NCBI GenBank assembly: GCA_024401295.1
Contig: JAKSLG010000010.1
Coordinates: 1 to 64,000 of the forward strand
Length of the DNA: 64,000 nucleotides
Source: Bacteroidales bacterium
GTDB taxonomy: Bacteria; Bacteroidota; Bacteroidia; Bacteroidales; Marinilabiliaceae
Reading direction: 5' to 3'
The notes beneath the pieces were generated by a model. That model did not search any database. It saw only the letters and a program-made list of their open reading frames with translations, and had not been told where the DNA came from. Shown in pieces: positions 1 to 64,000 of this stretch (the stretch's first letter is position 1; each line of letters opens with the position of its first letter). Made by a program: the position numbers and the translations under genes.

Positions 1-40
1 CTTAACGCTGATCTTACCGATTTTTTTTAACGCAAACAGC

Positions 41-194
41 TCAAGGCGACTTTTTTGGCTTCGTTGAAGCCATTTTTGAAGGTGACTTTTTGCTTGAGCG
101 GTGTCACTCCACTGAGGCGGCATTTCTCTCTTGATGTTCTTCACACTAAAAACAACAGGTCAAGGCGACACTTATGGCTTCGTTGAAGCCATTT
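41..194 (+). repeat. Two direct copies of a 35-bp element carrying a perfect small hairpin
   Basis: Both copies (41-75 and 160-194) read TCAAGGCGAC, then five or six variable bases, then GGCTTCGTTGAAGCC and ATTT. The 15-base core is a perfect 6-bp stem with a 3-base loop. The copies are 119 bp apart and nearly identical outside the short spacer. They could be dispersed palindromic elements, a processed RNA, or a duplicated terminator. Confidence 0.6.
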
Positions 195-303
195 CGGAAC
201 TAAATTAAAAACGACCTCTTCTGTTCTGCATTGGCTCTTGCCTACGCCGAACAGAGATAATAGACGATGTCTGTTGAAGACAGACGTTGATGAAGAAAAA
301 GAG

Positions 304-332
304 GGCATGTCAAAACAGGCATGCCTTTTTTT
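304..332 (+). terminator. Rho-independent-type terminator
   Basis: GGCATG (304-309) pairs with CATGCC (320-325) and is followed at once by seven T. It would end a plus-strand transcript entering from the left edge. Confidence 0.55.
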
Positions 333-381
333 GCGACGACGGCAAGGAGAAGCGGGATTTGTGCTTAATATCCGCATGAAA

Positions 382-413
382 TTTGTGAGTTGTAAAATTC
401 TTTTCTAAATTTG
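382..413 (+). promoter_or_regulatory. Bacteroidota-type promoter for the OmpH-like gene
   Basis: TTTG at 382-385, a 20-bp spacer, and TAAATTTG at 406-413 match the -33/-7 pattern of the Bacteroidota primary sigma factor. Transcription would start near 420, leaving a leader of about 25 nt before the ATG at 445. Confidence 0.8.
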
Positions 414-444
414 CCCTTCAAAATAATATACGTTATAAAGTAAG

Positions 445-1020
445 ATGAAAAAATTTATAGTATTTGCTTCGGCCATTGCAGCTCTGTTTGCATCAACCGG
501 ATGCCAGCAGAATGCAGCACAGCCAGCAGCTTGCGCATCAGATTCAACATTGTCGATTGCCTATATCAATACAGACTCATTGCTCGTCAACTATGAGTAC
601 GCTCAGACATTGAACGATCAGCTCATGAGCAAGGGCGAGGCATCTCGTGCAGACTTCAACCAGAAATATCGCGTATTCCAGCAGGATGCGATTGATTTCC
701 AGCGTAAGGTGCAGAACAATGCATTCCTCTCGATGGATCGTGCACAGAAGGAGCAGCAGCGCCTTCAGAAGGTTGAGCAGGATCTGGCAGAACTCGAGAA
801 CAAGCTCACTAACGAGATTGCTCAGGAGCAGGCACGTATGAGCAAGGAGCTTCAGGACACTCTCAATGCGTTCCTTGCCGACTATGCAACAGGTCGCTAC
901 AGCCTCGTTCTCAACACGAGCATGATGAACAACACGGTTCTCTATGCAGCTCCAGGCATCGACATCACCGGTGAGGTGATTGAGAAGCTCAACGGCCGCT
1001 ACAAAGCTTCAAAGAAGTAA
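445..1020 (+). CDS. OmpH/Skp-family periplasmic chaperone-like lipoprotein
   Basis: A 191-residue protein with a lipoprotein signal (hydrophobic stretch ending in STGCQQ, so Cys20 would be lipidated). The mature part is rich in Gln, Glu and Lys, with long helical coiled-coil character around residues 60-140. It ends with the typical OmpH/Skp beta-strand pattern (YSLVLNTSMMNNTVLYA, then DITGEVIEKLN). Skp-family proteins hold unfolded outer-membrane proteins in the periplasm; a lipidated form is common in Bacteroidota. It is transcribed alone: a strong promoter lies 32 bp upstream and a terminator follows at 1048. The family call is from sequence pattern; its client proteins are unknown. Confidence 0.85.
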   Translation: MKKFIVFASAIAALFASTGCQQNAAQPAACASDSTLSIAYINTDSLLVNYEYAQTLNDQLMSKGEASRADFNQKYRVFQQDAIDFQRKVQNNAFLSMDRAQKEQQRLQKVEQDLAELENKLTNEIAQEQARMSKELQDTLNAFLADYATGRYSLVLNTSMMNNTVLYAAPGIDITGEVIEKLNGRYKASKK

Positions 1021-1047
1021 GAGATACAAGAAAATATAGATTGCAGA

Positions 1048-1079
1048 GCCGCGCAGAGATGTGCGGCTTTGTTGTTTTT
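1048..1079 (+). terminator. Terminator after the OmpH-like gene
   Basis: GCCGCGCA (1048-1055), loop GAGA, TGTGCGGC (1060-1067): an 8-bp stem with one G-U pair, followed by a T-rich run. From here to about 1253 the DNA is AT-rich and holds nothing else recognisable. Confidence 0.75.
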
Positions 1080-1253
1080 ATGATAGAAAACGACATTATT
1101 TGCACCAAAACTGCATATTTATTCGAATAAATGGCATTTTCAGGACAGAAAGCATAATTGTAAAAAAGCACATTACATGCTTAAAAAATATTAATTTTCA
1201 GCAAAACAGGCATTTTTGCGAATGTACTATAATCAAAAATAACTGCAAATACA

Positions 1254-1261
1254 TAAATTTG
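1254..1261 (+). promoter_or_regulatory. -7 promoter box for the CoA-transferase gene
   Basis: TAAATTTG matches the TAnnTTTG consensus and lies 35 bp before the start codon. No clear TTTG is found at the expected upstream spacing, so only half of the promoter is supported. Confidence 0.5.
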
Positions 1262-1296
1262 CAACATAAACGAAGAACATTCAAAACATAATAAAT

Positions 1297-2781
1297 ATGC
1301 AATATCCTTTCATTACAGCAGAAGAAGCAGCAGAATTCATAAAAAATGACTATGTCATTGGAATTGGTGGATTCTCATCGGTTGGTACACCAAAAGCAGT
1401 AACAGAGGCATTGGCAAAAAAAGCTGAAGCAGAACACGCGAAGGGCAATCCATTCCAGATCAGCCTTATAGCCGGCGGTTCGACAGGCGATCAGATTGAC
1501 GGTGCATTGTCGCGTGCGAAGGCGATGAAGTTCCGTGCAGGCTTCCAGTCGAACAAGGATTTGCGTACAGCGATCAACAAGGGCGAAGTCCAGTATTCGG
1601 ACATTCACCTTTCGCATGTAGCTCAGGACCTTCGCTACGGTTTCTTGGGTCACATGGATGTTGCGATCATTGAGGCAGCAGACATCACTCCAGAGGGCGA
1701 GCTCGTGTTGACGACATCAGTAGGCGTCACTCCGACAATTGCGAAGTCGGCAGACAAGATTATCGTAGAGCTCAACGAGCGTCACCCTGCGAAGATCATC
1801 GGCATGCATGACCTTTATGAGCCAATCAACCCTCCATATCGTCGCGAGATTCCAATCTACACATCGTCGGACCGCATTGGCGACCGTACATTGAAGGTTG
1901 ATCCGAAGAAGGTTCTCGGCGTTGTCCGCACGAATCTTTCAGACAGCATTGCAGCATTCACAAAACCAGATCCTGTGACAACAAAGATCGGCGAGAATGT
2001 TGCAGAATTCCTCATCAACGAGCTTCGCAAGGGCCGCATTCCAAAGGAATTCCTTCCATTGCAGAGTGGCGTGGGCAACATTGCAAATGCCGTGCTCGGA
2101 GGTCTTGGCTCATGCCCAGACATTCCTGCATTCACAATGTTCACGGAGGTTATCCAGAACTCGGTTATCGGCTTGATGAAGGAAGGTCGCATCACATTTG
2201 CGAGTGGTTCTTCGCTCACATTGTCGGACGACGTTCTCCAAACAGTATATGACGACTACGACTTCTTCAAGGACAAGCTGATGCTCCGTCCACAGGAAGT
2301 GAGCAACCATCCAGAGCTTTGCCGCCGTCTGGGTATCATCGCAATCAATACAGCTCTCGAGGCCGATATCTTCGGCAACGTGAACTCGACAAACGTATGC
2401 GGTTCGAAGATGATGAACGGCATCGGCGGTTCGGCAGACTTCTCGCGCAACGCATATCTGTCAATCTTTACATGTCCGTCAGTTGCGAAGGGCGGCGTGA
2501 TTTCGGCCATCGTTCCAATGGCGAGCCATATTGACTCTTCAGAGAACTCAGTCAGAATTATTGCAACAGAGCAGGGCGTTGCCGACTTGCGTGGCAAGAG
2601 CCCACTGCAGAAGGCTCAGACAATCATCGAGAACTGCGTTCACCCAGAATACAAAGAGATGCTCTGGGACTACCTGAAGATTACAGCAGGCAATGCCCAC
2701 ACGCCAATGAATCTCAAGAAAGCGCTTGCAATGCACATTGCTTTCGAGGAGACAGGCGACATGCGCAACACGAAGTTCTAA
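1297..2781 (+). CDS. Acetyl-CoA hydrolase/CoA-transferase family protein
   Basis: A 494-residue cytoplasmic enzyme of the family that includes succinyl-CoA:acetate CoA-transferase and acetyl-CoA hydrolase. The N-terminal half carries the glycine-rich CoA-transferase loop (IGIGGFSSVGTPKAV and IAGGSTGDQ). The C-terminal half has SGVGNIANAVL, then FTEVIQ, in which Glu284 is the expected catalytic glutamate that forms the glutamyl-CoA intermediate. SSENSVRIIATEQGVADLRG is typical of the family. In anaerobic Bacteroidota such enzymes swap CoA between succinate, acetate and propionate during fermentation, but the exact substrate pair cannot be read from sequence. The gene is monocistronic, with a terminator just downstream. 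Confidence 0.9.
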   Translation: MQYPFITAEEAAEFIKNDYVIGIGGFSSVGTPKAVTEALAKKAEAEHAKGNPFQISLIAGGSTGDQIDGALSRAKAMKFRAGFQSNKDLRTAINKGEVQYSDIHLSHVAQDLRYGFLGHMDVAIIEAADITPEGELVLTTSVGVTPTIAKSADKIIVELNERHPAKIIGMHDLYEPINPPYRREIPIYTSSDRIGDRTLKVDPKKVLGVVRTNLSDSIAAFTKPDPVTTKIGENVAEFLINELRKGRIPKEFLPLQSGVGNIANAVLGGLGSCPDIPAFTMFTEVIQNSVIGLMKEGRITFASGSSLTLSDDVLQTVYDDYDFFKDKLMLRPQEVSNHPELCRRLGIIAINTALEADIFGNVNSTNVCGSKMMNGIGGSADFSRNAYLSIFTCPSVAKGGVISAIVPMASHIDSSENSVRIIATEQGVADLRGKSPLQKAQTIIENCVHPEYKEMLWDYLKITAGNAHTPMNLKKALAMHIAFEETGDMRNTKF

Positions 2782-2806
2782 AACATAGAAATGATATGAT
2801 TGAAAG

Positions 2807-2840
2807 ACCTGGAGTTGACACTTCAGGTTTTTCTTTTTTA
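2807..2840 (+). terminator. Terminator after the CoA-transferase gene
   Basis: ACCTG (2807-2811) pairs with CAGGT (2824-2828), with partial pairing inside the loop, followed by a T-rich run TTTTTCTTTTTT. Confidence 0.65.
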
Positions 2841-2889
2841 TATGGGTATGTGATAGGCATAAAAATATCAGATACACAAAAAAAATGCG

Positions 2890-2897
2890 TATATTTG
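2890..2897 (+). promoter_or_regulatory. -7 promoter box of the suf operon
   Basis: TATATTTG matches TAnnTTTG and lies 25 bp before the sufB ATG. A good -33 TTTG is not visible at 19-21 bp. The box fits best with the ATG at 2923 as the start, giving a very short leader. Confidence 0.5.
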
Positions 2898-2922
2898 CAG
2901 ACTTGAATTGCAACGTTGCAAA

Positions 2923-4380
2923 ATGGACCAAGAACAGAATAAAATAGAGCCGATTGGCTCGGAGGAATACAAGTACGGCTTCACATCGGACATTGAGACG
3001 GAGGTGATACCGAAGGGCATCAGCAAGGAGATTGTGCGCCTCATCTCGGCGAAGAAAGGAGAACCGGAATGGATGCTCGATTTCCGCCTGAAAGCGTATA
3101 AGCATTGGCAGAAGCTCAACGACGAAGGGCAGATGCCGACATGGGCGCATCTTGATATTCCAGAGATTGATTTTCAGAATATTATATATTACGCTGCACC
3201 GAAGCAGAAGAAGCAGTTGAGCAGCATGGACGAAGTTGATCCGGCCATTCGCGAGACATTTGACAAGCTCGGCATTTCGCTTGACGAGCAGAAGAAGCTG
3301 TCGAACGTGGCTGTAGATGCCGTGCTCGACTCGTCGTCGGTGAAGACCACATTTCATGCAGAGCTCGCAAAGAAGGGAATCATATTCTGCTCGATAAGCG
3401 AGGCAATAAAGAATCATCCGGAGCTGATAAAGAAATATCTCGGAAGCGTCGTGCCACACACGGACAACTTCTATGCGGCGCTGAATGCTGCAGTATTCTC
3501 GGACGGTTCGTTCGTATATATTCCAAAGGGCGTACGCTGTCCGATGGAGCTTTCGACATATTTCCGCATCAACGCGATGAACACAGGCCAGTTCGAGAGG
3601 ACGCTCATCGTGGCCGACGACGAGAGCTACGTGAGCTATCTCGAAGGATGCACAGCGCCACAGCGTGACGAAAACCAGCTGCACGCGGCGATAGTCGAGA
3701 TTGTCGTGATGAACAATGCCGAAGTGAAATATTCGACAGTTCAGAACTGGTATCCGGGCGACAAGGACGGCAAGGGCGGCATATACAATTTCGTCACAAA
3801 GCGTGCCATCTGCAAGGGTGACAACTCGAAGATCTCGTGGACACAGGTTGAGACCGGCTCGGCAATCACATGGAAGTATCCATCGTGCATACTGAAGGGC
3901 AACAACTCGGTGGGCGAGTTCTATTCAGTAGCCGTCACGAACAACATGCAGCAGGCCGACACCGGCACGAAGATGATACACCTCGGAAAGAACACCAAGA
4001 GCACGATCATCTCGAAAGGCATTTCGGCGGGCAGAAGCCAGAACTCGTACAGAGGTCTTGTGAGAGTGGCCAAGGATGCCGACGGAGCAAGAAACTATTC
4101 GCAATGTGACTCGCTGCTGATGGGCGACAAATGCGGAGCGCATACATTCCCATACGCCGACATACATAACCCTACGGCACAGGTGGAGCACGAGGCGACA
4201 ACTTCGAAGATAAGCGAAGACCAGATATTCTATTGCAATCAGCGAGGCATAAAGACAGAAGACGCGATAGGACTCATCGTGAACGGCTATGCGAAGGATG
4301 TGCTTTCGAAGTTGCCACTTGAATTTGCGGTTGAGGCACAGAAGCTGCTTCAGATATCGCTCGAAAACAGCGTAGGATAA
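2923..4380 (+). CDS. sufB: Fe-S cluster assembly scaffold protein SufB
   Basis: A 485-residue SufB. With SufC and SufD it forms the SufBC2D scaffold on which Fe-S clusters are built in the cytoplasm. The protein follows the family end to end: the N-terminal [17 protein letters not shown], the beta-helix core with [14 protein letters not shown], and the C-terminal [11 protein letters not shown], whose Cys matches the cluster-binding Cys405 of E. coli SufB, followed by [13 protein letters not shown]. The reading frame could be extended to a TTG at 2908, but that start falls within a few bases of the promoter box; the ATG at 2923 gives the usual N terminus. It is the first gene of the suf operon; sufC follows after an unusually long 248-bp spacer. 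Confidence 0.95.
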
Positions 4381-4383
4381 TTG

Positions 4384-4616
4384 TCTGAATCAGGATTTAA
4401 GGATTTGAGGATTCTGACTTGCGGATGAACTATGATGATTTGACATATAAAACAAATGTACATCTGGCCCAAGCGAAGAATTATGTTGTAGCATACAATA
4501 GGACTATTAATAAACTTTGGTTCAGAAAGCTTACAAGTCAAAAAAGTATATAACAAGAAATATCAGACTCAGGATAACATCATGGAAATAAAAAAATCCT
4601 TGAATCCTGATTCAGA
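4384..4616. mobile_element. MITE-like segment with 23-bp inverted ends inside the suf operon
   Basis: Arms at 4384-4406 and 4594-4616 are reverse complements with a single mismatch. The left end contains a threefold 8-bp tandem motif (AGGATTTA, AGGATTTG, AGGATTCT at 4392-4415). Inside lies a small open frame, 4425-4553, of 42 codons that begins MNYDDLTYK; it has no recognised family and may not be translated. No clear target-site duplication is seen. The segment explains why the sufB-sufC gap is 248 bp while the next gaps are tens of bases. Whether this is a transposon derivative or a folded RNA between the two genes is not decided by sequence alone. Confidence 0.55.
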
Positions 4617-4628
4617 AAACAAACAGAT

Positions 4629-5381
4629 ATGCTAAAGATAGAGAACCTGCATGCCACAGTAGAAGGCAAAGAGATATTGCGAGGCATCAACCTTGAGATC
4701 AACGAAGGCGAAGTGCACGCCATCATGGGTCCGAACGGATCGGGCAAGAGTACGCTTTCGGCCGTCCTGGCAGGAAATCCTGCATATACAGTGACCGAAG
4801 GCAAAGTGACCTTCAACGGCAAAGATCTTCTTGCCATGTCGCCAGAAGACAGAGCGAACGAAGGTCTGTTTCTCTCGTTCCAGTATCCGGTCGAGATACC
4901 GGGCGTCAGCATGACCAACTTCATGAAGGCCGCACTCAACGGCAAGCGCAAATATCAGGGACTTGAGCCGCTTTCGGCATCGGAATTCCTGAAGCTTCAG
5001 CGCGAGAAGAAGAAATTTGTCGAGATAAACAACGACCTTACCAACCGTTCGGTCAACGAAGGCTTTTCGGGTGGCGAGAAGAAGAAGAACGAGATATTCC
5101 AGATGGCAATGCTCGAGCCGACATTGCGAATACTCGACGAGACAGACTCAGGTCTTGACATCGACGCACTTCGCATCGTTGCGACAGGCGTGACAAAGCT
5201 CAAGAACGAGAAGAACGCGACAATCGTCATCACACACTATCAGCGATTGCTCGACTATATCGTTCCGGACTTCGTGCATATCCTCTATCATGGCCGCATC
5301 GTCATGACAGACACAAAGGACCTTGTTCAGAAGCTCGAGAAAGACGGATACGACTGGATAAAAGAGCAGTTTCCTGATTAA
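4629..5381 (+). CDS. sufC: Fe-S cluster assembly ATPase SufC
   Basis: A 250-residue ABC-type ATPase that drives conformational change in the SufBC2D scaffold. Walker A is GPNGSGKST with Lys40. The ABC signature is FSGGEKKKNEI, characteristic of SufC. Walker B with the SufC-specific tail reads LRILDETDSGLDIDAL, and the switch histidine is in IVITHYQRLL. Length is normal for the family. It lies 248 bp after sufB, beyond the inverted-repeat segment, and 15 bp before the likely sufD ATG. Confidence 0.97.
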   Translation: MLKIENLHATVEGKEILRGINLEINEGEVHAIMGPNGSGKSTLSAVLAGNPAYTVTEGKVTFNGKDLLAMSPEDRANEGLFLSFQYPVEIPGVSMTNFMKAALNGKRKYQGLEPLSASEFLKLQREKKKFVEINNDLTNRSVNEGFSGGEKKKNEIFQMAMLEPTLRILDETDSGLDIDALRIVATGVTKLKNEKNATIVITHYQRLLDYIVPDFVHILYHGRIVMTDTKDLVQKLEKDGYDWIKEQFPD

Positions 5382-5396
5382 CGCTAATTGATTGAT

Positions 5397-6449
5397 ATGC
5401 AGATAAACGACTATATAGAAGCATTGCCGACACATCGAGACGAGAATTATCTCTACACCGATGCGCGAGATGCGATGGAGCCGGTCGAAGACGTAGTGAA
5501 CGCCTCGATTGATGCGACAGGCATTGGCGGCAGCGTAGTTGGCAAAGTGCTTAACGTGGCCGATTGCGGAGCTGTTGAAAGCGCGATAGCACAGGAGCTT
5601 GTAAACCTCAACACTGTAGTCATAAGCGATGTGCTCGGCATTGAATTCAACGAAGAGAATCCGACACCCGTCGAGGTCATGCTCAGCAGCGAAGGCGGAA
5701 AGAGCGTGCTGGCACAGAGCAGAGTTGACATCGTTGCAACCGAGAACTCAAAGAGCCAGATGATTGTTCGCACAAACGGATTGAAGTCGGCAGCGAACTG
5801 CGTGATGAGCATAGACGTGAAAGCAAACGCCACACTTGACGTGGTATTTGTGCAGACAGAGAAGAACGATGCGCCAGTATTCGTCTCGACCACAGCCAAC
5901 GTGGCAGAAGGAGCGAAACTCAGCATCTCGACAATCAATATAAACCCGGGATTTGTGCGAAACAACGTACAAGTCAACCTCGAAGGAGAGCATTCGCATC
6001 TTGCGCTGAACGGTGTATATGAGGCCGACGGCGGACACGTGGACAACACGACACTCGTCAACCACCTTGTGCCGAACTGCACATCGGAAGAGCTGTACAA
6101 AGGCGTGTTGAACGGAGATGCGAAAGGTGCGTTTGCAGGACGAATAGTCGTTGCACCAGATGCGCAGAAGACATCTGCACAACAGACAAACAGGAACATG
6201 CTCCTTTCGACAGATGCGCATGCATACGCAAAGCCACAGCTTGAGATATATGCCGATGACGTCAAGTGTTCGCACGGTGCGACATCGGGTCAGATCGATC
6301 AGACACAACTCTTCTACATGCAGCAGAGAGGCATCGACAAGCAGACAGCCATGCGCCTTCTGACATCGGCCTTCGCGCTTGAAGTAGTGAACAAGATACC
6401 GGTCGAGAGCGTCCGCAACGAGATTGCATCACTCGCAAACATTGAATAA
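5397..6449 (+). CDS. sufD: Fe-S cluster assembly protein SufD
   Basis: A 350-residue SufD, the SufB paralogue in the SufBC2D complex, needed for iron entry. The N-terminal third is divergent, as usual. The C-terminal beta-helix carries the conserved block VKCSHGATSGQID, with the histidine required in E. coli SufD, followed by LFYMQQRGID. The start is taken as ATG 5397 (MQINDYIEALP); the frame is open to a TTG at 5388, which adds three residues without support. It sits 15 bp after sufC and 27 bp before sufS. Confidence 0.93.
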   Translation: MQINDYIEALPTHRDENYLYTDARDAMEPVEDVVNASIDATGIGGSVVGKVLNVADCGAVESAIAQELVNLNTVVISDVLGIEFNEENPTPVEVMLSSEGGKSVLAQSRVDIVATENSKSQMIVRTNGLKSAANCVMSIDVKANATLDVVFVQTEKNDAPVFVSTTANVAEGAKLSISTININPGFVRNNVQVNLEGEHSHLALNGVYEADGGHVDNTTLVNHLVPNCTSEELYKGVLNGDAKGAFAGRIVVAPDAQKTSAQQTNRNMLLSTDAHAYAKPQLEIYADDVKCSHGATSGQIDQTQLFYMQQRGIDKQTAMRLLTSAFALEVVNKIPVESVRNEIASLANIE

Positions 6450-6476
6450 GCATAAAAAAAGTTCATCCGCAAATAA

Positions 6477-7694
6477 ATGTTCGACATAGCCAACATACGC
6501 AGTCAGTTTCCAATACTCAGCGAAACGGTGTACGGCAAGCCACTTGTCTATCTCGACAATGGCGCAACCACACAAAAGCCACAATGTGTGCTCGACGTGG
6601 TGAACGACATATATATGCATAAAAACGCCAACATACACCGCGGCGTACATCATCTGAGCAACGTCTGCACGGACCTTTTCGAGCAGGCGCGCAAGACTGT
6701 GGCACGACACATCAACGCACTCTCGGATGCAGAAATCATCTTCACACGCGGAACGACCGAAGCAATCAACCTGTTGGCATTCTCATTTGGCGAGACATAT
6801 TGCCGTCCGGATGACGAGATCGTCATCACGACCATGGAACACCACGCCAACATCGTGCCATGGCAGATGCTCTGCGAACGCAAGAAGATGAAACTGCGCG
6901 TTGCAAAGATAAGCGACAAGGGCGAGCTCGACACTGATCATCTATATTCACTCCTCAACGAAAGAACGCGCCTCGTATGCGTTGCACACGTCTCCAACGT
7001 GATGGGAACAGTCAACCCTGTGAAGCAAATCATCGGCAAAGCGCATGCGATGGGCATTCCCGTGCTTGTTGACGCCGCACAATCGATGCCGCACAAGAAC
7101 ATCGACGTTCAGGACCTCGACTGTGACTTCATGGCATTTTCGGGACACAAAATGTATGCTCCCAACGGAAGCGGCGCACTCTACGGCAAGGCAAAATGGC
7201 TCAATGAAATGGTGCCATACCACGGCGGTGGCGAGATGATTGAGAAAGTCACATTCGAAAAGACGACATACAACCAGCTGCCATTCAAATTTGAAGCAGG
7301 CACGCCAGACTACATAAGCGCAATAGGGCTCGGCAGAGCCATTGAGTTCATGGAGGAGATCGGCATGGACAACATTGAGCGACACGAGCACGAACTTGTT
7401 AAATATGCCATCGAACGACTCGGCGCAATCAAAGATCTTCGCTTCATAGGCGAGGCAGCCGATCATTCGAGTGCAGTCTCATTCCTCGTCGGGAACATTC
7501 ACCCATACGACACAGGCATGATACTCGACAAGATGGGCGTTGCCGTCAGGACAGGCCATCATTGTGCGCAACCGCTGATGGACAGAATGGGCATAACAGG
7601 CACCGTGAGAGCTTCGTTTGCCATCTACAACACCAAAGAGGAGATTGACAAGCTCGTCGAAGCTGTTGAAAGAGTCCGAATGATGATGATGTAA
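6477..7694 (+). CDS. sufS: Cysteine desulfurase SufS
   Basis: A 405-residue PLP enzyme of the class V aminotransferase fold that takes sulfur from L-cysteine and gives it to SufE. The PLP lysine is Lys225 in FSGHKMYAPNG, and the catalytic cysteine that carries the persulfide is Cys363 in RTGHHCAQPLM. TTEAINLLAFS and MEHHANIVPWQ are standard SufS blocks. Length and motifs match group II (SufS) rather than IscS. It is followed by sufE after 28 bp. Confidence 0.96.
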   Translation: MFDIANIRSQFPILSETVYGKPLVYLDNGATTQKPQCVLDVVNDIYMHKNANIHRGVHHLSNVCTDLFEQARKTVARHINALSDAEIIFTRGTTEAINLLAFSFGETYCRPDDEIVITTMEHHANIVPWQMLCERKKMKLRVAKISDKGELDTDHLYSLLNERTRLVCVAHVSNVMGTVNPVKQIIGKAHAMGIPVLVDAAQSMPHKNIDVQDLDCDFMAFSGHKMYAPNGSGALYGKAKWLNEMVPYHGGGEMIEKVTFEKTTYNQLPFKFEAGTPDYISAIGLGRAIEFMEEIGMDNIERHEHELVKYAIERLGAIKDLRFIGEAADHSSAVSFLVGNIHPYDTGMILDKMGVAVRTGHHCAQPLMDRMGITGTVRASFAIYNTKEEIDKLVEAVERVRMMMM

Positions 7695-7722
7695 GAAACA
7701 AAAAAGACACAAGCATATAACA

Positions 7723-8145
7723 ATGACAATCAACGAGATACAAGACGAAATCGCAGAGGAGTTCAGCGACTACAGCGACTGGATGGACAAATACTCTTAC
7801 CTCATTGAGATAGGCAACGACATGCCGCCATATCCCGAAGAGCACAGAGTTCAGCAGAACGTGATTGAAGGCTGCCAGAGCACCGTATGGATCAACGCGT
7901 CGCTCAACGATGACAAGACATTGCATTTCGATGCCGATGCCGATGCGATAATCGTGAAAGGCATCGTCGGCCTGCTCATCCGCGTTCTCTCTGAGCATAC
8001 GCCAGACGAGATACTCAATGCCGATCTCTATTTCATCGACAAAATAGGCCTGAAAGAGAACCTCACCCCTACCCGTTCGAACGGTCTGCTCGCCATGATC
8101 AAGCAGATGAAGCTATATGCGATGGCTTTTTCGGTCAAGGGATAG
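7723..8145 (+). CDS. sufE: Sulfur acceptor protein SufE
   Basis: A 140-residue SufE. It accepts the persulfide sulfur from SufS and hands it to SufB. The active-site cysteine is in VIEGCQSTVWI, and the N-terminal helix pattern (EEFSDYSDWMDKYSYLIE) is typical of the family. Placement directly after sufS fits a partnered pair. Confidence 0.95.
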   Translation: MTINEIQDEIAEEFSDYSDWMDKYSYLIEIGNDMPPYPEEHRVQQNVIEGCQSTVWINASLNDDKTLHFDADADAIIVKGIVGLLIRVLSEHTPDEILNADLYFIDKIGLKENLTPTRSNGLLAMIKQMKLYAMAFSVKG

Positions 8146-8186
8146 CGAACATTTTTTAAGCAGAGTTTTATAAGTTCACATACTTC

Positions 8187-8516
8187 ATGGAACAGAAGGA
8201 AGAAGTAACGCCACAATCGCTCGAAGTCAGAGTGATAGAGGCATTGAAACAGATATACGACCCAGAGATACCAGTCAACATCTACGACCTCGGTCTTGTC
8301 TATAAGATTGAAGTTGATGACGACCTGTCGGTACACATCGTGATGACGCTCACGACGCCAAACTGTCCGGAAGTGGAGTCGTTGCCGGAAGAGGTCATGT
8401 CGCTCGTGCAAGGTCTCAACGGCGTAAAGCAAGTTGAGGTCAACCTCACTTTTGATCCACCATGGAGCCAGGAGAACCTCTCGGAGGAGGCTCGTCTTGA
8501 ATTGGGACTTCTATAA
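8187..8516 (+). CDS. sufT: SufT-like DUF59 Fe-S assembly factor
   Basis: A 109-residue protein of the MIP18/DUF59 (SufT) family, thought to help mature Fe-S proteins. It has the family hallmark DPEIPVNIYDLGLVYKI near residues 26-42 and the conserved TTPNCP with its single cysteine. It is the last gene of the suf operon, 41 bp after sufE, and is followed by a strong hairpin. The biochemical role of SufT is less settled than that of the other suf genes. Confidence 0.9.
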   Translation: MEQKEEVTPQSLEVRVIEALKQIYDPEIPVNIYDLGLVYKIEVDDDLSVHIVMTLTTPNCPEVESLPEEVMSLVQGLNGVKQVEVNLTFDPPWSQENLSEEARLELGLL

Positions 8517-8541
8517 GAGAATCATAATACACAAAGACAAA

Positions 8542-8586
8542 CCACAGAGGCGGATTTCAGGAACACCCCGAAACCCGCCTCTGTGG
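8542..8586 (+). terminator. Long hairpin closing the suf operon
   Basis: CCACAGAGGCGG (8542-8553) and CCGCCTCTGTGG (8575-8586) form a perfect 12-bp stem, with further TTTC/GAAA pairing inside the loop. No T run follows, so it may protect the 3' end or act as an imperfect terminator. Confidence 0.6.
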
Positions 8587-8916
8587 AGTAATGTGTAACA
8601 ACTCTCACGGTCCGTTGACCGTATGTGATTATGCCTCGCGGCAATATCCAAATCAAACCTCTATTTATGAAAAACTAAAAATTCAATCAAAACCTTTATT
8701 GTGAAGTGCTGTTCTTCAACCTTCACATTGCAAAGCTACAACAGATTGCGTCGGCCACGAAATATTTTCTACAAACGTCACGAATTCTTCTACAAACGCA
8801 TGGATTATATCATAAAAGTCGCGTTTTCTTCAACGAAAGAGTAGTATTAAACGTCAAGACATAACACAAAGGAGATTAGAATAACTATCTTTGCATCAAA
8901 ATATAAAAAAGACAAA
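8587..8916. other. Intergenic region before metY with hairpins and a direct repeat
   Basis: No gene is seen. The region holds a small palindrome ACGGTC-N4-GACCGT (8607-8622), an inverted repeat TGTGAAG (8700-8706) and CTTCACA (8721-8727), and two imperfect direct copies of a CACGAA...TTCTACAAACG motif (8756-8777 and 8779-8798). A -7 box TATCTTTG lies at 8886-8893, 24 bp before the metY ATG. No SAM riboswitch was recognised. The repeated motif is a candidate operator. Confidence 0.45.
8886..8893 (+). promoter_or_regulatory. -7 promoter box of metY
   Basis: TATCTTTG fits TAnnTTTG. No TTTG is found at the expected spacing upstream. Confidence 0.5.
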
Positions 8917-10203
8917 ATGAGCGAATATACAATCAACACCAAATGCGTCCAGGCTGGATATACACCAGGCAACGGCGAGCCTCGTCAGATTCCAATCGTA
9001 CAATCGACGACTTTCAAGTATAATACGTCGGAAGACATGGGCAAGCTCTTCGACCTCGAAGCGTCTGGCTACTTCTATACACGCTTGCAAAACCCTACAA
9101 ACGACTACGTTGCAGCAAAGATTGCAGCCCTCGAAGGCGGCGCAGCAGCCATGCTCACATCGAGCGGTCAGGCAGCCAACTTCTTCGCTTTGTTCAACAT
9201 CTGCGAGAACGGCAGCCACATTGTTGCCTCGTCGAGCATCTATGGCGGCACATTCAACCTCATCGCAGTTACGATGAAGAAGATGGGCATCGATGTGACA
9301 TTCGTTGCACCAACAGCATCGGAAGAGGAACTCAACGCTGCTTTCAAGGAGAATACAAGAGCCATGTTTGGCGAAACAATAGCCAACCCTGCGCTCACAG
9401 TTCTCGACATCGAGAAGTTTGCACGCGTTGCGCATAACCATGGAGTGCCACTCATCGTCGACAACACGTTCCCTACGCCAGTAAACTGCCGTCCTATAGA
9501 ATGGGGTGCCGACATCGTAACTCACTCTACGACAAAGTATATGGATGGTCATGGAGCAGCCGTAGGCGGTGCAATCGTTGACAGCGGCAAGTTCGACTGG
9601 ATGGCACATGCGGACAAATTCCCTGGTCTTTGTACACCAGACGACAGCTACCACGGCATCACATACGCCGAGAAATTCGGCAAAGAGGGCGCATTCATCA
9701 CAAAATGCACAGCTCAGCTCATGCGCGACTTCGGATGCATACAGTCGCCACAGCATGCGTTCATCCTCAACCTTGGCCTCGAATCGCTCCATGTGCGTAT
9801 GCCACGCCACGTTGAGAACGGACAGGCCGTTGCCGAATTCCTTTCGACACACCCAAAGGTTGAGAAAGTGAACTATTCGGGTCTCAAGAGCGACCCTTAC
9901 TATGCTGTAGCTCAGAAGTATATGCCAAATGGCGGATGTGGCGTTGTCAGCTTTGTCATCAAGGGTGGACGCGCAGCTGCAGAGGCATTCATGAAAGAGC
10001 TTAAGCTCGCAGCAATCGAGACACACGTTGCCGACGCACGCACATGCTGCCTCAACCCTGCAACATCGACACACCGACAGATGACAGAGGAACAGCTCGA
10101 AGCTGCCGGCATTCCTGCAGGTCTCGTAAGAATGAGTTGCGGTCTTGAGGACAAGAAAGACCTCATCGCCGATCTCAAGCAGGCACTCGATGCCGTGAAA
10201 TAA
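8917..10203 (+). CDS. metY: O-acetylhomoserine (thiol)-lyase / O-acetylhomoserine sulfhydrylase
   Basis: A 428-residue PLP enzyme of the Cys/Met metabolism family. It joins O-acetylhomoserine with sulfide (or methanethiol) to make homocysteine (or methionine) in the cytoplasm. The PLP lysine is Lys207 in HSTTKYMDGHG. TRLQNPTND, TSSGQAANFF, VDNTFPTPVNCRP and the C-terminal ATSTHRQMTEEQL and RMSCGLEDKKDLIADL are typical of MetY and its length (about 425) rather than of the shorter MetB/MetC enzymes. The gene stands alone with its own promoter box and terminator. It lies next to the suf operon, so both neighbours handle sulfur. Confidence 0.93.
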   Translation: MSEYTINTKCVQAGYTPGNGEPRQIPIVQSTTFKYNTSEDMGKLFDLEASGYFYTRLQNPTNDYVAAKIAALEGGAAAMLTSSGQAANFFALFNICENGSHIVASSSIYGGTFNLIAVTMKKMGIDVTFVAPTASEEELNAAFKENTRAMFGETIANPALTVLDIEKFARVAHNHGVPLIVDNTFPTPVNCRPIEWGADIVTHSTTKYMDGHGAAVGGAIVDSGKFDWMAHADKFPGLCTPDDSYHGITYAEKFGKEGAFITKCTAQLMRDFGCIQSPQHAFILNLGLESLHVRMPRHVENGQAVAEFLSTHPKVEKVNYSGLKSDPYYAVAQKYMPNGGCGVVSFVIKGGRAAAEAFMKELKLAAIETHVADARTCCLNPATSTHRQMTEEQLEAAGIPAGLVRMSCGLEDKKDLIADLKQALDAVK

Positions 10204-10231
10204 CAGACACATCATTTCAAATTGACAATAG

Positions 10232-10262
10232 CCTCATCCGCACAAACGGGTGAGGTTTTTTT
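10232..10262 (+). terminator. Terminator of metY
   Basis: CCTCATCCG pairs with CGGGTGAGG across a 6-base loop and is followed by seven T. Confidence 0.9.
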
Positions 10263-10388
10263 GTTGCACAAAAAAAACAGAACATAAATTCTGTCGCAAC
10301 AAACAAGATATAACTTGTATGGACCTAATTAATTGCAAAACATACCGCATTAACATCCTAAAAAACATGCAGAAACGTAAAAAAACAT

Positions 10389-10396
10389 TAAATTTG
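10389..10396 (+). promoter_or_regulatory. -7 promoter box of the xylanase gene
   Basis: TAAATTTG fits TAnnTTTG, 30 bp before the ATG. No clear -33 element is seen. Confidence 0.45.
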
Positions 10397-10426
10397 CACC
10401 CATAAAAAATCATAAACTATTCACTA

Positions 10427-12403
10427 ATGGAAATAAGACATCTATCGAAAATAGCTCTTGCGGCATTCGGTCTTACGACTGTTGTTGCAAATGCTCAATT
10501 GTCGAGCAATCCAGAGAAATTTCTGGGTAACATAACGACATACGGCTCGATTGACACAGATGGTTACAAGTACTACGAGCTTTGGAACCAAATCACTCCA
10601 GAAAACGAATCGAAGTGGGAATCAATCGAAGGACGCAGCCGCGGAAACTTCAGCTTCACTTCGTGCGACAAGATCTACAACTATGCCAAGGAGCACAATT
10701 TCCCATTCAAATTCCACACACTTGTTTGGGGTTCACAGTATCCTAGCTGGATGAACAACCTGAGCAAGGAGAAGCAGTATGAAGCCATTGTAGAGTGGTT
10801 TGATGCCGTTAAGGAGAGATATCCGGATATTGACATGATTGACGTTGTCAACGAAGCCGTTGCAGGTCACGCTCCTGCGCCATACAAAGAGGCTTTGGGT
10901 GGTGACGGCAAGACAGGCTACGACTGGATTATCAAGGCCTTCGAGATGGCATACGAGCGTTGGCCTAATGCCATTCTCATCTACAACGACTACAACACAT
11001 TCCAGTGGCAGAAGACAGAATTCATCAACCTCGTCAAGACTCTTCGCGATGCAGGTGCTCCAATCGATGCCTATGGATGCCAGTCGCATGACCTGACAGA
11101 TATCGATTTCGAGACATTCAAGGCTGCAATGGATGAGATTCAAAGCGAATTGAAGCTCCCGATGTACAGCACAGAGTATGACATAGGTACAACAGATGAT
11201 GCGAAGCAGCTCAAGCAGTATAAGGATCAGATTCCATATATGTGGGAGGCTGACTATGTTGCCGGTGTCACTCTCTGGGGTTTCATCTATGGAAAGACAT
11301 GGACCAACGACGGCAAAGACAAGAATGGCAACACGATAAACGCAGGTCACTCAGGCATTATCAAAAACAGGAAAGACCGCCCTGCAATGGAATGGTTGCG
11401 CGAGTACATGGCGACTGACGCAGCGAAGAAAGCAAAGAGCCCATTCCCAGGCTGCAAGAAAGAGGCTTCAATATATGTCAAGCCGGCTTCAATAAAGACG
11501 CCTATAGGCGAGACAACAAGCATCAACGTTAGAGCTTCGCTCAGTACAAAGACAATCAAGGAAGTCAAGATTTATGCCAATGACGAACTCATTGCAACTG
11601 CAACAGAGGCTCCATATATTGCAGATTACACTCCAACAGAAAAGGGCAATGTCACATTGAAAGCTGTCGTATCAACCACTGACGGAACGACATTCGAACG
11701 CATATCAAACATATATGCTCATGAACCTCGCTCGACATTCAAAGGTGCGATAGATTTGCCTGGCGTAATTGAACTCGAGAACTTCGATGCCGGTGGAGAA
11801 GGCGTATCATTCCACGATTCAGACTCGAAGAATGAGGGTGATGCCGAATATCGTGATGACAACGAGGGCATAGATATCGTCAAGGGCAATGGCGGAATGG
11901 CTATTGGATACACTGCAAATGGCGAGTGGCTCGAATACACAGTCAAGGTTACAGAAGACAACGTCAACGCCTTCACGGCAACAGTATCTTCAGGCTCAAC
12001 CGGATCTGGTTTCAAGATTTCAGCAATCAAGGATGACAAAGAGACACTTCTTGCACAGGTAAGTGTTCCAAACACAGGCTCTTGGGATACATACAAGACC
12101 GTTGAGGGCAAGCTCAAGCAGACGCTCGAAGCTGGTGAATACGTCATCCGCGTAACGATTACCGGAGCTTATTGCAACCTCGACAAGATCGCCTTCGGCG
12201 TAGCAAATGCCATCGTCGATATCATTGCTGACGAAGAGGCTTCATACGAAGTATATACGACAGCAGGCGTCAAGGTCGGAGCATTTGAGGCAAGCGGTCG
12301 CGATGATTTCAACAAGCAGTTCAACAGCACGGCAAGCAAACGCGGACTCTACGTCGTTAAGAACCTGACGACTGGCAAAGCAGAACTTTTGATGTCGAAA
12401 TAA
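10427..12403 (+). CDS. Secreted GH10 endo-1,4-beta-xylanase with CBM6 and T9SS-like C-terminal tail
   Basis: A 658-residue secreted enzyme. Residues 1-23 form a signal peptide ending ANAQ. Residues about 27-330 are a GH10 barrel, with the acid/base Glu143 in DVVNEAV and the nucleophile Glu250 in MYSTEYDIG; GH10 enzymes cut the xylan backbone. An Ig-like domain follows (about 355-430), then a CBM6-type carbohydrate-binding module (about 445-595: GVIELENFDAGGEGVSF, NGEWLEYTVKV, YCNLDKIAFG). The last 55 residues (YEVYTTAGVKVG, then GLYVVKN and a final lysine) resemble a type A T9SS sorting domain, so the protein is probably exported by T9SS. A terminator follows and the next gene encodes an esterase. 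Confidence 0.9.
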   Translation: MEIRHLSKIALAAFGLTTVVANAQLSSNPEKFLGNITTYGSIDTDGYKYYELWNQITPENESKWESIEGRSRGNFSFTSCDKIYNYAKEHNFPFKFHTLVWGSQYPSWMNNLSKEKQYEAIVEWFDAVKERYPDIDMIDVVNEAVAGHAPAPYKEALGGDGKTGYDWIIKAFEMAYERWPNAILIYNDYNTFQWQKTEFINLVKTLRDAGAPIDAYGCQSHDLTDIDFETFKAAMDEIQSELKLPMYSTEYDIGTTDDAKQLKQYKDQIPYMWEADYVAGVTLWGFIYGKTWTNDGKDKNGNTINAGHSGIIKNRKDRPAMEWLREYMATDAAKKAKSPFPGCKKEASIYVKPASIKTPIGETTSINVRASLSTKTIKEVKIYANDELIATATEAPYIADYTPTEKGNVTLKAVVSTTDGTTFERISNIYAHEPRSTFKGAIDLPGVIELENFDAGGEGVSFHDSDSKNEGDAEYRDDNEGIDIVKGNGGMAIGYTANGEWLEYTVKVTEDNVNAFTATVSSGSTGSGFKISAIKDDKETLLAQVSVPNTGSWDTYKTVEGKLKQTLEAGEYVIRVTITGAYCNLDKIAFGVANAIVDIIADEEASYEVYTTAGVKVGAFEASGRDDFNKQFNSTASKRGLYVVKNLTTGKAELLMSK

Positions 12404-12418
12404 TCAAATAAAGACAAG

Positions 12419-12453
12419 GCCTGTACATCAGATACGATGTACAGGCTTTTTTT
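12419..12453 (+). terminator. Terminator of the xylanase gene
   Basis: An 11-bp perfect stem (GCCTGTACATC with GATGTACAGGC) around a 6-base loop, followed by seven T. Confidence 0.92.
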
Positions 12454-12489
12454 CATCAGCCAAAAGAGAAAATTCAACACAAAATAATA

Positions 12490-14025
12490 ATGAAAAGACA
12501 CCTTATCGCGGCGACTATACTGACTGCATCGTTGGTAATGGCTTCGTGCGCAAAAAAGCCGGAAGTGGCAATCACATCGGGCAAGATCGAAGGAACAATC
12601 GACAGCACTGGAATATTCTCATTCAAGGGCATTCCTTATGCCACAGCTGAACGTTTTCAGCCATCAGAGCCTATGGCTGCATGGGAAGGCGTTCGCCAAT
12701 GTAAAGAATATGGTCCGTGGGCAAAACAGGCCGAACGCGACGGCAGATCGGCCGAAGGTGAAGGCGACTTCCTTGCCAACGTATGGACATCGGGCCTCTC
12801 GGACGGAGGCAACCGCCCTATCGTCTTCTGGATTCATGGCGGAGGCTTTTCAGTAGGCTCTGCGAATGCCGATCCAACCGATGGCGCAGCGCTTGCACGC
12901 AAGGGAGCTGTCGTTGTCAGCATAAACCATCGTCTCGACCTAATGGGCTTCCTCGACTTGTCGTCATTTGGCGGAAAATGGGAGAAGTCGGTCAACATTG
13001 GCATGCTTGACATCGTCAATGCGCTCAAATGGACAAAAGACAACGCAAAGGCATTTGGCGGCGACCCAGACAACATCACAATCTTCGGTGAATCGGGCGG
13101 TGGCGGCAAGGTGGGTACGTTGCTTTGCATGCCAGAAGCTAAAGGATTGTTCCAGAAAGCCATCATCGAGAGCGGCGCCAAGATCAACATCATGACAGGC
13201 GAAATATCGAAGCAGCTCGGCAAAAACGTCGTTGCCGAACTTGGTCTCACAGAGGAGACTCTCGACCAGATACAGACATTGCCATACGACACGTTGTTCA
13301 AGGCTTGCCAGAAGTGCCAGGCAGAGATTCTCGGACCTCGCACACCAGGCTCAATAAAAATGTGGGGATTCGTTCCGACAGCCGACGGCAATACTCTCTT
13401 GCAGCAGCCTTACACGCCAGGTTTCGCAGACCTTGCGCACGACATTCCAATAATGATCGGTACGACGTTCAACGAACTCGAACGTAAATTCTATACCGAC
13501 ACGACGCTCACACAGAGCAAGTGCGACAGTATCCTCAACATACGCTACGGAGACGAGACAGAAGCATTCAAGCAGGCATTTGCCGAAGCCTATCCTGAAG
13601 GCTCGATGGCCGATATTCTCGGCACAGACAGCAATATAAGAACGCTCACGCTTGCCACAGCCGATGCCAAATCAGCAGAAGGCGGCGCACCTGTCTATGT
13701 CTATCTGCTCACTTGGGTTTCTGATTTCGACGAAGGCGGCAGCGGCTGCTACCACTCACTCGACATTCCACTCGTATTCAACAATCCATACGATGAACGC
13801 TATCAGGTGAAGCGTGGCGATCCTAAAGCGGCACTTGTAGCAGACCGAATGAGCGACCTGTGGCTCAGCTTTGCACGCAACGGCAAACCGAAAGCCAATG
13901 GAGTTCCGCAATGGGAAGCATATACAAAGGAGAATGGAGCGACGATGATTTTCGACAACACTTTTGAACAGCGCAACAATTTTGACAGAAAGATGCAAGA
14001 CATCCTCTATACAAAGTTGAAGTAG
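12490..14025 (+). CDS. Carboxylesterase type B family lipoprotein
   Basis: A 511-residue alpha/beta-hydrolase with a lipoprotein signal (MASCAKK, Cys21). The oxyanion region is FWIHGGGFSVGS. The nucleophile is Ser202 in FGESGGGG, the acid is Glu329 in FNELER and the base is His422 in CYHSLDIPLVF: a complete Ser-Glu-His triad in the order used by type B carboxylesterases. Its place behind a xylanase suggests removal of acetyl or phenolic esters from plant cell-wall polymers, but substrate specificity is inferred only from context. It is not clearly in an operon with the xylanase, because a strong terminator separates them. Confidence 0.88.
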   Translation: MKRHLIAATILTASLVMASCAKKPEVAITSGKIEGTIDSTGIFSFKGIPYATAERFQPSEPMAAWEGVRQCKEYGPWAKQAERDGRSAEGEGDFLANVWTSGLSDGGNRPIVFWIHGGGFSVGSANADPTDGAALARKGAVVVSINHRLDLMGFLDLSSFGGKWEKSVNIGMLDIVNALKWTKDNAKAFGGDPDNITIFGESGGGGKVGTLLCMPEAKGLFQKAIIESGAKINIMTGEISKQLGKNVVAELGLTEETLDQIQTLPYDTLFKACQKCQAEILGPRTPGSIKMWGFVPTADGNTLLQQPYTPGFADLAHDIPIMIGTTFNELERKFYTDTTLTQSKCDSILNIRYGDETEAFKQAFAEAYPEGSMADILGTDSNIRTLTLATADAKSAEGGAPVYVYLLTWVSDFDEGGSGCYHSLDIPLVFNNPYDERYQVKRGDPKAALVADRMSDLWLSFARNGKPKANGVPQWEAYTKENGATMIFDNTFEQRNNFDRKMQDILYTKLK

Positions 14026-14057
14026 AAGTTTGTGAGAGGAAATTATTAAACATAAGG

Positions 14058-14090
14058 CAGCATCGGGAATCATTTCGATGCTGTTTTTTT
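14058..14090 (+). terminator. Terminator of the carboxylesterase gene
   Basis: CAGCATCG pairs with CGATGCTG across a 10-base loop, followed by seven T. Confidence 0.88.
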
Positions 14091-14154
14091 CATGCATTGA
14101 CTATACTTTACATGATTTTTCCAACAAAATATTTATACTTCGGAATTGAAGTGC

Positions 14155-14162
14155 TATCTTTG
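14155..14162 (+). promoter_or_regulatory. -7 promoter box of the oxidoreductase gene
   Basis: TATCTTTG lies 26 bp before the ATG at 14188. A weak -33 TTTA lies 19 bp upstream of it. The position of this box argues against the in-frame start at 14146. Confidence 0.55.
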
Positions 14163-14187
14163 GGCATTAACCAAAACAGACAACAAG

Positions 14188-15156
14188 ATGAAAGTAGGAA
14201 TAATCGGAGCCGGATGGATTGCACACAAGATGGCACAAGCTCTAGCTCCACTAAGCGAAGCAAAGGTCTGGGCCATTGCATCACGTTCAGAAGAGAAAGC
14301 AAAGGAATTTGCCCAGCAATACAATCTGCCAAAGGCCTACAGCAGCTACGAAGAGCTTGTATCTGACCCTGAGGTGGATCTCGTTTATATTGCAACGCCA
14401 CACTCACACCACTATCAGCACACCCGTCTTGCCATTGAACATGGCAAGGCTGTCCTCGTCGAGAAGGCATTCACAGCCAATGCACGCGAAGCAGAGGAAC
14501 TCATTGCTATGGCAAAAGAGCGCAAGGTTTTCATCACCGAAGCCATTTGGACCCGCTATATGCCTCTGTCGCACAAAGTCAGCGAACTGATGAAGAGCGG
14601 CGTCATCGGTGAGCCTCGAATCCTGACAGCTACGCTTTGCTACATGATGGAGGACAAGGAACGCATCGTCCGTCCAGACCTCTGTGGCGGTGCATTGCTC
14701 GACCTTGGTGTGTATGTGCTCAACTTCGCACGTATGTATTTCGGAACAGACATAGTGAAGACTGTCACGAATTGCCACCTTGGGCCAACAGGCATGGACA
14801 TGATGGAGAGCATCTCGCTCAGCTTTGCCGACGGACGAATGGCGAATCTGCAGGCCGGCTGTCTCACGCTCAACGACCGCCAAGGCATAATCAGCGGCAC
14901 AGAAGGCTATATCCGCGTTGATAATGTCAACTGTCCGGAGCTCATTGAAGTCTGGCGCAATTACGAACTTGTTGAACGCATCGAAAAGCCTAAAGAGATG
15001 GTCAATGGATACGAATACCAGGTGCTTGAATGCAAACGCTGCATGGAACAGGGTTTGCTCGAGTCGCCAATGATGCCACACGAAGAGACACTCAGCATCA
15101 TGCGTCAGATGGACGCTCTTCGCAAAGAATGGGGCGTGAAATACCCAATGGACTAA
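14188..15156 (+). CDS. Gfo/Idh/MocA family oxidoreductase
   Basis: A 322-residue NAD(P)-dependent dehydrogenase. The N-terminal Rossmann fold begins at once (MKVGIIGAGWIAHKMA); VDLVYIATPHSHHYQH and KAVLVEKAFTANAREAEEL are the family's cofactor and EKP-like motifs. The C-terminal half is the alpha/beta substrate domain. Members oxidise or reduce sugars, sugar alcohols or trans-dihydrodiols; the substrate cannot be deduced. The ATG at 14188 is preferred because the frame's earlier ATG (14146) precedes the promoter box and would put 14 extra residues before the Rossmann start. It is convergent with the HAD gene. Confidence 0.9.
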   Translation: MKVGIIGAGWIAHKMAQALAPLSEAKVWAIASRSEEKAKEFAQQYNLPKAYSSYEELVSDPEVDLVYIATPHSHHYQHTRLAIEHGKAVLVEKAFTANAREAEELIAMAKERKVFITEAIWTRYMPLSHKVSELMKSGVIGEPRILTATLCYMMEDKERIVRPDLCGGALLDLGVYVLNFARMYFGTDIVKTVTNCHLGPTGMDMMESISLSFADGRMANLQAGCLTLNDRQGIISGTEGYIRVDNVNCPELIEVWRNYELVERIEKPKEMVNGYEYQVLECKRCMEQGLLESPMMPHEETLSIMRQMDALRKEWGVKYPMD

Positions 15157-15180
15157 ACGACGCCACACATAAAAAGCAGA

Positions 15181-15216
15181 AGAGACGTGATGATATCCAC
15201 CACGTCTCTTTCTTTT
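15181..15216. terminator. Terminator between convergent genes
   Basis: AGAGACGTG (15181-15189) and CACGTCTCT (15201-15209) form a 9-bp stem followed on the plus strand by TTCTTTTTC. It can serve the oxidoreductase and possibly also the HAD gene reading the other way. Confidence 0.75.
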
Positions 15217-15237
15217 TCATATGTTACAACGGAATCC

Positions 15238-15879
15238 TCAATTGAGCATAGCCACTACCCTCTCGTAAGTAAGTCCACGGAAATCAGCTATGACCGTATG
15301 GCATTTGTCCTTGATTGCCTCAGGCGCATTGTTGGTTGCAAGACCAACGGTATAGCTGCCCGAACGCATTGCCGACTCCAGACCAGTGAAGGCATCCTCA
15401 AAAACAACACATTCATCATTTGTCAATCCGAACACGCTGGCGCCCAAGATATAGCAATCGGGATCCGGTTTTGACGCCTTGAACATCTCGGCTGTCAAGA
15501 CTCGATCGAAGAGCGTATCAAATTGCGGCATCTGCTTTCGCACGCTCTGCATCTTCTTGTCATTCGACGAAGTGACAACAGCACATTTCACTCCATGCCT
15601 GCGAATATCCTCAATAAATTCAAGCGCTCCTTCGATGAAGGTATAGCGCATCGAGGCCTCCCAATGGTCGAGTTCCACATTTACGATTTTCTGGACCTCA
15701 GGATCAGGGAAATAACGTTCGAAAATCTGCTTCAATGTTGTTCCTTTAATGACCTTGTCGAGGTTTGGCACATCAGGCCTGAAACGGCGGCCAATCTCGC
15801 CCCAAAAAACCGAATATTGTCCTTCCGTATCGAAGAGAGTTCCGTCAAGATCAAAAAGAGCAGCCTTAAATGTTCGCAT
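15238..15879 (-). CDS. HAD-superfamily phosphatase, beta-phosphoglucomutase/CbbY-like
   Basis: A 213-residue cytoplasmic phosphatase. Motif I is LFDLDGTLFDTE, with the nucleophile Asp10. The alpha-helical cap follows. Motif II is AVVTSSNDKKM, motif III has the lysine of KPDPDCYILGA, and motif IV is VVFEDAFTGLESAMRSG. It acts on a small phosphorylated metabolite, probably a sugar phosphate, but which one is unknown. A -7 box (TATCTTTG at 15911-15904 on the minus strand) lies about 25 bp upstream. Confidence 0.9.
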   Translation of the reverse strand: MRTFKAALFDLDGTLFDTEGQYSVFWGEIGRRFRPDVPNLDKVIKGTTLKQIFERYFPDPEVQKIVNVELDHWEASMRYTFIEGALEFIEDIRRHGVKCAVVTSSNDKKMQSVRKQMPQFDTLFDRVLTAEMFKASKPDPDCYILGASVFGLTNDECVVFEDAFTGLESAMRSGSYTVGLATNNAPEAIKDKCHTVIADFRGLTYERVVAMLN

Positions 15880-15903
15880 CGTCTATGAATTGTAATTACG
15901 TTG

Positions 15904-15911
15904 CAAAGATA
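15904..15911 (-). promoter_or_regulatory. -7 promoter box of the HAD phosphatase gene
   Basis: The minus strand reads TATCTTTG, 24 bp before the start codon, directly after the T run of the SusD-fragment terminator. No -33 TTTG is seen. Confidence 0.5.
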
Positions 15912-15912
15912 C

Positions 15913-15955
15913 AAAAAAAGTGTGGCCCATGTCGCCTCTACGACATGAGCCACAC
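15913..15955 (-). terminator. Strong terminator after the SusD fragment
   Basis: Two 7-bp stem halves (GTGTGGC and CATGTCG on the plus strand) pair with CGACATG and GCCACAC around one C/A mismatch and a 6-base loop. On the minus strand the hairpin is followed by seven T. It ends transcripts that read through the SusD remnant. Confidence 0.9.
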
Positions 15956-15991
15956 CACAGTTATATGCAATCACAAAACCTATATTGCAAA

Positions 15992-16285
15992 TCAGTTCTG
16001 ATATTCAGGATTCTGGAAAGCTCTCTTCTCGTCGTCAGTTGCTTCCATACCGTCGATCTGACCCGGTGGAATAGGACGGAGATAATAGCCCTTCTTGATA
16101 TCACGAACAACCTTCTTAGGCTCACGACCGTTAGCATCAGAGATGCTATACTCCTTAGCCTTCTCGTGCCATGTCTGAGTACGAACAAGGTCGAACCAAC
16201 GGTAGCCCTCACCCCAGAACTCACGGAGACGTTCGTCGAGGATGTAGTCGATAGTAATAGTAGAAGAGCTCTCTTTAATAGACAC
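15992..16285 (-). pseudogene. C-terminal remnant of a RagB/SusD-family nutrient-binding lipoprotein
   Basis: Only about 97 codons remain. They read like the end of a SusD protein: ERLREFWGEGYRWFDLVRT, then GYYLRPIPPGQIDG and a final FQNPEYQN. Intact SusD proteins have about 500 residues, a lipoprotein signal and a TonB-dependent SusC partner next door; none of these is present. In the same frame an in-frame TAG lies two codons before the first possible (GTG) start, and the DNA beyond it is AT-rich and non-coding. The downstream terminator is intact. This is best read as what is left of a polysaccharide utilisation locus after a deletion. Confidence 0.85.
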
Positions 16286-16461
16286 AATCTAAATAATCTT
16301 AGCCCGGCAATGTCGTTTTGAACCGAACTGAAAATTTATTTTTAATTATAGAATTAGAATTTCTTATATTATATACAACTCATCACCGCACATCACACAT
16401 TCTGTGATATGCGGTGATGATATGCAGTGCAAAAATTCCCTTAGAAGACATTACAGTTCCC
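16286..16461. other. AT-rich non-coding gap with one long hairpin
   Basis: Nothing coding is seen between the SusD remnant and the GH43 stop codon apart from the hairpin at 16381-16419. The break point of the SusD gene must lie within this stretch or at its left border. Confidence 0.5.
16381..16419 (-). terminator. 17-bp hairpin after the GH43 gene
   Basis: Arms 16381-16397 and 16403-16419 pair over 17 positions with one mismatch around a 5-base loop. On the minus strand it follows the GH43 stop codon by 42 bp. There is no strong T run, so termination strength is uncertain. Confidence 0.65.
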
Positions 16462-17538
16462 TCAAGGTTGATGAGGATGTCCGTTGCTTTTATGGTCGTG
16501 ATGTACGGGATTCTTTTTCCAATATTCGAGAAGTCTCTTGGCATCTTTCTTTGAGATAGGAGTTACGGCTCCGTGCTTAGGACTTGAGAAGTTTGTAGTC
16601 TTCATCTTCGACCCCTTTTCGTTGAAGTGTCCTATGTCGGTATAGGTCTTGAAATCCTTAGTTTCGAGGAAACCAAAATTGTGAGGCCGTCTTCCAAAAC
16701 AGTCGTACATGAGGACGTACGTATCGGTTCCATAGCGCTTCCATACGTTAGGTGCCTCGCAGGCCTTTTCTTCTTTGTCAATAATCTCTGGTTGGAAGGT
16801 GTAAGGTCCCGTAAGGTTATCGCTCACGGCTACCATAATTCCCGAAAAACCTTCATCATATTCGGCATAGTGGAGATAGTATCGCCCGTCGTTGCCCTTC
16901 ACGATGTCGCCATCAAGAGCAGTATGGTCGCCATGTGTCTTTTCAAAGAGAAGTTTGGGCTCTGTGGCGAACCCCGTAAATTCCTTATTCGCATACGCAT
17001 AATAAAGTTTGCATGCTCCGTTGCCTCTGCGTATTGTCCAATATATCATGATAGCTTTTTCCTTTTCGTCCCAGATAAGCTCAGGCGCCCAAGTGGCTCC
17101 AATGTCGTGGAAGCCCTCCATCTGCTGCACGCGCACGAGTGAATGCTCCCAGTGGATGAGATCTTTCGATTTGAGCAAGGCCAGATTCTTGTTGTTGCCC
17201 CATCCGAATTCCTGCTGGTCACGTTCGAATGGTGTGGTGCGGTAGCCATATTGCTGGGCAAAGATGTGAAGGTCAGTAGCCGCCACATAGTATGTGCCGT
17301 CAGGTCCTCTCAGTATGTAAGGATCTCTCAAGCCCTTCTGCTCGGCAATGGTGTCGCCCGCAATGACAGGGTAATTGTCGTTCAATGCGGTAAATTCATA
17401 TCCATCCATACTTACTGCCATATGAAGGCAATGGTCGCTATCTGAGAAGTATATCATCAGATAGGCATCGTTTTTGGGTTTCGCAGAAGCAACGAGTGTT
17501 GCAAACACGGCAACAAGCGAAAAGAATAGTTTTCTCAT
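16462..17538 (-). CDS. Glycoside hydrolase family 43 protein (arabinosidase/xylosidase type)
   Basis: A 358-residue secreted protein with a signal peptide (MRKLFFSLVAVFATLVASA). The five-bladed propeller carries the three expected carboxylates: Asp in KGLRDPYILRG (base), Asp in TALDGDIVKG (modulator) and Glu in ACEAPNVWKR (acid). GATWAPELIWD is also typical of GH43. Such enzymes remove arabinose or xylose from arabinoxylan or related polymers; the exact substrate is not decided. The C terminus is rich in His. It lies 22 bp after the GH35 gene, so the two are probably co-transcribed. Confidence 0.88.
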   Translation of the reverse strand: MRKLFFSLVAVFATLVASAKPKNDAYLMIYFSDSDHCLHMAVSMDGYEFTALNDNYPVIAGDTIAEQKGLRDPYILRGPDGTYYVAATDLHIFAQQYGYRTTPFERDQQEFGWGNNKNLALLKSKDLIHWEHSLVRVQQMEGFHDIGATWAPELIWDEKEKAIMIYWTIRRGNGACKLYYAYANKEFTGFATEPKLLFEKTHGDHTALDGDIVKGNDGRYYLHYAEYDEGFSGIMVAVSDNLTGPYTFQPEIIDKEEKACEAPNVWKRYGTDTYVLMYDCFGRRPHNFGFLETKDFKTYTDIGHFNEKGSKMKTTNFSSPKHGAVTPISKKDAKRLLEYWKKNPVHHDHKSNGHPHQP

Positions 17539-17560
17539 TGTGTTATATAAATTCTGTTAC

Positions 17561-19273
17561 TTATTTGTAATTATACAATCTGAAGTGCTGAATATCAAAC
17601 TGCCCCACAAGGATGCGTATATGTCGGCCTTGATGCGTCTGGTCACCATTAAGATGACGCTTTATGTGCATCTTACCATCAATGATGCTGACCGACTCAC
17701 ATTTGGCAAGTCCGATGCGTGTATCTCCCTTTTTCCACGTCTTATCAGCTTTGGCATCGGTGTAGGTAATGACGACTCCGCTACCTATGGCGAGATAATC
17801 TTCCTTGCCGAGACGAAGGATGATACATGCTACTTCTGGCCATTCGGCATTCTTGGCTCCTGGTTCCCATCCAAGAGAGTAACTGTGCTTGATGGTGAGA
17901 CGAATGCCGTCTGGAGTTATGATTTCTGCTTCACGCTGTTCATTGTCAAGCAGCACGGCATCCATGTCGCTGGTTCCTTGTCTATCAAGAATCAATGGCT
18001 CTGCCTGACGAAGAAGCTGATAAGATGCAGCAAGCGGAGATAGGGTAGAAGCGCCGGAAGAGAATGCATTCAACTGATCATCTTGCGAGAGATCCATACC
18101 ACTCATATCGTTGCTCTTTACATCCGCATATAGCGGATAATCCTCGATGCTGAACGGACAGAAACCCATGGCCCCATGATGGCCGAAAGCAAAGAGAGCA
18201 TACATGGCGTCCTTATCCTCCAGTCTTATCTCCGGTACGAAGAGAGGATTGTTTGACAGATGATATTTTGAGAGCCATGACTTTATGCCTTTGTCATAGA
18301 TGTCGACTCCAAGCACATCGATGGATGGTGCTCCGCAATGCCATAGGTCGATGAGATGAGCCAAAGGACCGCCTGAAGGATATTGTCCTGGTTTGCGGTC
18401 ACGACTATTGAGCGCAACGTTGACGTACATAGGCAGATTGTAGATGGCACGTCCTGCCTTGGCTATCTGCTCAACGTATGTTGCGTATGTCCATGTCTGA
18501 AAAATCTCTTCGGTATAGATGTCATCACCAAACAACTGCGCCCAATTTGCGTTTGCTTTCGCTTGTGGCAGAAGTTTCTCCTTCAAATAAGGGTGCAGAG
18601 ACTTCTGATTTTTCTTCAGATAGTCGGTCAGTTGCTGTGGCACAGCACTCTGGTAGAGCTTTGTTGCATCATCTGAATAGTCGCGTGGCACATCTATCAT
18701 ACCTATCTCGTTCTCCACCTGAATCATGATGACTGTCTGTTCCTCTGCATCATTGGTTCTGAGATGCTCCATAATGTGGCAAAAGGCACGTTTGTCTGCT
18801 TCTAATACATTCTTACTCAGCGAAGAGGCTTCCTCCACCGGCCTGCCATCCAAAGTGTGAGCACGAGGGAAACGCTTTGTATCACGCTTGAACCATTCAG
18901 GCGTATAGCAACTCATCGAGTTTTTCCACGCTCCGAACCATAGCAGTACGACCTTCAGTTCATTGCGGCGTGCTTCAGTCAGTATCACATCGAGCGAACT
19001 CATGTCGAACTGTCCCTCTTCGGGTTCAATCAGTTCCCATGAGACGGGAGCAAGCACGGTGTTGAGTCCCATCTTATGCAGATGAGCGAATGTGCGCTTC
19101 ACGTCCTCGGGAGTAGAGGCAGAGGAATTACCCAACTCGCCACCAATCATCAGCATAGGCTTTCCGTTGGCAACGATTCTTGCCGTACTGTTGTCTCGAA
19201 GTTCGAGTCGCGTCTGAGCTGATGCAAGCAAACTAAATATGTTTGCTATAAATAAGATTATCAGTCGTTTCAT
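17561..19273 (-). CDS. GH35-like beta-galactosidase with DUF5597-type C-terminal domain
   Basis: A 570-residue secreted protein with a signal peptide ending ASAQ. The TIM barrel begins with the GH35 pattern MLMIGGELGNSS, then TVLAPVSWELIEPEEGQFD. The acid/base is the glutamate of MIQVENEIG and the nucleophile the glutamate of LFVPEIRLED. The C-terminal third matches the beta-rich DUF5597-type extension found in bacterial GH35 enzymes. It probably releases beta-linked galactose from plant polysaccharides such as xyloglucan or galactan; this is inferred from family. It is followed closely by GH43 and preceded by an unrelated-looking DUF5131 gene. Confidence 0.85.
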   Translation of the reverse strand: MKRLIILFIANIFSLLASAQTRLELRDNSTARIVANGKPMLMIGGELGNSSASTPEDVKRTFAHLHKMGLNTVLAPVSWELIEPEEGQFDMSSLDVILTEARRNELKVVLLWFGAWKNSMSCYTPEWFKRDTKRFPRAHTLDGRPVEEASSLSKNVLEADKRAFCHIMEHLRTNDAEEQTVIMIQVENEIGMIDVPRDYSDDATKLYQSAVPQQLTDYLKKNQKSLHPYLKEKLLPQAKANANWAQLFGDDIYTEEIFQTWTYATYVEQIAKAGRAIYNLPMYVNVALNSRDRKPGQYPSGGPLAHLIDLWHCGAPSIDVLGVDIYDKGIKSWLSKYHLSNNPLFVPEIRLEDKDAMYALFAFGHHGAMGFCPFSIEDYPLYADVKSNDMSGMDLSQDDQLNAFSSGASTLSPLAASYQLLRQAEPLILDRQGTSDMDAVLLDNEQREAEIITPDGIRLTIKHSYSLGWEPGAKNAEWPEVACIILRLGKEDYLAIGSGVVITYTDAKADKTWKKGDTRIGLAKCESVSIIDGKMHIKRHLNGDQTHQGRHIRILVGQFDIQHFRLYNYK

Positions 19274-19308
19274 GTTTCTTTTACTTTATTTAGTTATATG
19301 TTGTAATT

Positions 19309-20172
19309 TTATTCGCAATTTCCACAGTTGGAACAGCCGTTACAGGTCATTCTGCTGCCGCATGTATGACAATGTTCTCGAAAGGAAGGTGCGTAGGCTT
19401 CCATCTCAAAGAATCCTGGTTCTGGGTTCGTGAGCTTGAAGTCAATGTTCTTTCCTTTATGGCTTAATCCAGATTTGAAGGCTTGGAGTGACTGAGTTCG
19501 TTTGTCGGGAATGCGGTATGTCTTACCTTCCTTCACGAAGACCGTTCCTGTCTCGATGAAGTCGAAAGTCACATCATGCTTTCGGCATTGGTCGCTCAGT
19601 TTCTTCACCCATTCGTAGTGACAAGGACGTGCACCATCGTAGTTCTCACCACCACAAAGGACTTCCTCAAACTGACCTGTAGCAAGATATTGCTCTGCAT
19701 CGACCTCTCCGATGAAGGGTGCTGCCATGAATCCCTTGTGTTTGGCGGGAATGTCAAGGAGGATGGGAAGGCGTTCGTCGGCTCGTTTCTGATTCTCAGT
19801 TGTGACTTGTAGCAGTACATTCTCGTAACCATCGCCCCAATCATTAGGCAGACACCCCTTGATTCGGTTGGCTCTTTTGGTGAGCAATCTGAAAACGATG
19901 TCTGGGCGTTGTCGTATGATTCTCCATGCTTCTTCTCGCCATTCGTCTGCTTCCTCCACAAAGAAATCTGTCGAAAGTCCCACATAGAGCTGCATCCCCA
20001 AAGGTAGTTTGAACCTACCGTCACGTCGCCTCTGCACAGGGAGATTGAAGTTCTCTGTGCGATAGATCTTCGAGGTGTCAACGCCACGCTTACCGTCAAG
20101 AAAATACATGTAGCAATGCTGACACCCTTCGCTGACCTTATGGCAACCGTGCCAGGGATTCCAGATAATCAT
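19309..20172 (-). CDS. DUF5131 (phage Gp37/Gp68) family protein with Cys-rich tail
   Basis: A 287-residue protein of the DUF5131 family, which resembles radical-SAM enzymes. The N terminus has the family start IIWNPWHGCHKVSEGCQHC, with cysteines spaced C-x6-C-x2-C, and the middle has YVGLSTDFFVEEADEW, FRLLTKRANRI and LCGGENYDGARPC. The last 20 residues carry six cysteines in CxxC-like spacing (CHTCGSRMTCNGCSNCGNCE), which could bind zinc or a second cluster. The reaction is unknown. The family is common in phages and accessory regions, and the gene directly follows a stretch of decayed genes, which supports horizontal origin. It is 35 bp upstream of the GH35 gene. Confidence 0.8.
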   Translation of the reverse strand: MIIWNPWHGCHKVSEGCQHCYMYFLDGKRGVDTSKIYRTENFNLPVQRRRDGRFKLPLGMQLYVGLSTDFFVEEADEWREEAWRIIRQRPDIVFRLLTKRANRIKGCLPNDWGDGYENVLLQVTTENQKRADERLPILLDIPAKHKGFMAAPFIGEVDAEQYLATGQFEEVLCGGENYDGARPCHYEWVKKLSDQCRKHDVTFDFIETGTVFVKEGKTYRIPDKRTQSLQAFKSGLSHKGKNIDFKLTNPEPGFFEMEAYAPSFREHCHTCGSRMTCNGCSNCGNCE

Positions 20173-20179
20173 ACGTTCT

Positions 20180-20320
20180 TTATTTTGGCATTACCTTTAG
20201 TCCGGCTTCGGTCATCCGGCCTTCAGCAATCATTTTCTTGCAACGCTCGATATTAAAATCCGTCCAATGGCTGTTCTTACGCCGGGGTGAGATGCGTTGG
20301 AATACACCTTCACCATCCGA
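20180..20320 (-). pseudogene. C-terminal remnant of a YdeI/OmpD-associated family protein
   Basis: 46 codons before a stop codon read RISPRRKNSHWTDFNIERC and then KKMIAEGRMTEAGLKVMPK, which is the conserved end of YdeI-family proteins. The frame is closed by a TAA just upstream (20323-20321), and the N-terminal two thirds of the gene are absent. It ends 7 bp before the DUF5131 start codon. Confidence 0.75.
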
Positions 20321-20336
20321 TTACAATTGCTTTCAT
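20310..20336 (-). pseudogene. Possible severed gene start (MKAIVIGW, stop)
   Basis: An ATG followed by codons for KAIVIG, the usual first strand of NAD(P)-binding Rossmann proteins, runs into a stop after eight residues exactly where the YdeI remnant begins. This would be the left half of a deletion joint. Eight codons are too few to be certain. Confidence 0.3.
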
Positions 20337-20345
20337 ATTGTTTGA

Positions 20346-20436
20346 TCATTTCTTTTCATTCGTTTTCGATGTTCCCAAACATACCATTGACACCAAAGTG
20401 GTCATGGCTGCTAGGATGATGGTCAGATATTTTCAT
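20346..20436 (-). pseudogene. Frameshifted short secreted or lipoprotein-like gene
   Basis: In the +1 frame the stretch reads KYLTIILAAMTTLVSMVCL and then GTSKTNEKK before a stop: a clear signal-peptide-like segment. The only ATG (20436-20434) is one base out of frame; removing one A from the AAAA that follows it would give a continuous frame of 29 codons. It starts 5 bp after the stop of the peptidase-like gene, as an operon member would. Confidence 0.45.
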
Positions 20437-20441
20437 GCCGT

Positions 20442-21233
20442 TTACTTCTCCCAGTCAGGTCGATATTGGCCAATGATTATTGCCTCACGGATTTCTTGTT
20501 CAAGAGAAGTCTGGTCGAAGTCGGTCTTCCAGTACTCTTCTTCGCCGATGCGTTTATAACGCAACAGATAATCGGCTTTCAAATGACTTTTGAAGTAAAA
20601 GTACTCACCTTCTAAATCTTCAGATGGCTGAACCTTTTCACTTGATGTGAAATATTCAAGACCTTTAGCCAGAGGGAAAGAAGATGTTTCGGAAACGTAT
20701 TCTGCCATGCCTTCAATCTTCCATAGATTCATGAAAGAGTAGTAGCGATAACGGAGGAATCCGAGTTGATGCAGCTGATAGGTATGCACATATTCATGAG
20801 CAATGACACTACTCACCGAACGATTGTTCAGACATTCCAATCGGGCAAACATCTTATTCTCGGCGAAGTCAACCGGCTTGAATGTGATAAAGTCGGTCGG
20901 TATCCAATTCATGGCCAGAGAACCGCTCTTGATAACGAGATTACGCCAGCGATACTCTTTGTCTGAATCGTAGAAAACACACGTGATTGTATTCTTGTTC
21001 TTTGTTCGATGCTTGAGCAATAGTGAGTTGGCTTCATCTGCTACCTTTGCCACCATAGAAGGGTCAACACGTTCATTCGCATAGATAGTTATTCCATCTT
21101 TATCGTAAATTTTCTTTTTTCCAAAGGTCAGCCAAAGAGTAAAAGCAAAATAAAGAATGCATAGGGCAGCAAGTGTTACAATGAGTGTTATTGCCTCTCT
21201 TTTTATTGTTTTCCTTGTCATTTTCATATTCAC
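20442..21233 (-). CDS. Membrane-anchored zinc-metallopeptidase-like protein
   Basis: A 263-residue protein with one N-terminal membrane segment (about residues 13-37, ITLIVTLAALCILYFAFTLW) and the rest presumably outside the inner membrane. It has an HExxH zinc motif, His146-Glu147-...-His150 in AHEYVHTYQ, and about 30 residues later EGMAEYVSE, where a glutamate could be the third zinc ligand as in gluzincin-type peptidases. No named family was recognised with certainty. The short start MNMKMTRK offers three ATGs; the first is used. It follows the small monooxygenase gene by 69 bp. Confidence 0.6.
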   Translation of the reverse strand: MNMKMTRKTIKREAITLIVTLAALCILYFAFTLWLTFGKKKIYDKDGITIYANERVDPSMVAKVADEANSLLLKHRTKNKNTITCVFYDSDKEYRWRNLVIKSGSLAMNWIPTDFITFKPVDFAENKMFARLECLNNRSVSSVIAHEYVHTYQLHQLGFLRYRYYSFMNLWKIEGMAEYVSETSSFPLAKGLEYFTSSEKVQPSEDLEGEYFYFKSHLKADYLLRYKRIGEEEYWKTDFDQTSLEQEIREAIIIGQYRPDWEK

Positions 21234-21302
21234 AGAAGACTTTTGGAGTAATCACGACAAATTAAAATTCCAATCTGACCGAAGTAAATCGATTTCTCAG
21301 TA

Positions 21303-21599
21303 TCACTCGTCCTTTTCCGCATTAAAGCGTTCAATCTTCGTTTCAATGACATACTGTGCTTTCAGTTCGCCCAAGAGCTTGAAGTGTGCCGCTTGACCAT
21401 GAAGGCGAACAGCCTCATCGTCGCGCCATATTTCATTAAGAATCAAGACATTGTCATCTTCTTCAGAATAGACGTATTCATATTTCAAATTACCAGCCTC
21501 CTGTCGGCACAATGTGTCGATATTATTCTGCTTGATTGCCTGAAGGAAACTCTCACGGCAGTTCTCCTTACATAAATATTTAACCAATATGATTTTCAT
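21303..21599 (-). CDS. Putative antibiotic biosynthesis monooxygenase-domain (ABM/quinol monooxygenase) protein
   Basis: A 98-residue ferredoxin-like-fold protein of the ABM type. It has the N-terminal strand MKIILVKYLCKE, the helix CRESFLQAIKQNNIDTLCRQE, and the characteristic GNLKYEYVYSEEDDNVLILNEIWRDDEAVRLH. Members act on quinols or are small stress proteins; no substrate is inferred. The ATG at 21599 is chosen because the 19 residues before it in the open frame (to 21656) do not look like the family. Confidence 0.8.
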   Translation of the reverse strand: MKIILVKYLCKENCRESFLQAIKQNNIDTLCRQEAGNLKYEYVYSEEDDNVLILNEIWRDDEAVRLHGQAAHFKLLGELKAQYVIETKIERFNAEKDE

Positions 21600-21720
21600 A
21601 TTTATCGGTTTATAAGTGTTACGGGCTATTTTTCCTCTGTCGCCAAAGAAAATCATTTGCTCTCAATGATATTTGAGCCAAATCAGTTCCAACATAGCGA
21701 ACAGATGAAATCATCATATA

Positions 21721-21728
21721 CAAATATA
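21721..21728 (-). promoter_or_regulatory. -7 promoter box upstream of the ABM gene
   Basis: The minus strand reads TATATTTG about 120 bp before the ABM ATG. No -33 TTTG is at the right spacing. The rest of 21600-21838 shows nothing else. Confidence 0.4.
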
Positions 21729-21838
21729 CGCAATTTGTAATTACGTACGCATTTTTCAGAAAGAATCTGTTGGCCGCGAAAAAACCGCAAAAACATTGCG
21801 GCATACAATTTCACGTTAGCAACATGATAAAAGCAAAA

Positions 21839-21859
21839 GAGCCCGCATTAAGCAGGCTC
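21839..21859 (-). terminator. Terminator after porP/sprF
   Basis: On the minus strand GAGCCTGC pairs with GCGGGCTC around a 5-base loop and is followed by TTTTGCTTTT. It lies 25 bp past the porP/sprF stop codon and would end the dprA-giant gene-porP/sprF transcript. Confidence 0.75.
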
Positions 21860-21884
21860 TTGAGCTATGTATATGACACGTAAT

Positions 21885-23024
21885 TTATTTGCGTATGCCG
21901 CGACGTCTATACGTAGCACGACGTCCCTTGTGATATCCGCTTCCACGACTCCCGGAACCACTATAGCTATAGCCCATGATTGGTTCGGAACAAGGAACCG
22001 GCTTCATCTTATAGCCACGGCGTGCGACATCATCAGGGCTGAGGCGATAGATGAGCGAAACTTCGTGTGCGCCATTGCCAAACGAACTGAGGTTCGAAAT
22101 CGTAATATCATAGCTATATCCGACGCGGAAAACATGACGATGGCTAACAGGGATATTGACGCCGAGGCTCGGCACAATGGCATCTGTATTGCGTTTTTCA
22201 CCTGCGACCTTGAAGAAGAGTCCTCGATACATTGCACCCACCTCAATTGGGAAGAAATACCAATAGAGGCCGAGTTCTAGCTGGTTAAACGAATACTGAT
22301 GGCGGAAATCGGCCGCAATCGTGATGCTCTTAGGCTCAGAGCCGCGATATGAAGGTTCATATTCTATGCGATATGAGCCATCAACAACGACCTTCGTGCC
22401 AATCTTATCCTTTGTATCAGTGAAAGAGGCATCCGGGCGCAAGAGATGGTCAATAGAGACGCCAAAAGAGTATGTGTCGTTATATATCATCGCTGAGACA
22501 GCTGCATCGAAACGGCTTTTTTTCGTGCGGTCAAATTCGATGCTGCTACCGCCCATGTGATAGCGTCCATCGGCAGCAATGTCGGTATACGTGATCATCT
22601 TCGACTGGTCGATCTTGCGCTGTCCGAACTCAAAGGCAATGCCCGGGCGGAAGAACAAATCGCTGCTGAAGGCCACTTCATACGAATAGAGAATGCTCAT
22701 TTGATTATCGAGCATAAGTCCCTTGCCCATATTATCGCAAACCCACTGGAAGCCAATACCACTATGATACTGGTCGAAGAAATGGTCAAAGAAGAATGCA
22801 TAGTCTTGATAGACATGACCGATTCCTGGCCATTGATTACGATAATTGAGTCCAAATCGGCTGCCATTGGTGAGACCTGTATATGACGGGCTCAGATAGA
22901 GCGGTGCCTGGTATGTCTGCGAGAACGAGACATCCTGTGCAACAGCGTCTATGTGCATGCATAAGCAAGCAACAATGGCAACTACTATTTTAAGCAAGCT
23001 CTTCATAATCTTATAACTCTTCAT
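21885..23024 (-). CDS. Type IX secretion system membrane protein, PorP/SprF family
   Basis: A 379-residue outer-membrane beta-barrel protein. A signal peptide ends AVAQ, followed by the family start DVSFSQTYQAPLYLSPSYTGL. YRNQWPGIGHVYQDYAFFFDHFF and SHRHVFRVGYSYDITISNLSSFGNGAHEVSLIYRL are classic PorP/SprF blocks. The tail after the barrel is Gly/Ser/Arg-rich and basic. PorP/SprF proteins are needed for secretion or anchoring of T9SS substrates with type B C-terminal domains; SprF does this for SprB in Flavobacterium johnsoniae. Here the giant gene 21 bp upstream encodes such a substrate, so this is its likely dedicated partner. A second ATG at 23006 is an equally good start. Confidence 0.9.
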   Translation of the reverse strand: MKSYKIMKSLLKIVVAIVACLCMHIDAVAQDVSFSQTYQAPLYLSPSYTGLTNGSRFGLNYRNQWPGIGHVYQDYAFFFDHFFDQYHSGIGFQWVCDNMGKGLMLDNQMSILYSYEVAFSSDLFFRPGIAFEFGQRKIDQSKMITYTDIAADGRYHMGGSSIEFDRTKKSRFDAAVSAMIYNDTYSFGVSIDHLLRPDASFTDTKDKIGTKVVVDGSYRIEYEPSYRGSEPKSITIAADFRHQYSFNQLELGLYWYFFPIEVGAMYRGLFFKVAGEKRNTDAIVPSLGVNIPVSHRHVFRVGYSYDITISNLSSFGNGAHEVSLIYRLSPDDVARRGYKMKPVPCSEPIMGYSYSGSGSRGSGYHKGRRATYRRRGIRK

Positions 23025-23045
23025 ACGTCGGTGTGTCTTTGTAGG

Positions 23046-23345
23046 TTATTTAACAACGAGCACTTCGCCCGACTTATTATATTCTCTACCGCTTGCATAG
23101 CGGCCCTTGGCAACCCAGACGTACATGCCCTCAGGAACGAGGTCGCCGTTGAATCTGCCATCCCATCCGTTGTTGATGTCGTTCGTCTCGAAGATCAACT
23201 GACCCCAACGGTTGAATATCTGCATTGTAAATGTTTCGACATCCTGATATACAGGACGGAATGTCGCATTCACGCCGAAGACATTGTTATTGCCCTGAAT
23301 CTCGTTGCGAGGAGCGAACGTGTTAGGGAACACGAGGAATCCGCC
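23046..23345 (-). other. Type B T9SS C-terminal sorting domain of the giant protein
   Basis: The last about 98 residues read FLVFPNTFAPR, then FTMQIFNRWGQLIFET, NNGWDGRFNG and VPEGMYVWVAKG, the signature of the gliding-motility-associated C-terminal domain (CHU_C/type B). This domain is recognised by T9SS and typically depends on a PorP/SprF partner. Confidence 0.95.
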
Positions 23346-26300
23346 TCGACGAGCCTCGATGAAGCTTTCCTTCGTCGTGTCGGCATCGCAGCCATAGTCA
23401 TTGAATACTCGGAGCGTTACCGTGTAGAGTCCGGAGTGAGTATACTGGTGCGATGGGTTCTTTTCTTCAGAAACCTCACCATCGCCGAATGACCAGCTGA
23501 ACTTAGCCGCATCAACACTATTGTTGAGGAAGTACACCTTGTCGTCTGGCAAGTAAACGAGCTGTGGATTAGCCGTAAAGCTTGCAAACGGATGGTCATA
23601 TACGCGGATATACTCTTCATATTCTGACTTCTTGCCATCAGGACCAGGAACTGTCAGCAATACTCGATAGTTGCCCGGCAACTGATATGTGTGGTTAGGG
23701 TTGCGGACGCTCGATGTCGTTCCGTCACCGAAATCCCATTGATAGTCAGAAGCCTCCTGGCTTTCGTCGGTGAAGCGTACTGTGAGAGGCGAGCAGCCTT
23801 CGAGTGCATCAACCGAGAATCCTGCAACAGGGATGACCTTATAGACAATCGAAACCTCATCATATACATCACAATCGTCGGTCTTGATATTCCAACGGAA
23901 TGTGTTGATGCCTCGCTGGAGACCAGTTACGTATGTTCTGTAGTCTGTTGGGTCAGCGAACTGAACTTCATCAGATGATCCGAGATATGTCCAGAAGCCT
24001 GGCAGACGTCCTGGGTTACCAGCGTTGAGCTGATAAGTATCGGAGTAAACGATGTCGTCCTCGCCGGCATATGGATTTGCAACCTGACAATATACGACCA
24101 TATCGTCCTCCGTCTTGCAGCTGCCCGACTCGATTGTCCATCTGAAGATGTTCTCGCCATAGCCGAGGTTGTAAACCGTCGACTGAGGATTGTTCTTGTC
24201 AACGATAGAACCCTGACCCTGGATACATGTCCATGTACCGACACCTACGCTCGGCTTGTTACCATTGAGCACCGTGTAGTTGCGGCAACGGATCTGGTCT
24301 CTCTCGGCGTACGCCTGATCTGGGATGAGATTCCAGATTATTGCGGTATCGACTGATGCACACTCGTATGTCTGACCGTTGAATGTTCCGGTATTGACAA
24401 TCTTCCAGATGAACTTGTTCTCGCCATAGAGCAAGTTCTTGACCATTGTCTTCGGATCATTCTCGTCTTCAAACGAAGCCTCGCCATATACATCGTTGAG
24501 CATACCGGAAACAACCTCCCAATGACCCTTACCCTTCACAGGTACATTTGCATCAAGATATTGTTCTGAGCTACAATCCGTGATGTCCGGACCAGCCTCA
24601 GACTTCGTCGGACTGAAGTTTGCAATGGTAACCTTGTCGGTCTTCGGACAGTTTCCATCAACGCTGACAGTCCACAAGAATGTCGTTTCGCCATACGCAA
24701 GATCAGTTACGGTTGTCGTTGCATGAGTTGGTTCCTCAATCTTAGCACCACCGGTATTGACGATGGTCCACAAGCCTTCGCCATATGTTGGCTCAACAGC
24801 CTTCAAGAGGTAGTCGCTCGAGCAGACACCCGTTGACAATCCAGCAACAGCTTCATCTGGGTTCTGGTTCTGAATTGTGACATCATCAGACAGGATACAT
24901 GTCAGGACATCAGATATTTCATTGCCATCAGCATCAACGCGAGTAACAGGCGTATGGTGGGTTACTGTCCAACGGAATGTGTTGTCGCCCTTGCCGATAG
25001 TAATCTTGGCATTAGGATTCTTTATATTCGTATCGTCCCAATCGGCATGACCTGCAATCGTGCTCCATTCGCCCTCACCGATTGTCGGATAGTGAGCCTG
25101 AAGTTCCACCTCATCGGTACATGTTGGGAAACCGCTACCAGCGTAAGGAACACTTGGCAGACCATTGACGATAGTCACGTCGTCGTAGTCGATACAACCC
25201 TTGTAGTTGGTTGTCCAGCGCAATACGTTGGTACCATGTCCGAGACCGCGGATTGTTGTTGTCGGATCGTGAGTATCATCAAATACGCCTGAAGCCTCAG
25301 CACCAACAACTCTCCATTCGCCCTTGGCAACGCCTGCCGAATGAGCCTGAAGGATATAGTCGTTAGAACATACCTGATTGTCATATCCGGCAAATGCATC
25401 TACCTTATTGTATTCGACGAGTACGCTTGCCGATGATGTACACTTCTTCGACTCGTTGTAGATACGTGTGACAGTCCAACGGTAGCGGTTACCGTTTTCA
25501 TTGAATGGAACGTCTGTCAATTCCGTAGTCGGATTTGTTGGATCCACAATCGTACCGCCGCCTTCAACAGTATCCCACTTACCGATTTCGTACCAGTTGC
25601 TGCCTGGCGCAACATTAGCGAGTGGACTAGCCGTCAATATCGTCCTGTTCGATTCACAGAGCGTCTGGTCAGCTCCGACAATCTGAGCATCCGTCGGTTT
25701 GTTGTTGACAACGACAATCTCTGTGCTTGAAGGACATTCGAGATACTTAACGGTCCAGATGAGAGTATTCTCACCATTTCCGAGGTTACGAACCATCGTA
25801 TTCGGATCGTGAGGATCATCGAATGAGCCTCGACCATATCCAGCCTTGATAGACCAAGTACCTTCGCCTGGCAATGGATTTGCGGCAGAGAGTCTGATTG
25901 AATCAGAACATTGTGCCTCAACTTCGTTGGCAATGGCTGGGATAAACACGTTGTTCAAGACAACTTCATCGTATGAAACGCATTCATCGTTCTTGATTAC
26001 CCAACGGAATCTGTTATGGCCAAACGACAAGTCGCGAACGTTCACTGTCTGATATTCGATGCCGTCATTTTCGTTAGCATGAGTAAGATGAGTACTCTGG
26101 TTGCCATTGATTGTCGTTGGCTCAGGATCGCTTTCTGTTCCATGAACGACGAACTTACCGCCACCACTGACAAGTTCCCAATATGCCTCTGTATAGTACT
26201 GTGGCTTGTTACCAGACAAGATGCTGTTCGAGCCGCAGACTGTCACAGGCTCGTTTGGACCTGCATTGGCTTGCGATGGCTTCATGTTGTTGATTGTAAT

Positions 26301-29300
26301 CTCCTTCGACAACTTACACTTCTCAGTCGCAGTCGAGATTTCCCATGCAAGGATATTCTCGCCCGGATCGAGGTCGTAAACGTAGTTGTCGATGAACTTA
26401 GCCGAACCACTGCGAACACGCCATGCACCCGTACCATAAGATGGTGAATTAGGGTTGAGCTGGATTGTTCCGTCGCAAGTCTGCAAAGTTCCACAGATAT
26501 TATCTACGCCACATGGCCATGGCTCATCAGCGCTGTCATTTGTAATCGAAACAGTATCGGTGCTTGAACAGATGCCGTTCGAGATCTGATATACAAATGT
26601 ATTCTTACCCTGCTTGAGGTTCACCACATGAGCGAGCTGCTTCTTGTCTTCGCCTGCAGGGAATTCACCGCCACCAGAGATGAGCCACCAGCTTGGCTTG
26701 CTCTCAACTGTATTGAAATGTACACTTTGGCCGTTGACCATAACATCCTTATTGAGGTTATATGGCAACTCCTTAGGCTTATTACCCTGCAAATCGTATT
26801 CCGACTCACAATCGACAACATCTGCGCCTGCAAATGCATCGGTTACAGACATATTCCAGATGCTGACCTCATCAACAGAGACATTCTCGTTGTATGTGAT
26901 CTTCCACTGGAGGATATTCTCGCCCTTGTCGAGGTTGCGAACCTTTGTACGAGGGTTGTGTGGATCATCGAATGAACCGCCACCCTTGATGACACTCCAC
27001 TGACCGATACCATTGAATGGACCGTTTGCAGCAAGCGTATAAGTATCGCCGCAGAGGTTATAGACGTCGTCGCCGGCATTTGCATCGGTTACGCTACCAC
27101 GACTGATCTTGACCTCGCTCGAAATCTTACATTCGCCATTTGTCACGAGCCAACGGAATGTGTTGGTTCCTGTTGCAATATTCGTTACAGGAGCCTCAGG
27201 ATTGTGCTTGTCGCCATCTGCAATCTTACCGCCACCACTCACGAGGAACCAAGTACCAGTACCGAAGCCTGGAGCAACGGCAACTGCCTTCATCTTCGTA
27301 TCGCTCTGGGATGCTGCAAGAAGCTGATTATCACCAGCGAAGTTTGCAACATCTTCCTTCATGAGTTTTGGTATGTCGTTGCGAACGACAACAGTATCGT
27401 ATGACGTACATCCGTTCTGGCTTGCAGACCAGATGAAGTAGTTGTCGCCATAGCTCAAACCGCCGACTGCAGTCTTTGGATTTTCTGGTTCCGCAATTGT
27501 TGCAGTACCTCTACCGCTCACAAGCATCCACTCACCGCTGAGAGGCGTGCGTGCATTGAGCTGAGTATATGTCTCGCAGACTGGGAAGTCGTCGCCGGCA
27601 TCCACCTCGAATGCTCCATTGAATACGGTTACATCAGCATGGCTTTCGCATCCGCCATCCTTCGAAACGATGGTGAATCTCAAGATGTTTTCGCCACGAT
27701 CGAAGTTGCGAGCCGCAGTTGTCAACGAATTTCTGTCGTCATAGTCGGCATAACCCTTAATCGTGTTCCACCTGCCTGTTTCATACAATGGATTGATGCT
27801 TCGGCCCTGCTCAGCTGCATTATGAGCCAAAACGACATCCTCAGTTTCACAATATGTATACTTGAACTGCGTAATCACATAATTTGCATCCGTAACCTGA
27901 TTATTGGTTATGTTCACCTCGGCACGGCTTTCGCAGCTCTCGTTGCTGATAACCCAGACGAATGTCTGCTTGCCACGTCCAAGGTCATAAACCTTAGTCA
28001 CATTCGACGAAGCATCTTCGAACTTGCCTACTGAGCCTGGTGCGAGTTCCCAGTGGCCGACCTGTGTGCCAACGGCACGCGTTGCATGCAATTCATAAGT
28101 GCCGTCGCATGTCGAGTCGTCCTTGCCTGCACGGAGCGTCAGTTTCGCATTATAGATGTTGACTGTCACGCTACGTGAGCATGTTCCATGTTCGATTGTA
28201 TAGCGGAACATATTCTCGCCTTCGCTGAGGTTCTTGACAGTAATCGTGGTACCGGTTCCGGTAACATCTGCGCCACCAGTCAAGCGTTCCCACTTAGATT
28301 TCTGGATAGCCGCTCCATCAACGAGGTTTGGCGTATTACCCTCGAGAACGATCGAGAAGTTTGCATCATCAGGACAAACGACGTAGCGATACTCAACCTC
28401 CTGGTCTGTGATATCCTCAGAAACATTTGTTCCCTCCTTGATCTTGACGATAGGATCGTCAGGCTGAGTATTGTTGATAATCACCTCAGGTGAAGACGAT
28501 TCACAGTTATTATTGTTGATTGTCCAGACGAGCTTAGTGATACCCTGCTTGAGTTCACTTATCTTAGTGCGATAATATGTCGCATTCTCGATCTTGCCCC
28601 TACCCTCGCCAGGAACAATTGTCCAGACTCCTGTACATCCATCTGGCAAGCTTGTACCCGAAATCTGTGTCTCGCCATCACATACGACATCTGAAACGGC
28701 ACGTGCAGTCACGTTCAACTTGTTGTTGCGGACAACGAGCTGGTCAGACAATTCGCAACCTGTTACGGTATTTGTAACTGTCCAGACGAATACGTTTTCA
28801 CCCTGAGTCAAGTCACGGACCCAAGTCTTAGCCGATGTCGGATTGTCGATTGACGATCCACCAACGAGACGAGTCCACTTGCCGCTTTCGTTAGCAGCGA
28901 GACTGCTGAACGGCTCAATCTCGTATTCAGTGCCGCAAACATCGATGTCGTCGCCGGCAATCACATTTGGCAATGGATTAACCTCGACATTTATCGGTGT
29001 TGACCATTCGCCATAGCCACAATTGTTGACACCACGAACGCGGACAATGCCAGTCAAACGGCTCATCGTTGGAGCGATGTTGACAACGAGTGTTGAAGTC
29101 TCCTCACCGAAGTCAATAATGAATCCTGTTGGGAGATCCCACTCATAGCGTGTTGCATTCTTGATTGTCGGAACCTTAATGGTTATGTTCTTCTGATCCT
29201 GGCAGAAGAGATATGTTCCGGCTGCATTAGTTCTGCCCGGAGTTATCGTGCCATCGCTCATCTGGCTTCCAAGTTCAACGGCGCCTGGGTCGGCAGGCAA

Positions 29301-32300
29301 CTGACTTGCATAGACGAGCTTCTCACGCCATTCACTTTCGCCACAATCATTCACAGAACGAACGCGGATCACACCCTGCTCGAACTTCTTGCCGATATTG
29401 AGTGTCACGGTATTCGAACCGCCACCTGCTGCAACCACGATGAGTGGATTGCCATCAGCATCCTTAGGAAGATCCCATTCATAGCTCTTGGCATTTGCAA
29501 CAGGCTCAACCATATAGACAACAGACATCTGACCCTGGCAAACGACATCATCGCCGAGGACCTTCTCCGGCATATCCGGCATCTCCTTGACTGCGATAGT
29601 CACATTGCCATCGAGAACGACAGGTTCGCAGCTGTTATTGTCTTTGAGCGTATAGAGCGTATAGACAGTCGTTACAGTTGGCTCAACATCAAACTTGTAG
29701 TTATAGTCGAAGTTGTTGCCATTGACTGTTATCTGCTGTGGCGTTGCCAAGATGTCTGCAGCCTCAATATTGAGCGTCTGCGACAACTGACGGCCATTTT
29801 CTATCGATGCGATATATGTCAACGCATATGGAGCAGTTCCACCCGAAATATTCGCATAAATCGTAGCCTTATCACCTTCGCATATTGTCGTATTTCCGAC
29901 CATTGCGATGCTTGGCAACTCATTGACTGTGAACTTAGCCTCACCACGCATGTCTGTTGCAACAGATGGATCTGCAGAGCAGTTAGTGTCGTCAACAGAT
30001 ACAACAGTGAGCGTAATGTCGCCAGTCTTCGTCGGAGTATAGTCAAACACATAAGGAGTTGCTGTTATGCCCTCAATTGTGTACTTGTCTGTGCCATCAC
30101 TCAAGACTACATTCCAGCTTGGTGTAGAACTTTGAGATGTGAGATCAATTGTTGCCTGAACAGTCGAACCAAGGCAAACGACATCATCGCCATGGATATA
30201 TGCCGTTGGACGCTTGCGTACTTCAACGACAACCGGACGTTCATCGACTGTTCCTCGCTTGCAATCTGCATCGCCACCGGCCGCATAGACTTTTACAAGA
30301 CGGAATGTCGATGTCTCATAAACAGCATCCGGACCAAAGACATCCTTCATGTTGATTGTCAGAGGTGTTGTCTTGTTGAGTTTCACCTCCTTGTTGAATT
30401 CATCGCCCTCCTTATCATCCTTGCGGATTACAACGGCAAGATCTTCCTGCTTAGCGAAATCCCAATTAGAAACGACGAGCTTCAGCTGAGCATCATCACC
30501 CTGACATACATAGAAGTCATCGCTCTGATCCATTCTCGACAACTCGACATGTGCCTCAGGCTGACGTATCTCGATTGTGTCGCTTATGAAGCAGTCTGTT
30601 GCCATATCGAATCGGCCATCGGCATTGCTGTCATCGATAACCGTAATCTTATATACACCAGCCTTGACTGCCGAATAAGCGAATGTGCCGTTGAACTCAT
30701 CATCATTCTCGTACTTCGACTTGTAGTAACCATCTGGACCTGAAACAACAACTCGATATTTATTGTCTGGCTTATTACCGCCTGTCACATCGAGAGTGAA
30801 CAGACCTGTTGACTGGCCATAGCATTCAATGTTATGAGTCTTGACATTGCTGCTCCAGTTCTTCTCAAGTTTCAGAGGTGCAGGCTCAGTTATCGTCGCA
30901 TTGCCAGTCCATGAATTACCATTTGCATCACGTACTTCAATCGTGTATGCACCTGGTTCAAGACCTGTCACGTTGAGTGAGCTTGCGTTGTATATCTGAC
31001 CGACAACTTCGCCGGCTCCATTGCGGCAATAGATTGTGTATGGAGTGACACCACCTGTCACATCGACATCGATCTCGCCATTATTGCTGCCGTAGCATGG
31101 CAATACGTTTGTAGGCTTGATTGTCGCGCCAAGTACTTCGCCAGGCTCGCTGACGTGAATCTTAACGATTTCTGTCTCGCAACCATTCTCGTCAGTAACC
31201 TTGACTCTATAGTTACCCTTCACAAGACCAACGATATGGCTCATATTGTGGTTAGCTGTCATTTCCTGGTCGTCATCATCGTACCAGTCATATTGATAGC
31301 TTCCTGTACCGCCACTTACCTTGATTGTGATTTCACCATTTGAACCGCCATGGGCCTGAACATCAATCACAGAGACAACCTCTGCTGTGAGCTTCTGGAC
31401 AGGTTCCTTGACTTCAATTTCGTTAGATACAATCTTGCAGCCCTTAGCATCTGTCACAACCAACTGGTAAACACCAGCCTTGAGGCCTGTAATCCTGCCA
31501 TTCTCGTAGTCGGTTGCTCCACCTGTCTCGCCGCTCCACTGATATGTGTATGCAGGGATGCCACCAGTTACTGTCACTTCGATTTCACCAGTCTTTTCTC
31601 CCTTACAATCAATGTCCTTTATTTCGACATTTCTTATTTCGAGTGGATATTCAGCACCATTGACGGTGAACTCCTTAAGCACTTCGCAGCCGAGAACGAT
31701 ATCGGTAATCTTCACGGTGTAGCTGCCTCTTGAGAGGGCATTCTGATCGCGTTCTGTAGGCTTGAGCGTAGAGCATGCACCCGTCCAGAAGTATTCATAT
31801 TTGCCAGAGCCGCCACGTACGTCGAGCTTGATAGCACCGCTATTCTCGCCTGCGCACTTAACTTCCGTGATGTATTCAGTCACCTTTATCTCAGTCTGGC
31901 GATCGACAACAATGCCTCCTGGCCAGCCCATATCGGCTTCTGTTATCTGACAATCTCTATTCTTGTCCTTAACGGTCACATGATATGTGCCGGCAATCAA
32001 ACCATCCTGACTGCCAATTGTTGGATTCAAGCCACAACCATCCTGGTTGTCACCCTCGAATGTCCATTCATATTCATATTCACCAGAACCGCCACGTACA
32101 GCGAGATCGATCGAGCCATTGTTCTGGCCATCACAAGTCTCCTGGTGTGGAACGGCCGTTGCACGAAGTGGAGTGAAGAATTCATGTGTTACAGTCACAG
32201 CGCATCCGCTTCGACCTGCCGAAGCATCCTTCACGGTAACTGTGTACAATCCGTTGGCCTTGCTTGTCAAGCCTGTTGCCTCCATCTTGTCGGCAGAGAG

Positions 32301-35300
32301 CGTACGATGTTCACCCGACCATGTGATTGTGTACAATGCGCTCGCTGTCTCGAATTCGCCTGCTGTTGCTGCTGGGATAACTTGACCATTGTTGTCAAGC
32401 TTATACTTCCAACCGCCACTAACGTCAATCTTCAATGCGCCACCTTCGCCGTTGCAGTCAACATCTGTAACATCAACAAATTCAACCTTCAACTCCTCTG
32501 GTTCGAGGACGTAGAATGTTGCCTCCTTCTTAGCACCGTTAGCATCCGTTACGATGACTGTATATGTACCACGATCGAGGTCTTTGATGTTTTGAGTTGT
32601 TGCGCCATTGTTCCATGCGTATGTGTATGGAGCAACGCCACCTTCGACAGTTGCACGGATCAAACCATTCTTCTGACCGAAGCATGTGACATGGCTTACA
32701 GCGCCTGTTATCTTGATCTCGGTAGGCTCTTCAATCTTGAACTTCCTGGTTATCGTGCATGTGTTTGCACCAAGATTCCTGTCAATGACAACAACCTCAT
32801 ATTCACCGGCCTTCAAGCCTGATATGTTAGCCTTGTCAGATTTGAAGTTATCTGGGCCAGTCCAACTGTATTTATAGTAACCGGAACCGCCTGTTACGCT
32901 CACATCGATTGCGCCTTGCAAGCTTCCGTTCGATGTCACGTGTGTCACGTTGCCTACGATTGCCAATGGATATGGCACTTCGATTGTCGAAACAACCTCG
33001 CAGTCATTTGCATCACGAACAACGAATGTATATTCACCACCATCGTCAACCGTCATGGTCATGACTTCGACGTCTGATGTCGATGCTGCTGCATCCTTGG
33101 CAAGCAAGAGACTTGTAGATGTTCCATTGACAACATATCTGTAAAGGTTGCCTGTCGTGAACTTAGCGCCATTGCTAACCTTGACTGTCAGCTTATGCTG
33201 ATAGTTTGCCGGATCACAATTGACAATATCGTCAGACAACTCTACATTGAGCTGCATTGGAGCAGGCTTAACCGTGAATGTTTCAGTTATCGCACATTCG
33301 CTGACAGGATCGCTCACCTTCAAGATGTATGTTCCTGGAGCGAGATCACTCAATGCGCGTTCGTTAGACTGCATATTGTTGCCTGTCCACTTGAAGACGA
33401 GGTTCGAATCGTCATCAATACCGCTAACCACAACATTCGTTATCGCACCGTTGGCAGCGCCGAAACACTGCTCATCTGTCACAGCCGCAGTTACCGACAT
33501 CACGATTTCGTTAGTCAGAACGATCTCTTCGCTCGTGATGTTGCAATGACGGCTGTCATCTTCGTCTGTTGCAGTTACTCGATATGTGCCCTCACCAAGC
33601 GATGTAAGGTTCTTGGCCGTGATGCCGAGATTTTCCCATGTACCATCGTCTTTGAGCTTCTCCCACATATATGTCACATTGCCGATATTGCCGCTAACCG
33701 TTGTGATTATCGATCCGTTCTTTATGCCGTTGCATGTAGGATCCTGCTTGACATAGCTTACATGCAGATTCGAGAGCGAGAAGCTTTCTGTGAGCATACA
33801 AGCGTATGGTGTTGTCGAATTCTTATCGCGGACTGTGATCGTGTAGTCGCCCTCAGGCAAATCTTGGAATGTATATTCCGGATCTGCACTTGTGAGTTCC
33901 TTCGTTTCACGGTTCGCACCTGTGAGTATCACCTCATAGTTCTGAACGCCTGCTACTTTTCGACCGCCTTCAACCCTAATCGTTGCTTCTCCATTGCCTA
34001 CGCAAGGGATCTGCGAGTCGAACGAAACGATCTTCAAGACTTCAGGCTCAACCATTTCGATGTCTGGATAGCCGTTGACCATTGCGAATACCGTGCATAC
34101 ACCATAGACATCTGTAACCTCGACACGATATGTGCCGGCTGCGAGATTATCGAATGTCACATTGCTTGCAAATACGTCTTCCATCACAGTTGCACCTGGA
34201 CGGTCGAGTATGTTGTAGCATCTTACTGTATAAGGTTTCTCGCCACCGCTGATTACAACACGAATCTTGCCACTCTCGTCGCCATTGCATGTCGTGATCT
34301 CCGATATCGTTGGCGTTACGATTATTGCCTCCGGCTCGGTTATCGTGAAGTCAACCTCCTTCTCGCAGTTCGTATCCGTATTGGTTATCTTCAGGTGATA
34401 GTTACCTGCATAGAGGTTCGTGATAGAATTTCCTGTTGCACTAGCAAATGAGTATGAAGTGTTTGCAGGAGCCGTATATGTCCAGTCATAAGAGACATTG
34501 CTTGCGCCCGAAACTCTAACCTCGATTTCACCTGTGTTCTGACCATAGCACTTCACATCGTTGTGGACAAGCTCTGTCACGATGATTTCATCGTATTCAA
34601 CCAATGTGATGTACTCTTCTGCATGACAGCCGTTTTGGTCCGTCACAGAGAATCTGTAGTTGCCAAGTGCAAGATCCGTATACTGATGTGTTGCGACGCC
34701 ATTAGCATCAACATTCTCGCGGATATGCGTATCGAGATTCTTCTGGAAGTCATAACCATCTGCAAATGGAGTTCCGCCAGAAACGGTGAGCGTCACATTC
34801 GTCTTGCCTGTGCCATAGCACATCATGTCTGGCACAACGCTGAATGTCAATGCATGCTCTGGTTGCGTAATCTCAATTGTTTCCTGATATTCGGCGCCCT
34901 TGCTGTCTGTTACGACAACGGTGTAGAAACCAGCCGCAAGATTATTGAGCAGATAGATACCACCTGCATAATCGCTCGTCTTGATGTTGTTATTCACCTT
35001 GATGATGAATGGAGCGGCACCATTGAAGACATGAACCTCAATGCGGCCCGTTGTCTCGCCATAGCACATCACATCATCGGTCTTGTCGATGCCGACATGC
35101 AAAGCGCCATTATCGTTGACATTGACTGTCTCGTGATACTCACAACCCTTCGTGTCTTTAACGATGAATGTGTAATCACCAACACCCAATCCGGAGATAT
35201 AATATGGATTTGATGTCGTAATTGGTGTCGATGCCGAAGTTATATCAGCATACTTGCCTTCATACCAAGTGATTGTATATTGAGGCACACCGCCGTTGAC

Positions 35301-38300
35301 AGACTTGATTGTGATTGCGCCTGTTTCATCGCCACTCTTTATGATGTGCGTTGGAACGGCCTCTGCAGTAATCTGCTCGTTCGTTGCCACCGTATAGCTG
35401 CGTGATACGCTGCAACCCCACTTGTCAGACACTGTCACATTATATGTGCCGGCAATCAAATGGTCGATTCTTGCGCCATCTTTCGAATCAAATGCGCCAG
35501 ACTCATGCTGCCACTTATATGTGTAGACGTTATCAGTAACAGAAGGATCTGCTGCATTTTGCGCTGTTCTGATAGGTGTTCCGCCGACTGCATGAACCTT
35601 GATTGCGCCCGTTGCATCGCCGAAGCAGTCAACATGGCCAAGTTCATCGAGTTCAACATCAAGGAATGTTGTAGAACCCTCGATGACTGCCGACGCTGTG
35701 GCAACACACTGGTTATCCATGTCTGTCACAACAACCTGATAGTGACCTACGCCAAGTGCTGTCTGATCTTTCTGGCCATTCACAATGCCATCGCCATCGC
35801 CATACCAAGCGTATGCATAGTTGCCCGAACCACCTTCTGGAGTGACAATAATCTGACCATCGTGATCGCCAAGACATGTCTCAACGCCATTTGTGATATG
35901 AACATTGAGCTGGGTCTCGTTGGTTACCTCAAAGTATTCAACCTTGTCGCATGTGCCAGTACTGCTATCCGACAAAGGATGCTGCAAATCAGTCACGGTC
36001 AACTTATAGAAGCCTGCGGACAGACCTGCCTGATAAGCTCCATTGTTGTCGTTTGCGCCCGAATTGTCGAGTGGCGTTGCCATCGTCGCATCGGTATATG
36101 CATCCCAATGGTAGCTGTAGTTGCCCGAACCACCGCTGACAACGACTGTTATCATACCGGTCTTTGCACCTGGACAACGGTTTGCAACAATCGTAGATTG
36201 ATCCTTCTCAATCTTGACTGGGTTGTTGAATGTGTATGAATGCGAAACGGTGCAACCGCCATCGCGACGAACATATACCCAATATGTACCGCTGGTGAGC
36301 TCATCGAGCTCGAACTGATCGTGTGGATCACGAGTCTGAACATTGCCACTTGCATCAACTGTTGCGCCAACGCCAGGGCCTGTCCAGAACCAGTGGACAC
36401 CGCCATCGCCTGTATTCGGAGTAACTGTATGGTCATCAAACTCAATCTTCAACTTACCATTTTCACCATTGCAATCGACATACTGGTCTGAAACGAGCTT
36501 GAATTCAAGCGATGAAGCCTCCTCGATTGTGACAAGGTCTTCCTCGCTACAGCCGTTTGCATCGGTAACAACAACGCTATACGTTCCTGCAGGGAGGTTA
36601 GAATATCTGTCAACCGTTGTTATCTCTGTCTTTGTGCCAAGATGCCATGTGTATGTGTATGGAGCAACGCCACCAACGACATCAACATTGATTCGGCCAT
36701 CTGAATAGCCATAGCATGATGTGCCTACCGGAGTTGCTGTGACTTGCAATCGGTCTGGCTCTGTTATCTCCCACTCTGCATAGTAGTTATGTCTGCATCC
36801 TGAGAAGTCTGAATTCTCCCAGTCTGTCACGATGAGTGCATATCTGCCTGCAGGAAGTTCCGAAGCCGTACGTGTCTCAAGAGGGTTGCCCGAACGGCTC
36901 AACTCATGACCTGTCGTTATCGTTGTCGGGTTGACATCTGAAGCTACAGAAGTCTTCAAGTTGTCGAGCTTATAAGAGCTGCTCAAAACATACCAACGAT
37001 ACTTATAATTGCCCATGCCCTTAGCGACAACAGGCTCTATCGAACCGTTTGTACCGAGGTTGCACGATACATTGTTGACAACAGCATCGATAGTCACAGC
37101 CGAATGAAGTTCCTCTGTCGACTTAGAAACCGTACAGAGGTTTGCATCTGTCACGTAGAGTGTATAGACGCCGCCTTCGCTGATGCCTGTTGCCTCGTAA
37201 TATGTCTCCGCATTCGTCGGATCTGTCGTATTCGGCATTCTGACATTGCCCTGACCTATCCAGCTATATGAATATGGAATGAGCGTCGTCGTCTTGCCAC
37301 CCTTGACACCTGGTTGCGTGCATGCTTCGTCCTTGTAGACTCTGATTACGCGCTGATCAACGTCGCAGATGCTGTGTCCTGCGACATCTGGTTCAACCTT
37401 CAGATAGAACTCTATCAGCTCTGCAGCCTTCACCTCCTCGGTATGTGTTGCCGAACAGCCACGCTCATCGGTCACCTTCAATGTATATGTGCCCGGACGG
37501 AGGTTCTTGATTTCGTGATCATCTGATGTGTCGTTGATGATGCCTGTCGGACCCGACCACTGATATGTCAACTTGGAATTCGTATCCATTGTTGTCACAA
37601 CTGGCTTGATAGAACCGTCATATACGTCGCCGTAGCAGCTCTGATCCTTCACCGTGAAGACGCCGAATGTGATATCCTGGCTATTGTCGAGCTGGAACTT
37701 CTCAACGACATAGTTTTCATAAGCGATGTCATATTCAACCTCTCTTCCGCCCTCGTCAATCTTGACTTTCGTCTTGTCGTCTGTGAGGTTAGAACTTTCA
37801 ATGTTGATGTAGTATTTAACACCAGCATTTTCGTAATATGCAACCTTGCCGCCCATCTTGTCTGTGCCGGCATCGGTAATCTTAACCTTATAGTAACCGA
37901 CTGGCAAGTTGGTGATTGTCAACTTATTGTTATATTCAGGAACAGGAGTTGCGTCTGCCACATCATCCAAGTTGAACCATGTTGCATTTGCGGTCTGATT
38001 TGGAGCATCAAATGGCTTGTAGTACCACTGGTACGACAATGTTCCACTATTACCTTCAACGTTGACAGATATCTTACCATCGGCAGCATTGCTTGAGCAT
38101 GAAGGATTCTCCTGATCGCTTGTCACCTTCAATCCTGTTATTGTGAAGTCGAGCTGCTGTGAGCAATATCCATCTGAGTTATAGTCGCTGACTGTCAAGT
38201 GATATACACCTGGCTTGAGATCGTTCCACTTGATCCAGTTGGTCTGACCTGCAGTCGTCTCTGTCGGTTCAACTGCCGAACCATCGGAGTTGTGGTCATA

Positions 38301-41300
38301 TACCATTGACTTCACAATTGATGTCTTATATGAAGCTGTACCCTCACCTGTCAATACGATCTGATAGTAACGGTAATACTGTGTCTTACCGCCAACCACG
38401 ATTTCATTACCATGTTCGTCAACAGACTTCTTTTCAACACCACCGGTGATGTGGAAATCGACTTCGCCATTGCCGCTTACTGTGTTCATCTGGAATCGGT
38501 CGAGGTTGATTGAGAGGGCACCCGGCTGAAGCACATCGACTTCGACATATGTACCATCTGTTGGGAAGTGGCATCCTGCAGCATCGACGACACGCAGACG
38601 ATAGAGACCCTGAGCGGCTCTCAGGTTCTGGAAGAGCAGATAACCATTCTGTGTCTCGTGAGTTGCATTCTCCTTACCATCGATGAATTCAACATAGTAT
38701 GGAGCAACACCACCAGTCACCTGAACCGAAATACGACCCGTCTCCGAATCCGTACATGATGTGATGTTGATTGGCGTTGCCTCAAGCTGCAATGGAGCCT
38801 TTGGCTGGTCAATCAAGAATGGGCCAAGGTCTTTCTCGCAGCTTCCCGATGTGACGTGTACCCAATACTTGCCTGCATCAACGCTGCTCAACACGCTTGA
38901 TGTTGACAATGCATTGATTGTATTGCCCTGAGCATCCTTTTCTATCGAGCTCTCATCCTGGCCCGTCACAGGATTAACTCTGTTCTTATACCATGCATAA
39001 CTGAAGACGTCGTTCTCTGCATCGGCAAGGATAATCTCGAGCGAGCTGAGTTCGTCGCCGTCTTCGCCCTGACGGAATGGCATCCATGTGAAGTCTGCCT
39101 TTGTCAAGTTGCTTCTGTATTCTGCATTGACAGCTGCTATTGCCTGTGTCGCCTCCGGAGAGTCAATATCCTCGATTGTCACCTTCGAGCCATCGGCCTT
39201 AGTGAGTGTGAGCGACTGACCCTTCTTCTTCTTCAATGCAGAGTTGTCGACAAATGTGTAGTCTGCAAAATTCTTGCTGTTTGCTGTGCACCATGCACGC
39301 ATATCCTGCTCATTTGTGATGATGATATTTCTATTATCCTGAGCAATATTTCCTGCGCCATCAACATAGTGCGACGTCGTTGCACGGTCGCTGAAGATAT
39401 AGTAGTTGCCATAGCATGCCACAGGTGTCGAAATGATCTTGTCAACCTTGATCTCGACAGGAACATATACAGAATGTGTCTGCTTACATCCGTTGTTGTC
39501 GGTAATTGTGACGTGATATGTGCCACCCTTCGAGAGGTTCTTGGCATCGCCGGCATACATCTGCAATGTAGTTCCGTCATGCAATGGGATCAACTCTTCA
39601 GCAGCGACCTTTGTCACAGGTGCAGCACCCGACCATGTATAGCGATATGGCGCTGTTCCGCCAAGCGGATTGACGCCTGTTGGCTGGCCACCTTCTGCCG
39701 TCAGAACTTTGATTACTCTGCTATATGTGTTTCCGCCGTCACCGCAGTTAACTGCTGCATAATCGCCCTTGAGAGTAAAGTCGAGCATCTTAGCCTCCTC
39801 AACAACGAGGCCTTCCTTAGTAATGCTACAGCCTTCTGCATCTGTAATCGTTACTGAGTATTCGCCTGGTGCGAGGTTTCTAACTGCAGCCTCAGTGCTT
39901 ATCTCGCCGTCAGAACCACTCCATGAGTATGAGTATTCTGCGTATGATGGCGCACCGTTGTTCAAGATTGTCACTGTGATGCTACCATCGTTTGCGCCAT
40001 AGCAACGCTCGGCAACAATTGATTCGATTACCGAAAGTTTCTTGGCGTATGTAAGTTCAATATTATGAACCGCCTGAGCCACAACGACTTCTGCGCCATT
40101 TGCTGCCTTGGCAATGTCATTCACGACAACCGTATAGCGACCGGCCTTCAGATAAGTGCCTGTTACGCCTGTCAGATAGAGCTTGTTCGCATTGGTCATA
40201 TCGTCATGCGATGCCTTCTCTGCTGCATTCGTATCATCAAAGCCTCGTACCTTGTAGAGACCGCCATCGCTGACAAGACGTGCCGATGGACTCTCGTTCT
40301 CGTTATAGAACCAATAGTACTCAAGTTTCTCGCCTGTTGCGCCAAGCACCTTCAACGAGATCGCACCATTGTTGAGCGCATCGCATGATGGATTTATAGA
40401 TTCATCAGTAACGACGAGCTGGCTAACGACAACATTGTCAGATGTCGCGCAGTTCGCAGGCAATGCGTTGAAGTCCTGGACAGTCAACTGATATGTTGCA
40501 GCCTTCAGGCCAGACACCTTGATTGTGCTGCCGTCGATACTTACTGTCTGAGTTGTCGTAGTCTCATCCTTGCTCCATATCCATGCTGATCCGTCATAGT
40601 GTGCATATACCGTGAATGTCTTATAGAAGCCCTCGGTTGTGAGGTTCACACTATAGCGGTGATACTTGCGATCGTAGTGCGGACTCGCAACGTCTTTATC
40701 GGTCTTCTCAACACCGCCATCGAGCTTGAATGTGACATAACCGCCATTAACTGTCTGGCCAAGTTCAACAGCACCCTTGAGCTCGCTGATTTCCAACGAC
40801 TCTGGACGCAGGATTGTGAGCGGAGCATAGTAGTCTTGCGTGAGTGAGCCACCGCTTGTTCTGACGCGTGCTGCACAACCGTTTGCATCGTTCACGGCAA
40901 TCTGATAGTTGATGCCGCTTGCTGAACCCGGAAGGTCGGTGAATGTATAGTCACCCGACTCTACATTAACGGTTATAGGATCGGCATTGACACCATAGAG
41001 ATATATCGTATATGGCGAAACGCCGCCATCCACGTGAACTGCAATCTTACCGCTTGGATCATCTGAACATCCAGCCTCATGCTGTGCTGTGGCCGTAAAG
41101 CCCAATTCATTTGGCTCAGTAACTACGAAACCATCCTTCTCGCCACCAAATATCTTTGAACATACCTTGCCATTTTCGATGCGCGATATCTTGACGAAGT
41201 ATGTGCCGGCTCCAATGTTCTCGAGCGATGATGTCGATGCAGTACTGTTTGTTGAAGTTTCAATCTTATGTGCATCGTCTGCAACACCCTTATACCATTC

Positions 41301-44300
41301 GTATGTCGGATTTGTAACACCAGTCACATCAACGGTGATGAAGCCTGTCTCCTCGCCCTTGCAACTTACATGGCCGATTGTTGGAGGAATATTGATAAGA
41401 TTGATATCCTCAGGAACCTCGAACTGACGTATCGATGAACATCCGTTTACATCACTAACAATGACACTATATGTTCCGACAACATATTCATTCACAGCCA
41501 ACAGGTCGGCTACTGAATTGAGCGAACGTGTAATCGGACCAGAAAGCGCATACGAATATTCGCCACTCTGATTTGGAGTTCCGCCCGTTACGTATGTGCC
41601 TACAGCAATCTGGCTGTTGGTGTCGTGCAGATCCTTAAATTCATAAGTGCGATGACCATGTTCGCAATCAATATCCTTCAGAGCAATTTCAAACTTGATC
41701 TCCTCAGGCGATTCGAACTTGTGCTCGTATGTGCTTACATATATTGTATTGTTGCTATTGTCTGTTGTCTCCCACATTGCATAGCATCCGTCTGCATCAA
41801 CGGCCTGCAGGTAATATGTGCCGGCTGCGAGGTTCGAGATGTTCTGCTCGTTCGATGTGAAGCCGTTTGAACTATTCCAGAAGTATGTCAGAGGCAATTC
41901 GTCTTTCTGGCCACTGACAACGACGCTGATTGCAGCCGAATTGACGCCATAGCATGTCAACTCGACAGGAACGGCATTGATGAGATAGTTTCGCTCGGTC
42001 TCCAGCAAGAACTCCTTGGTGAGCGAGTTCATCTTATGAGCACTTGCGTCTGTAATCTCAACCGTATAGACGCCAGCTGGCTGACCTACCAGACGGCTTG
42101 CTGTCTGACCCGGAATCTGTGAGCCATTCCTATCAAACCACTTATATGTCACGTTGCTTTCGAAGCCTTCAACAAACACTTCTATCGAGCCATTGTTATA
42201 ACCTTCGCAGAATGGATTTGTCTGCTCGACATCAACAATCTTGAGTTTGTTGAGCGTGAAGTCGTACGTATCTGAACATGTCGAATTTGCAGAAACGACG
42301 TCTGTCATGGTCAATGTGTAGTTGCCGGCTTCGAGATTGTCGAATTCCACCTCGAAATGGTCTGTCACGTAGCTGTATTTAGCTTTCGCGTCACGATAGT
42401 TGACCTCGGTCGTAACACTTGAGTTGAGGCTGATCGTACGTGTCGAGAAGCCTGGCTGATCGCTCGAAAGTGTAGCGACAAGTCTGTAAGGCTCTGTGTC
42501 TGTACGACGCTCGCCACCACTGACGTTGAACTTCAGGTAACCGCCATCGTCGGTGAGAGATGCATCATCCATCTTGTAATCGACAGATGTCTTGTCAATC
42601 TCGACCTTATTGTATGTCTTGATGTCAACTTCGATGATGTTGCCATTTGCTCTATGGCTGTTTGTCTCGATATAACCGCCCGAAGCATAATTGCCGCTCG
42701 CATCATAATCAAAATATGATATCTCGGCGCCATTGCTGTCATACAGCTTATTGCATGAGTTCGCGTCGGTGATTGCTATCGTATGCGTGCCCGACAAGAG
42801 ATTGTCGAAACGATAGTAGCCTGTTGACGATACCTGAGTTGCACCGTCGAGCAACAATGTGTACGGCAGTGTGCCTCCACGTACCTGCAGAGTTATAACG
42901 CCTTCGGCAAGTGTCTCGTCGCAACTCTTGATGTCGCTGTGCGATACTGTATATGTCATTCGCTCTGGCTCATTGACAACGAACGTCTTCTCTACCGAAC
43001 AGTGGTCGTCTGCAACAACGACCTTATACTTGCCACCGACCAGACCTGTAATTGTCGATCCATAGCGATTATCCTGATGCGATGCCGTTGATGGCAATGC
43101 CGAGCCATCTTCCATGCTCCACGTATATGTGTATGTACCATTTGCAGGCAATTCACCACCTGATACCGAAATGGCAATAGAGCCATTCTTCTCGTCGAAA
43201 CATGAAACGTGGTTGACAACCTCATCGGAGATGATGATTGGCTCATACGAATCGATGACGATTGTCTCTGTTGCAACGCAGCCATTGTAGTCTGTTGCTG
43301 TAATCACATATTCACCAGCAACAAGATGATCTCGTGTAACAGGTTCTCCAGCCTCAATATTCTGCATTCTGAATGCGCCAGGCGAAACTGACAGCGCTGG
43401 ATAATAGTAGTGTGTTATGCCGCTAACATCCACCTGATTAACACGACCGCCAGAAAGCTCAATCGTTATCTCGCCCGATCTCTCACCTGGACATATCTTG
43501 CCGGCCGTTGCATTTGCAGTAATGACAAATGGAGCCGTGACATCGTTGTAGCCTACTGAAACTTCCTCGGTGAACGAACCGCCGTCAACATCTTCTACGC
43601 GAACGACATACGTACCTTCTGCATAGCCCTTGTATGCGAGCAATGTACTGCCAGCATAGTTTTCGGTCTGAAGGACATCGTCGATGTAGATGTTGAATGG
43701 ACTCTTACCGCTGCGGATCATGACGTTGATTACGCCTGTTGATTCACCGAAGCAGTTTATCGGATCTGTCGTCACGTCAACATCGAGCGCGCCATTATCG
43801 CGTACGATAATCGGATATATGTCTGACTCACAACCTGTTCCATCCTTGTCAACGATACGTGCATAGTATGTACCCTTGGCAAGACCGGTCAGATTATAGA
43901 CGTTATTCTTGTTTGTATTTGCCGAGAAGCTGTTTCCAGCAGCTGTTGGATCGACAATGCTGAGGCTGTAAACGCCCGTTGCTTCGTCGTGCATTATCGT
44001 ATAGTTCTGCCACTGCAATTGCCATGGCTGCGTTCCGCCCATCACCTTGTCGATGATGATGCTACCGTTTGCACCACCCATGACAGAGACATTGCGAACT
44101 GTATATTCAAGAGCGAGTTTCTCCGGCGAGTTGATGACGAACGGATAAACGACATCACAACCCTTCGAGTCTATCACGTGCAGGTTATAGCTGCCTCGCT
44201 TCAAGTCTTCTACCAATGTTTCGTCTGGATCTGTCACATCTGCAGCCGTAGCAGAACTGTTGTTTGGAAGATCTGTTCCTGGTATGTAGTACTTATAATC

Positions 44301-47300
44301 AGGAGTGCCACCCGATACCTTAAATGTGATCTTGCCGTCTGCCAATCCGAAGCATGAGACATCTTCCATGGCTGTTGCAGTAACTGTAACAGGCTCTTCA
44401 GGACCTGTTATCGTAAATTCACGCGAATCAACGCAACCATGAACGCGGTCTGTTACAACAACCTGATATGTTCCAGCAACAAGACCTGTCGCATTGCTTG
44501 TATATTGCGTGATGCTGCTTGGAAGGTCGTTGCCTATCCATGTGTACAGATAGCTGCCAGAACCGCCCTGAACAGCCATGCTGATTGTACCATTATCAGC
44601 ACCGAAGCATGTAACATCTGTCTTAGTTCCTTCAACAGAGAATGGATAGCTTTCGCCGATGACAATCTCCAACCAATCAGAAGCCGATGGATAGAAGCAG
44701 CTGCTTGTGCCGCTTGCCATGCTTCTTTCCTGATTGTCGCGAACTCTTACCTTGTATGTTCCCTTTGCAAGATTGCTTCGAGAATTCAAAGCTGAGAATG
44801 ACTCCGCAGGCAAATCTTCCCATTCATAACTGTAATCGCCAGAACCGCCGTTTACCGAGATGCGTATCGAACCGGTATCGCTTCCCTTACATGTCGAATT
44901 CGATGATGTGTACGTTACGTTCAATGGGTTGACGAATGTCACAGAACGAGTCTCCGAGCAGTTGATTGCGCCACTCGCCGAAACAACAGCCGCCGTCGCA
45001 GAATATGTTCCGCTGACAAGACCTATCGCTCCACCGTCCTGAATATGGCCGGATGTCACACCATAGCTTGTATTCGTACCATCCCAAGAGAGACGGATCT
45101 TTATCTCATAGAAGTTGCCATTCTTCTGATATACAACATTCAAATCCTTGTTCGTCGAATCCCAAGAATAGCCTTCTGTTCTGCCGGCCAAATTGCCCTG
45201 ATTCAATTTTGCCTCCATTGTTGCACGTCTCAAGTCGGCATCATCAAAGGCCATCGTCAACTTACCATGCTGTCCGTCGCAATCAACATCAACGGTCTTG
45301 TCAAGCTTGAAGCTGATAGAAACAGGTTCATGAACAACGGCATTAGCCTCAAAATATGCGCCATCAGCATCCGTCACACGGACCATATAACTGCCTGCAG
45401 CCACATTGTTGAGCTGTGATGATGTCTGTCCGCTGATCGCGACGAAGAGCGAACTTTCGTCAGCCTTATACCACTGATAACGATATGGATTGACACCATT
45501 GAATGTCTTGCCGCCTGTCGCAATAACTTCTACGGCACCATCAGACATACCCGAGCATGATACATCATGAACAGATGTCGTTGCACTCAATGCTGTATAT
45601 GAATCGATAGTGGCTGACGTATGAGCCGTACAAGAACCGTTTGTTACTTCGATATAATAAGAACCTGCAGCCAAGTCGCTGAGCGATGGCTCTGTTGTCG
45701 TGTTTACAAGTGTTCCTGTGTTATCTGATCCCAGATACCACTTATATGTATATCCGAGCGAAGGATTACCGCCAGCAACGCTCAGGCTTATCGCGCCATT
45801 CGTTGCATTTGTGATTGGCGTAATGCCGACAAGTGTCAACTCAAGTTCGTCATACATTGTCACGCTATGTGAGTGGTCTGCTGTCGAACATCCGCTCTGT
45901 GGCACAAGCGTCAGTTTGAGTTCACCACCATTTGGAATACCGCTGACATTACCGACCTTGTGATATCCATCAGAATCTGCAGTTCCCGGCAATGTCGTTG
46001 CACCGCTCGCTATGTCAGAAGTATAACGATAGCTCTGGTTGCGTGTCGTCAACGAGCCACTCCAGTTCAGATAACGCGAAGGATCTGCACGATACTCCTT
46101 GATGAAGTCTGTATATGTTGACTTAACCCATAATTCAACTGTGCGACCTGATACGTTACATTCATCTTTAACTACGAGCTTGAAGTCAGGTGTCTGATCC
46201 TCTGAAATCACAATATTGCCAGACTCGGCATAGCATCCGTTTTCATCGCCACCTTCATAGATACGGACCTTATATGTTCCAGCAGAGAATCCGCTGAATG
46301 TCTGCGCACGACCTGAATTTGTCGAAGTCATAGCGCCCTGACCGATTACTCCTGACTCGAGCTTGGTGTAATCTGTCGTACCCGAAGTGAGCTTATACCA
46401 TGCATAATGGACATCTGTGGCACTTACACCAGATGTTGTCACATTGACAGTTACCGTACCATCGTTGTTTCCGAAGCACGATACATCTGTATGCGATGAT
46501 TCCGATATCGAGAGCGACTTGTCATAGTCGAGAACAACGTCTTCAATCTTATATGTACCGGCATTTCCTGCTGTTTCGTCGGTGATAGATATCGAATATG
46601 TGCCCTTGTCGAGGTCATAGAGGCGCAAACCGCTCTGTGTCACCTGTGCCGAGGCCGTATTGCCTGTGCCACCTGTCTCATATACCGTAGTGCCGTCTTT
46701 CTTTACCTCATACTTTATCTTCGACAAGTCGAATGGCGTTGAAAGACGCAACTCAATCACACCATCCGTCGATGTGATGCACGATGGATTGGTTGGCGAC
46801 GTGCGGACATACAGACCAAATGTTATCTCCTCATAACATGTACTTTCGTCATTACCAATGTTTGTCACACGCAATGAATAAACACCTGGAGTGAGGTCTG
46901 ATATCGTGTGAGAACCTGTTGTTGTCCACGTATCGGTCTTCTGGCTCGCATTTGCGATTGAATTATTCACAAGAACATATCGGTAGCCATTCTCCTCTTT
47001 ACCACCGCCGACTTCAACAGTAACACTATTTGTTCCACCACTATTCTCGTCCAATTCGAAACCAGTAAGAGTAACGACAACAGGATCCGGCTGAGAAATT
47101 TCTTCTGGATATATTGCTTCCGAAGAACAATGAGCATCAGTTATCACAATCGTATATGTACCCTTCTCTAGTCCATCAAACACAAGTTCCTGGTATTCTG
47201 TAGCCTGTTGCTCTGCCTGAACATGTGATGACGAAGCATCGCCAAGTTTCAACTTGACTGTATAAGGTGCCTGACCGCCATGAGGGCGAACTGTTATCTT

Positions 47301-50300
47301 ACCGAGACCGGCATCTGTTGCACAGCTTACGATATCTGTGTGACCGGTTTCTGCTACAATCTTGTATGAATCGAGGAAGATGTATCTAGGTTTCTCACAC
47401 TCTGACTGACCTGTTGTTGCATCAGCTACACCTGCTGTTGTGACTGTCACCTCATACCAGCCTGCAGGACCCGATGTTACAACATTTGTTGATGTAGGGA
47501 GAATATTTACTCTTTCAACGATTGTTCCTGGGGTAATGTCAACCCAATCAGCCTCTGTCCCACTTGGCTCCGCTGTTATCGTTGCAGAATTCTTCAAATA
47601 TCTCCATGAATATGTATAACCATACTCTCTATAAACAGGAGATGCTGTAACTGTAATCCTGCCATCGTCACCATTATCACAGTTGACTTTGACGGTCTCT
47701 ACAGCAATACCTATCGAAGACGGCAGGAATATTGACTCTGAGTGGTAGCAAGCTGGATTGTTGCTGTCTGTGATTGTCAAAGTGTAGTTTCCACCTCTAG
47801 GCTGAGCAATAGTCTTAGTGTCAACACTATAATCATATGCATTTGTACCAGCAGCCAAGCTGTCGGCCGACCATACGAACGAGAATCGGCCAGACTCTGA
47901 TGCGTAGCTGAAATCCTGAACCTCAATCTGACGATTTGCGATGTCACACATGTCGGCAACTGCCAGTTTGAACGTAATCGGCTTTATGCCCTCAACTGGG
48001 TGAGATTCAGACTCTGTACATTCCTCAACTCTTGCACCTGCAACTATCTTATATGTTGTTGCTGTAATTGTATAAGAGATACTTTCTGGCGTATTTGTTG
48101 CATCAAGTTTAGTTGGCAGATTGATAACCTGAAGAGCATAGAGATTGTCACCCTCGTTATATACCGATGGTTCAACCTCTGTACTGAGGAATCCGCCAGG
48201 ACCACTCCATACGAACTTGGTCATGGCTTTGATTTCAGCAATAGTCTTGCCTTCAAAATCGCTTCCCGACAAGCGGACAATAGCAACTACGTTATTGCCG
48301 TCGCCTGCGCATGTCTCTTTTGACTCAATGAAGTCAACAAACTCGATGTTTTTCTTGTTTGTAAGAACAATTTCCTCTACGACAAGAGCACAGTCACCAC
48401 CATTTGTGACATCTGCTGTTCTTCCAGCATCCTTTACGGTAACCTTATATGTTCCTTCAATCAGGTCGTTGAGCTCAGATCCATTAGGATCATTTGCCCC
48501 TAAATCACCACTAATAGCTTCCCATTCGTAGAACAATTCACCGATATTATTACGGACATCAAGCGATATTCGGCCTGTGTTGGCATTAGAAGAGCACAAC
48601 GGATCTTCAACGATCGGTGTAACTGTCATCTGAACGAGGACTGCAGGATCGAATGTGAACGAACATGCGTTCTCCTGGTTTGCAGCATCAGTATTGTTGA
48701 CTGTGTTGAGGTCGAAGAGCTGAATGACATACGAACCTTCGTAAAGGTCTGTAAGCGTAATCTTACCACCCTTCACTTCGTTCGTTTGTCCGATATTATC
48801 AATAGGAACAATGGCTGTTTCGGAACCTGTCTTGTATGTCACACCATCCTTATAGACGATATATGCGACATTTATCGTTCCAGAAGGATCTTCCTTAGCT
48901 CCTGTGAATGTAGCAACAATCTCACCTTCACCTGGCTTACAGAGCATCGACTTGAGGCTGTAGCCCTCAATAGTGCTCATGTTCTTGATCTTGATTGGCT
49001 CGATTTCTGATGTTGCTGGATCATCGCCTACTGCTACTGTAACGCCATTGGCATCAGTAACTGTGATAAGGTAATCGCCAGCAGCAAGGCCCGATATTGT
49101 GAAACGGGCTGTATTGTCAAAACCTTCATCAGCAGGAATTTCATCTTGACTATCAGAATATGGCACCACAACACCACCGTTCTTCACGATGTATGGAGCC
49201 TTACCTGTTATGACAAGGTTGATAGCGCCTGTTGGCTCTGTATTCTGCGAGTTGGCACACTTGACATCTTCTACTGTATATTCAACCTGCAAGCGGTTGA
49301 GCTGAACTGTATAATCTTTTGACAACCAACACTTCTCGCGGTCGTTGGCAACAAGATAATATGTTCCGGCAGCAAGATCGAGCAACTTAGGCTGCGAAGT
49401 GTTTGAAGTGGTCTGAACATGTTCATTTGCAAATGCCGCGTCATCATACCACTTCCACTCGAAGTCTGGGCCATTGCCACCATCAAGACCACGGATAGAA
49501 ATCTCACCATTATGCGTTCCGTTATCTGGCTTGATATATTCGAGGTCGAGAACAATCTCTGTAGGCTGGTCGATATGCTGATCGGCCGTTGTCGTAGAAC
49601 ATTGCGTATTGCCATCTATTGCCGTTACGACTACATAGTAATCACCACGTCCGAATGTAGTACCCGTAGGCAATTCGAACGTATGTGTTGAAGAACCATC
49701 TGCACCAATTGTCTCATCCGCCTGAAGAACCTGAGTTGAAGAGGTCGTTGTCACGCCACTTGCATCGGTCACGTAGTTCTTCTTCCACAACGTATAACGA
49801 TGTGTCTTTGTTGCAGCTGCACCCCAAGATGCTTCTGCTGTGATTGTTGCAGTAGAATGGTTGTTTGTTCTATCACCATTAGCGTCACTCTCAAAGCTTT
49901 CAGGAGAACAGAGATAATCGACATGACCGGTTATCTGAGCCGAGATAAGTGGCTGAACATCTACCTTCTTCTCGTAAGTACAAGACATGATTGTCTCGCT
50001 TGCTCCATTGAAGTTCTGGCTTTCCCAACGAGCTGTAACTGTAGCTTTTATCTCAGCAGCTGTCGTAATGCGCGTATTGTCGATTACGAATGTTGCTGGC
50101 GTCGACTGAGGTATTTCTGCATCTGACAGGAGGATGGTCTCATTCGCTCCTTCAACAAGACTGAATGTCACGAAGAGACGAGTATCGTGATTATTCTTAT
50201 ATGTAACAGGAATACCGTTCCATCCACCGTTGGCATTGATTGTCACCGTGCTCTCGCATGAGCTGTACTCAAGAGCATCGATATTCACAAGACCCGGTTC

Positions 50301-53300
50301 ATAGATATAGAATGTCTTGGTTGTTGAGCATCCCTTGTCATCCTTTGCAGTCAACTCATACTGACCTTTCTGCAAGCCTGTGAAACGGTAGTTGTGAGTC
50401 GTAGCAGAAGTTCCGCTTCCAATAGTTATAGCTGCACCATCGGCATCAGCTGCTAATGCATCGAAATACACATCTTCGTTACAAGTCATCCAGCTACCAT
50501 CTGTAGCTGCAGGGTTCTCCTTCTGAATGCGACGCAAAGAGTAGGTATAGAGAGCAAGATTTGTCTGGTCGTTGACATTACCACCACGCATTGTGCGTAT
50601 CTGCATGATACCATCGTTAGCGCTCTGCTTCTGACCTGAACCATCAAGAGTGACGCAAGTCACATCGCGGAGGTAGAGGTCGCCAATCTGAACAGGCTCG
50701 TCAGGCTCGGTGATGGTGAAATCCATCGAATAGAGACATGATGGATAGTCTTCGTACTTAAACCATATTGTATAGTTGCCAGCCATGAGCTTGTCAACCT
50801 CAATCTTGTTTGTCACAAGTGCCTGACCATCAACAGCTGTGCTCGCTGTGTTAGATTCTGTATATGTATTAGTTGTCTCAAGACCAATGCTTGTCACTGT
50901 GTATGTAGCCGCCGTACCATACTGAGACATCTTCTTCCAACCAGATGCATCCGAAGCTACGCTAACGCCCTGTGCTTCAATTATATAATTAACCTTTGGA
51001 GCAAAAGCGTGATAGAATGGCGTGTTCTTGATTGCCGCGGCAATTGTTCCACCTGTGCCATTATTTGCTTGCAGATGTGTAAATGTGATCTCTGCCTTAC
51101 CATCACGACCATCCTTACAGCTTACTGGTGTAAATGTGTAGGAAGCAGTAATCTCTGGCAAAGCTTTGATTTCAAACTCAACTGTATTAAAACATGAAGT
51201 GTTTGCACCTGCATAAATCGATGCAGAATATACACCTGGCTCGAGGCCACTGAGCGTCGTGCTTGGATTGACAATCACTTCACCCGAACCCTTACGCCAT
51301 ACAACAGAGCGCTCGGCAGGAGCAGAGAGACCCTCAAACGATATGGCTGCCGTTCCAAGACCGACACAATTGCCGGCATCTGTACAGCAGTTGTACTTTT
51401 CTATTACATCAATCTTGAAATCAACAGGATCTATCTCGCTGATATTCTGAACACTTGACTTAAAGACACAACCTGTAACGTTGTCCGTAATCTTAAGAAT
51501 ATAAGCGCCCTTAGCTCCTGTGAAGATATGGGTCGTATTTGGCAATACCTGACCATCAATATTACCGATACCATTTGCGGCAGATGCATACGCGTCAGCC
51601 TTATACCATTCGTAAGAGAAGTCGCTTGAACCAGCCGAAGGTGTTATCTCAACGCCCTGACGAACCAATTTCGTCAATGTGATCACACCGTTGTTCTGAT
51701 CCTTACATGCATCATCAATCACGAACTCAGTATCTACGTTCGGGTGCGTTGAAGGATAGATATATGCAATAACCTTGTCGCAACCTCCATTATCCGAACC
51801 CGTGATAGTTGCAGAAGATGATGGATTTGTCAATTCGCCTCGAGCGTAGAGTTCACCGTTACCCGCTGCGGCTGTCTTACCTTTCGGATATACATACAGG
51901 AACTCATTATCACTTGAAATTTCATACAAGATTGATAATGAAGCTGTTATATTCCAGCCACTTGGCTTATATACAACCTTATTTGTCGCAGCATCCTTTA
52001 CCTTGAGACGTATCTGGTCATCAACATAATATCCATTTGCATTTGGCGTATTAAGGATCTCCATCTCGTAGTTTGACGTACCAGTTTCAACATCAGACAA
52101 GGTAAACTTATAATAACCATAATCCTTCTGTTCAAGATTCTGGAGATCGACAGTCAGAATTGGTGTCAGCACGTCAAGAGCTGGATTATTTGCCCAATTG
52201 TCCTTAAGTTTCTTATCTGTGTCAACGAAGAATGAGCAATATTCAATGTCCTTACTCCACTGCATCTCATGCTTTGGAGCAACATAGTACTGCTTGCGAA
52301 TTGTCTGGAAACATCCGCCATAAGTGTCGACATCCGACTGGAATATATAGTTGATGTTATAAACACCCGGCGACAAGTTCTGTGGGTTGAAGTAGAACTT
52401 ACCCATATTGTCATTGATGCTGCCATCGGTAGGAACGCTGGTCAAAGTTGTACCAGCCTCAACGCCTGGCTCCTGACGTTCAACAACCGACAATGACGCT
52501 GTCGTAAGCATCTGAGGACCTGTAAGATTGTTTGCCTGATTAATCTGGTTGAACTCAGATACAACATCTGCGTATGAGTAGCAATCATCTCCTTCAACTT
52601 CAGTCACATCCAAAGGGTTTGCCAATGTCTGACCCATAGTTGTCAGGTAAGCATCAACAGCAGACTTCGAGTAGAAACGACGAGTAATAGAGTTGAAATG
52701 ATTGTCGTATATAAACTCAAGGCCGAAATTCTTACCCGATGTTGCACCCTGAAGTGTAATCTCAAACCATCCCTTACCTGGAACCGTACCTGTGCCGAGA
52801 CTTGGGTGGTGTGTTTCCAACAAATAACTACCTTCATCAGAACGACAGAACGTACGAGGCTCTGCAGAGTCAGAAGTATTCGACTTAACAGCAAAAGATA
52901 CTGGTGCAAAGTTGTTTATGTATGTGATGGTGTTTACTCGATAGGTACAAGCGCCACCATCATAAGTGTAATAAACAGTTGCAGCAGGGCGGTCAGTCCT
53001 ACGATATTCCTTGATATACTTGTCAAGATCGAGGTAAGCGACCTGACCAATATTATCGTAGTAGAATGTAACCGCGTTACCGAGAGCATCAGATCCCGAC
53101 TGAGTTGTAAGTCCCTGAGGCAGAGTCAATCCGAGACGAGTAAATGCTGCATCAATCTGTGATTTTGTCTGCAAGAGAATTCTGTCATCGACGCCGCTGA
53201 TAGTGAAGTAACCCGGTACTGTCGAACCGGCAGCATGGAAAAGCTGCAAAGAGTTCTCCGAAGCCATAGTCAAGTTATCAACAACCGACTTGGCCGTTGT

Positions 53301-56300
53301 ACAGATATCTCGTGGCAAGTCGATTGTCAATGACTGACCATTGTCGAGATAAATACGACGTGAGAACGCAACACCACAGCCGACATAGTAGAGCACGCGG
53401 TAGTCGGTGTTTGGCTCAAGAGCCGTAGTATATACAGCGTATGTTGATGAGAACTTCTCGAGAGGGAAGTTGTCTTGCGTAATCTGTATCAAACCATCCT
53501 GACCATCAACTGGGTTTGTTGGAACAGGTCGTTCATTTCCATTTTCATCCTTCAACGTCTGGATGTAGAATGTACCAGGGACCTGACCATTAATAAGGTT
53601 TGTTGGTTTGAAGCACAAGAGGTTATCAACTCTGTAAAGGTCTGGATTAGTGCTATTTGTATTCCAGCAGAGCTGAATTGAAGGAGCAGCATCGTTGATG
53701 AGATCACCCACATGAACAGAGCCAGTAGCGGTCAAAGCGAACCACTCATCTTTGTTCAACTCTGAGTAATTTGAAGCAGCAACATCTGCTTTCTTAACAG
53801 GGAAGTCACCATTATCACTTGAGTTCATATACGATCTGCCGTAGTAAACAGCAAACGGATCTGACTCACTCACGACAAAGACATCCCACTCTTTCTTCTG
53901 CTCACATCTTACACTTCCAAGATGATTGTCATCTGAAACGAATGTCCATTCAAAATGATACTGACCTGCACCCGAAGCACCAGACTCGTGTTCCCAAATG
54001 AACGACGGAGTGATTGTTCCATCATCATTCAAGTCGAAATCAACCGAACCGATTCCGTTGCCATCATAAGTAACAATCGGCATGCCAGTAATTGCCGAGT
54101 TGGTGATAGTATATACTTTCTCAGAATTTGCATAGTATGTATATGTTCCATCGGCAGCAATCGATTCCACCTTCTTCACTACAATGGTACTTGTACCCGC
54201 AACTCCTTCATAATCATAATTGTAATCATTATAAGGATCGCTTGTTGGGAATGCAGCTCCATTAACAGTATTATTTACGTCTAAACGGCGTGAAGGATAA
54301 TTGATCATCACTCGAACACGGCTATCGTTAAATGCACAATAGCTACGCTGCATATTATGCTCGAGTTCACGAAGTATGCGGATGTTACGAGATACCGAAG
54401 CATTACATTGGTCGTTGGTATTGCTTCGACACTCTGCACCATTATCTACATAGAGAGTGATTGTTCCTTCGTTGCCATTGCCAAGATCAGATGGCGTAAA
54501 GTAGTAATACTCAATGCCTTGATCCGGATCATCATTCTTATACTTGGCATGAACAAAGTTGCCTCCTGCGAATTCATAGTAGTAGTCGTTGACACCTGGA
54601 TTCGTATAAGAGGTAAGGTCGAGAGGCATCTTGTGATAGTATGCTCCATTTGCCACAAGGTCGGCATCCGTCAATTGATCGGCAGAACGTATGCCAGTAT
54701 TACGGAAGTCATAATAAGCATCTTCTGTAACAACAACATTTTCAGAAATTGTTCCTGTAATTCTGTCCTTAGAGATCTTCGACACAACAGTCACCTTGAC
54801 ACCATCAGGACAAGCGACCGAAACAGTTCTGTTACCCCAAGGTGCACTATATGTAAACGTACTTGCATTAGCAGGTCCGTTAAATGAATCTTCATGCGTT
54901 CTCTGCTCAGAATATCCTGCAGGCCAATCAGTTAAGACATAGTTATACTCTCTAACTCGCTTGCCTGTATGAGGTACGAGGTTTGCGGCATTGTTCGCCT
55001 TGTCGTATGACAAGATTGGAGTCATATCATCATAGTACTGATAGATATATACGTATGGCACAAGCTGATACTTGCCATCGTCTGTCGGACAGATGTAGTC
55101 TTCTGAGTATCCACGCTGGAAGCCATCAGGCATATCCTTTATCTTGAAGAAGATTTCATCGGCAACAGGCTGGAAGAGTTTCGATTCCTTCTTAACAGTA
55201 TAAACACATCCTGTAGCGCCGTCTTTATACTCGTATGTAAACTCTATCGTCTTACCGTTAGCGTTACCACGATATCTCAAGACAGGGCTGAATGTGTATC
55301 TCCACTCCAAACCATCATCTGTAGGCTGGTCCGATTCGAGCACACCTTCGCAATACAATCTTGCATAACCATAATTGTTGAGAATTGTATTTGGCGAACC
55401 TTCGACTGTGATCAAGTCGTTAGTACAGTAGCAGTCATCAGCAAGAATCTTATACTCGGTAATGTTGCGCTTCTTGTTGACTGTCATCTTACCATCTGTA
55501 TAGAAGACATCAGAACACCACGATGCTTTATAGCGGATGGTATATGTTATTGAGTTGTCACCATTATTGACTAACGGAGTAAAGCCCGGGCAGTTCGCTG
55601 CAAGATATGTCGGGTCGATACCATTTGGTGTAAAGATCTTAGGGTCAAAATAGTATGAACCATTGATCTTCGTTGTAATCTGGCAGAGGTCAGTCTGGTC
55701 AGCACCAACGATCCAATATGTACCATCACCTGGGAAGAAGTACTCCTTGAGTGAAACCGGATCGGAGTCTTCACAGATAGACCAACGTGGGTCATCCTGA
55801 TCAATCTGAAGATCAGTAGTGTTAGGCTTGATGAGAACAATCTTCTCAATCACATTTGACGCACAAAGTTCATCACCTACGGCGTTACCATCCTGTGAAC
55901 GAACATAGTAATGGAAAATGTAGTTGCCGTTATCGTCATAGAGTGTGCGGTCGTTGATGAGAGCCGGGTTGAGGCTGAGGCTATGCTCGCGAGGGATCTC
56001 AGCTGTGAACGTATAGTGCGAACCGTTCGTGTTGTCGTCGAGACCTGTATAGACAGGAGTTGCGGCATCAACGTTCGGGTCCTTGTACCAGTAGTAACGA
56101 GTGTTGACTGTTTCGCCAGCAGACGAAGCAACAAGATTTGTCTCGCTACCCTCGCAGGCTACGGCACCACCATCAGATGTTGTCATCGAGACATTAGGGT
56201 CACTTGGCTGAGGCTCGATAGAGAAGACCACTTCCGTCGAATGGCAGTTGACATCGAAGACATCGCTTGTCGTAACCCAGATTCGGACGTCACCTGTTGT

Positions 56301-58982: not shown

Positions 58983-60094
58983 TATCTGAGCAGTTTATAA
59001 TTGTTGCCCGGAAGCGACATCACCATTCCGGCGAATTCCATTTCGAGCAATATTGTACTTATCTGGCTGACAGGAAGCCCTGTCTGCATGCCGATCTCGT
59101 TCGTTGAGAGTTCGCCTTCCGACATCAGGAGGTTGAAGATTCGCTTCTGCTCTTCGCTCTCGACATTGTCGAAAAGCGTCGTTTCGCTACCCTTCTTCGA
59201 CAGACGTTCGTCGGTCCAATGAAGGAGCTCGTCGATGTCGTCAGCATTTTCGACGAGCGCAGCCTCGCCGCGCTTGATGAGATTGTTGCAACCGGCAGCT
59301 TTCTCGTTGCCCGGAGCACCAGGAATGGCCATCACCTCGCGACCGAATTCGAGAGCGTCGTGAGCCGTTATGAGCGAACCGCCCTTGATGCCGCTTTCGA
59401 CGACAAGCGTCGCATCGGCAAGACCTGCAATGATGCGATTGCGATGCACGAAGTTGTAGGTATCGGGACGTGTATTTGTGAGATATTCGGTGAGAATGCC
59501 ACCGGTTGAGACCATCTGAGCAGCCGTGTCGCGATGCTGAGCCGGATAGATATTATCCAGTCCATGCGCAACAACGCCAACTGTTGAGACGCCATTCTGA
59601 AGCGCTGCGCGATGTGCCGCAATGTCGATGCCGAAAGCCAAACCGCTAACGATAAGCAGATTGGAATGACGGCGCGAAAGTTCCGCAACGATGTCGGCAC
59701 AGATGGTGCGACCTTCGACTGAAGGCTGGCGTGTTCCGACGATGCTGAGCACATGAAGGCTATCGAGATTGGCATTGCCCTTCATGTAGAGAGCCACAGG
59801 CGAATAAGGGTCGTTGACCATTCGCCTAGGGTAAGCAGAGTCCAGACATGTCAGAACGCGGATATTGTGCTTGCTGATAAACTCGAGTTCCTTGTCAGCA
59901 CGGGCATAAGCCTCGTCGCGACGACTGACAATCTCTTCTGCAACACCTGGCAAGAGATCGGCCTGCTTCAGGTCAGACAAAGACATAGAGAAGACATCCC
60001 CGGCGGAACCGAAGGTGTCAACAAGAGTACGGAGCTTGGTTGTACCAATACCGCATACTTGTGAAAGCGCGATTATGTCGCGAATTTCAATCAA
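58982..60094 (-). CDS. dprA: DNA-processing protein DprA
   Basis: A 370-residue protein that binds incoming single-stranded DNA and loads RecA during natural transformation. An N-terminal helix-hairpin-helix region (SQVCGIGTTKLRTLVDTFG) precedes the Rossmann-like DprA core (SIVGTRQPSVEGR, LIVSGLAFGIDIAAHRAAL, GVVAHGLDNIYP, ESGIKGGSLITAHDALEFGR). A C-terminal winged helix (LLMSEGELSTNEIGMQTGLP) is present. Its TAA overlaps an ATG of the giant gene by one base, so reading may be coupled. A complete promoter lies about 190 bp upstream. Confidence 0.95.
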   Translation of the reverse strand: MIEIRDIIALSQVCGIGTTKLRTLVDTFGSAGDVFSMSLSDLKQADLLPGVAEEIVSRRDEAYARADKELEFISKHNIRVLTCLDSAYPRRMVNDPYSPVALYMKGNANLDSLHVLSIVGTRQPSVEGRTICADIVAELSRRHSNLLIVSGLAFGIDIAAHRAALQNGVSTVGVVAHGLDNIYPAQHRDTAAQMVSTGGILTEYLTNTRPDTYNFVHRNRIIAGLADATLVVESGIKGGSLITAHDALEFGREVMAIPGAPGNEKAAGCNNLIKRGEAALVENADDIDELLHWTDERLSKKGSETTLFDNVESEEQKRIFNLLMSEGELSTNEIGMQTGLPVSQISTILLEMEFAGMVMSLPGNNYKLLR

Positions 60095-60279
60095 AATCTT
60101 TTTTCAAAAAAACCACATCAGATGTAAATCGCACCTGACCGGTCAATAAATATTGCTTTGTCTTTCTTCAAATCTGCCTGCAGGCGGAGCCACTACACCC
60201 AAAGCACATAACGTTCATTTTCAGAACATTACGACTCATATAAGCATAATCTGCCCTTACCATAAGGCACAATAATGAG

Positions 60280-60311
60280 CAAATATAATCTTTTTGTTTC
60301 AAAAAATCAAA
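60280..60311 (-). promoter_or_regulatory. Promoter of the dprA-giant gene-porP/sprF unit
   Basis: On the minus strand TTTG (60311-60308), a 20-bp spacer, then TATATTTG (60287-60280): a full match to the Bacteroidota consensus. Transcription would begin near 60273, giving a leader of about 180 nt before dprA. No comparable promoter was found between dprA and the giant gene. Confidence 0.75.
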
Positions 60312-60427
60312 AATAGAACATGCCAGACGCCGAACATTTTTCGACTTTTCGGACAAAAAAAGCTTCTCAGGAAAAGCCCTTAAAACCCTAAAAAATGTTG
60401 AAATCATGATATTTCGGAGATTGTTTC

Positions 60428-60435
60428 TAACTTTG
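60428..60435 (+). promoter_or_regulatory. -7 promoter box of the M23 peptidase gene
   Basis: TAACTTTG fits TAnnTTTG, 64 bp before the ATG. No TTTG is at the expected -33 position. Confidence 0.45.
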
Positions 60436-60499
60436 CGAACCGAAAAGAGAAAAGAGACAAAACGCAACTCGAAGCGAAGCAAAAAAGAGAGAAAAACAG

Positions 60500-61753
60500 A
60501 TGAAATTCACACCCAAGAAAAGAATATGCAAAAGCTTGTTTGCAATGGTGTCAGCCATACTCGTGGCGACATCATCATGCACGAAGCAAAACAATATAAA
60601 TCAAGAAGTTGCGCCAAGCGACTCTGTCGCCATCGAAGAGCCGACGAAGATCTACGGTCTGGCTGTCGATTCGTTCACGATCGAGAGCTACAAAGTCGGC
60701 AGGAATGACAATCTGACGATAATCCTGATGCGCTCCGGACTCTCAAGACAGAACGCCTACGACGCGACGATGGCCATTGGCGAAGTCTTCGACGTCAGGA
60801 ACCTGAGACAAGGCAACAACTACACCCTGTTTTTCAGCACGCCAAACGACTCGACGCGCAAACTGGCACACTTCGTATATGATGTCAATCAGACGACATA
60901 TCTGCGATGTGACATCAAGCGTCCAATGCGTGCAATAATTGAGCACAGAGAGGTCAGGAGCGTCGAAAAGATATCGGAAGCGACAATAACATCGAGCCTT
61001 TGGAACGCGACCACAGAGAACGGGATAAACCCAGGTATCGCATTGGAGCTCAGCGATATATACGCATGGACAGTTGACTTCTTCGGAATAGAGAAAGGCG
61101 ACAGATTCAAGGTGCTCTACACCGAGCAATATGTCGATTCCACTTCCGTCGGAATAGGCGAAATCAAGGCCGCATATTTTGAAAGTCACGGCAAAAAAAT
61201 GTATGCATTCAGATATGAACAGGATAGTGCGATGAGCTATTTCGACCTTGAGGGAAACAGTCTTCGCAAGGCCTTTCTGAAAGCTCCTTTGAAGTATTCG
61301 CGCATATCGAGCCGCTTCTCGGGTTCAAGAATGCATCCTGTTCTGAAGATACGCCGTCCGCATCATGGCGTTGACTATGCCGCACCATCGGGAACGCCGG
61401 TCATGAGCATTGGCGACGGCAAGGTGATTGCAAAGGGATGGGATTCGAAAGGCGGCGGCAACTACGTGAAAATCAGACATAACAGCGTCTATACGACCGT
61501 CTATATGCACTTGCGCGGATTTGCAAAGGGGCTCAGCAACGGGAGCATGGTCAGACAGGGCGACGTGATCGGATTCGTTGGTGCAACAGGCACGGCAACA
61601 GGTCCGCATCTCGACTTCAGAGTCTATATGAACGGCAAACCGACCGATCCGCTCAAGATGGAGGCTCCGAGTGCAGAGCCTGTCAGCAACGACAACATGG
61701 ACGACTACATAAACTACTCGGACAAACTCAGAAAAATATTAGACAAGCAATAA
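60500..61753 (+). CDS. M23-family (LytM) metallopeptidase lipoprotein
   Basis: A 417-residue cell-envelope protein with a lipoprotein signal (ATSSCTKQN). The N-terminal part (about residues 50-260) resembles the OapA/LysM-like leader found before M23 domains in Bacteroidota. The M23 domain (about 275-385) has the first zinc motif HHGVDYAAPSGTPV with His and Asp, the strand NYVKIRHNSVYTTVYMHL with its His, and GPHLDFRVY in place of the usual HLHF, so the second His of HxH is Asp. Such proteins cut or bind peptidoglycan cross-links; whether the enzyme is active with the changed ligand is open. thiL follows after 21 bp, probably in the same transcript. Confidence 0.88.
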   Translation: MKFTPKKRICKSLFAMVSAILVATSSCTKQNNINQEVAPSDSVAIEEPTKIYGLAVDSFTIESYKVGRNDNLTIILMRSGLSRQNAYDATMAIGEVFDVRNLRQGNNYTLFFSTPNDSTRKLAHFVYDVNQTTYLRCDIKRPMRAIIEHREVRSVEKISEATITSSLWNATTENGINPGIALELSDIYAWTVDFFGIEKGDRFKVLYTEQYVDSTSVGIGEIKAAYFESHGKKMYAFRYEQDSAMSYFDLEGNSLRKAFLKAPLKYSRISSRFSGSRMHPVLKIRRPHHGVDYAAPSGTPVMSIGDGKVIAKGWDSKGGGNYVKIRHNSVYTTVYMHLRGFAKGLSNGSMVRQGDVIGFVGATGTATGPHLDFRVYMNGKPTDPLKMEAPSAEPVSNDNMDDYINYSDKLRKILDKQ

Positions 61754-61774
61754 ACCCTTAACAGACACAGGATT

Positions 61775-62821
61775 ATGGCAGATAAAAAACATATAGCAGA
61801 TTCGCTCGAAGACCTGGGCGAGTTTGGCCTCATCAAAAGAATAAAGGACCAGATCGAGATAAAGAATCCATCGACAATCAAGGGCATCGGCGATGATGCC
61901 GCAGTACTTAATCCAGCCGGCAAGCATCAAGTCATCACGACCGATCTGCTGCTCGAAGGCATTCACTTCGACCTGACATATTGTCCGCTCAAACATCTTG
62001 GCTATAAGGCTGTTGCAGTCAACCTGAGCGATATATATGCGATGAACGCACGTCCGAAGCAGATTACCGTTTCGATAGGCGTCAGCGGCAAATTCACCCT
62101 TCGTGCAATCGACGAGCTGTATGCAGGTATGATGCTGGCATGCGAACGCTATGGAGTCGACCTCGTCGGCGGTGACACTTCGACATCGCTCACAGGTCTG
62201 ACAATCAGCATCACGGCCATTGGCGAAGCCGATCCGGACAGACTGGCCTATCGCAGCGGCGCAAAGGTGAACGACATCGTCTGCGTGAGTGGCGACCTTG
62301 GCGGAGCATACATGGGCCTGCAGCTTCTCGAACGCGAAAAACGCGTGCTTCAGGGTCACAACGAAGGCCGTCCGGAATTTGACGGCTACGACTATATCCT
62401 CGAGCGCCAGCTCAAGCCGGAGCCACGCGCCGACGTGGTTGATTTCCTCGAAAAGATCAACGTCGTACCGACATCGATGATGGACGTTAGCGACGGCCTT
62501 TCGAGCGAGATGCTCCACATCTGCGAGCAGTCGGGAGTCGGATGTCGCATATACGAAGAGAAAGTGCCAATCGACCACGTCACACGCAACATGGCCGACG
62601 AACTGAGCATAAGCCCTATCGTGGCTGCTCTCAACGGCGGCGAAGACTATGAACTGCTCTTCACCATCGACCAGAAAGACTATCAGAAATTCCAAAGTGC
62701 GCCAGGTCCGAACATCTACGCAATCGGCTACATCACCGAAGCCGACAAGGGTCGTCGCATGATCACGACAGGTGGCGACGAGATGGATCTCGTTGCACAA
62801 GGATGGAAGGCGTTTAACTGA
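61775..62821 (+). CDS. thiL: Thiamine-monophosphate kinase
   Basis: A 348-residue ATP-dependent kinase that turns thiamine monophosphate into thiamine diphosphate, the active cofactor. Family motifs in order: LGEFGLIKRI at the N terminus, KGIGDDAAVL, TTDLLLEGIHFD (metal and substrate), VNLSDIYAMNA, LVGGDTSTSLTG, and SMMDVSDGLSSEMLHIC. Length is normal. It is 21 bp after the M23 gene and is followed by a minisatellite region. Confidence 0.95.
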   Translation: MADKKHIADSLEDLGEFGLIKRIKDQIEIKNPSTIKGIGDDAAVLNPAGKHQVITTDLLLEGIHFDLTYCPLKHLGYKAVAVNLSDIYAMNARPKQITVSIGVSGKFTLRAIDELYAGMMLACERYGVDLVGGDTSTSLTGLTISITAIGEADPDRLAYRSGAKVNDIVCVSGDLGGAYMGLQLLEREKRVLQGHNEGRPEFDGYDYILERQLKPEPRADVVDFLEKINVVPTSMMDVSDGLSSEMLHICEQSGVGCRIYEEKVPIDHVTRNMADELSISPIVAALNGGEDYELLFTIDQKDYQKFQSAPGPNIYAIGYITEADKGRRMITTGGDEMDLVAQGWKAFN

Positions 62822-62843
62822 GTCAAAGAGTCCTTTCTCATCT

Positions 62844-62964
62844 CGAACGGATCCCGAAGGCATCCCGAAGGATCAGCGTAGGAACAACGAAGGATCGGGC
62901 GAGCCCGAAAAAAGACGAAACGAAGAGACAACGAAGGCATAACGAAGAGATAACGAAGGCATAA
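62844..62964. repeat. Minisatellite with an 11-bp period
   Basis: Five consecutive 11-bp units at 62844-62898 (CGAACGGATCC, CGAAGGCATCC, CGAAGGATCAG, CGTAGGAACAA, CGAAGGATCGG), an interruption at 62899-62920, then four units at 62921-62964 (CGAAGAGACAA, CGAAGGCATAA, CGAAGAGATAA, CGAAGGCATAA). The period of 11 is not a multiple of 3, so this is not a coding repeat. Confidence 0.85.
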
Positions 62965-63006
62965 CGAGCAAAAATCAGACAGTCAGCGCGTGTATAGCGG
63001 GCTATA

Positions 63007-63038
63007 TTTGGCGCTTTGGCATTTATGTTGTATTTTTG
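63007..63038 (+). promoter_or_regulatory. Bacteroidota-type promoter of ruvA
   Basis: TTTG (63007-63010), a 20-bp spacer, then TATTTTTG (63031-63038), 27 bp before the ruvA ATG. It also argues that the in-frame start at 63036 is not used. Confidence 0.8.
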
Positions 63039-63065
63039 CACCAATTCTCTCAACACGACAACGTT

Positions 63066-63659
63066 ATGATAGATTATATAAAGGGTGCGATAGCAGAGTG
63101 TACGGCGACATACGCGGTCATAGACTGCGGTGGCGTGGGTTATTTTGCGAGCATCTCTTTGGGTACATATAGCGCGATAAAGGATTGCAAGGAGACGAAA
63201 CTTTATGTTCACGAGGCAATTCGCGAAGACGCGTACAACCTGTTTGGTTTTTCGACGCTTGAGGAGCGCGAGATGTTCCGCCTGCTGATTACTGTTAGCG
63301 GCATTGGTGCGAACACGGCACGCGTGATATTGTCGGCCTACCCGACAATGGAGCTTCGACGAGCAATAATGGTTGAGGACGTGAATGCGATAAAGAGCAT
63401 AAAGGGCATCGGCTTGAAGACAGCTCAGCGCCTGATTGTTGAGTTGAAGGATAAGATGGCGAAGTTTGAGACAGAGATGCCTGGAGATGGCGAACTGTTT
63501 GCAGCGCCATTGTCGAAATCGCGAGAAGATGCGCTTGCAGCTTTGGAGGCTCTTGGCTATCAGCGTTCTGCAGCGACGAAGGTCGTTGATAAGATTCTGA
63601 AAGATGCGCCGGATGCCAAGGTCGAACAGATTGTCAAGGAGGCTTTCAAGTTGCTTTAG
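63066..63659 (+). CDS. ruvA: Holliday junction branch-migration protein RuvA
   Basis: A 197-residue RuvA, which binds four-way DNA junctions as a tetramer and recruits the RuvB motor. Domain I (OB fold) begins MIDYIKGAIAEC; domain II has the two helix-hairpin-helix motifs (LLITVSGIGANTARVIL and AIKSIKGIGLKTAQRLIVEL); domain III (RuvB contact) is the last about 50 residues, with ALEALGYQRSAATKVV. The ATG at 63066 gives the normal N terminus. A probable sprA follows after 96 bp, an arrangement also known in F. johnsoniae. Confidence 0.96.
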   Translation: MIDYIKGAIAECTATYAVIDCGGVGYFASISLGTYSAIKDCKETKLYVHEAIREDAYNLFGFSTLEEREMFRLLITVSGIGANTARVILSAYPTMELRRAIMVEDVNAIKSIKGIGLKTAQRLIVELKDKMAKFETEMPGDGELFAAPLSKSREDALAALEALGYQRSAATKVVDKILKDAPDAKVEQIVKEAFKLL

Positions 63660-63755
63660 AAAATATTTCAAAAAAAAGAGAAGAAGAGATCCAAGTGAAT
63701 TGCCTATGACGCACGACTACGTTGGTTTGAAATAGATTTTGTTCACGCGCAAAAA

Positions 63756-64000
63756 TTGATCTGGAACAAGCGACATATAGCTTTTGCATTTGCAGCTGCG
63801 GCTACCTTGATGTTTTCCGCAGGTGCGCCTTTGCTGCGTCCGAAAATTGCCAACATCGTAAGAATTGAACCACGCGAAACGGCCGTTGCCGAGAGCGACA
63901 GTTCGATGCATTATCCGCTGCGAGACGAGGGCGAAGTGCCAAGCAAGAGCAGCCAAGGAAAAGCTGCGCCAATCGACCTCAAGCAACCAGCCAACGCCGA
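63756..64000 (+). CDS. sprA: Probable SprA (T9SS translocon) N terminus, cut by the window edge
   Basis: An open frame runs off the right end. From TTG 63756 it reads IWNKRHIAFAFAAAATLMF and then SAGAP, a signal-peptide-like start, and later MHYPLRDEGE and IDLKQPANA. The last two resemble the YPLRD and DLKDPxN pattern near the start of SprA in Bacteroidota. SprA forms the outer-membrane channel of T9SS. The first in-frame ATG is at 63810, which would lose half of the signal, so the TTG start is preferred. The family call rests on about 80 residues plus the ruvA neighbour. Confidence 0.65.
   Translation, partial: MIWNKRHIAFAFAAAATLMFSAGAPLLRPKIANIVRIEPRETAVAESDSSMHYPLRDEGEVPSKSSQGKAAPIDLKQPANA

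Follow-up and report, generated by a model that had tools for sequence, protein, structure and literature searches.

The window analyzed herein, a stretch of 64,000 nucleotides from a Bacteroidales draft genome (75% complete, 40 contigs), contains a single open reading frame (ORF) on the minus strand (positions 23046..58982) that encodes an SprB-like giant surface protein of 11,978 amino acids. Two pieces of the ORF matched PF13573 (SprB repeats) with 264.2 and 379.1 bits, both above the cut-off of 28 bits, and all 28 matches to this profile in the genome lie inside the giant ORF. Complete ORFs of 11,430-16,328 amino acids are found in seven relatives of the same genus. The N-terminal region (residues 1-2415; 51738..58982, minus strand, as are all features described below) has a hydrophobic N-terminus and a few unit-like stretches, which an iterated model matched at residues 269-380, 635-736 and 729-832 (E values of 2e-13 to 5e-9); as judged from the C-terminal anchoring of the protein, it is likely the distal end. 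An array of 69 SprB-type units follows, and a PKD/Ig-like region (23331..30545; PF18911, PF19408, PF00801) leads from the array to a type B C-terminal sorting domain of the type IX secretion system (T9SS) (23067..23330), which scored 44.4 bits with PF13585 (cut-off 27) and 35.4 with TIGR04131 (cut-off 35). Directly after the giant gene lies a carrier gene of the PorP/SprF family (21885..23024; PF11751, 157.6 bits; TIGR03519, 174.3 bits). A similar tail is present on the following ORF (150 amino acids or more) in 14 relatives, as judged by position and tail, the profile scan covering the window protein only.

The initial annotation had described a hidden 15-unit order in this array, in three copies at 47,340-42,935, 38,770-34,310 and 34,310-30,540, the third being one unit short. 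All three copies were recovered, at slightly shifted borders, as block A (positions 1-15, units 14-28; 42963..47363), block B (positions 1-15, units 41-55; 34329..38795) and block C (positions 1-14, units 56-69; 30546..34328), the last of which is the terminal block common to the family. Three 6-unit copies had been overlooked, bringing the total to six: a6 (units 8-13; 47364..49298), b6 (units 29-34; 41112..42962) and c6 (units 35-40; 38796..41111), each comprising positions 1-6. The block lengths are thus 6-15-6-6-15-14 units in order, and the 15-unit block behaves like an alpha module (positions 1-6) joined to a beta module (positions 7-15). Unit borders were set by hand. Units 1-7 (49299..51737) are too divergent for block placement and were excluded from the position counts, leaving 62 placed units; unit 40, an atypical unit of 224 amino acids in c6, was excluded from position training. 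The fold predicted for positions 9-12 of block C consists of four beta-sandwich domains (mean pLDDT 88.7, pTM 0.56), and no PDB entry matched the raw C block at 0.001.

The order is evident in the units themselves. Among the 62 placed units, 38 by sequence and 49 by profile have a best partner at the same position, whereas the best partner is a neighbour for only three and two, respectively; same-position units group together over neighbours, as had been anticipated. Across 5,000 shuffles of unit order, the 99% limit of the lag score was 3.85 and the maximum for the largest lag was 5.31; lags of 27 (7.7), 6 (6.2), 15 (5.7) and 12 (4.4) stand out, so that 27 units is the strongest period in the array. 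Each of the top ten lags is a multiple of three, and likeness is higher between unlike positions that share a remainder modulo 3 (p 0.0042, a single test). In plain Smith-Waterman alignments of whole blocks, each compared with 100 unit-order shuffles, A-B scored 1056 (shuffle maximum 690), B-C 1047 (762) and A-C 952 (732), with 98-99% of aligned residues falling in the same position. Alignments with the shorter blocks were less regular: b6-C was 70% in register (p 0.020), c6-C just 24% (p 0.030), and b6-B had a p value of 0.069, while the best alignments of A with b6 and with c6 lay six units out of register and within shuffles (p 0.356 and 0.198). These lag, best-partner and block-alignment statistics confirm the 15-unit order. 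A sharp dot-plot diagonal, expected near 1,480 residues, was absent with ungapped 40-residue windows, for which the best offset bins were 50, 1300, 250 and 2900; the period is visible at the unit level and in gapped alignment, but not in ungapped comparison, because unit lengths vary.

Mean identity is 29% between same-position units and 24% both between neighbours and between other unlike-position pairs. Hence there is no visible pressure for unlike neighbours, and no avoidance of like ones was seen. Strict position-specific residues number 11, whereas 300 shuffled groupings gave 1.7 on average and never more than 7; the marking of positions 6 and 14 is weak. In the numbering of the initial annotation, whose positions 1-9 are our 7-15 and whose 10-15 are our 1-6, the motif DC[ND]G--G-L at position 2 reads DCDGQHGKL, DCNGENGKL and DCNGEGGAL in the window translation; GGSG-Y-Y-W occurs in all six units at positions 3 and 4; the first Cys is absent from all 21 units at position 6 in seven genomes; the core of position 7, said to have few Trp, has none; the GG-EK-like ending of position 11 appears as GGGKEE (A), GGVEKK (B) and GGRKVA (C); and position 14 is degenerate. 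NPSC at position 12 is present in A and B, but C has DPTC. Cys presence showed no positive association suggestive of disulfide pairing, with phi values of -0.17 inside units and -0.13 for neighbouring units.

The same order recurs in relatives. With position models built from the window only, 55-62 of the 62 labels came out in order for six of them (G005, G008, G009, G003, G017 and G002), whereas the 30 shuffles run for each never exceeded 31; in two others, G013 and G011, the counts were 51 and 57 (shuffles at most 33). When each slot was compared with all 69 window units, its orthologue was the best match in 62 of 62 cases for G005, 58 for G008, 60 for G009, 59 for G003, 61 for G017 and 60 for G002, and in 42 and 52 of 62 for G013 and G011. 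The 62-slot order is thus present in six other assemblies whose proteins are 44-74% identical to that of the window. The whole array is under purifying selection, with a dN/dS of about 0.09 (G000 versus G005; dS saturated). In a self-lag test of G011, lag 28 reached p 0.031 and no lag exceeded the 99% limit.

Trees of seven genomes indicate how the modules are related. Each of the six copies forms a clade at the alpha positions (support 92-100), as do A, B and C at the beta positions (96-100), so the blocks are old and have not been homogenized; the support for b6 falls to 42 with positions 1-3 alone. In the alpha tree, c6 and C join at 100, but support for some of the other joins between copies is low (54 and 68), so that any order of duplications is tentative. 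As read from labels, G011 and G013 have two extra beta modules after A, each of which pairs between the two genomes with a support of 100. The lag of 27 prompted the idea that a 27-unit stretch (alpha, alpha-beta, alpha) had been doubled, but this was rejected: c6 pairs with C (100) and A with B (68) in the alpha tree, and, with the extra beta modules included, B falls outside a group made up of A, b2, b3 and C (96). Duplication of a many-domain block followed by long divergence, as originally proposed, is supported by the identities, the copy clades and the kept order; the unit of change, however, was not only the 15-unit block, since 6-unit and 9-unit blocks are found on their own as well.

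Beyond the genus, the terminal 14-unit order ends the array in all 10 of the other-genus proteins read, which represent nine other genera (p at the floor of 0.0005), and is followed by no unit or one unit. Eleven of the 22 other-genus family genomes, picked for large ORFs, were read, and proteins with fewer than 14 units were excluded (19 of 79 named loci and six of a second set of 13 proteins). None of 51 other SprB-repeat loci, which include close kin (L063, L071 and L074; L092 and L095), reached the family level. Among Flavobacterium loci, L061, L084 and L087 gave p values of 0.78, 0.31 and 0.05, while the unit numbers of L083 and L107 were too low for the test. Of the 38 other loci with at least 20 units, 15 show significant likeness between neighbours (lag 1, p <=0.01), and the median unit pair score, 43 in the giant protein, is at least 124 in 34 of the 38. 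Within the family, G018 has a 10-unit period (score 13.2, p 0.001), G034 gave lag 10 at p 0.027, G016 solely lag 1 (p 0.022), and the self-lag test of G019, G020 and G021 gave nothing at 0.05. A 10-unit block was also read from labels ahead of the terminal block in G018, G020, G021 and G034. Positions 11-14 separate this block from C (99), whereas with positions 1-3 it falls within the C blocks of the family (95).

The protein resembles SprB of Flavobacterium johnsoniae and other PF13573 proteins in its SprB-type units, type B T9SS domain, adjoining SprF-family gene and giant size. F. johnsoniae SprB is described as a huge filamentous protein of 6,497 amino acids (PMC9870892); the present protein is about twice as long. 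It also differs from the other SprB-repeat loci compared in its strongly diverged units (38 loci) and in its fixed block order, which is absent at this level from the 51 loci tested for it. A CXC motif in the C-terminal tail of SprF is needed for gliding in F. johnsoniae, according to PMC12635249, whereas it is absent from the last 74 residues of all 15 carriers read, which have one conserved tail Cys instead. GldJ-family matches were found in all 14 genomes searched, five of which pass the curated cut-off of 458.2; the match in the window genome is near full-length at 439.9 bits, and weaker GldJ-type matches also occur in two of 14 control genomes. With a GldJ match under the cut-off and a carrier tail without CXC, movement is not secure, and the protein can be regarded only as a predicted moving gliding adhesin. 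GhpA, the grappling-hook protein of Aureispira sp. CCB-QB1 (PDB 9flp and others), is likewise a giant surface protein with weakly similar units; it was matched by profile at E 2.8e-45, its 158.1 bits being summed over many weak stretches, the best of which has 31.9 bits. The closest analogue in organization is titin. In its A-band super-repeats (D-zone and C-zone), domains at comparable places resemble each other more than they do others, growth proceeded by repeated super-repeat duplication, and an entire sub-block distinguishes the long super-repeats from the short ones (PMC10665226). Here too, there are several colinear blocks in which domains sharing a position resemble each other more closely than they do their neighbours, although titin is a eukaryotic Ig/FnIII muscle protein and the blocks of 6, 9 and 15 SprB units are analogous to its super-repeats, with no homology claimed.

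Two artefactual origins of the order deserve mention. Hand-set borders and the weakly marked positions 6 and 14 might suggest that the flavours reflect segmentation or base composition, not descent; this is very improbable, since plain alignment of A, B and C puts 98-99% of residues in the same position, window-trained models transfer to other genomes, and none of the 51 other loci reaches the family level. Misassembly of a metagenome contig is more improbable still: the genome is an incomplete draft, but the 62-slot order recurs in six assemblies at 44-74% identity, from sources that include horse faeces (two) and yak rumen.

A more substantial alternative is that the order is a neutral relic, in which old duplicated blocks decayed slowly, positions acquired no separate roles, and low identity blocked recombination and so kept the order. 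The same-position identity of just 29%, the small number of strict position-specific residues and the alike neighbours in 15 of 38 other loci, which imply that a fixed order of unlike units is no general need of such arrays, all agree with it, and we give it considerable weight, if short of an even chance. Nonetheless, those residues exceed shuffles, and the terminal order is kept in every other-genus protein read; the low dN/dS also speaks against a relic, though it is equally an argument for folding as for roles. The earlier claim that position-specific roles were kept draws slight support from the 11 residues, and dN/dS does not prove separate roles. By analogy with titin super-repeats on the thick filament, the modules might instead act as a ruler or docking scaffold that sets fibre length and repeats a set of binding sites or a pitch. 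Species do differ in length by whole modules, and the multiple-of-three lags and the modulo-3 likeness would fit; such a scaffold, however, has no known partner so far, the lags partly follow from block lengths of 6 and 15, the modulo-3 signal is one test, and G018 of the same family has a 10-unit period. We consider this reading unlikely.

We favor, with high confidence, an SprB-like, SprF-anchored surface fibre exported as a type B T9SS substrate, whose array changed in length by whole modules and was afterwards maintained by purifying selection. The type IX system would export the giant protein, the SprF-like product of the next gene would anchor it, and a long chain of beta-sandwich domains would project from the cell, with the array as a probable stalk. 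In this reading the array grew by in-frame duplication and loss of alpha (6 units) and beta (9 units) modules, distal to the terminal block of 14 units, which is conserved. Its present arrangement (alpha / alpha-beta / alpha / alpha / alpha-beta / alpha-beta') predates the split of the seven compared genomes, after which each of the 62 placed units has been kept as its own slot, without homogenization, under purifying selection. We infer that the order is held because neighbouring domains fit each other and diverged units stop recombining.

Domain arrays of bacterial adhesins are often regarded as interchangeable, readily varied spacers. Here, a gut-bacterial surface protein of 12,000 residues contains about 70 similar domains in repeating blocks whose order is fixed across related species, and 62 of these domains are each retained as a separate slot across species of the genus. 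This block build is known from titin; for SprB-type bacterial proteins no description of it emerged from the literature searched, in line with the initial annotation (the 2008 SprB paper lay outside the scope of that search). It is conceivable, if doubtful, that bacteria have here a counterpart of titin, in which array length is set by whole alpha-6/beta-9 modules that arose from an older three-domain repeat, with per-position contacts and a built-in pitch or repeating row of binding sites above the conserved membrane-near block. The terminal 14-unit block, present in every family protein read for it, is a genomic marker, and the family offers a bacterial system for the titin question of whether domain order is informative and of how chains of this kind gain length block by block.

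The giant open reading frame (ORF) of the minus strand (23046-58982; 11,978 aa) carries profile matches to SprB repeats (PF13573), PKD/Ig-like domains and a type B type IX sorting domain, and all 28 SprB-repeat matches in this 75%-complete genome lie inside it. SprB is known as a huge, filamentous adhesin of 6,497 aa (PMC9870892), with SprF as its anchor (PMC12635249). Five of the 14 same-genus relatives (G004, G006, G010, G012 and G014) have 0 or 1 SprB-repeat match, which reflects either incomplete drafts or real losses. On the 5' side, a DprA gene (58982-60094, minus strand) adjoins the ORF and ends on the base where the first ATG of the ORF begins; in-frame Met codons also occur at residues 10 and 12, which leaves the start of translation uncertain. 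A short 22-base tandem repeat (2.2 copies) lies at 62919-62967.

Directly after the giant ORF lies a gene for an SprF-like carrier (21885-23024, minus strand; PorP/SprF-family match). Such carriers from 15 genomes have one conserved Cys in the tail, mostly within PCSEP or PCTEP, and CXC is absent from the last 74 residues in all 15; that of G013, a relative, has one more Cys ahead of the tail. Whereas gliding in F. johnsoniae requires a Cys-Xaa-Cys pair in SprF, the carriers described here have a single tail Cys: they may be natural variants whose track linkage uses one cysteine, or they may rely on a different linkage.

Residues 2416-9479 were cut by hand into 69 units, the borders of which were later adjusted. 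All unit pairs were scored, each unit's general similarity was corrected for, and lags were compared with 5,000 order shuffles. Lags of 27, 6, 15 and 12 units scored 7.7, 6.2, 5.7 and 4.4, respectively, while for the largest lag in the shuffles the 99% limit was 3.85 and the maximum 5.31. Units 8-69 group into six blocks of 6, 15, 6, 6, 15 and 14 units (a6, A, b6, c6, B and C). The best partner of a unit occupied the same position in another block in 38 of the 62 cases (3.8 expected) and was a neighbour in 3; with profiles from seven genomes, these counts became 49 and 2. Whole-block plain alignments of A-B (1056), B-C (1047) and A-C (952) exceeded their shuffle maxima (690, 762 and 732). The repeating block order claimed in the initial annotation, with like positions rather than neighbours pairing best, is therefore borne out. 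Other block pairs speak against it: c6-C aligned with 24% in register, b6-B gave p 0.069, and the best alignments of A with b6 and c6 ran six units out of register, within shuffles (p 0.356 and 0.198). These out-of-register paths hint at an older kinship of positions 1-6 with 7-12. Unit 40 (38796-39467; 224 aa) appears to contain an insertion; at its position, G005, G002 and G003 show an unlabelled gap of 100-139 aa, which G008, G009 and G017 lack.

Position models trained on the window only were applied to fifteen proteins, the window's own included. Of the 62 labels, 62, 55, 58, 57, 58 and 58 were recovered in order in the relatives G005, G008, G009, G003, G017 and G002, and at most 31 in shuffles (30 each). 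With slots taken from whole-protein alignment, the orthologous window unit was the best of 69 in 58-62 of 62 slots in these six genomes, 52 in G011 and 42 in G013. In concatenated-position trees of seven genomes, each of the six copies formed a clade (positions 1-6, support 92-100; positions 7-15, A, B and C at 96-100), with b6 at 42 when positions 1-3 alone were used and deeper joins among copies of positions 1-6 partly weak (54-68). Hence, the copies parted before these species did, without homogenisation since. Purifying selection acts on the array (dN/dS ~0.09 between G000 and G005, at a saturated dS near 2). Strict position-specific residues numbered 11 (shuffled mean 1.7, maximum 7): the identity of positions is real, yet the count does not establish the retained position-specific roles that had also been proposed.

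The proteins of G011 (16,328 aa) and G013 (13,491 aa) contain, after block A, two further runs labelled as positions 7-15, some units weakly. A tree built on positions 7-14 groups the first extra module with A (100) and the second with C (97), and pairs each between the two species at 100; the modules thus look old, and may have been lost from the other seven genomes. Change by 6 and 9 units accordingly fits better than the 15-unit block alone. The self-lag test agreed in G013 (lags 9, 15, 6, 45 and 12; p <=0.002); in G011, where unit calls have gaps, the modules were not echoed (best lag 28, p 0.031). A three-unit repeat may underlie the modules, as the ten top lags of the window array are all multiples of three and unlike positions equal modulo 3 resemble one another more than other pairs do (0.327; p 0.0042 by permutation). 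Blocks of 6 and 15 units account in part for these lags, and the family member G018 has a period of 10, making the signal a lead only.

Periodicity as such is not unique, since other SprB-repeat loci often have their own periods, mostly of 1-8 more similar units: 4 in L109 (Aureispira sp. CCB-QB1; score 13.1), 3 in L059 (Roseivirga pacifica; 10.7) and 8 in L092 and L095 (7.1 and 7.3). G018 (L045, L046) has two strongly similar 10-unit blocks ahead of its terminal block (lag 10, score 13.2), which may have arisen by a recent duplication. The unique part is the old, diverged, conserved block order. As in the initial annotation, no account of such an order in SprB-like proteins was found, within literature that left most subscription papers and the 2008 SprB paper outside its coverage; the nearest analogue is the titin A-band (PMC10665226). 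Pressure against like neighbours, proposed for Ig-like tandems (PMC4660218), was not seen in the window array.

The terminal 14-unit block extends beyond the genus. With models trained on seven genomes and 2,000 shuffles (floor p 0.0005), the run reached the floor in all ten proteins taken from family members of nine other genera, where it closes the array, followed by at most one further unit; these proteins were picked for large ORFs and, with G017, represent 11 of 22 other-genus family genomes. Six other-genus proteins overlapped the 62-label order at or slightly above shuffle maxima (15-20 labels); sharing of mainly the terminal block would give this result. Among other SprB-repeat loci, 51 had 14 or more units, and none of these reached the floor; six had p <=0.05, among them L076 (a Marinilabiliales MAG; p 0.008). 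Among three testable order-level relatives, G054 gave p 0.0495 and two failed; six more had too few units. Structure prediction gave beta-sandwich folds for four terminal-block units (mean pLDDT 88.7), although how these domains sit relative to one another is uncertain (pTM 0.56). Given the C-terminal sorting domain, the terminal block would sit closer to the membrane, and the array would grow on its outer side.
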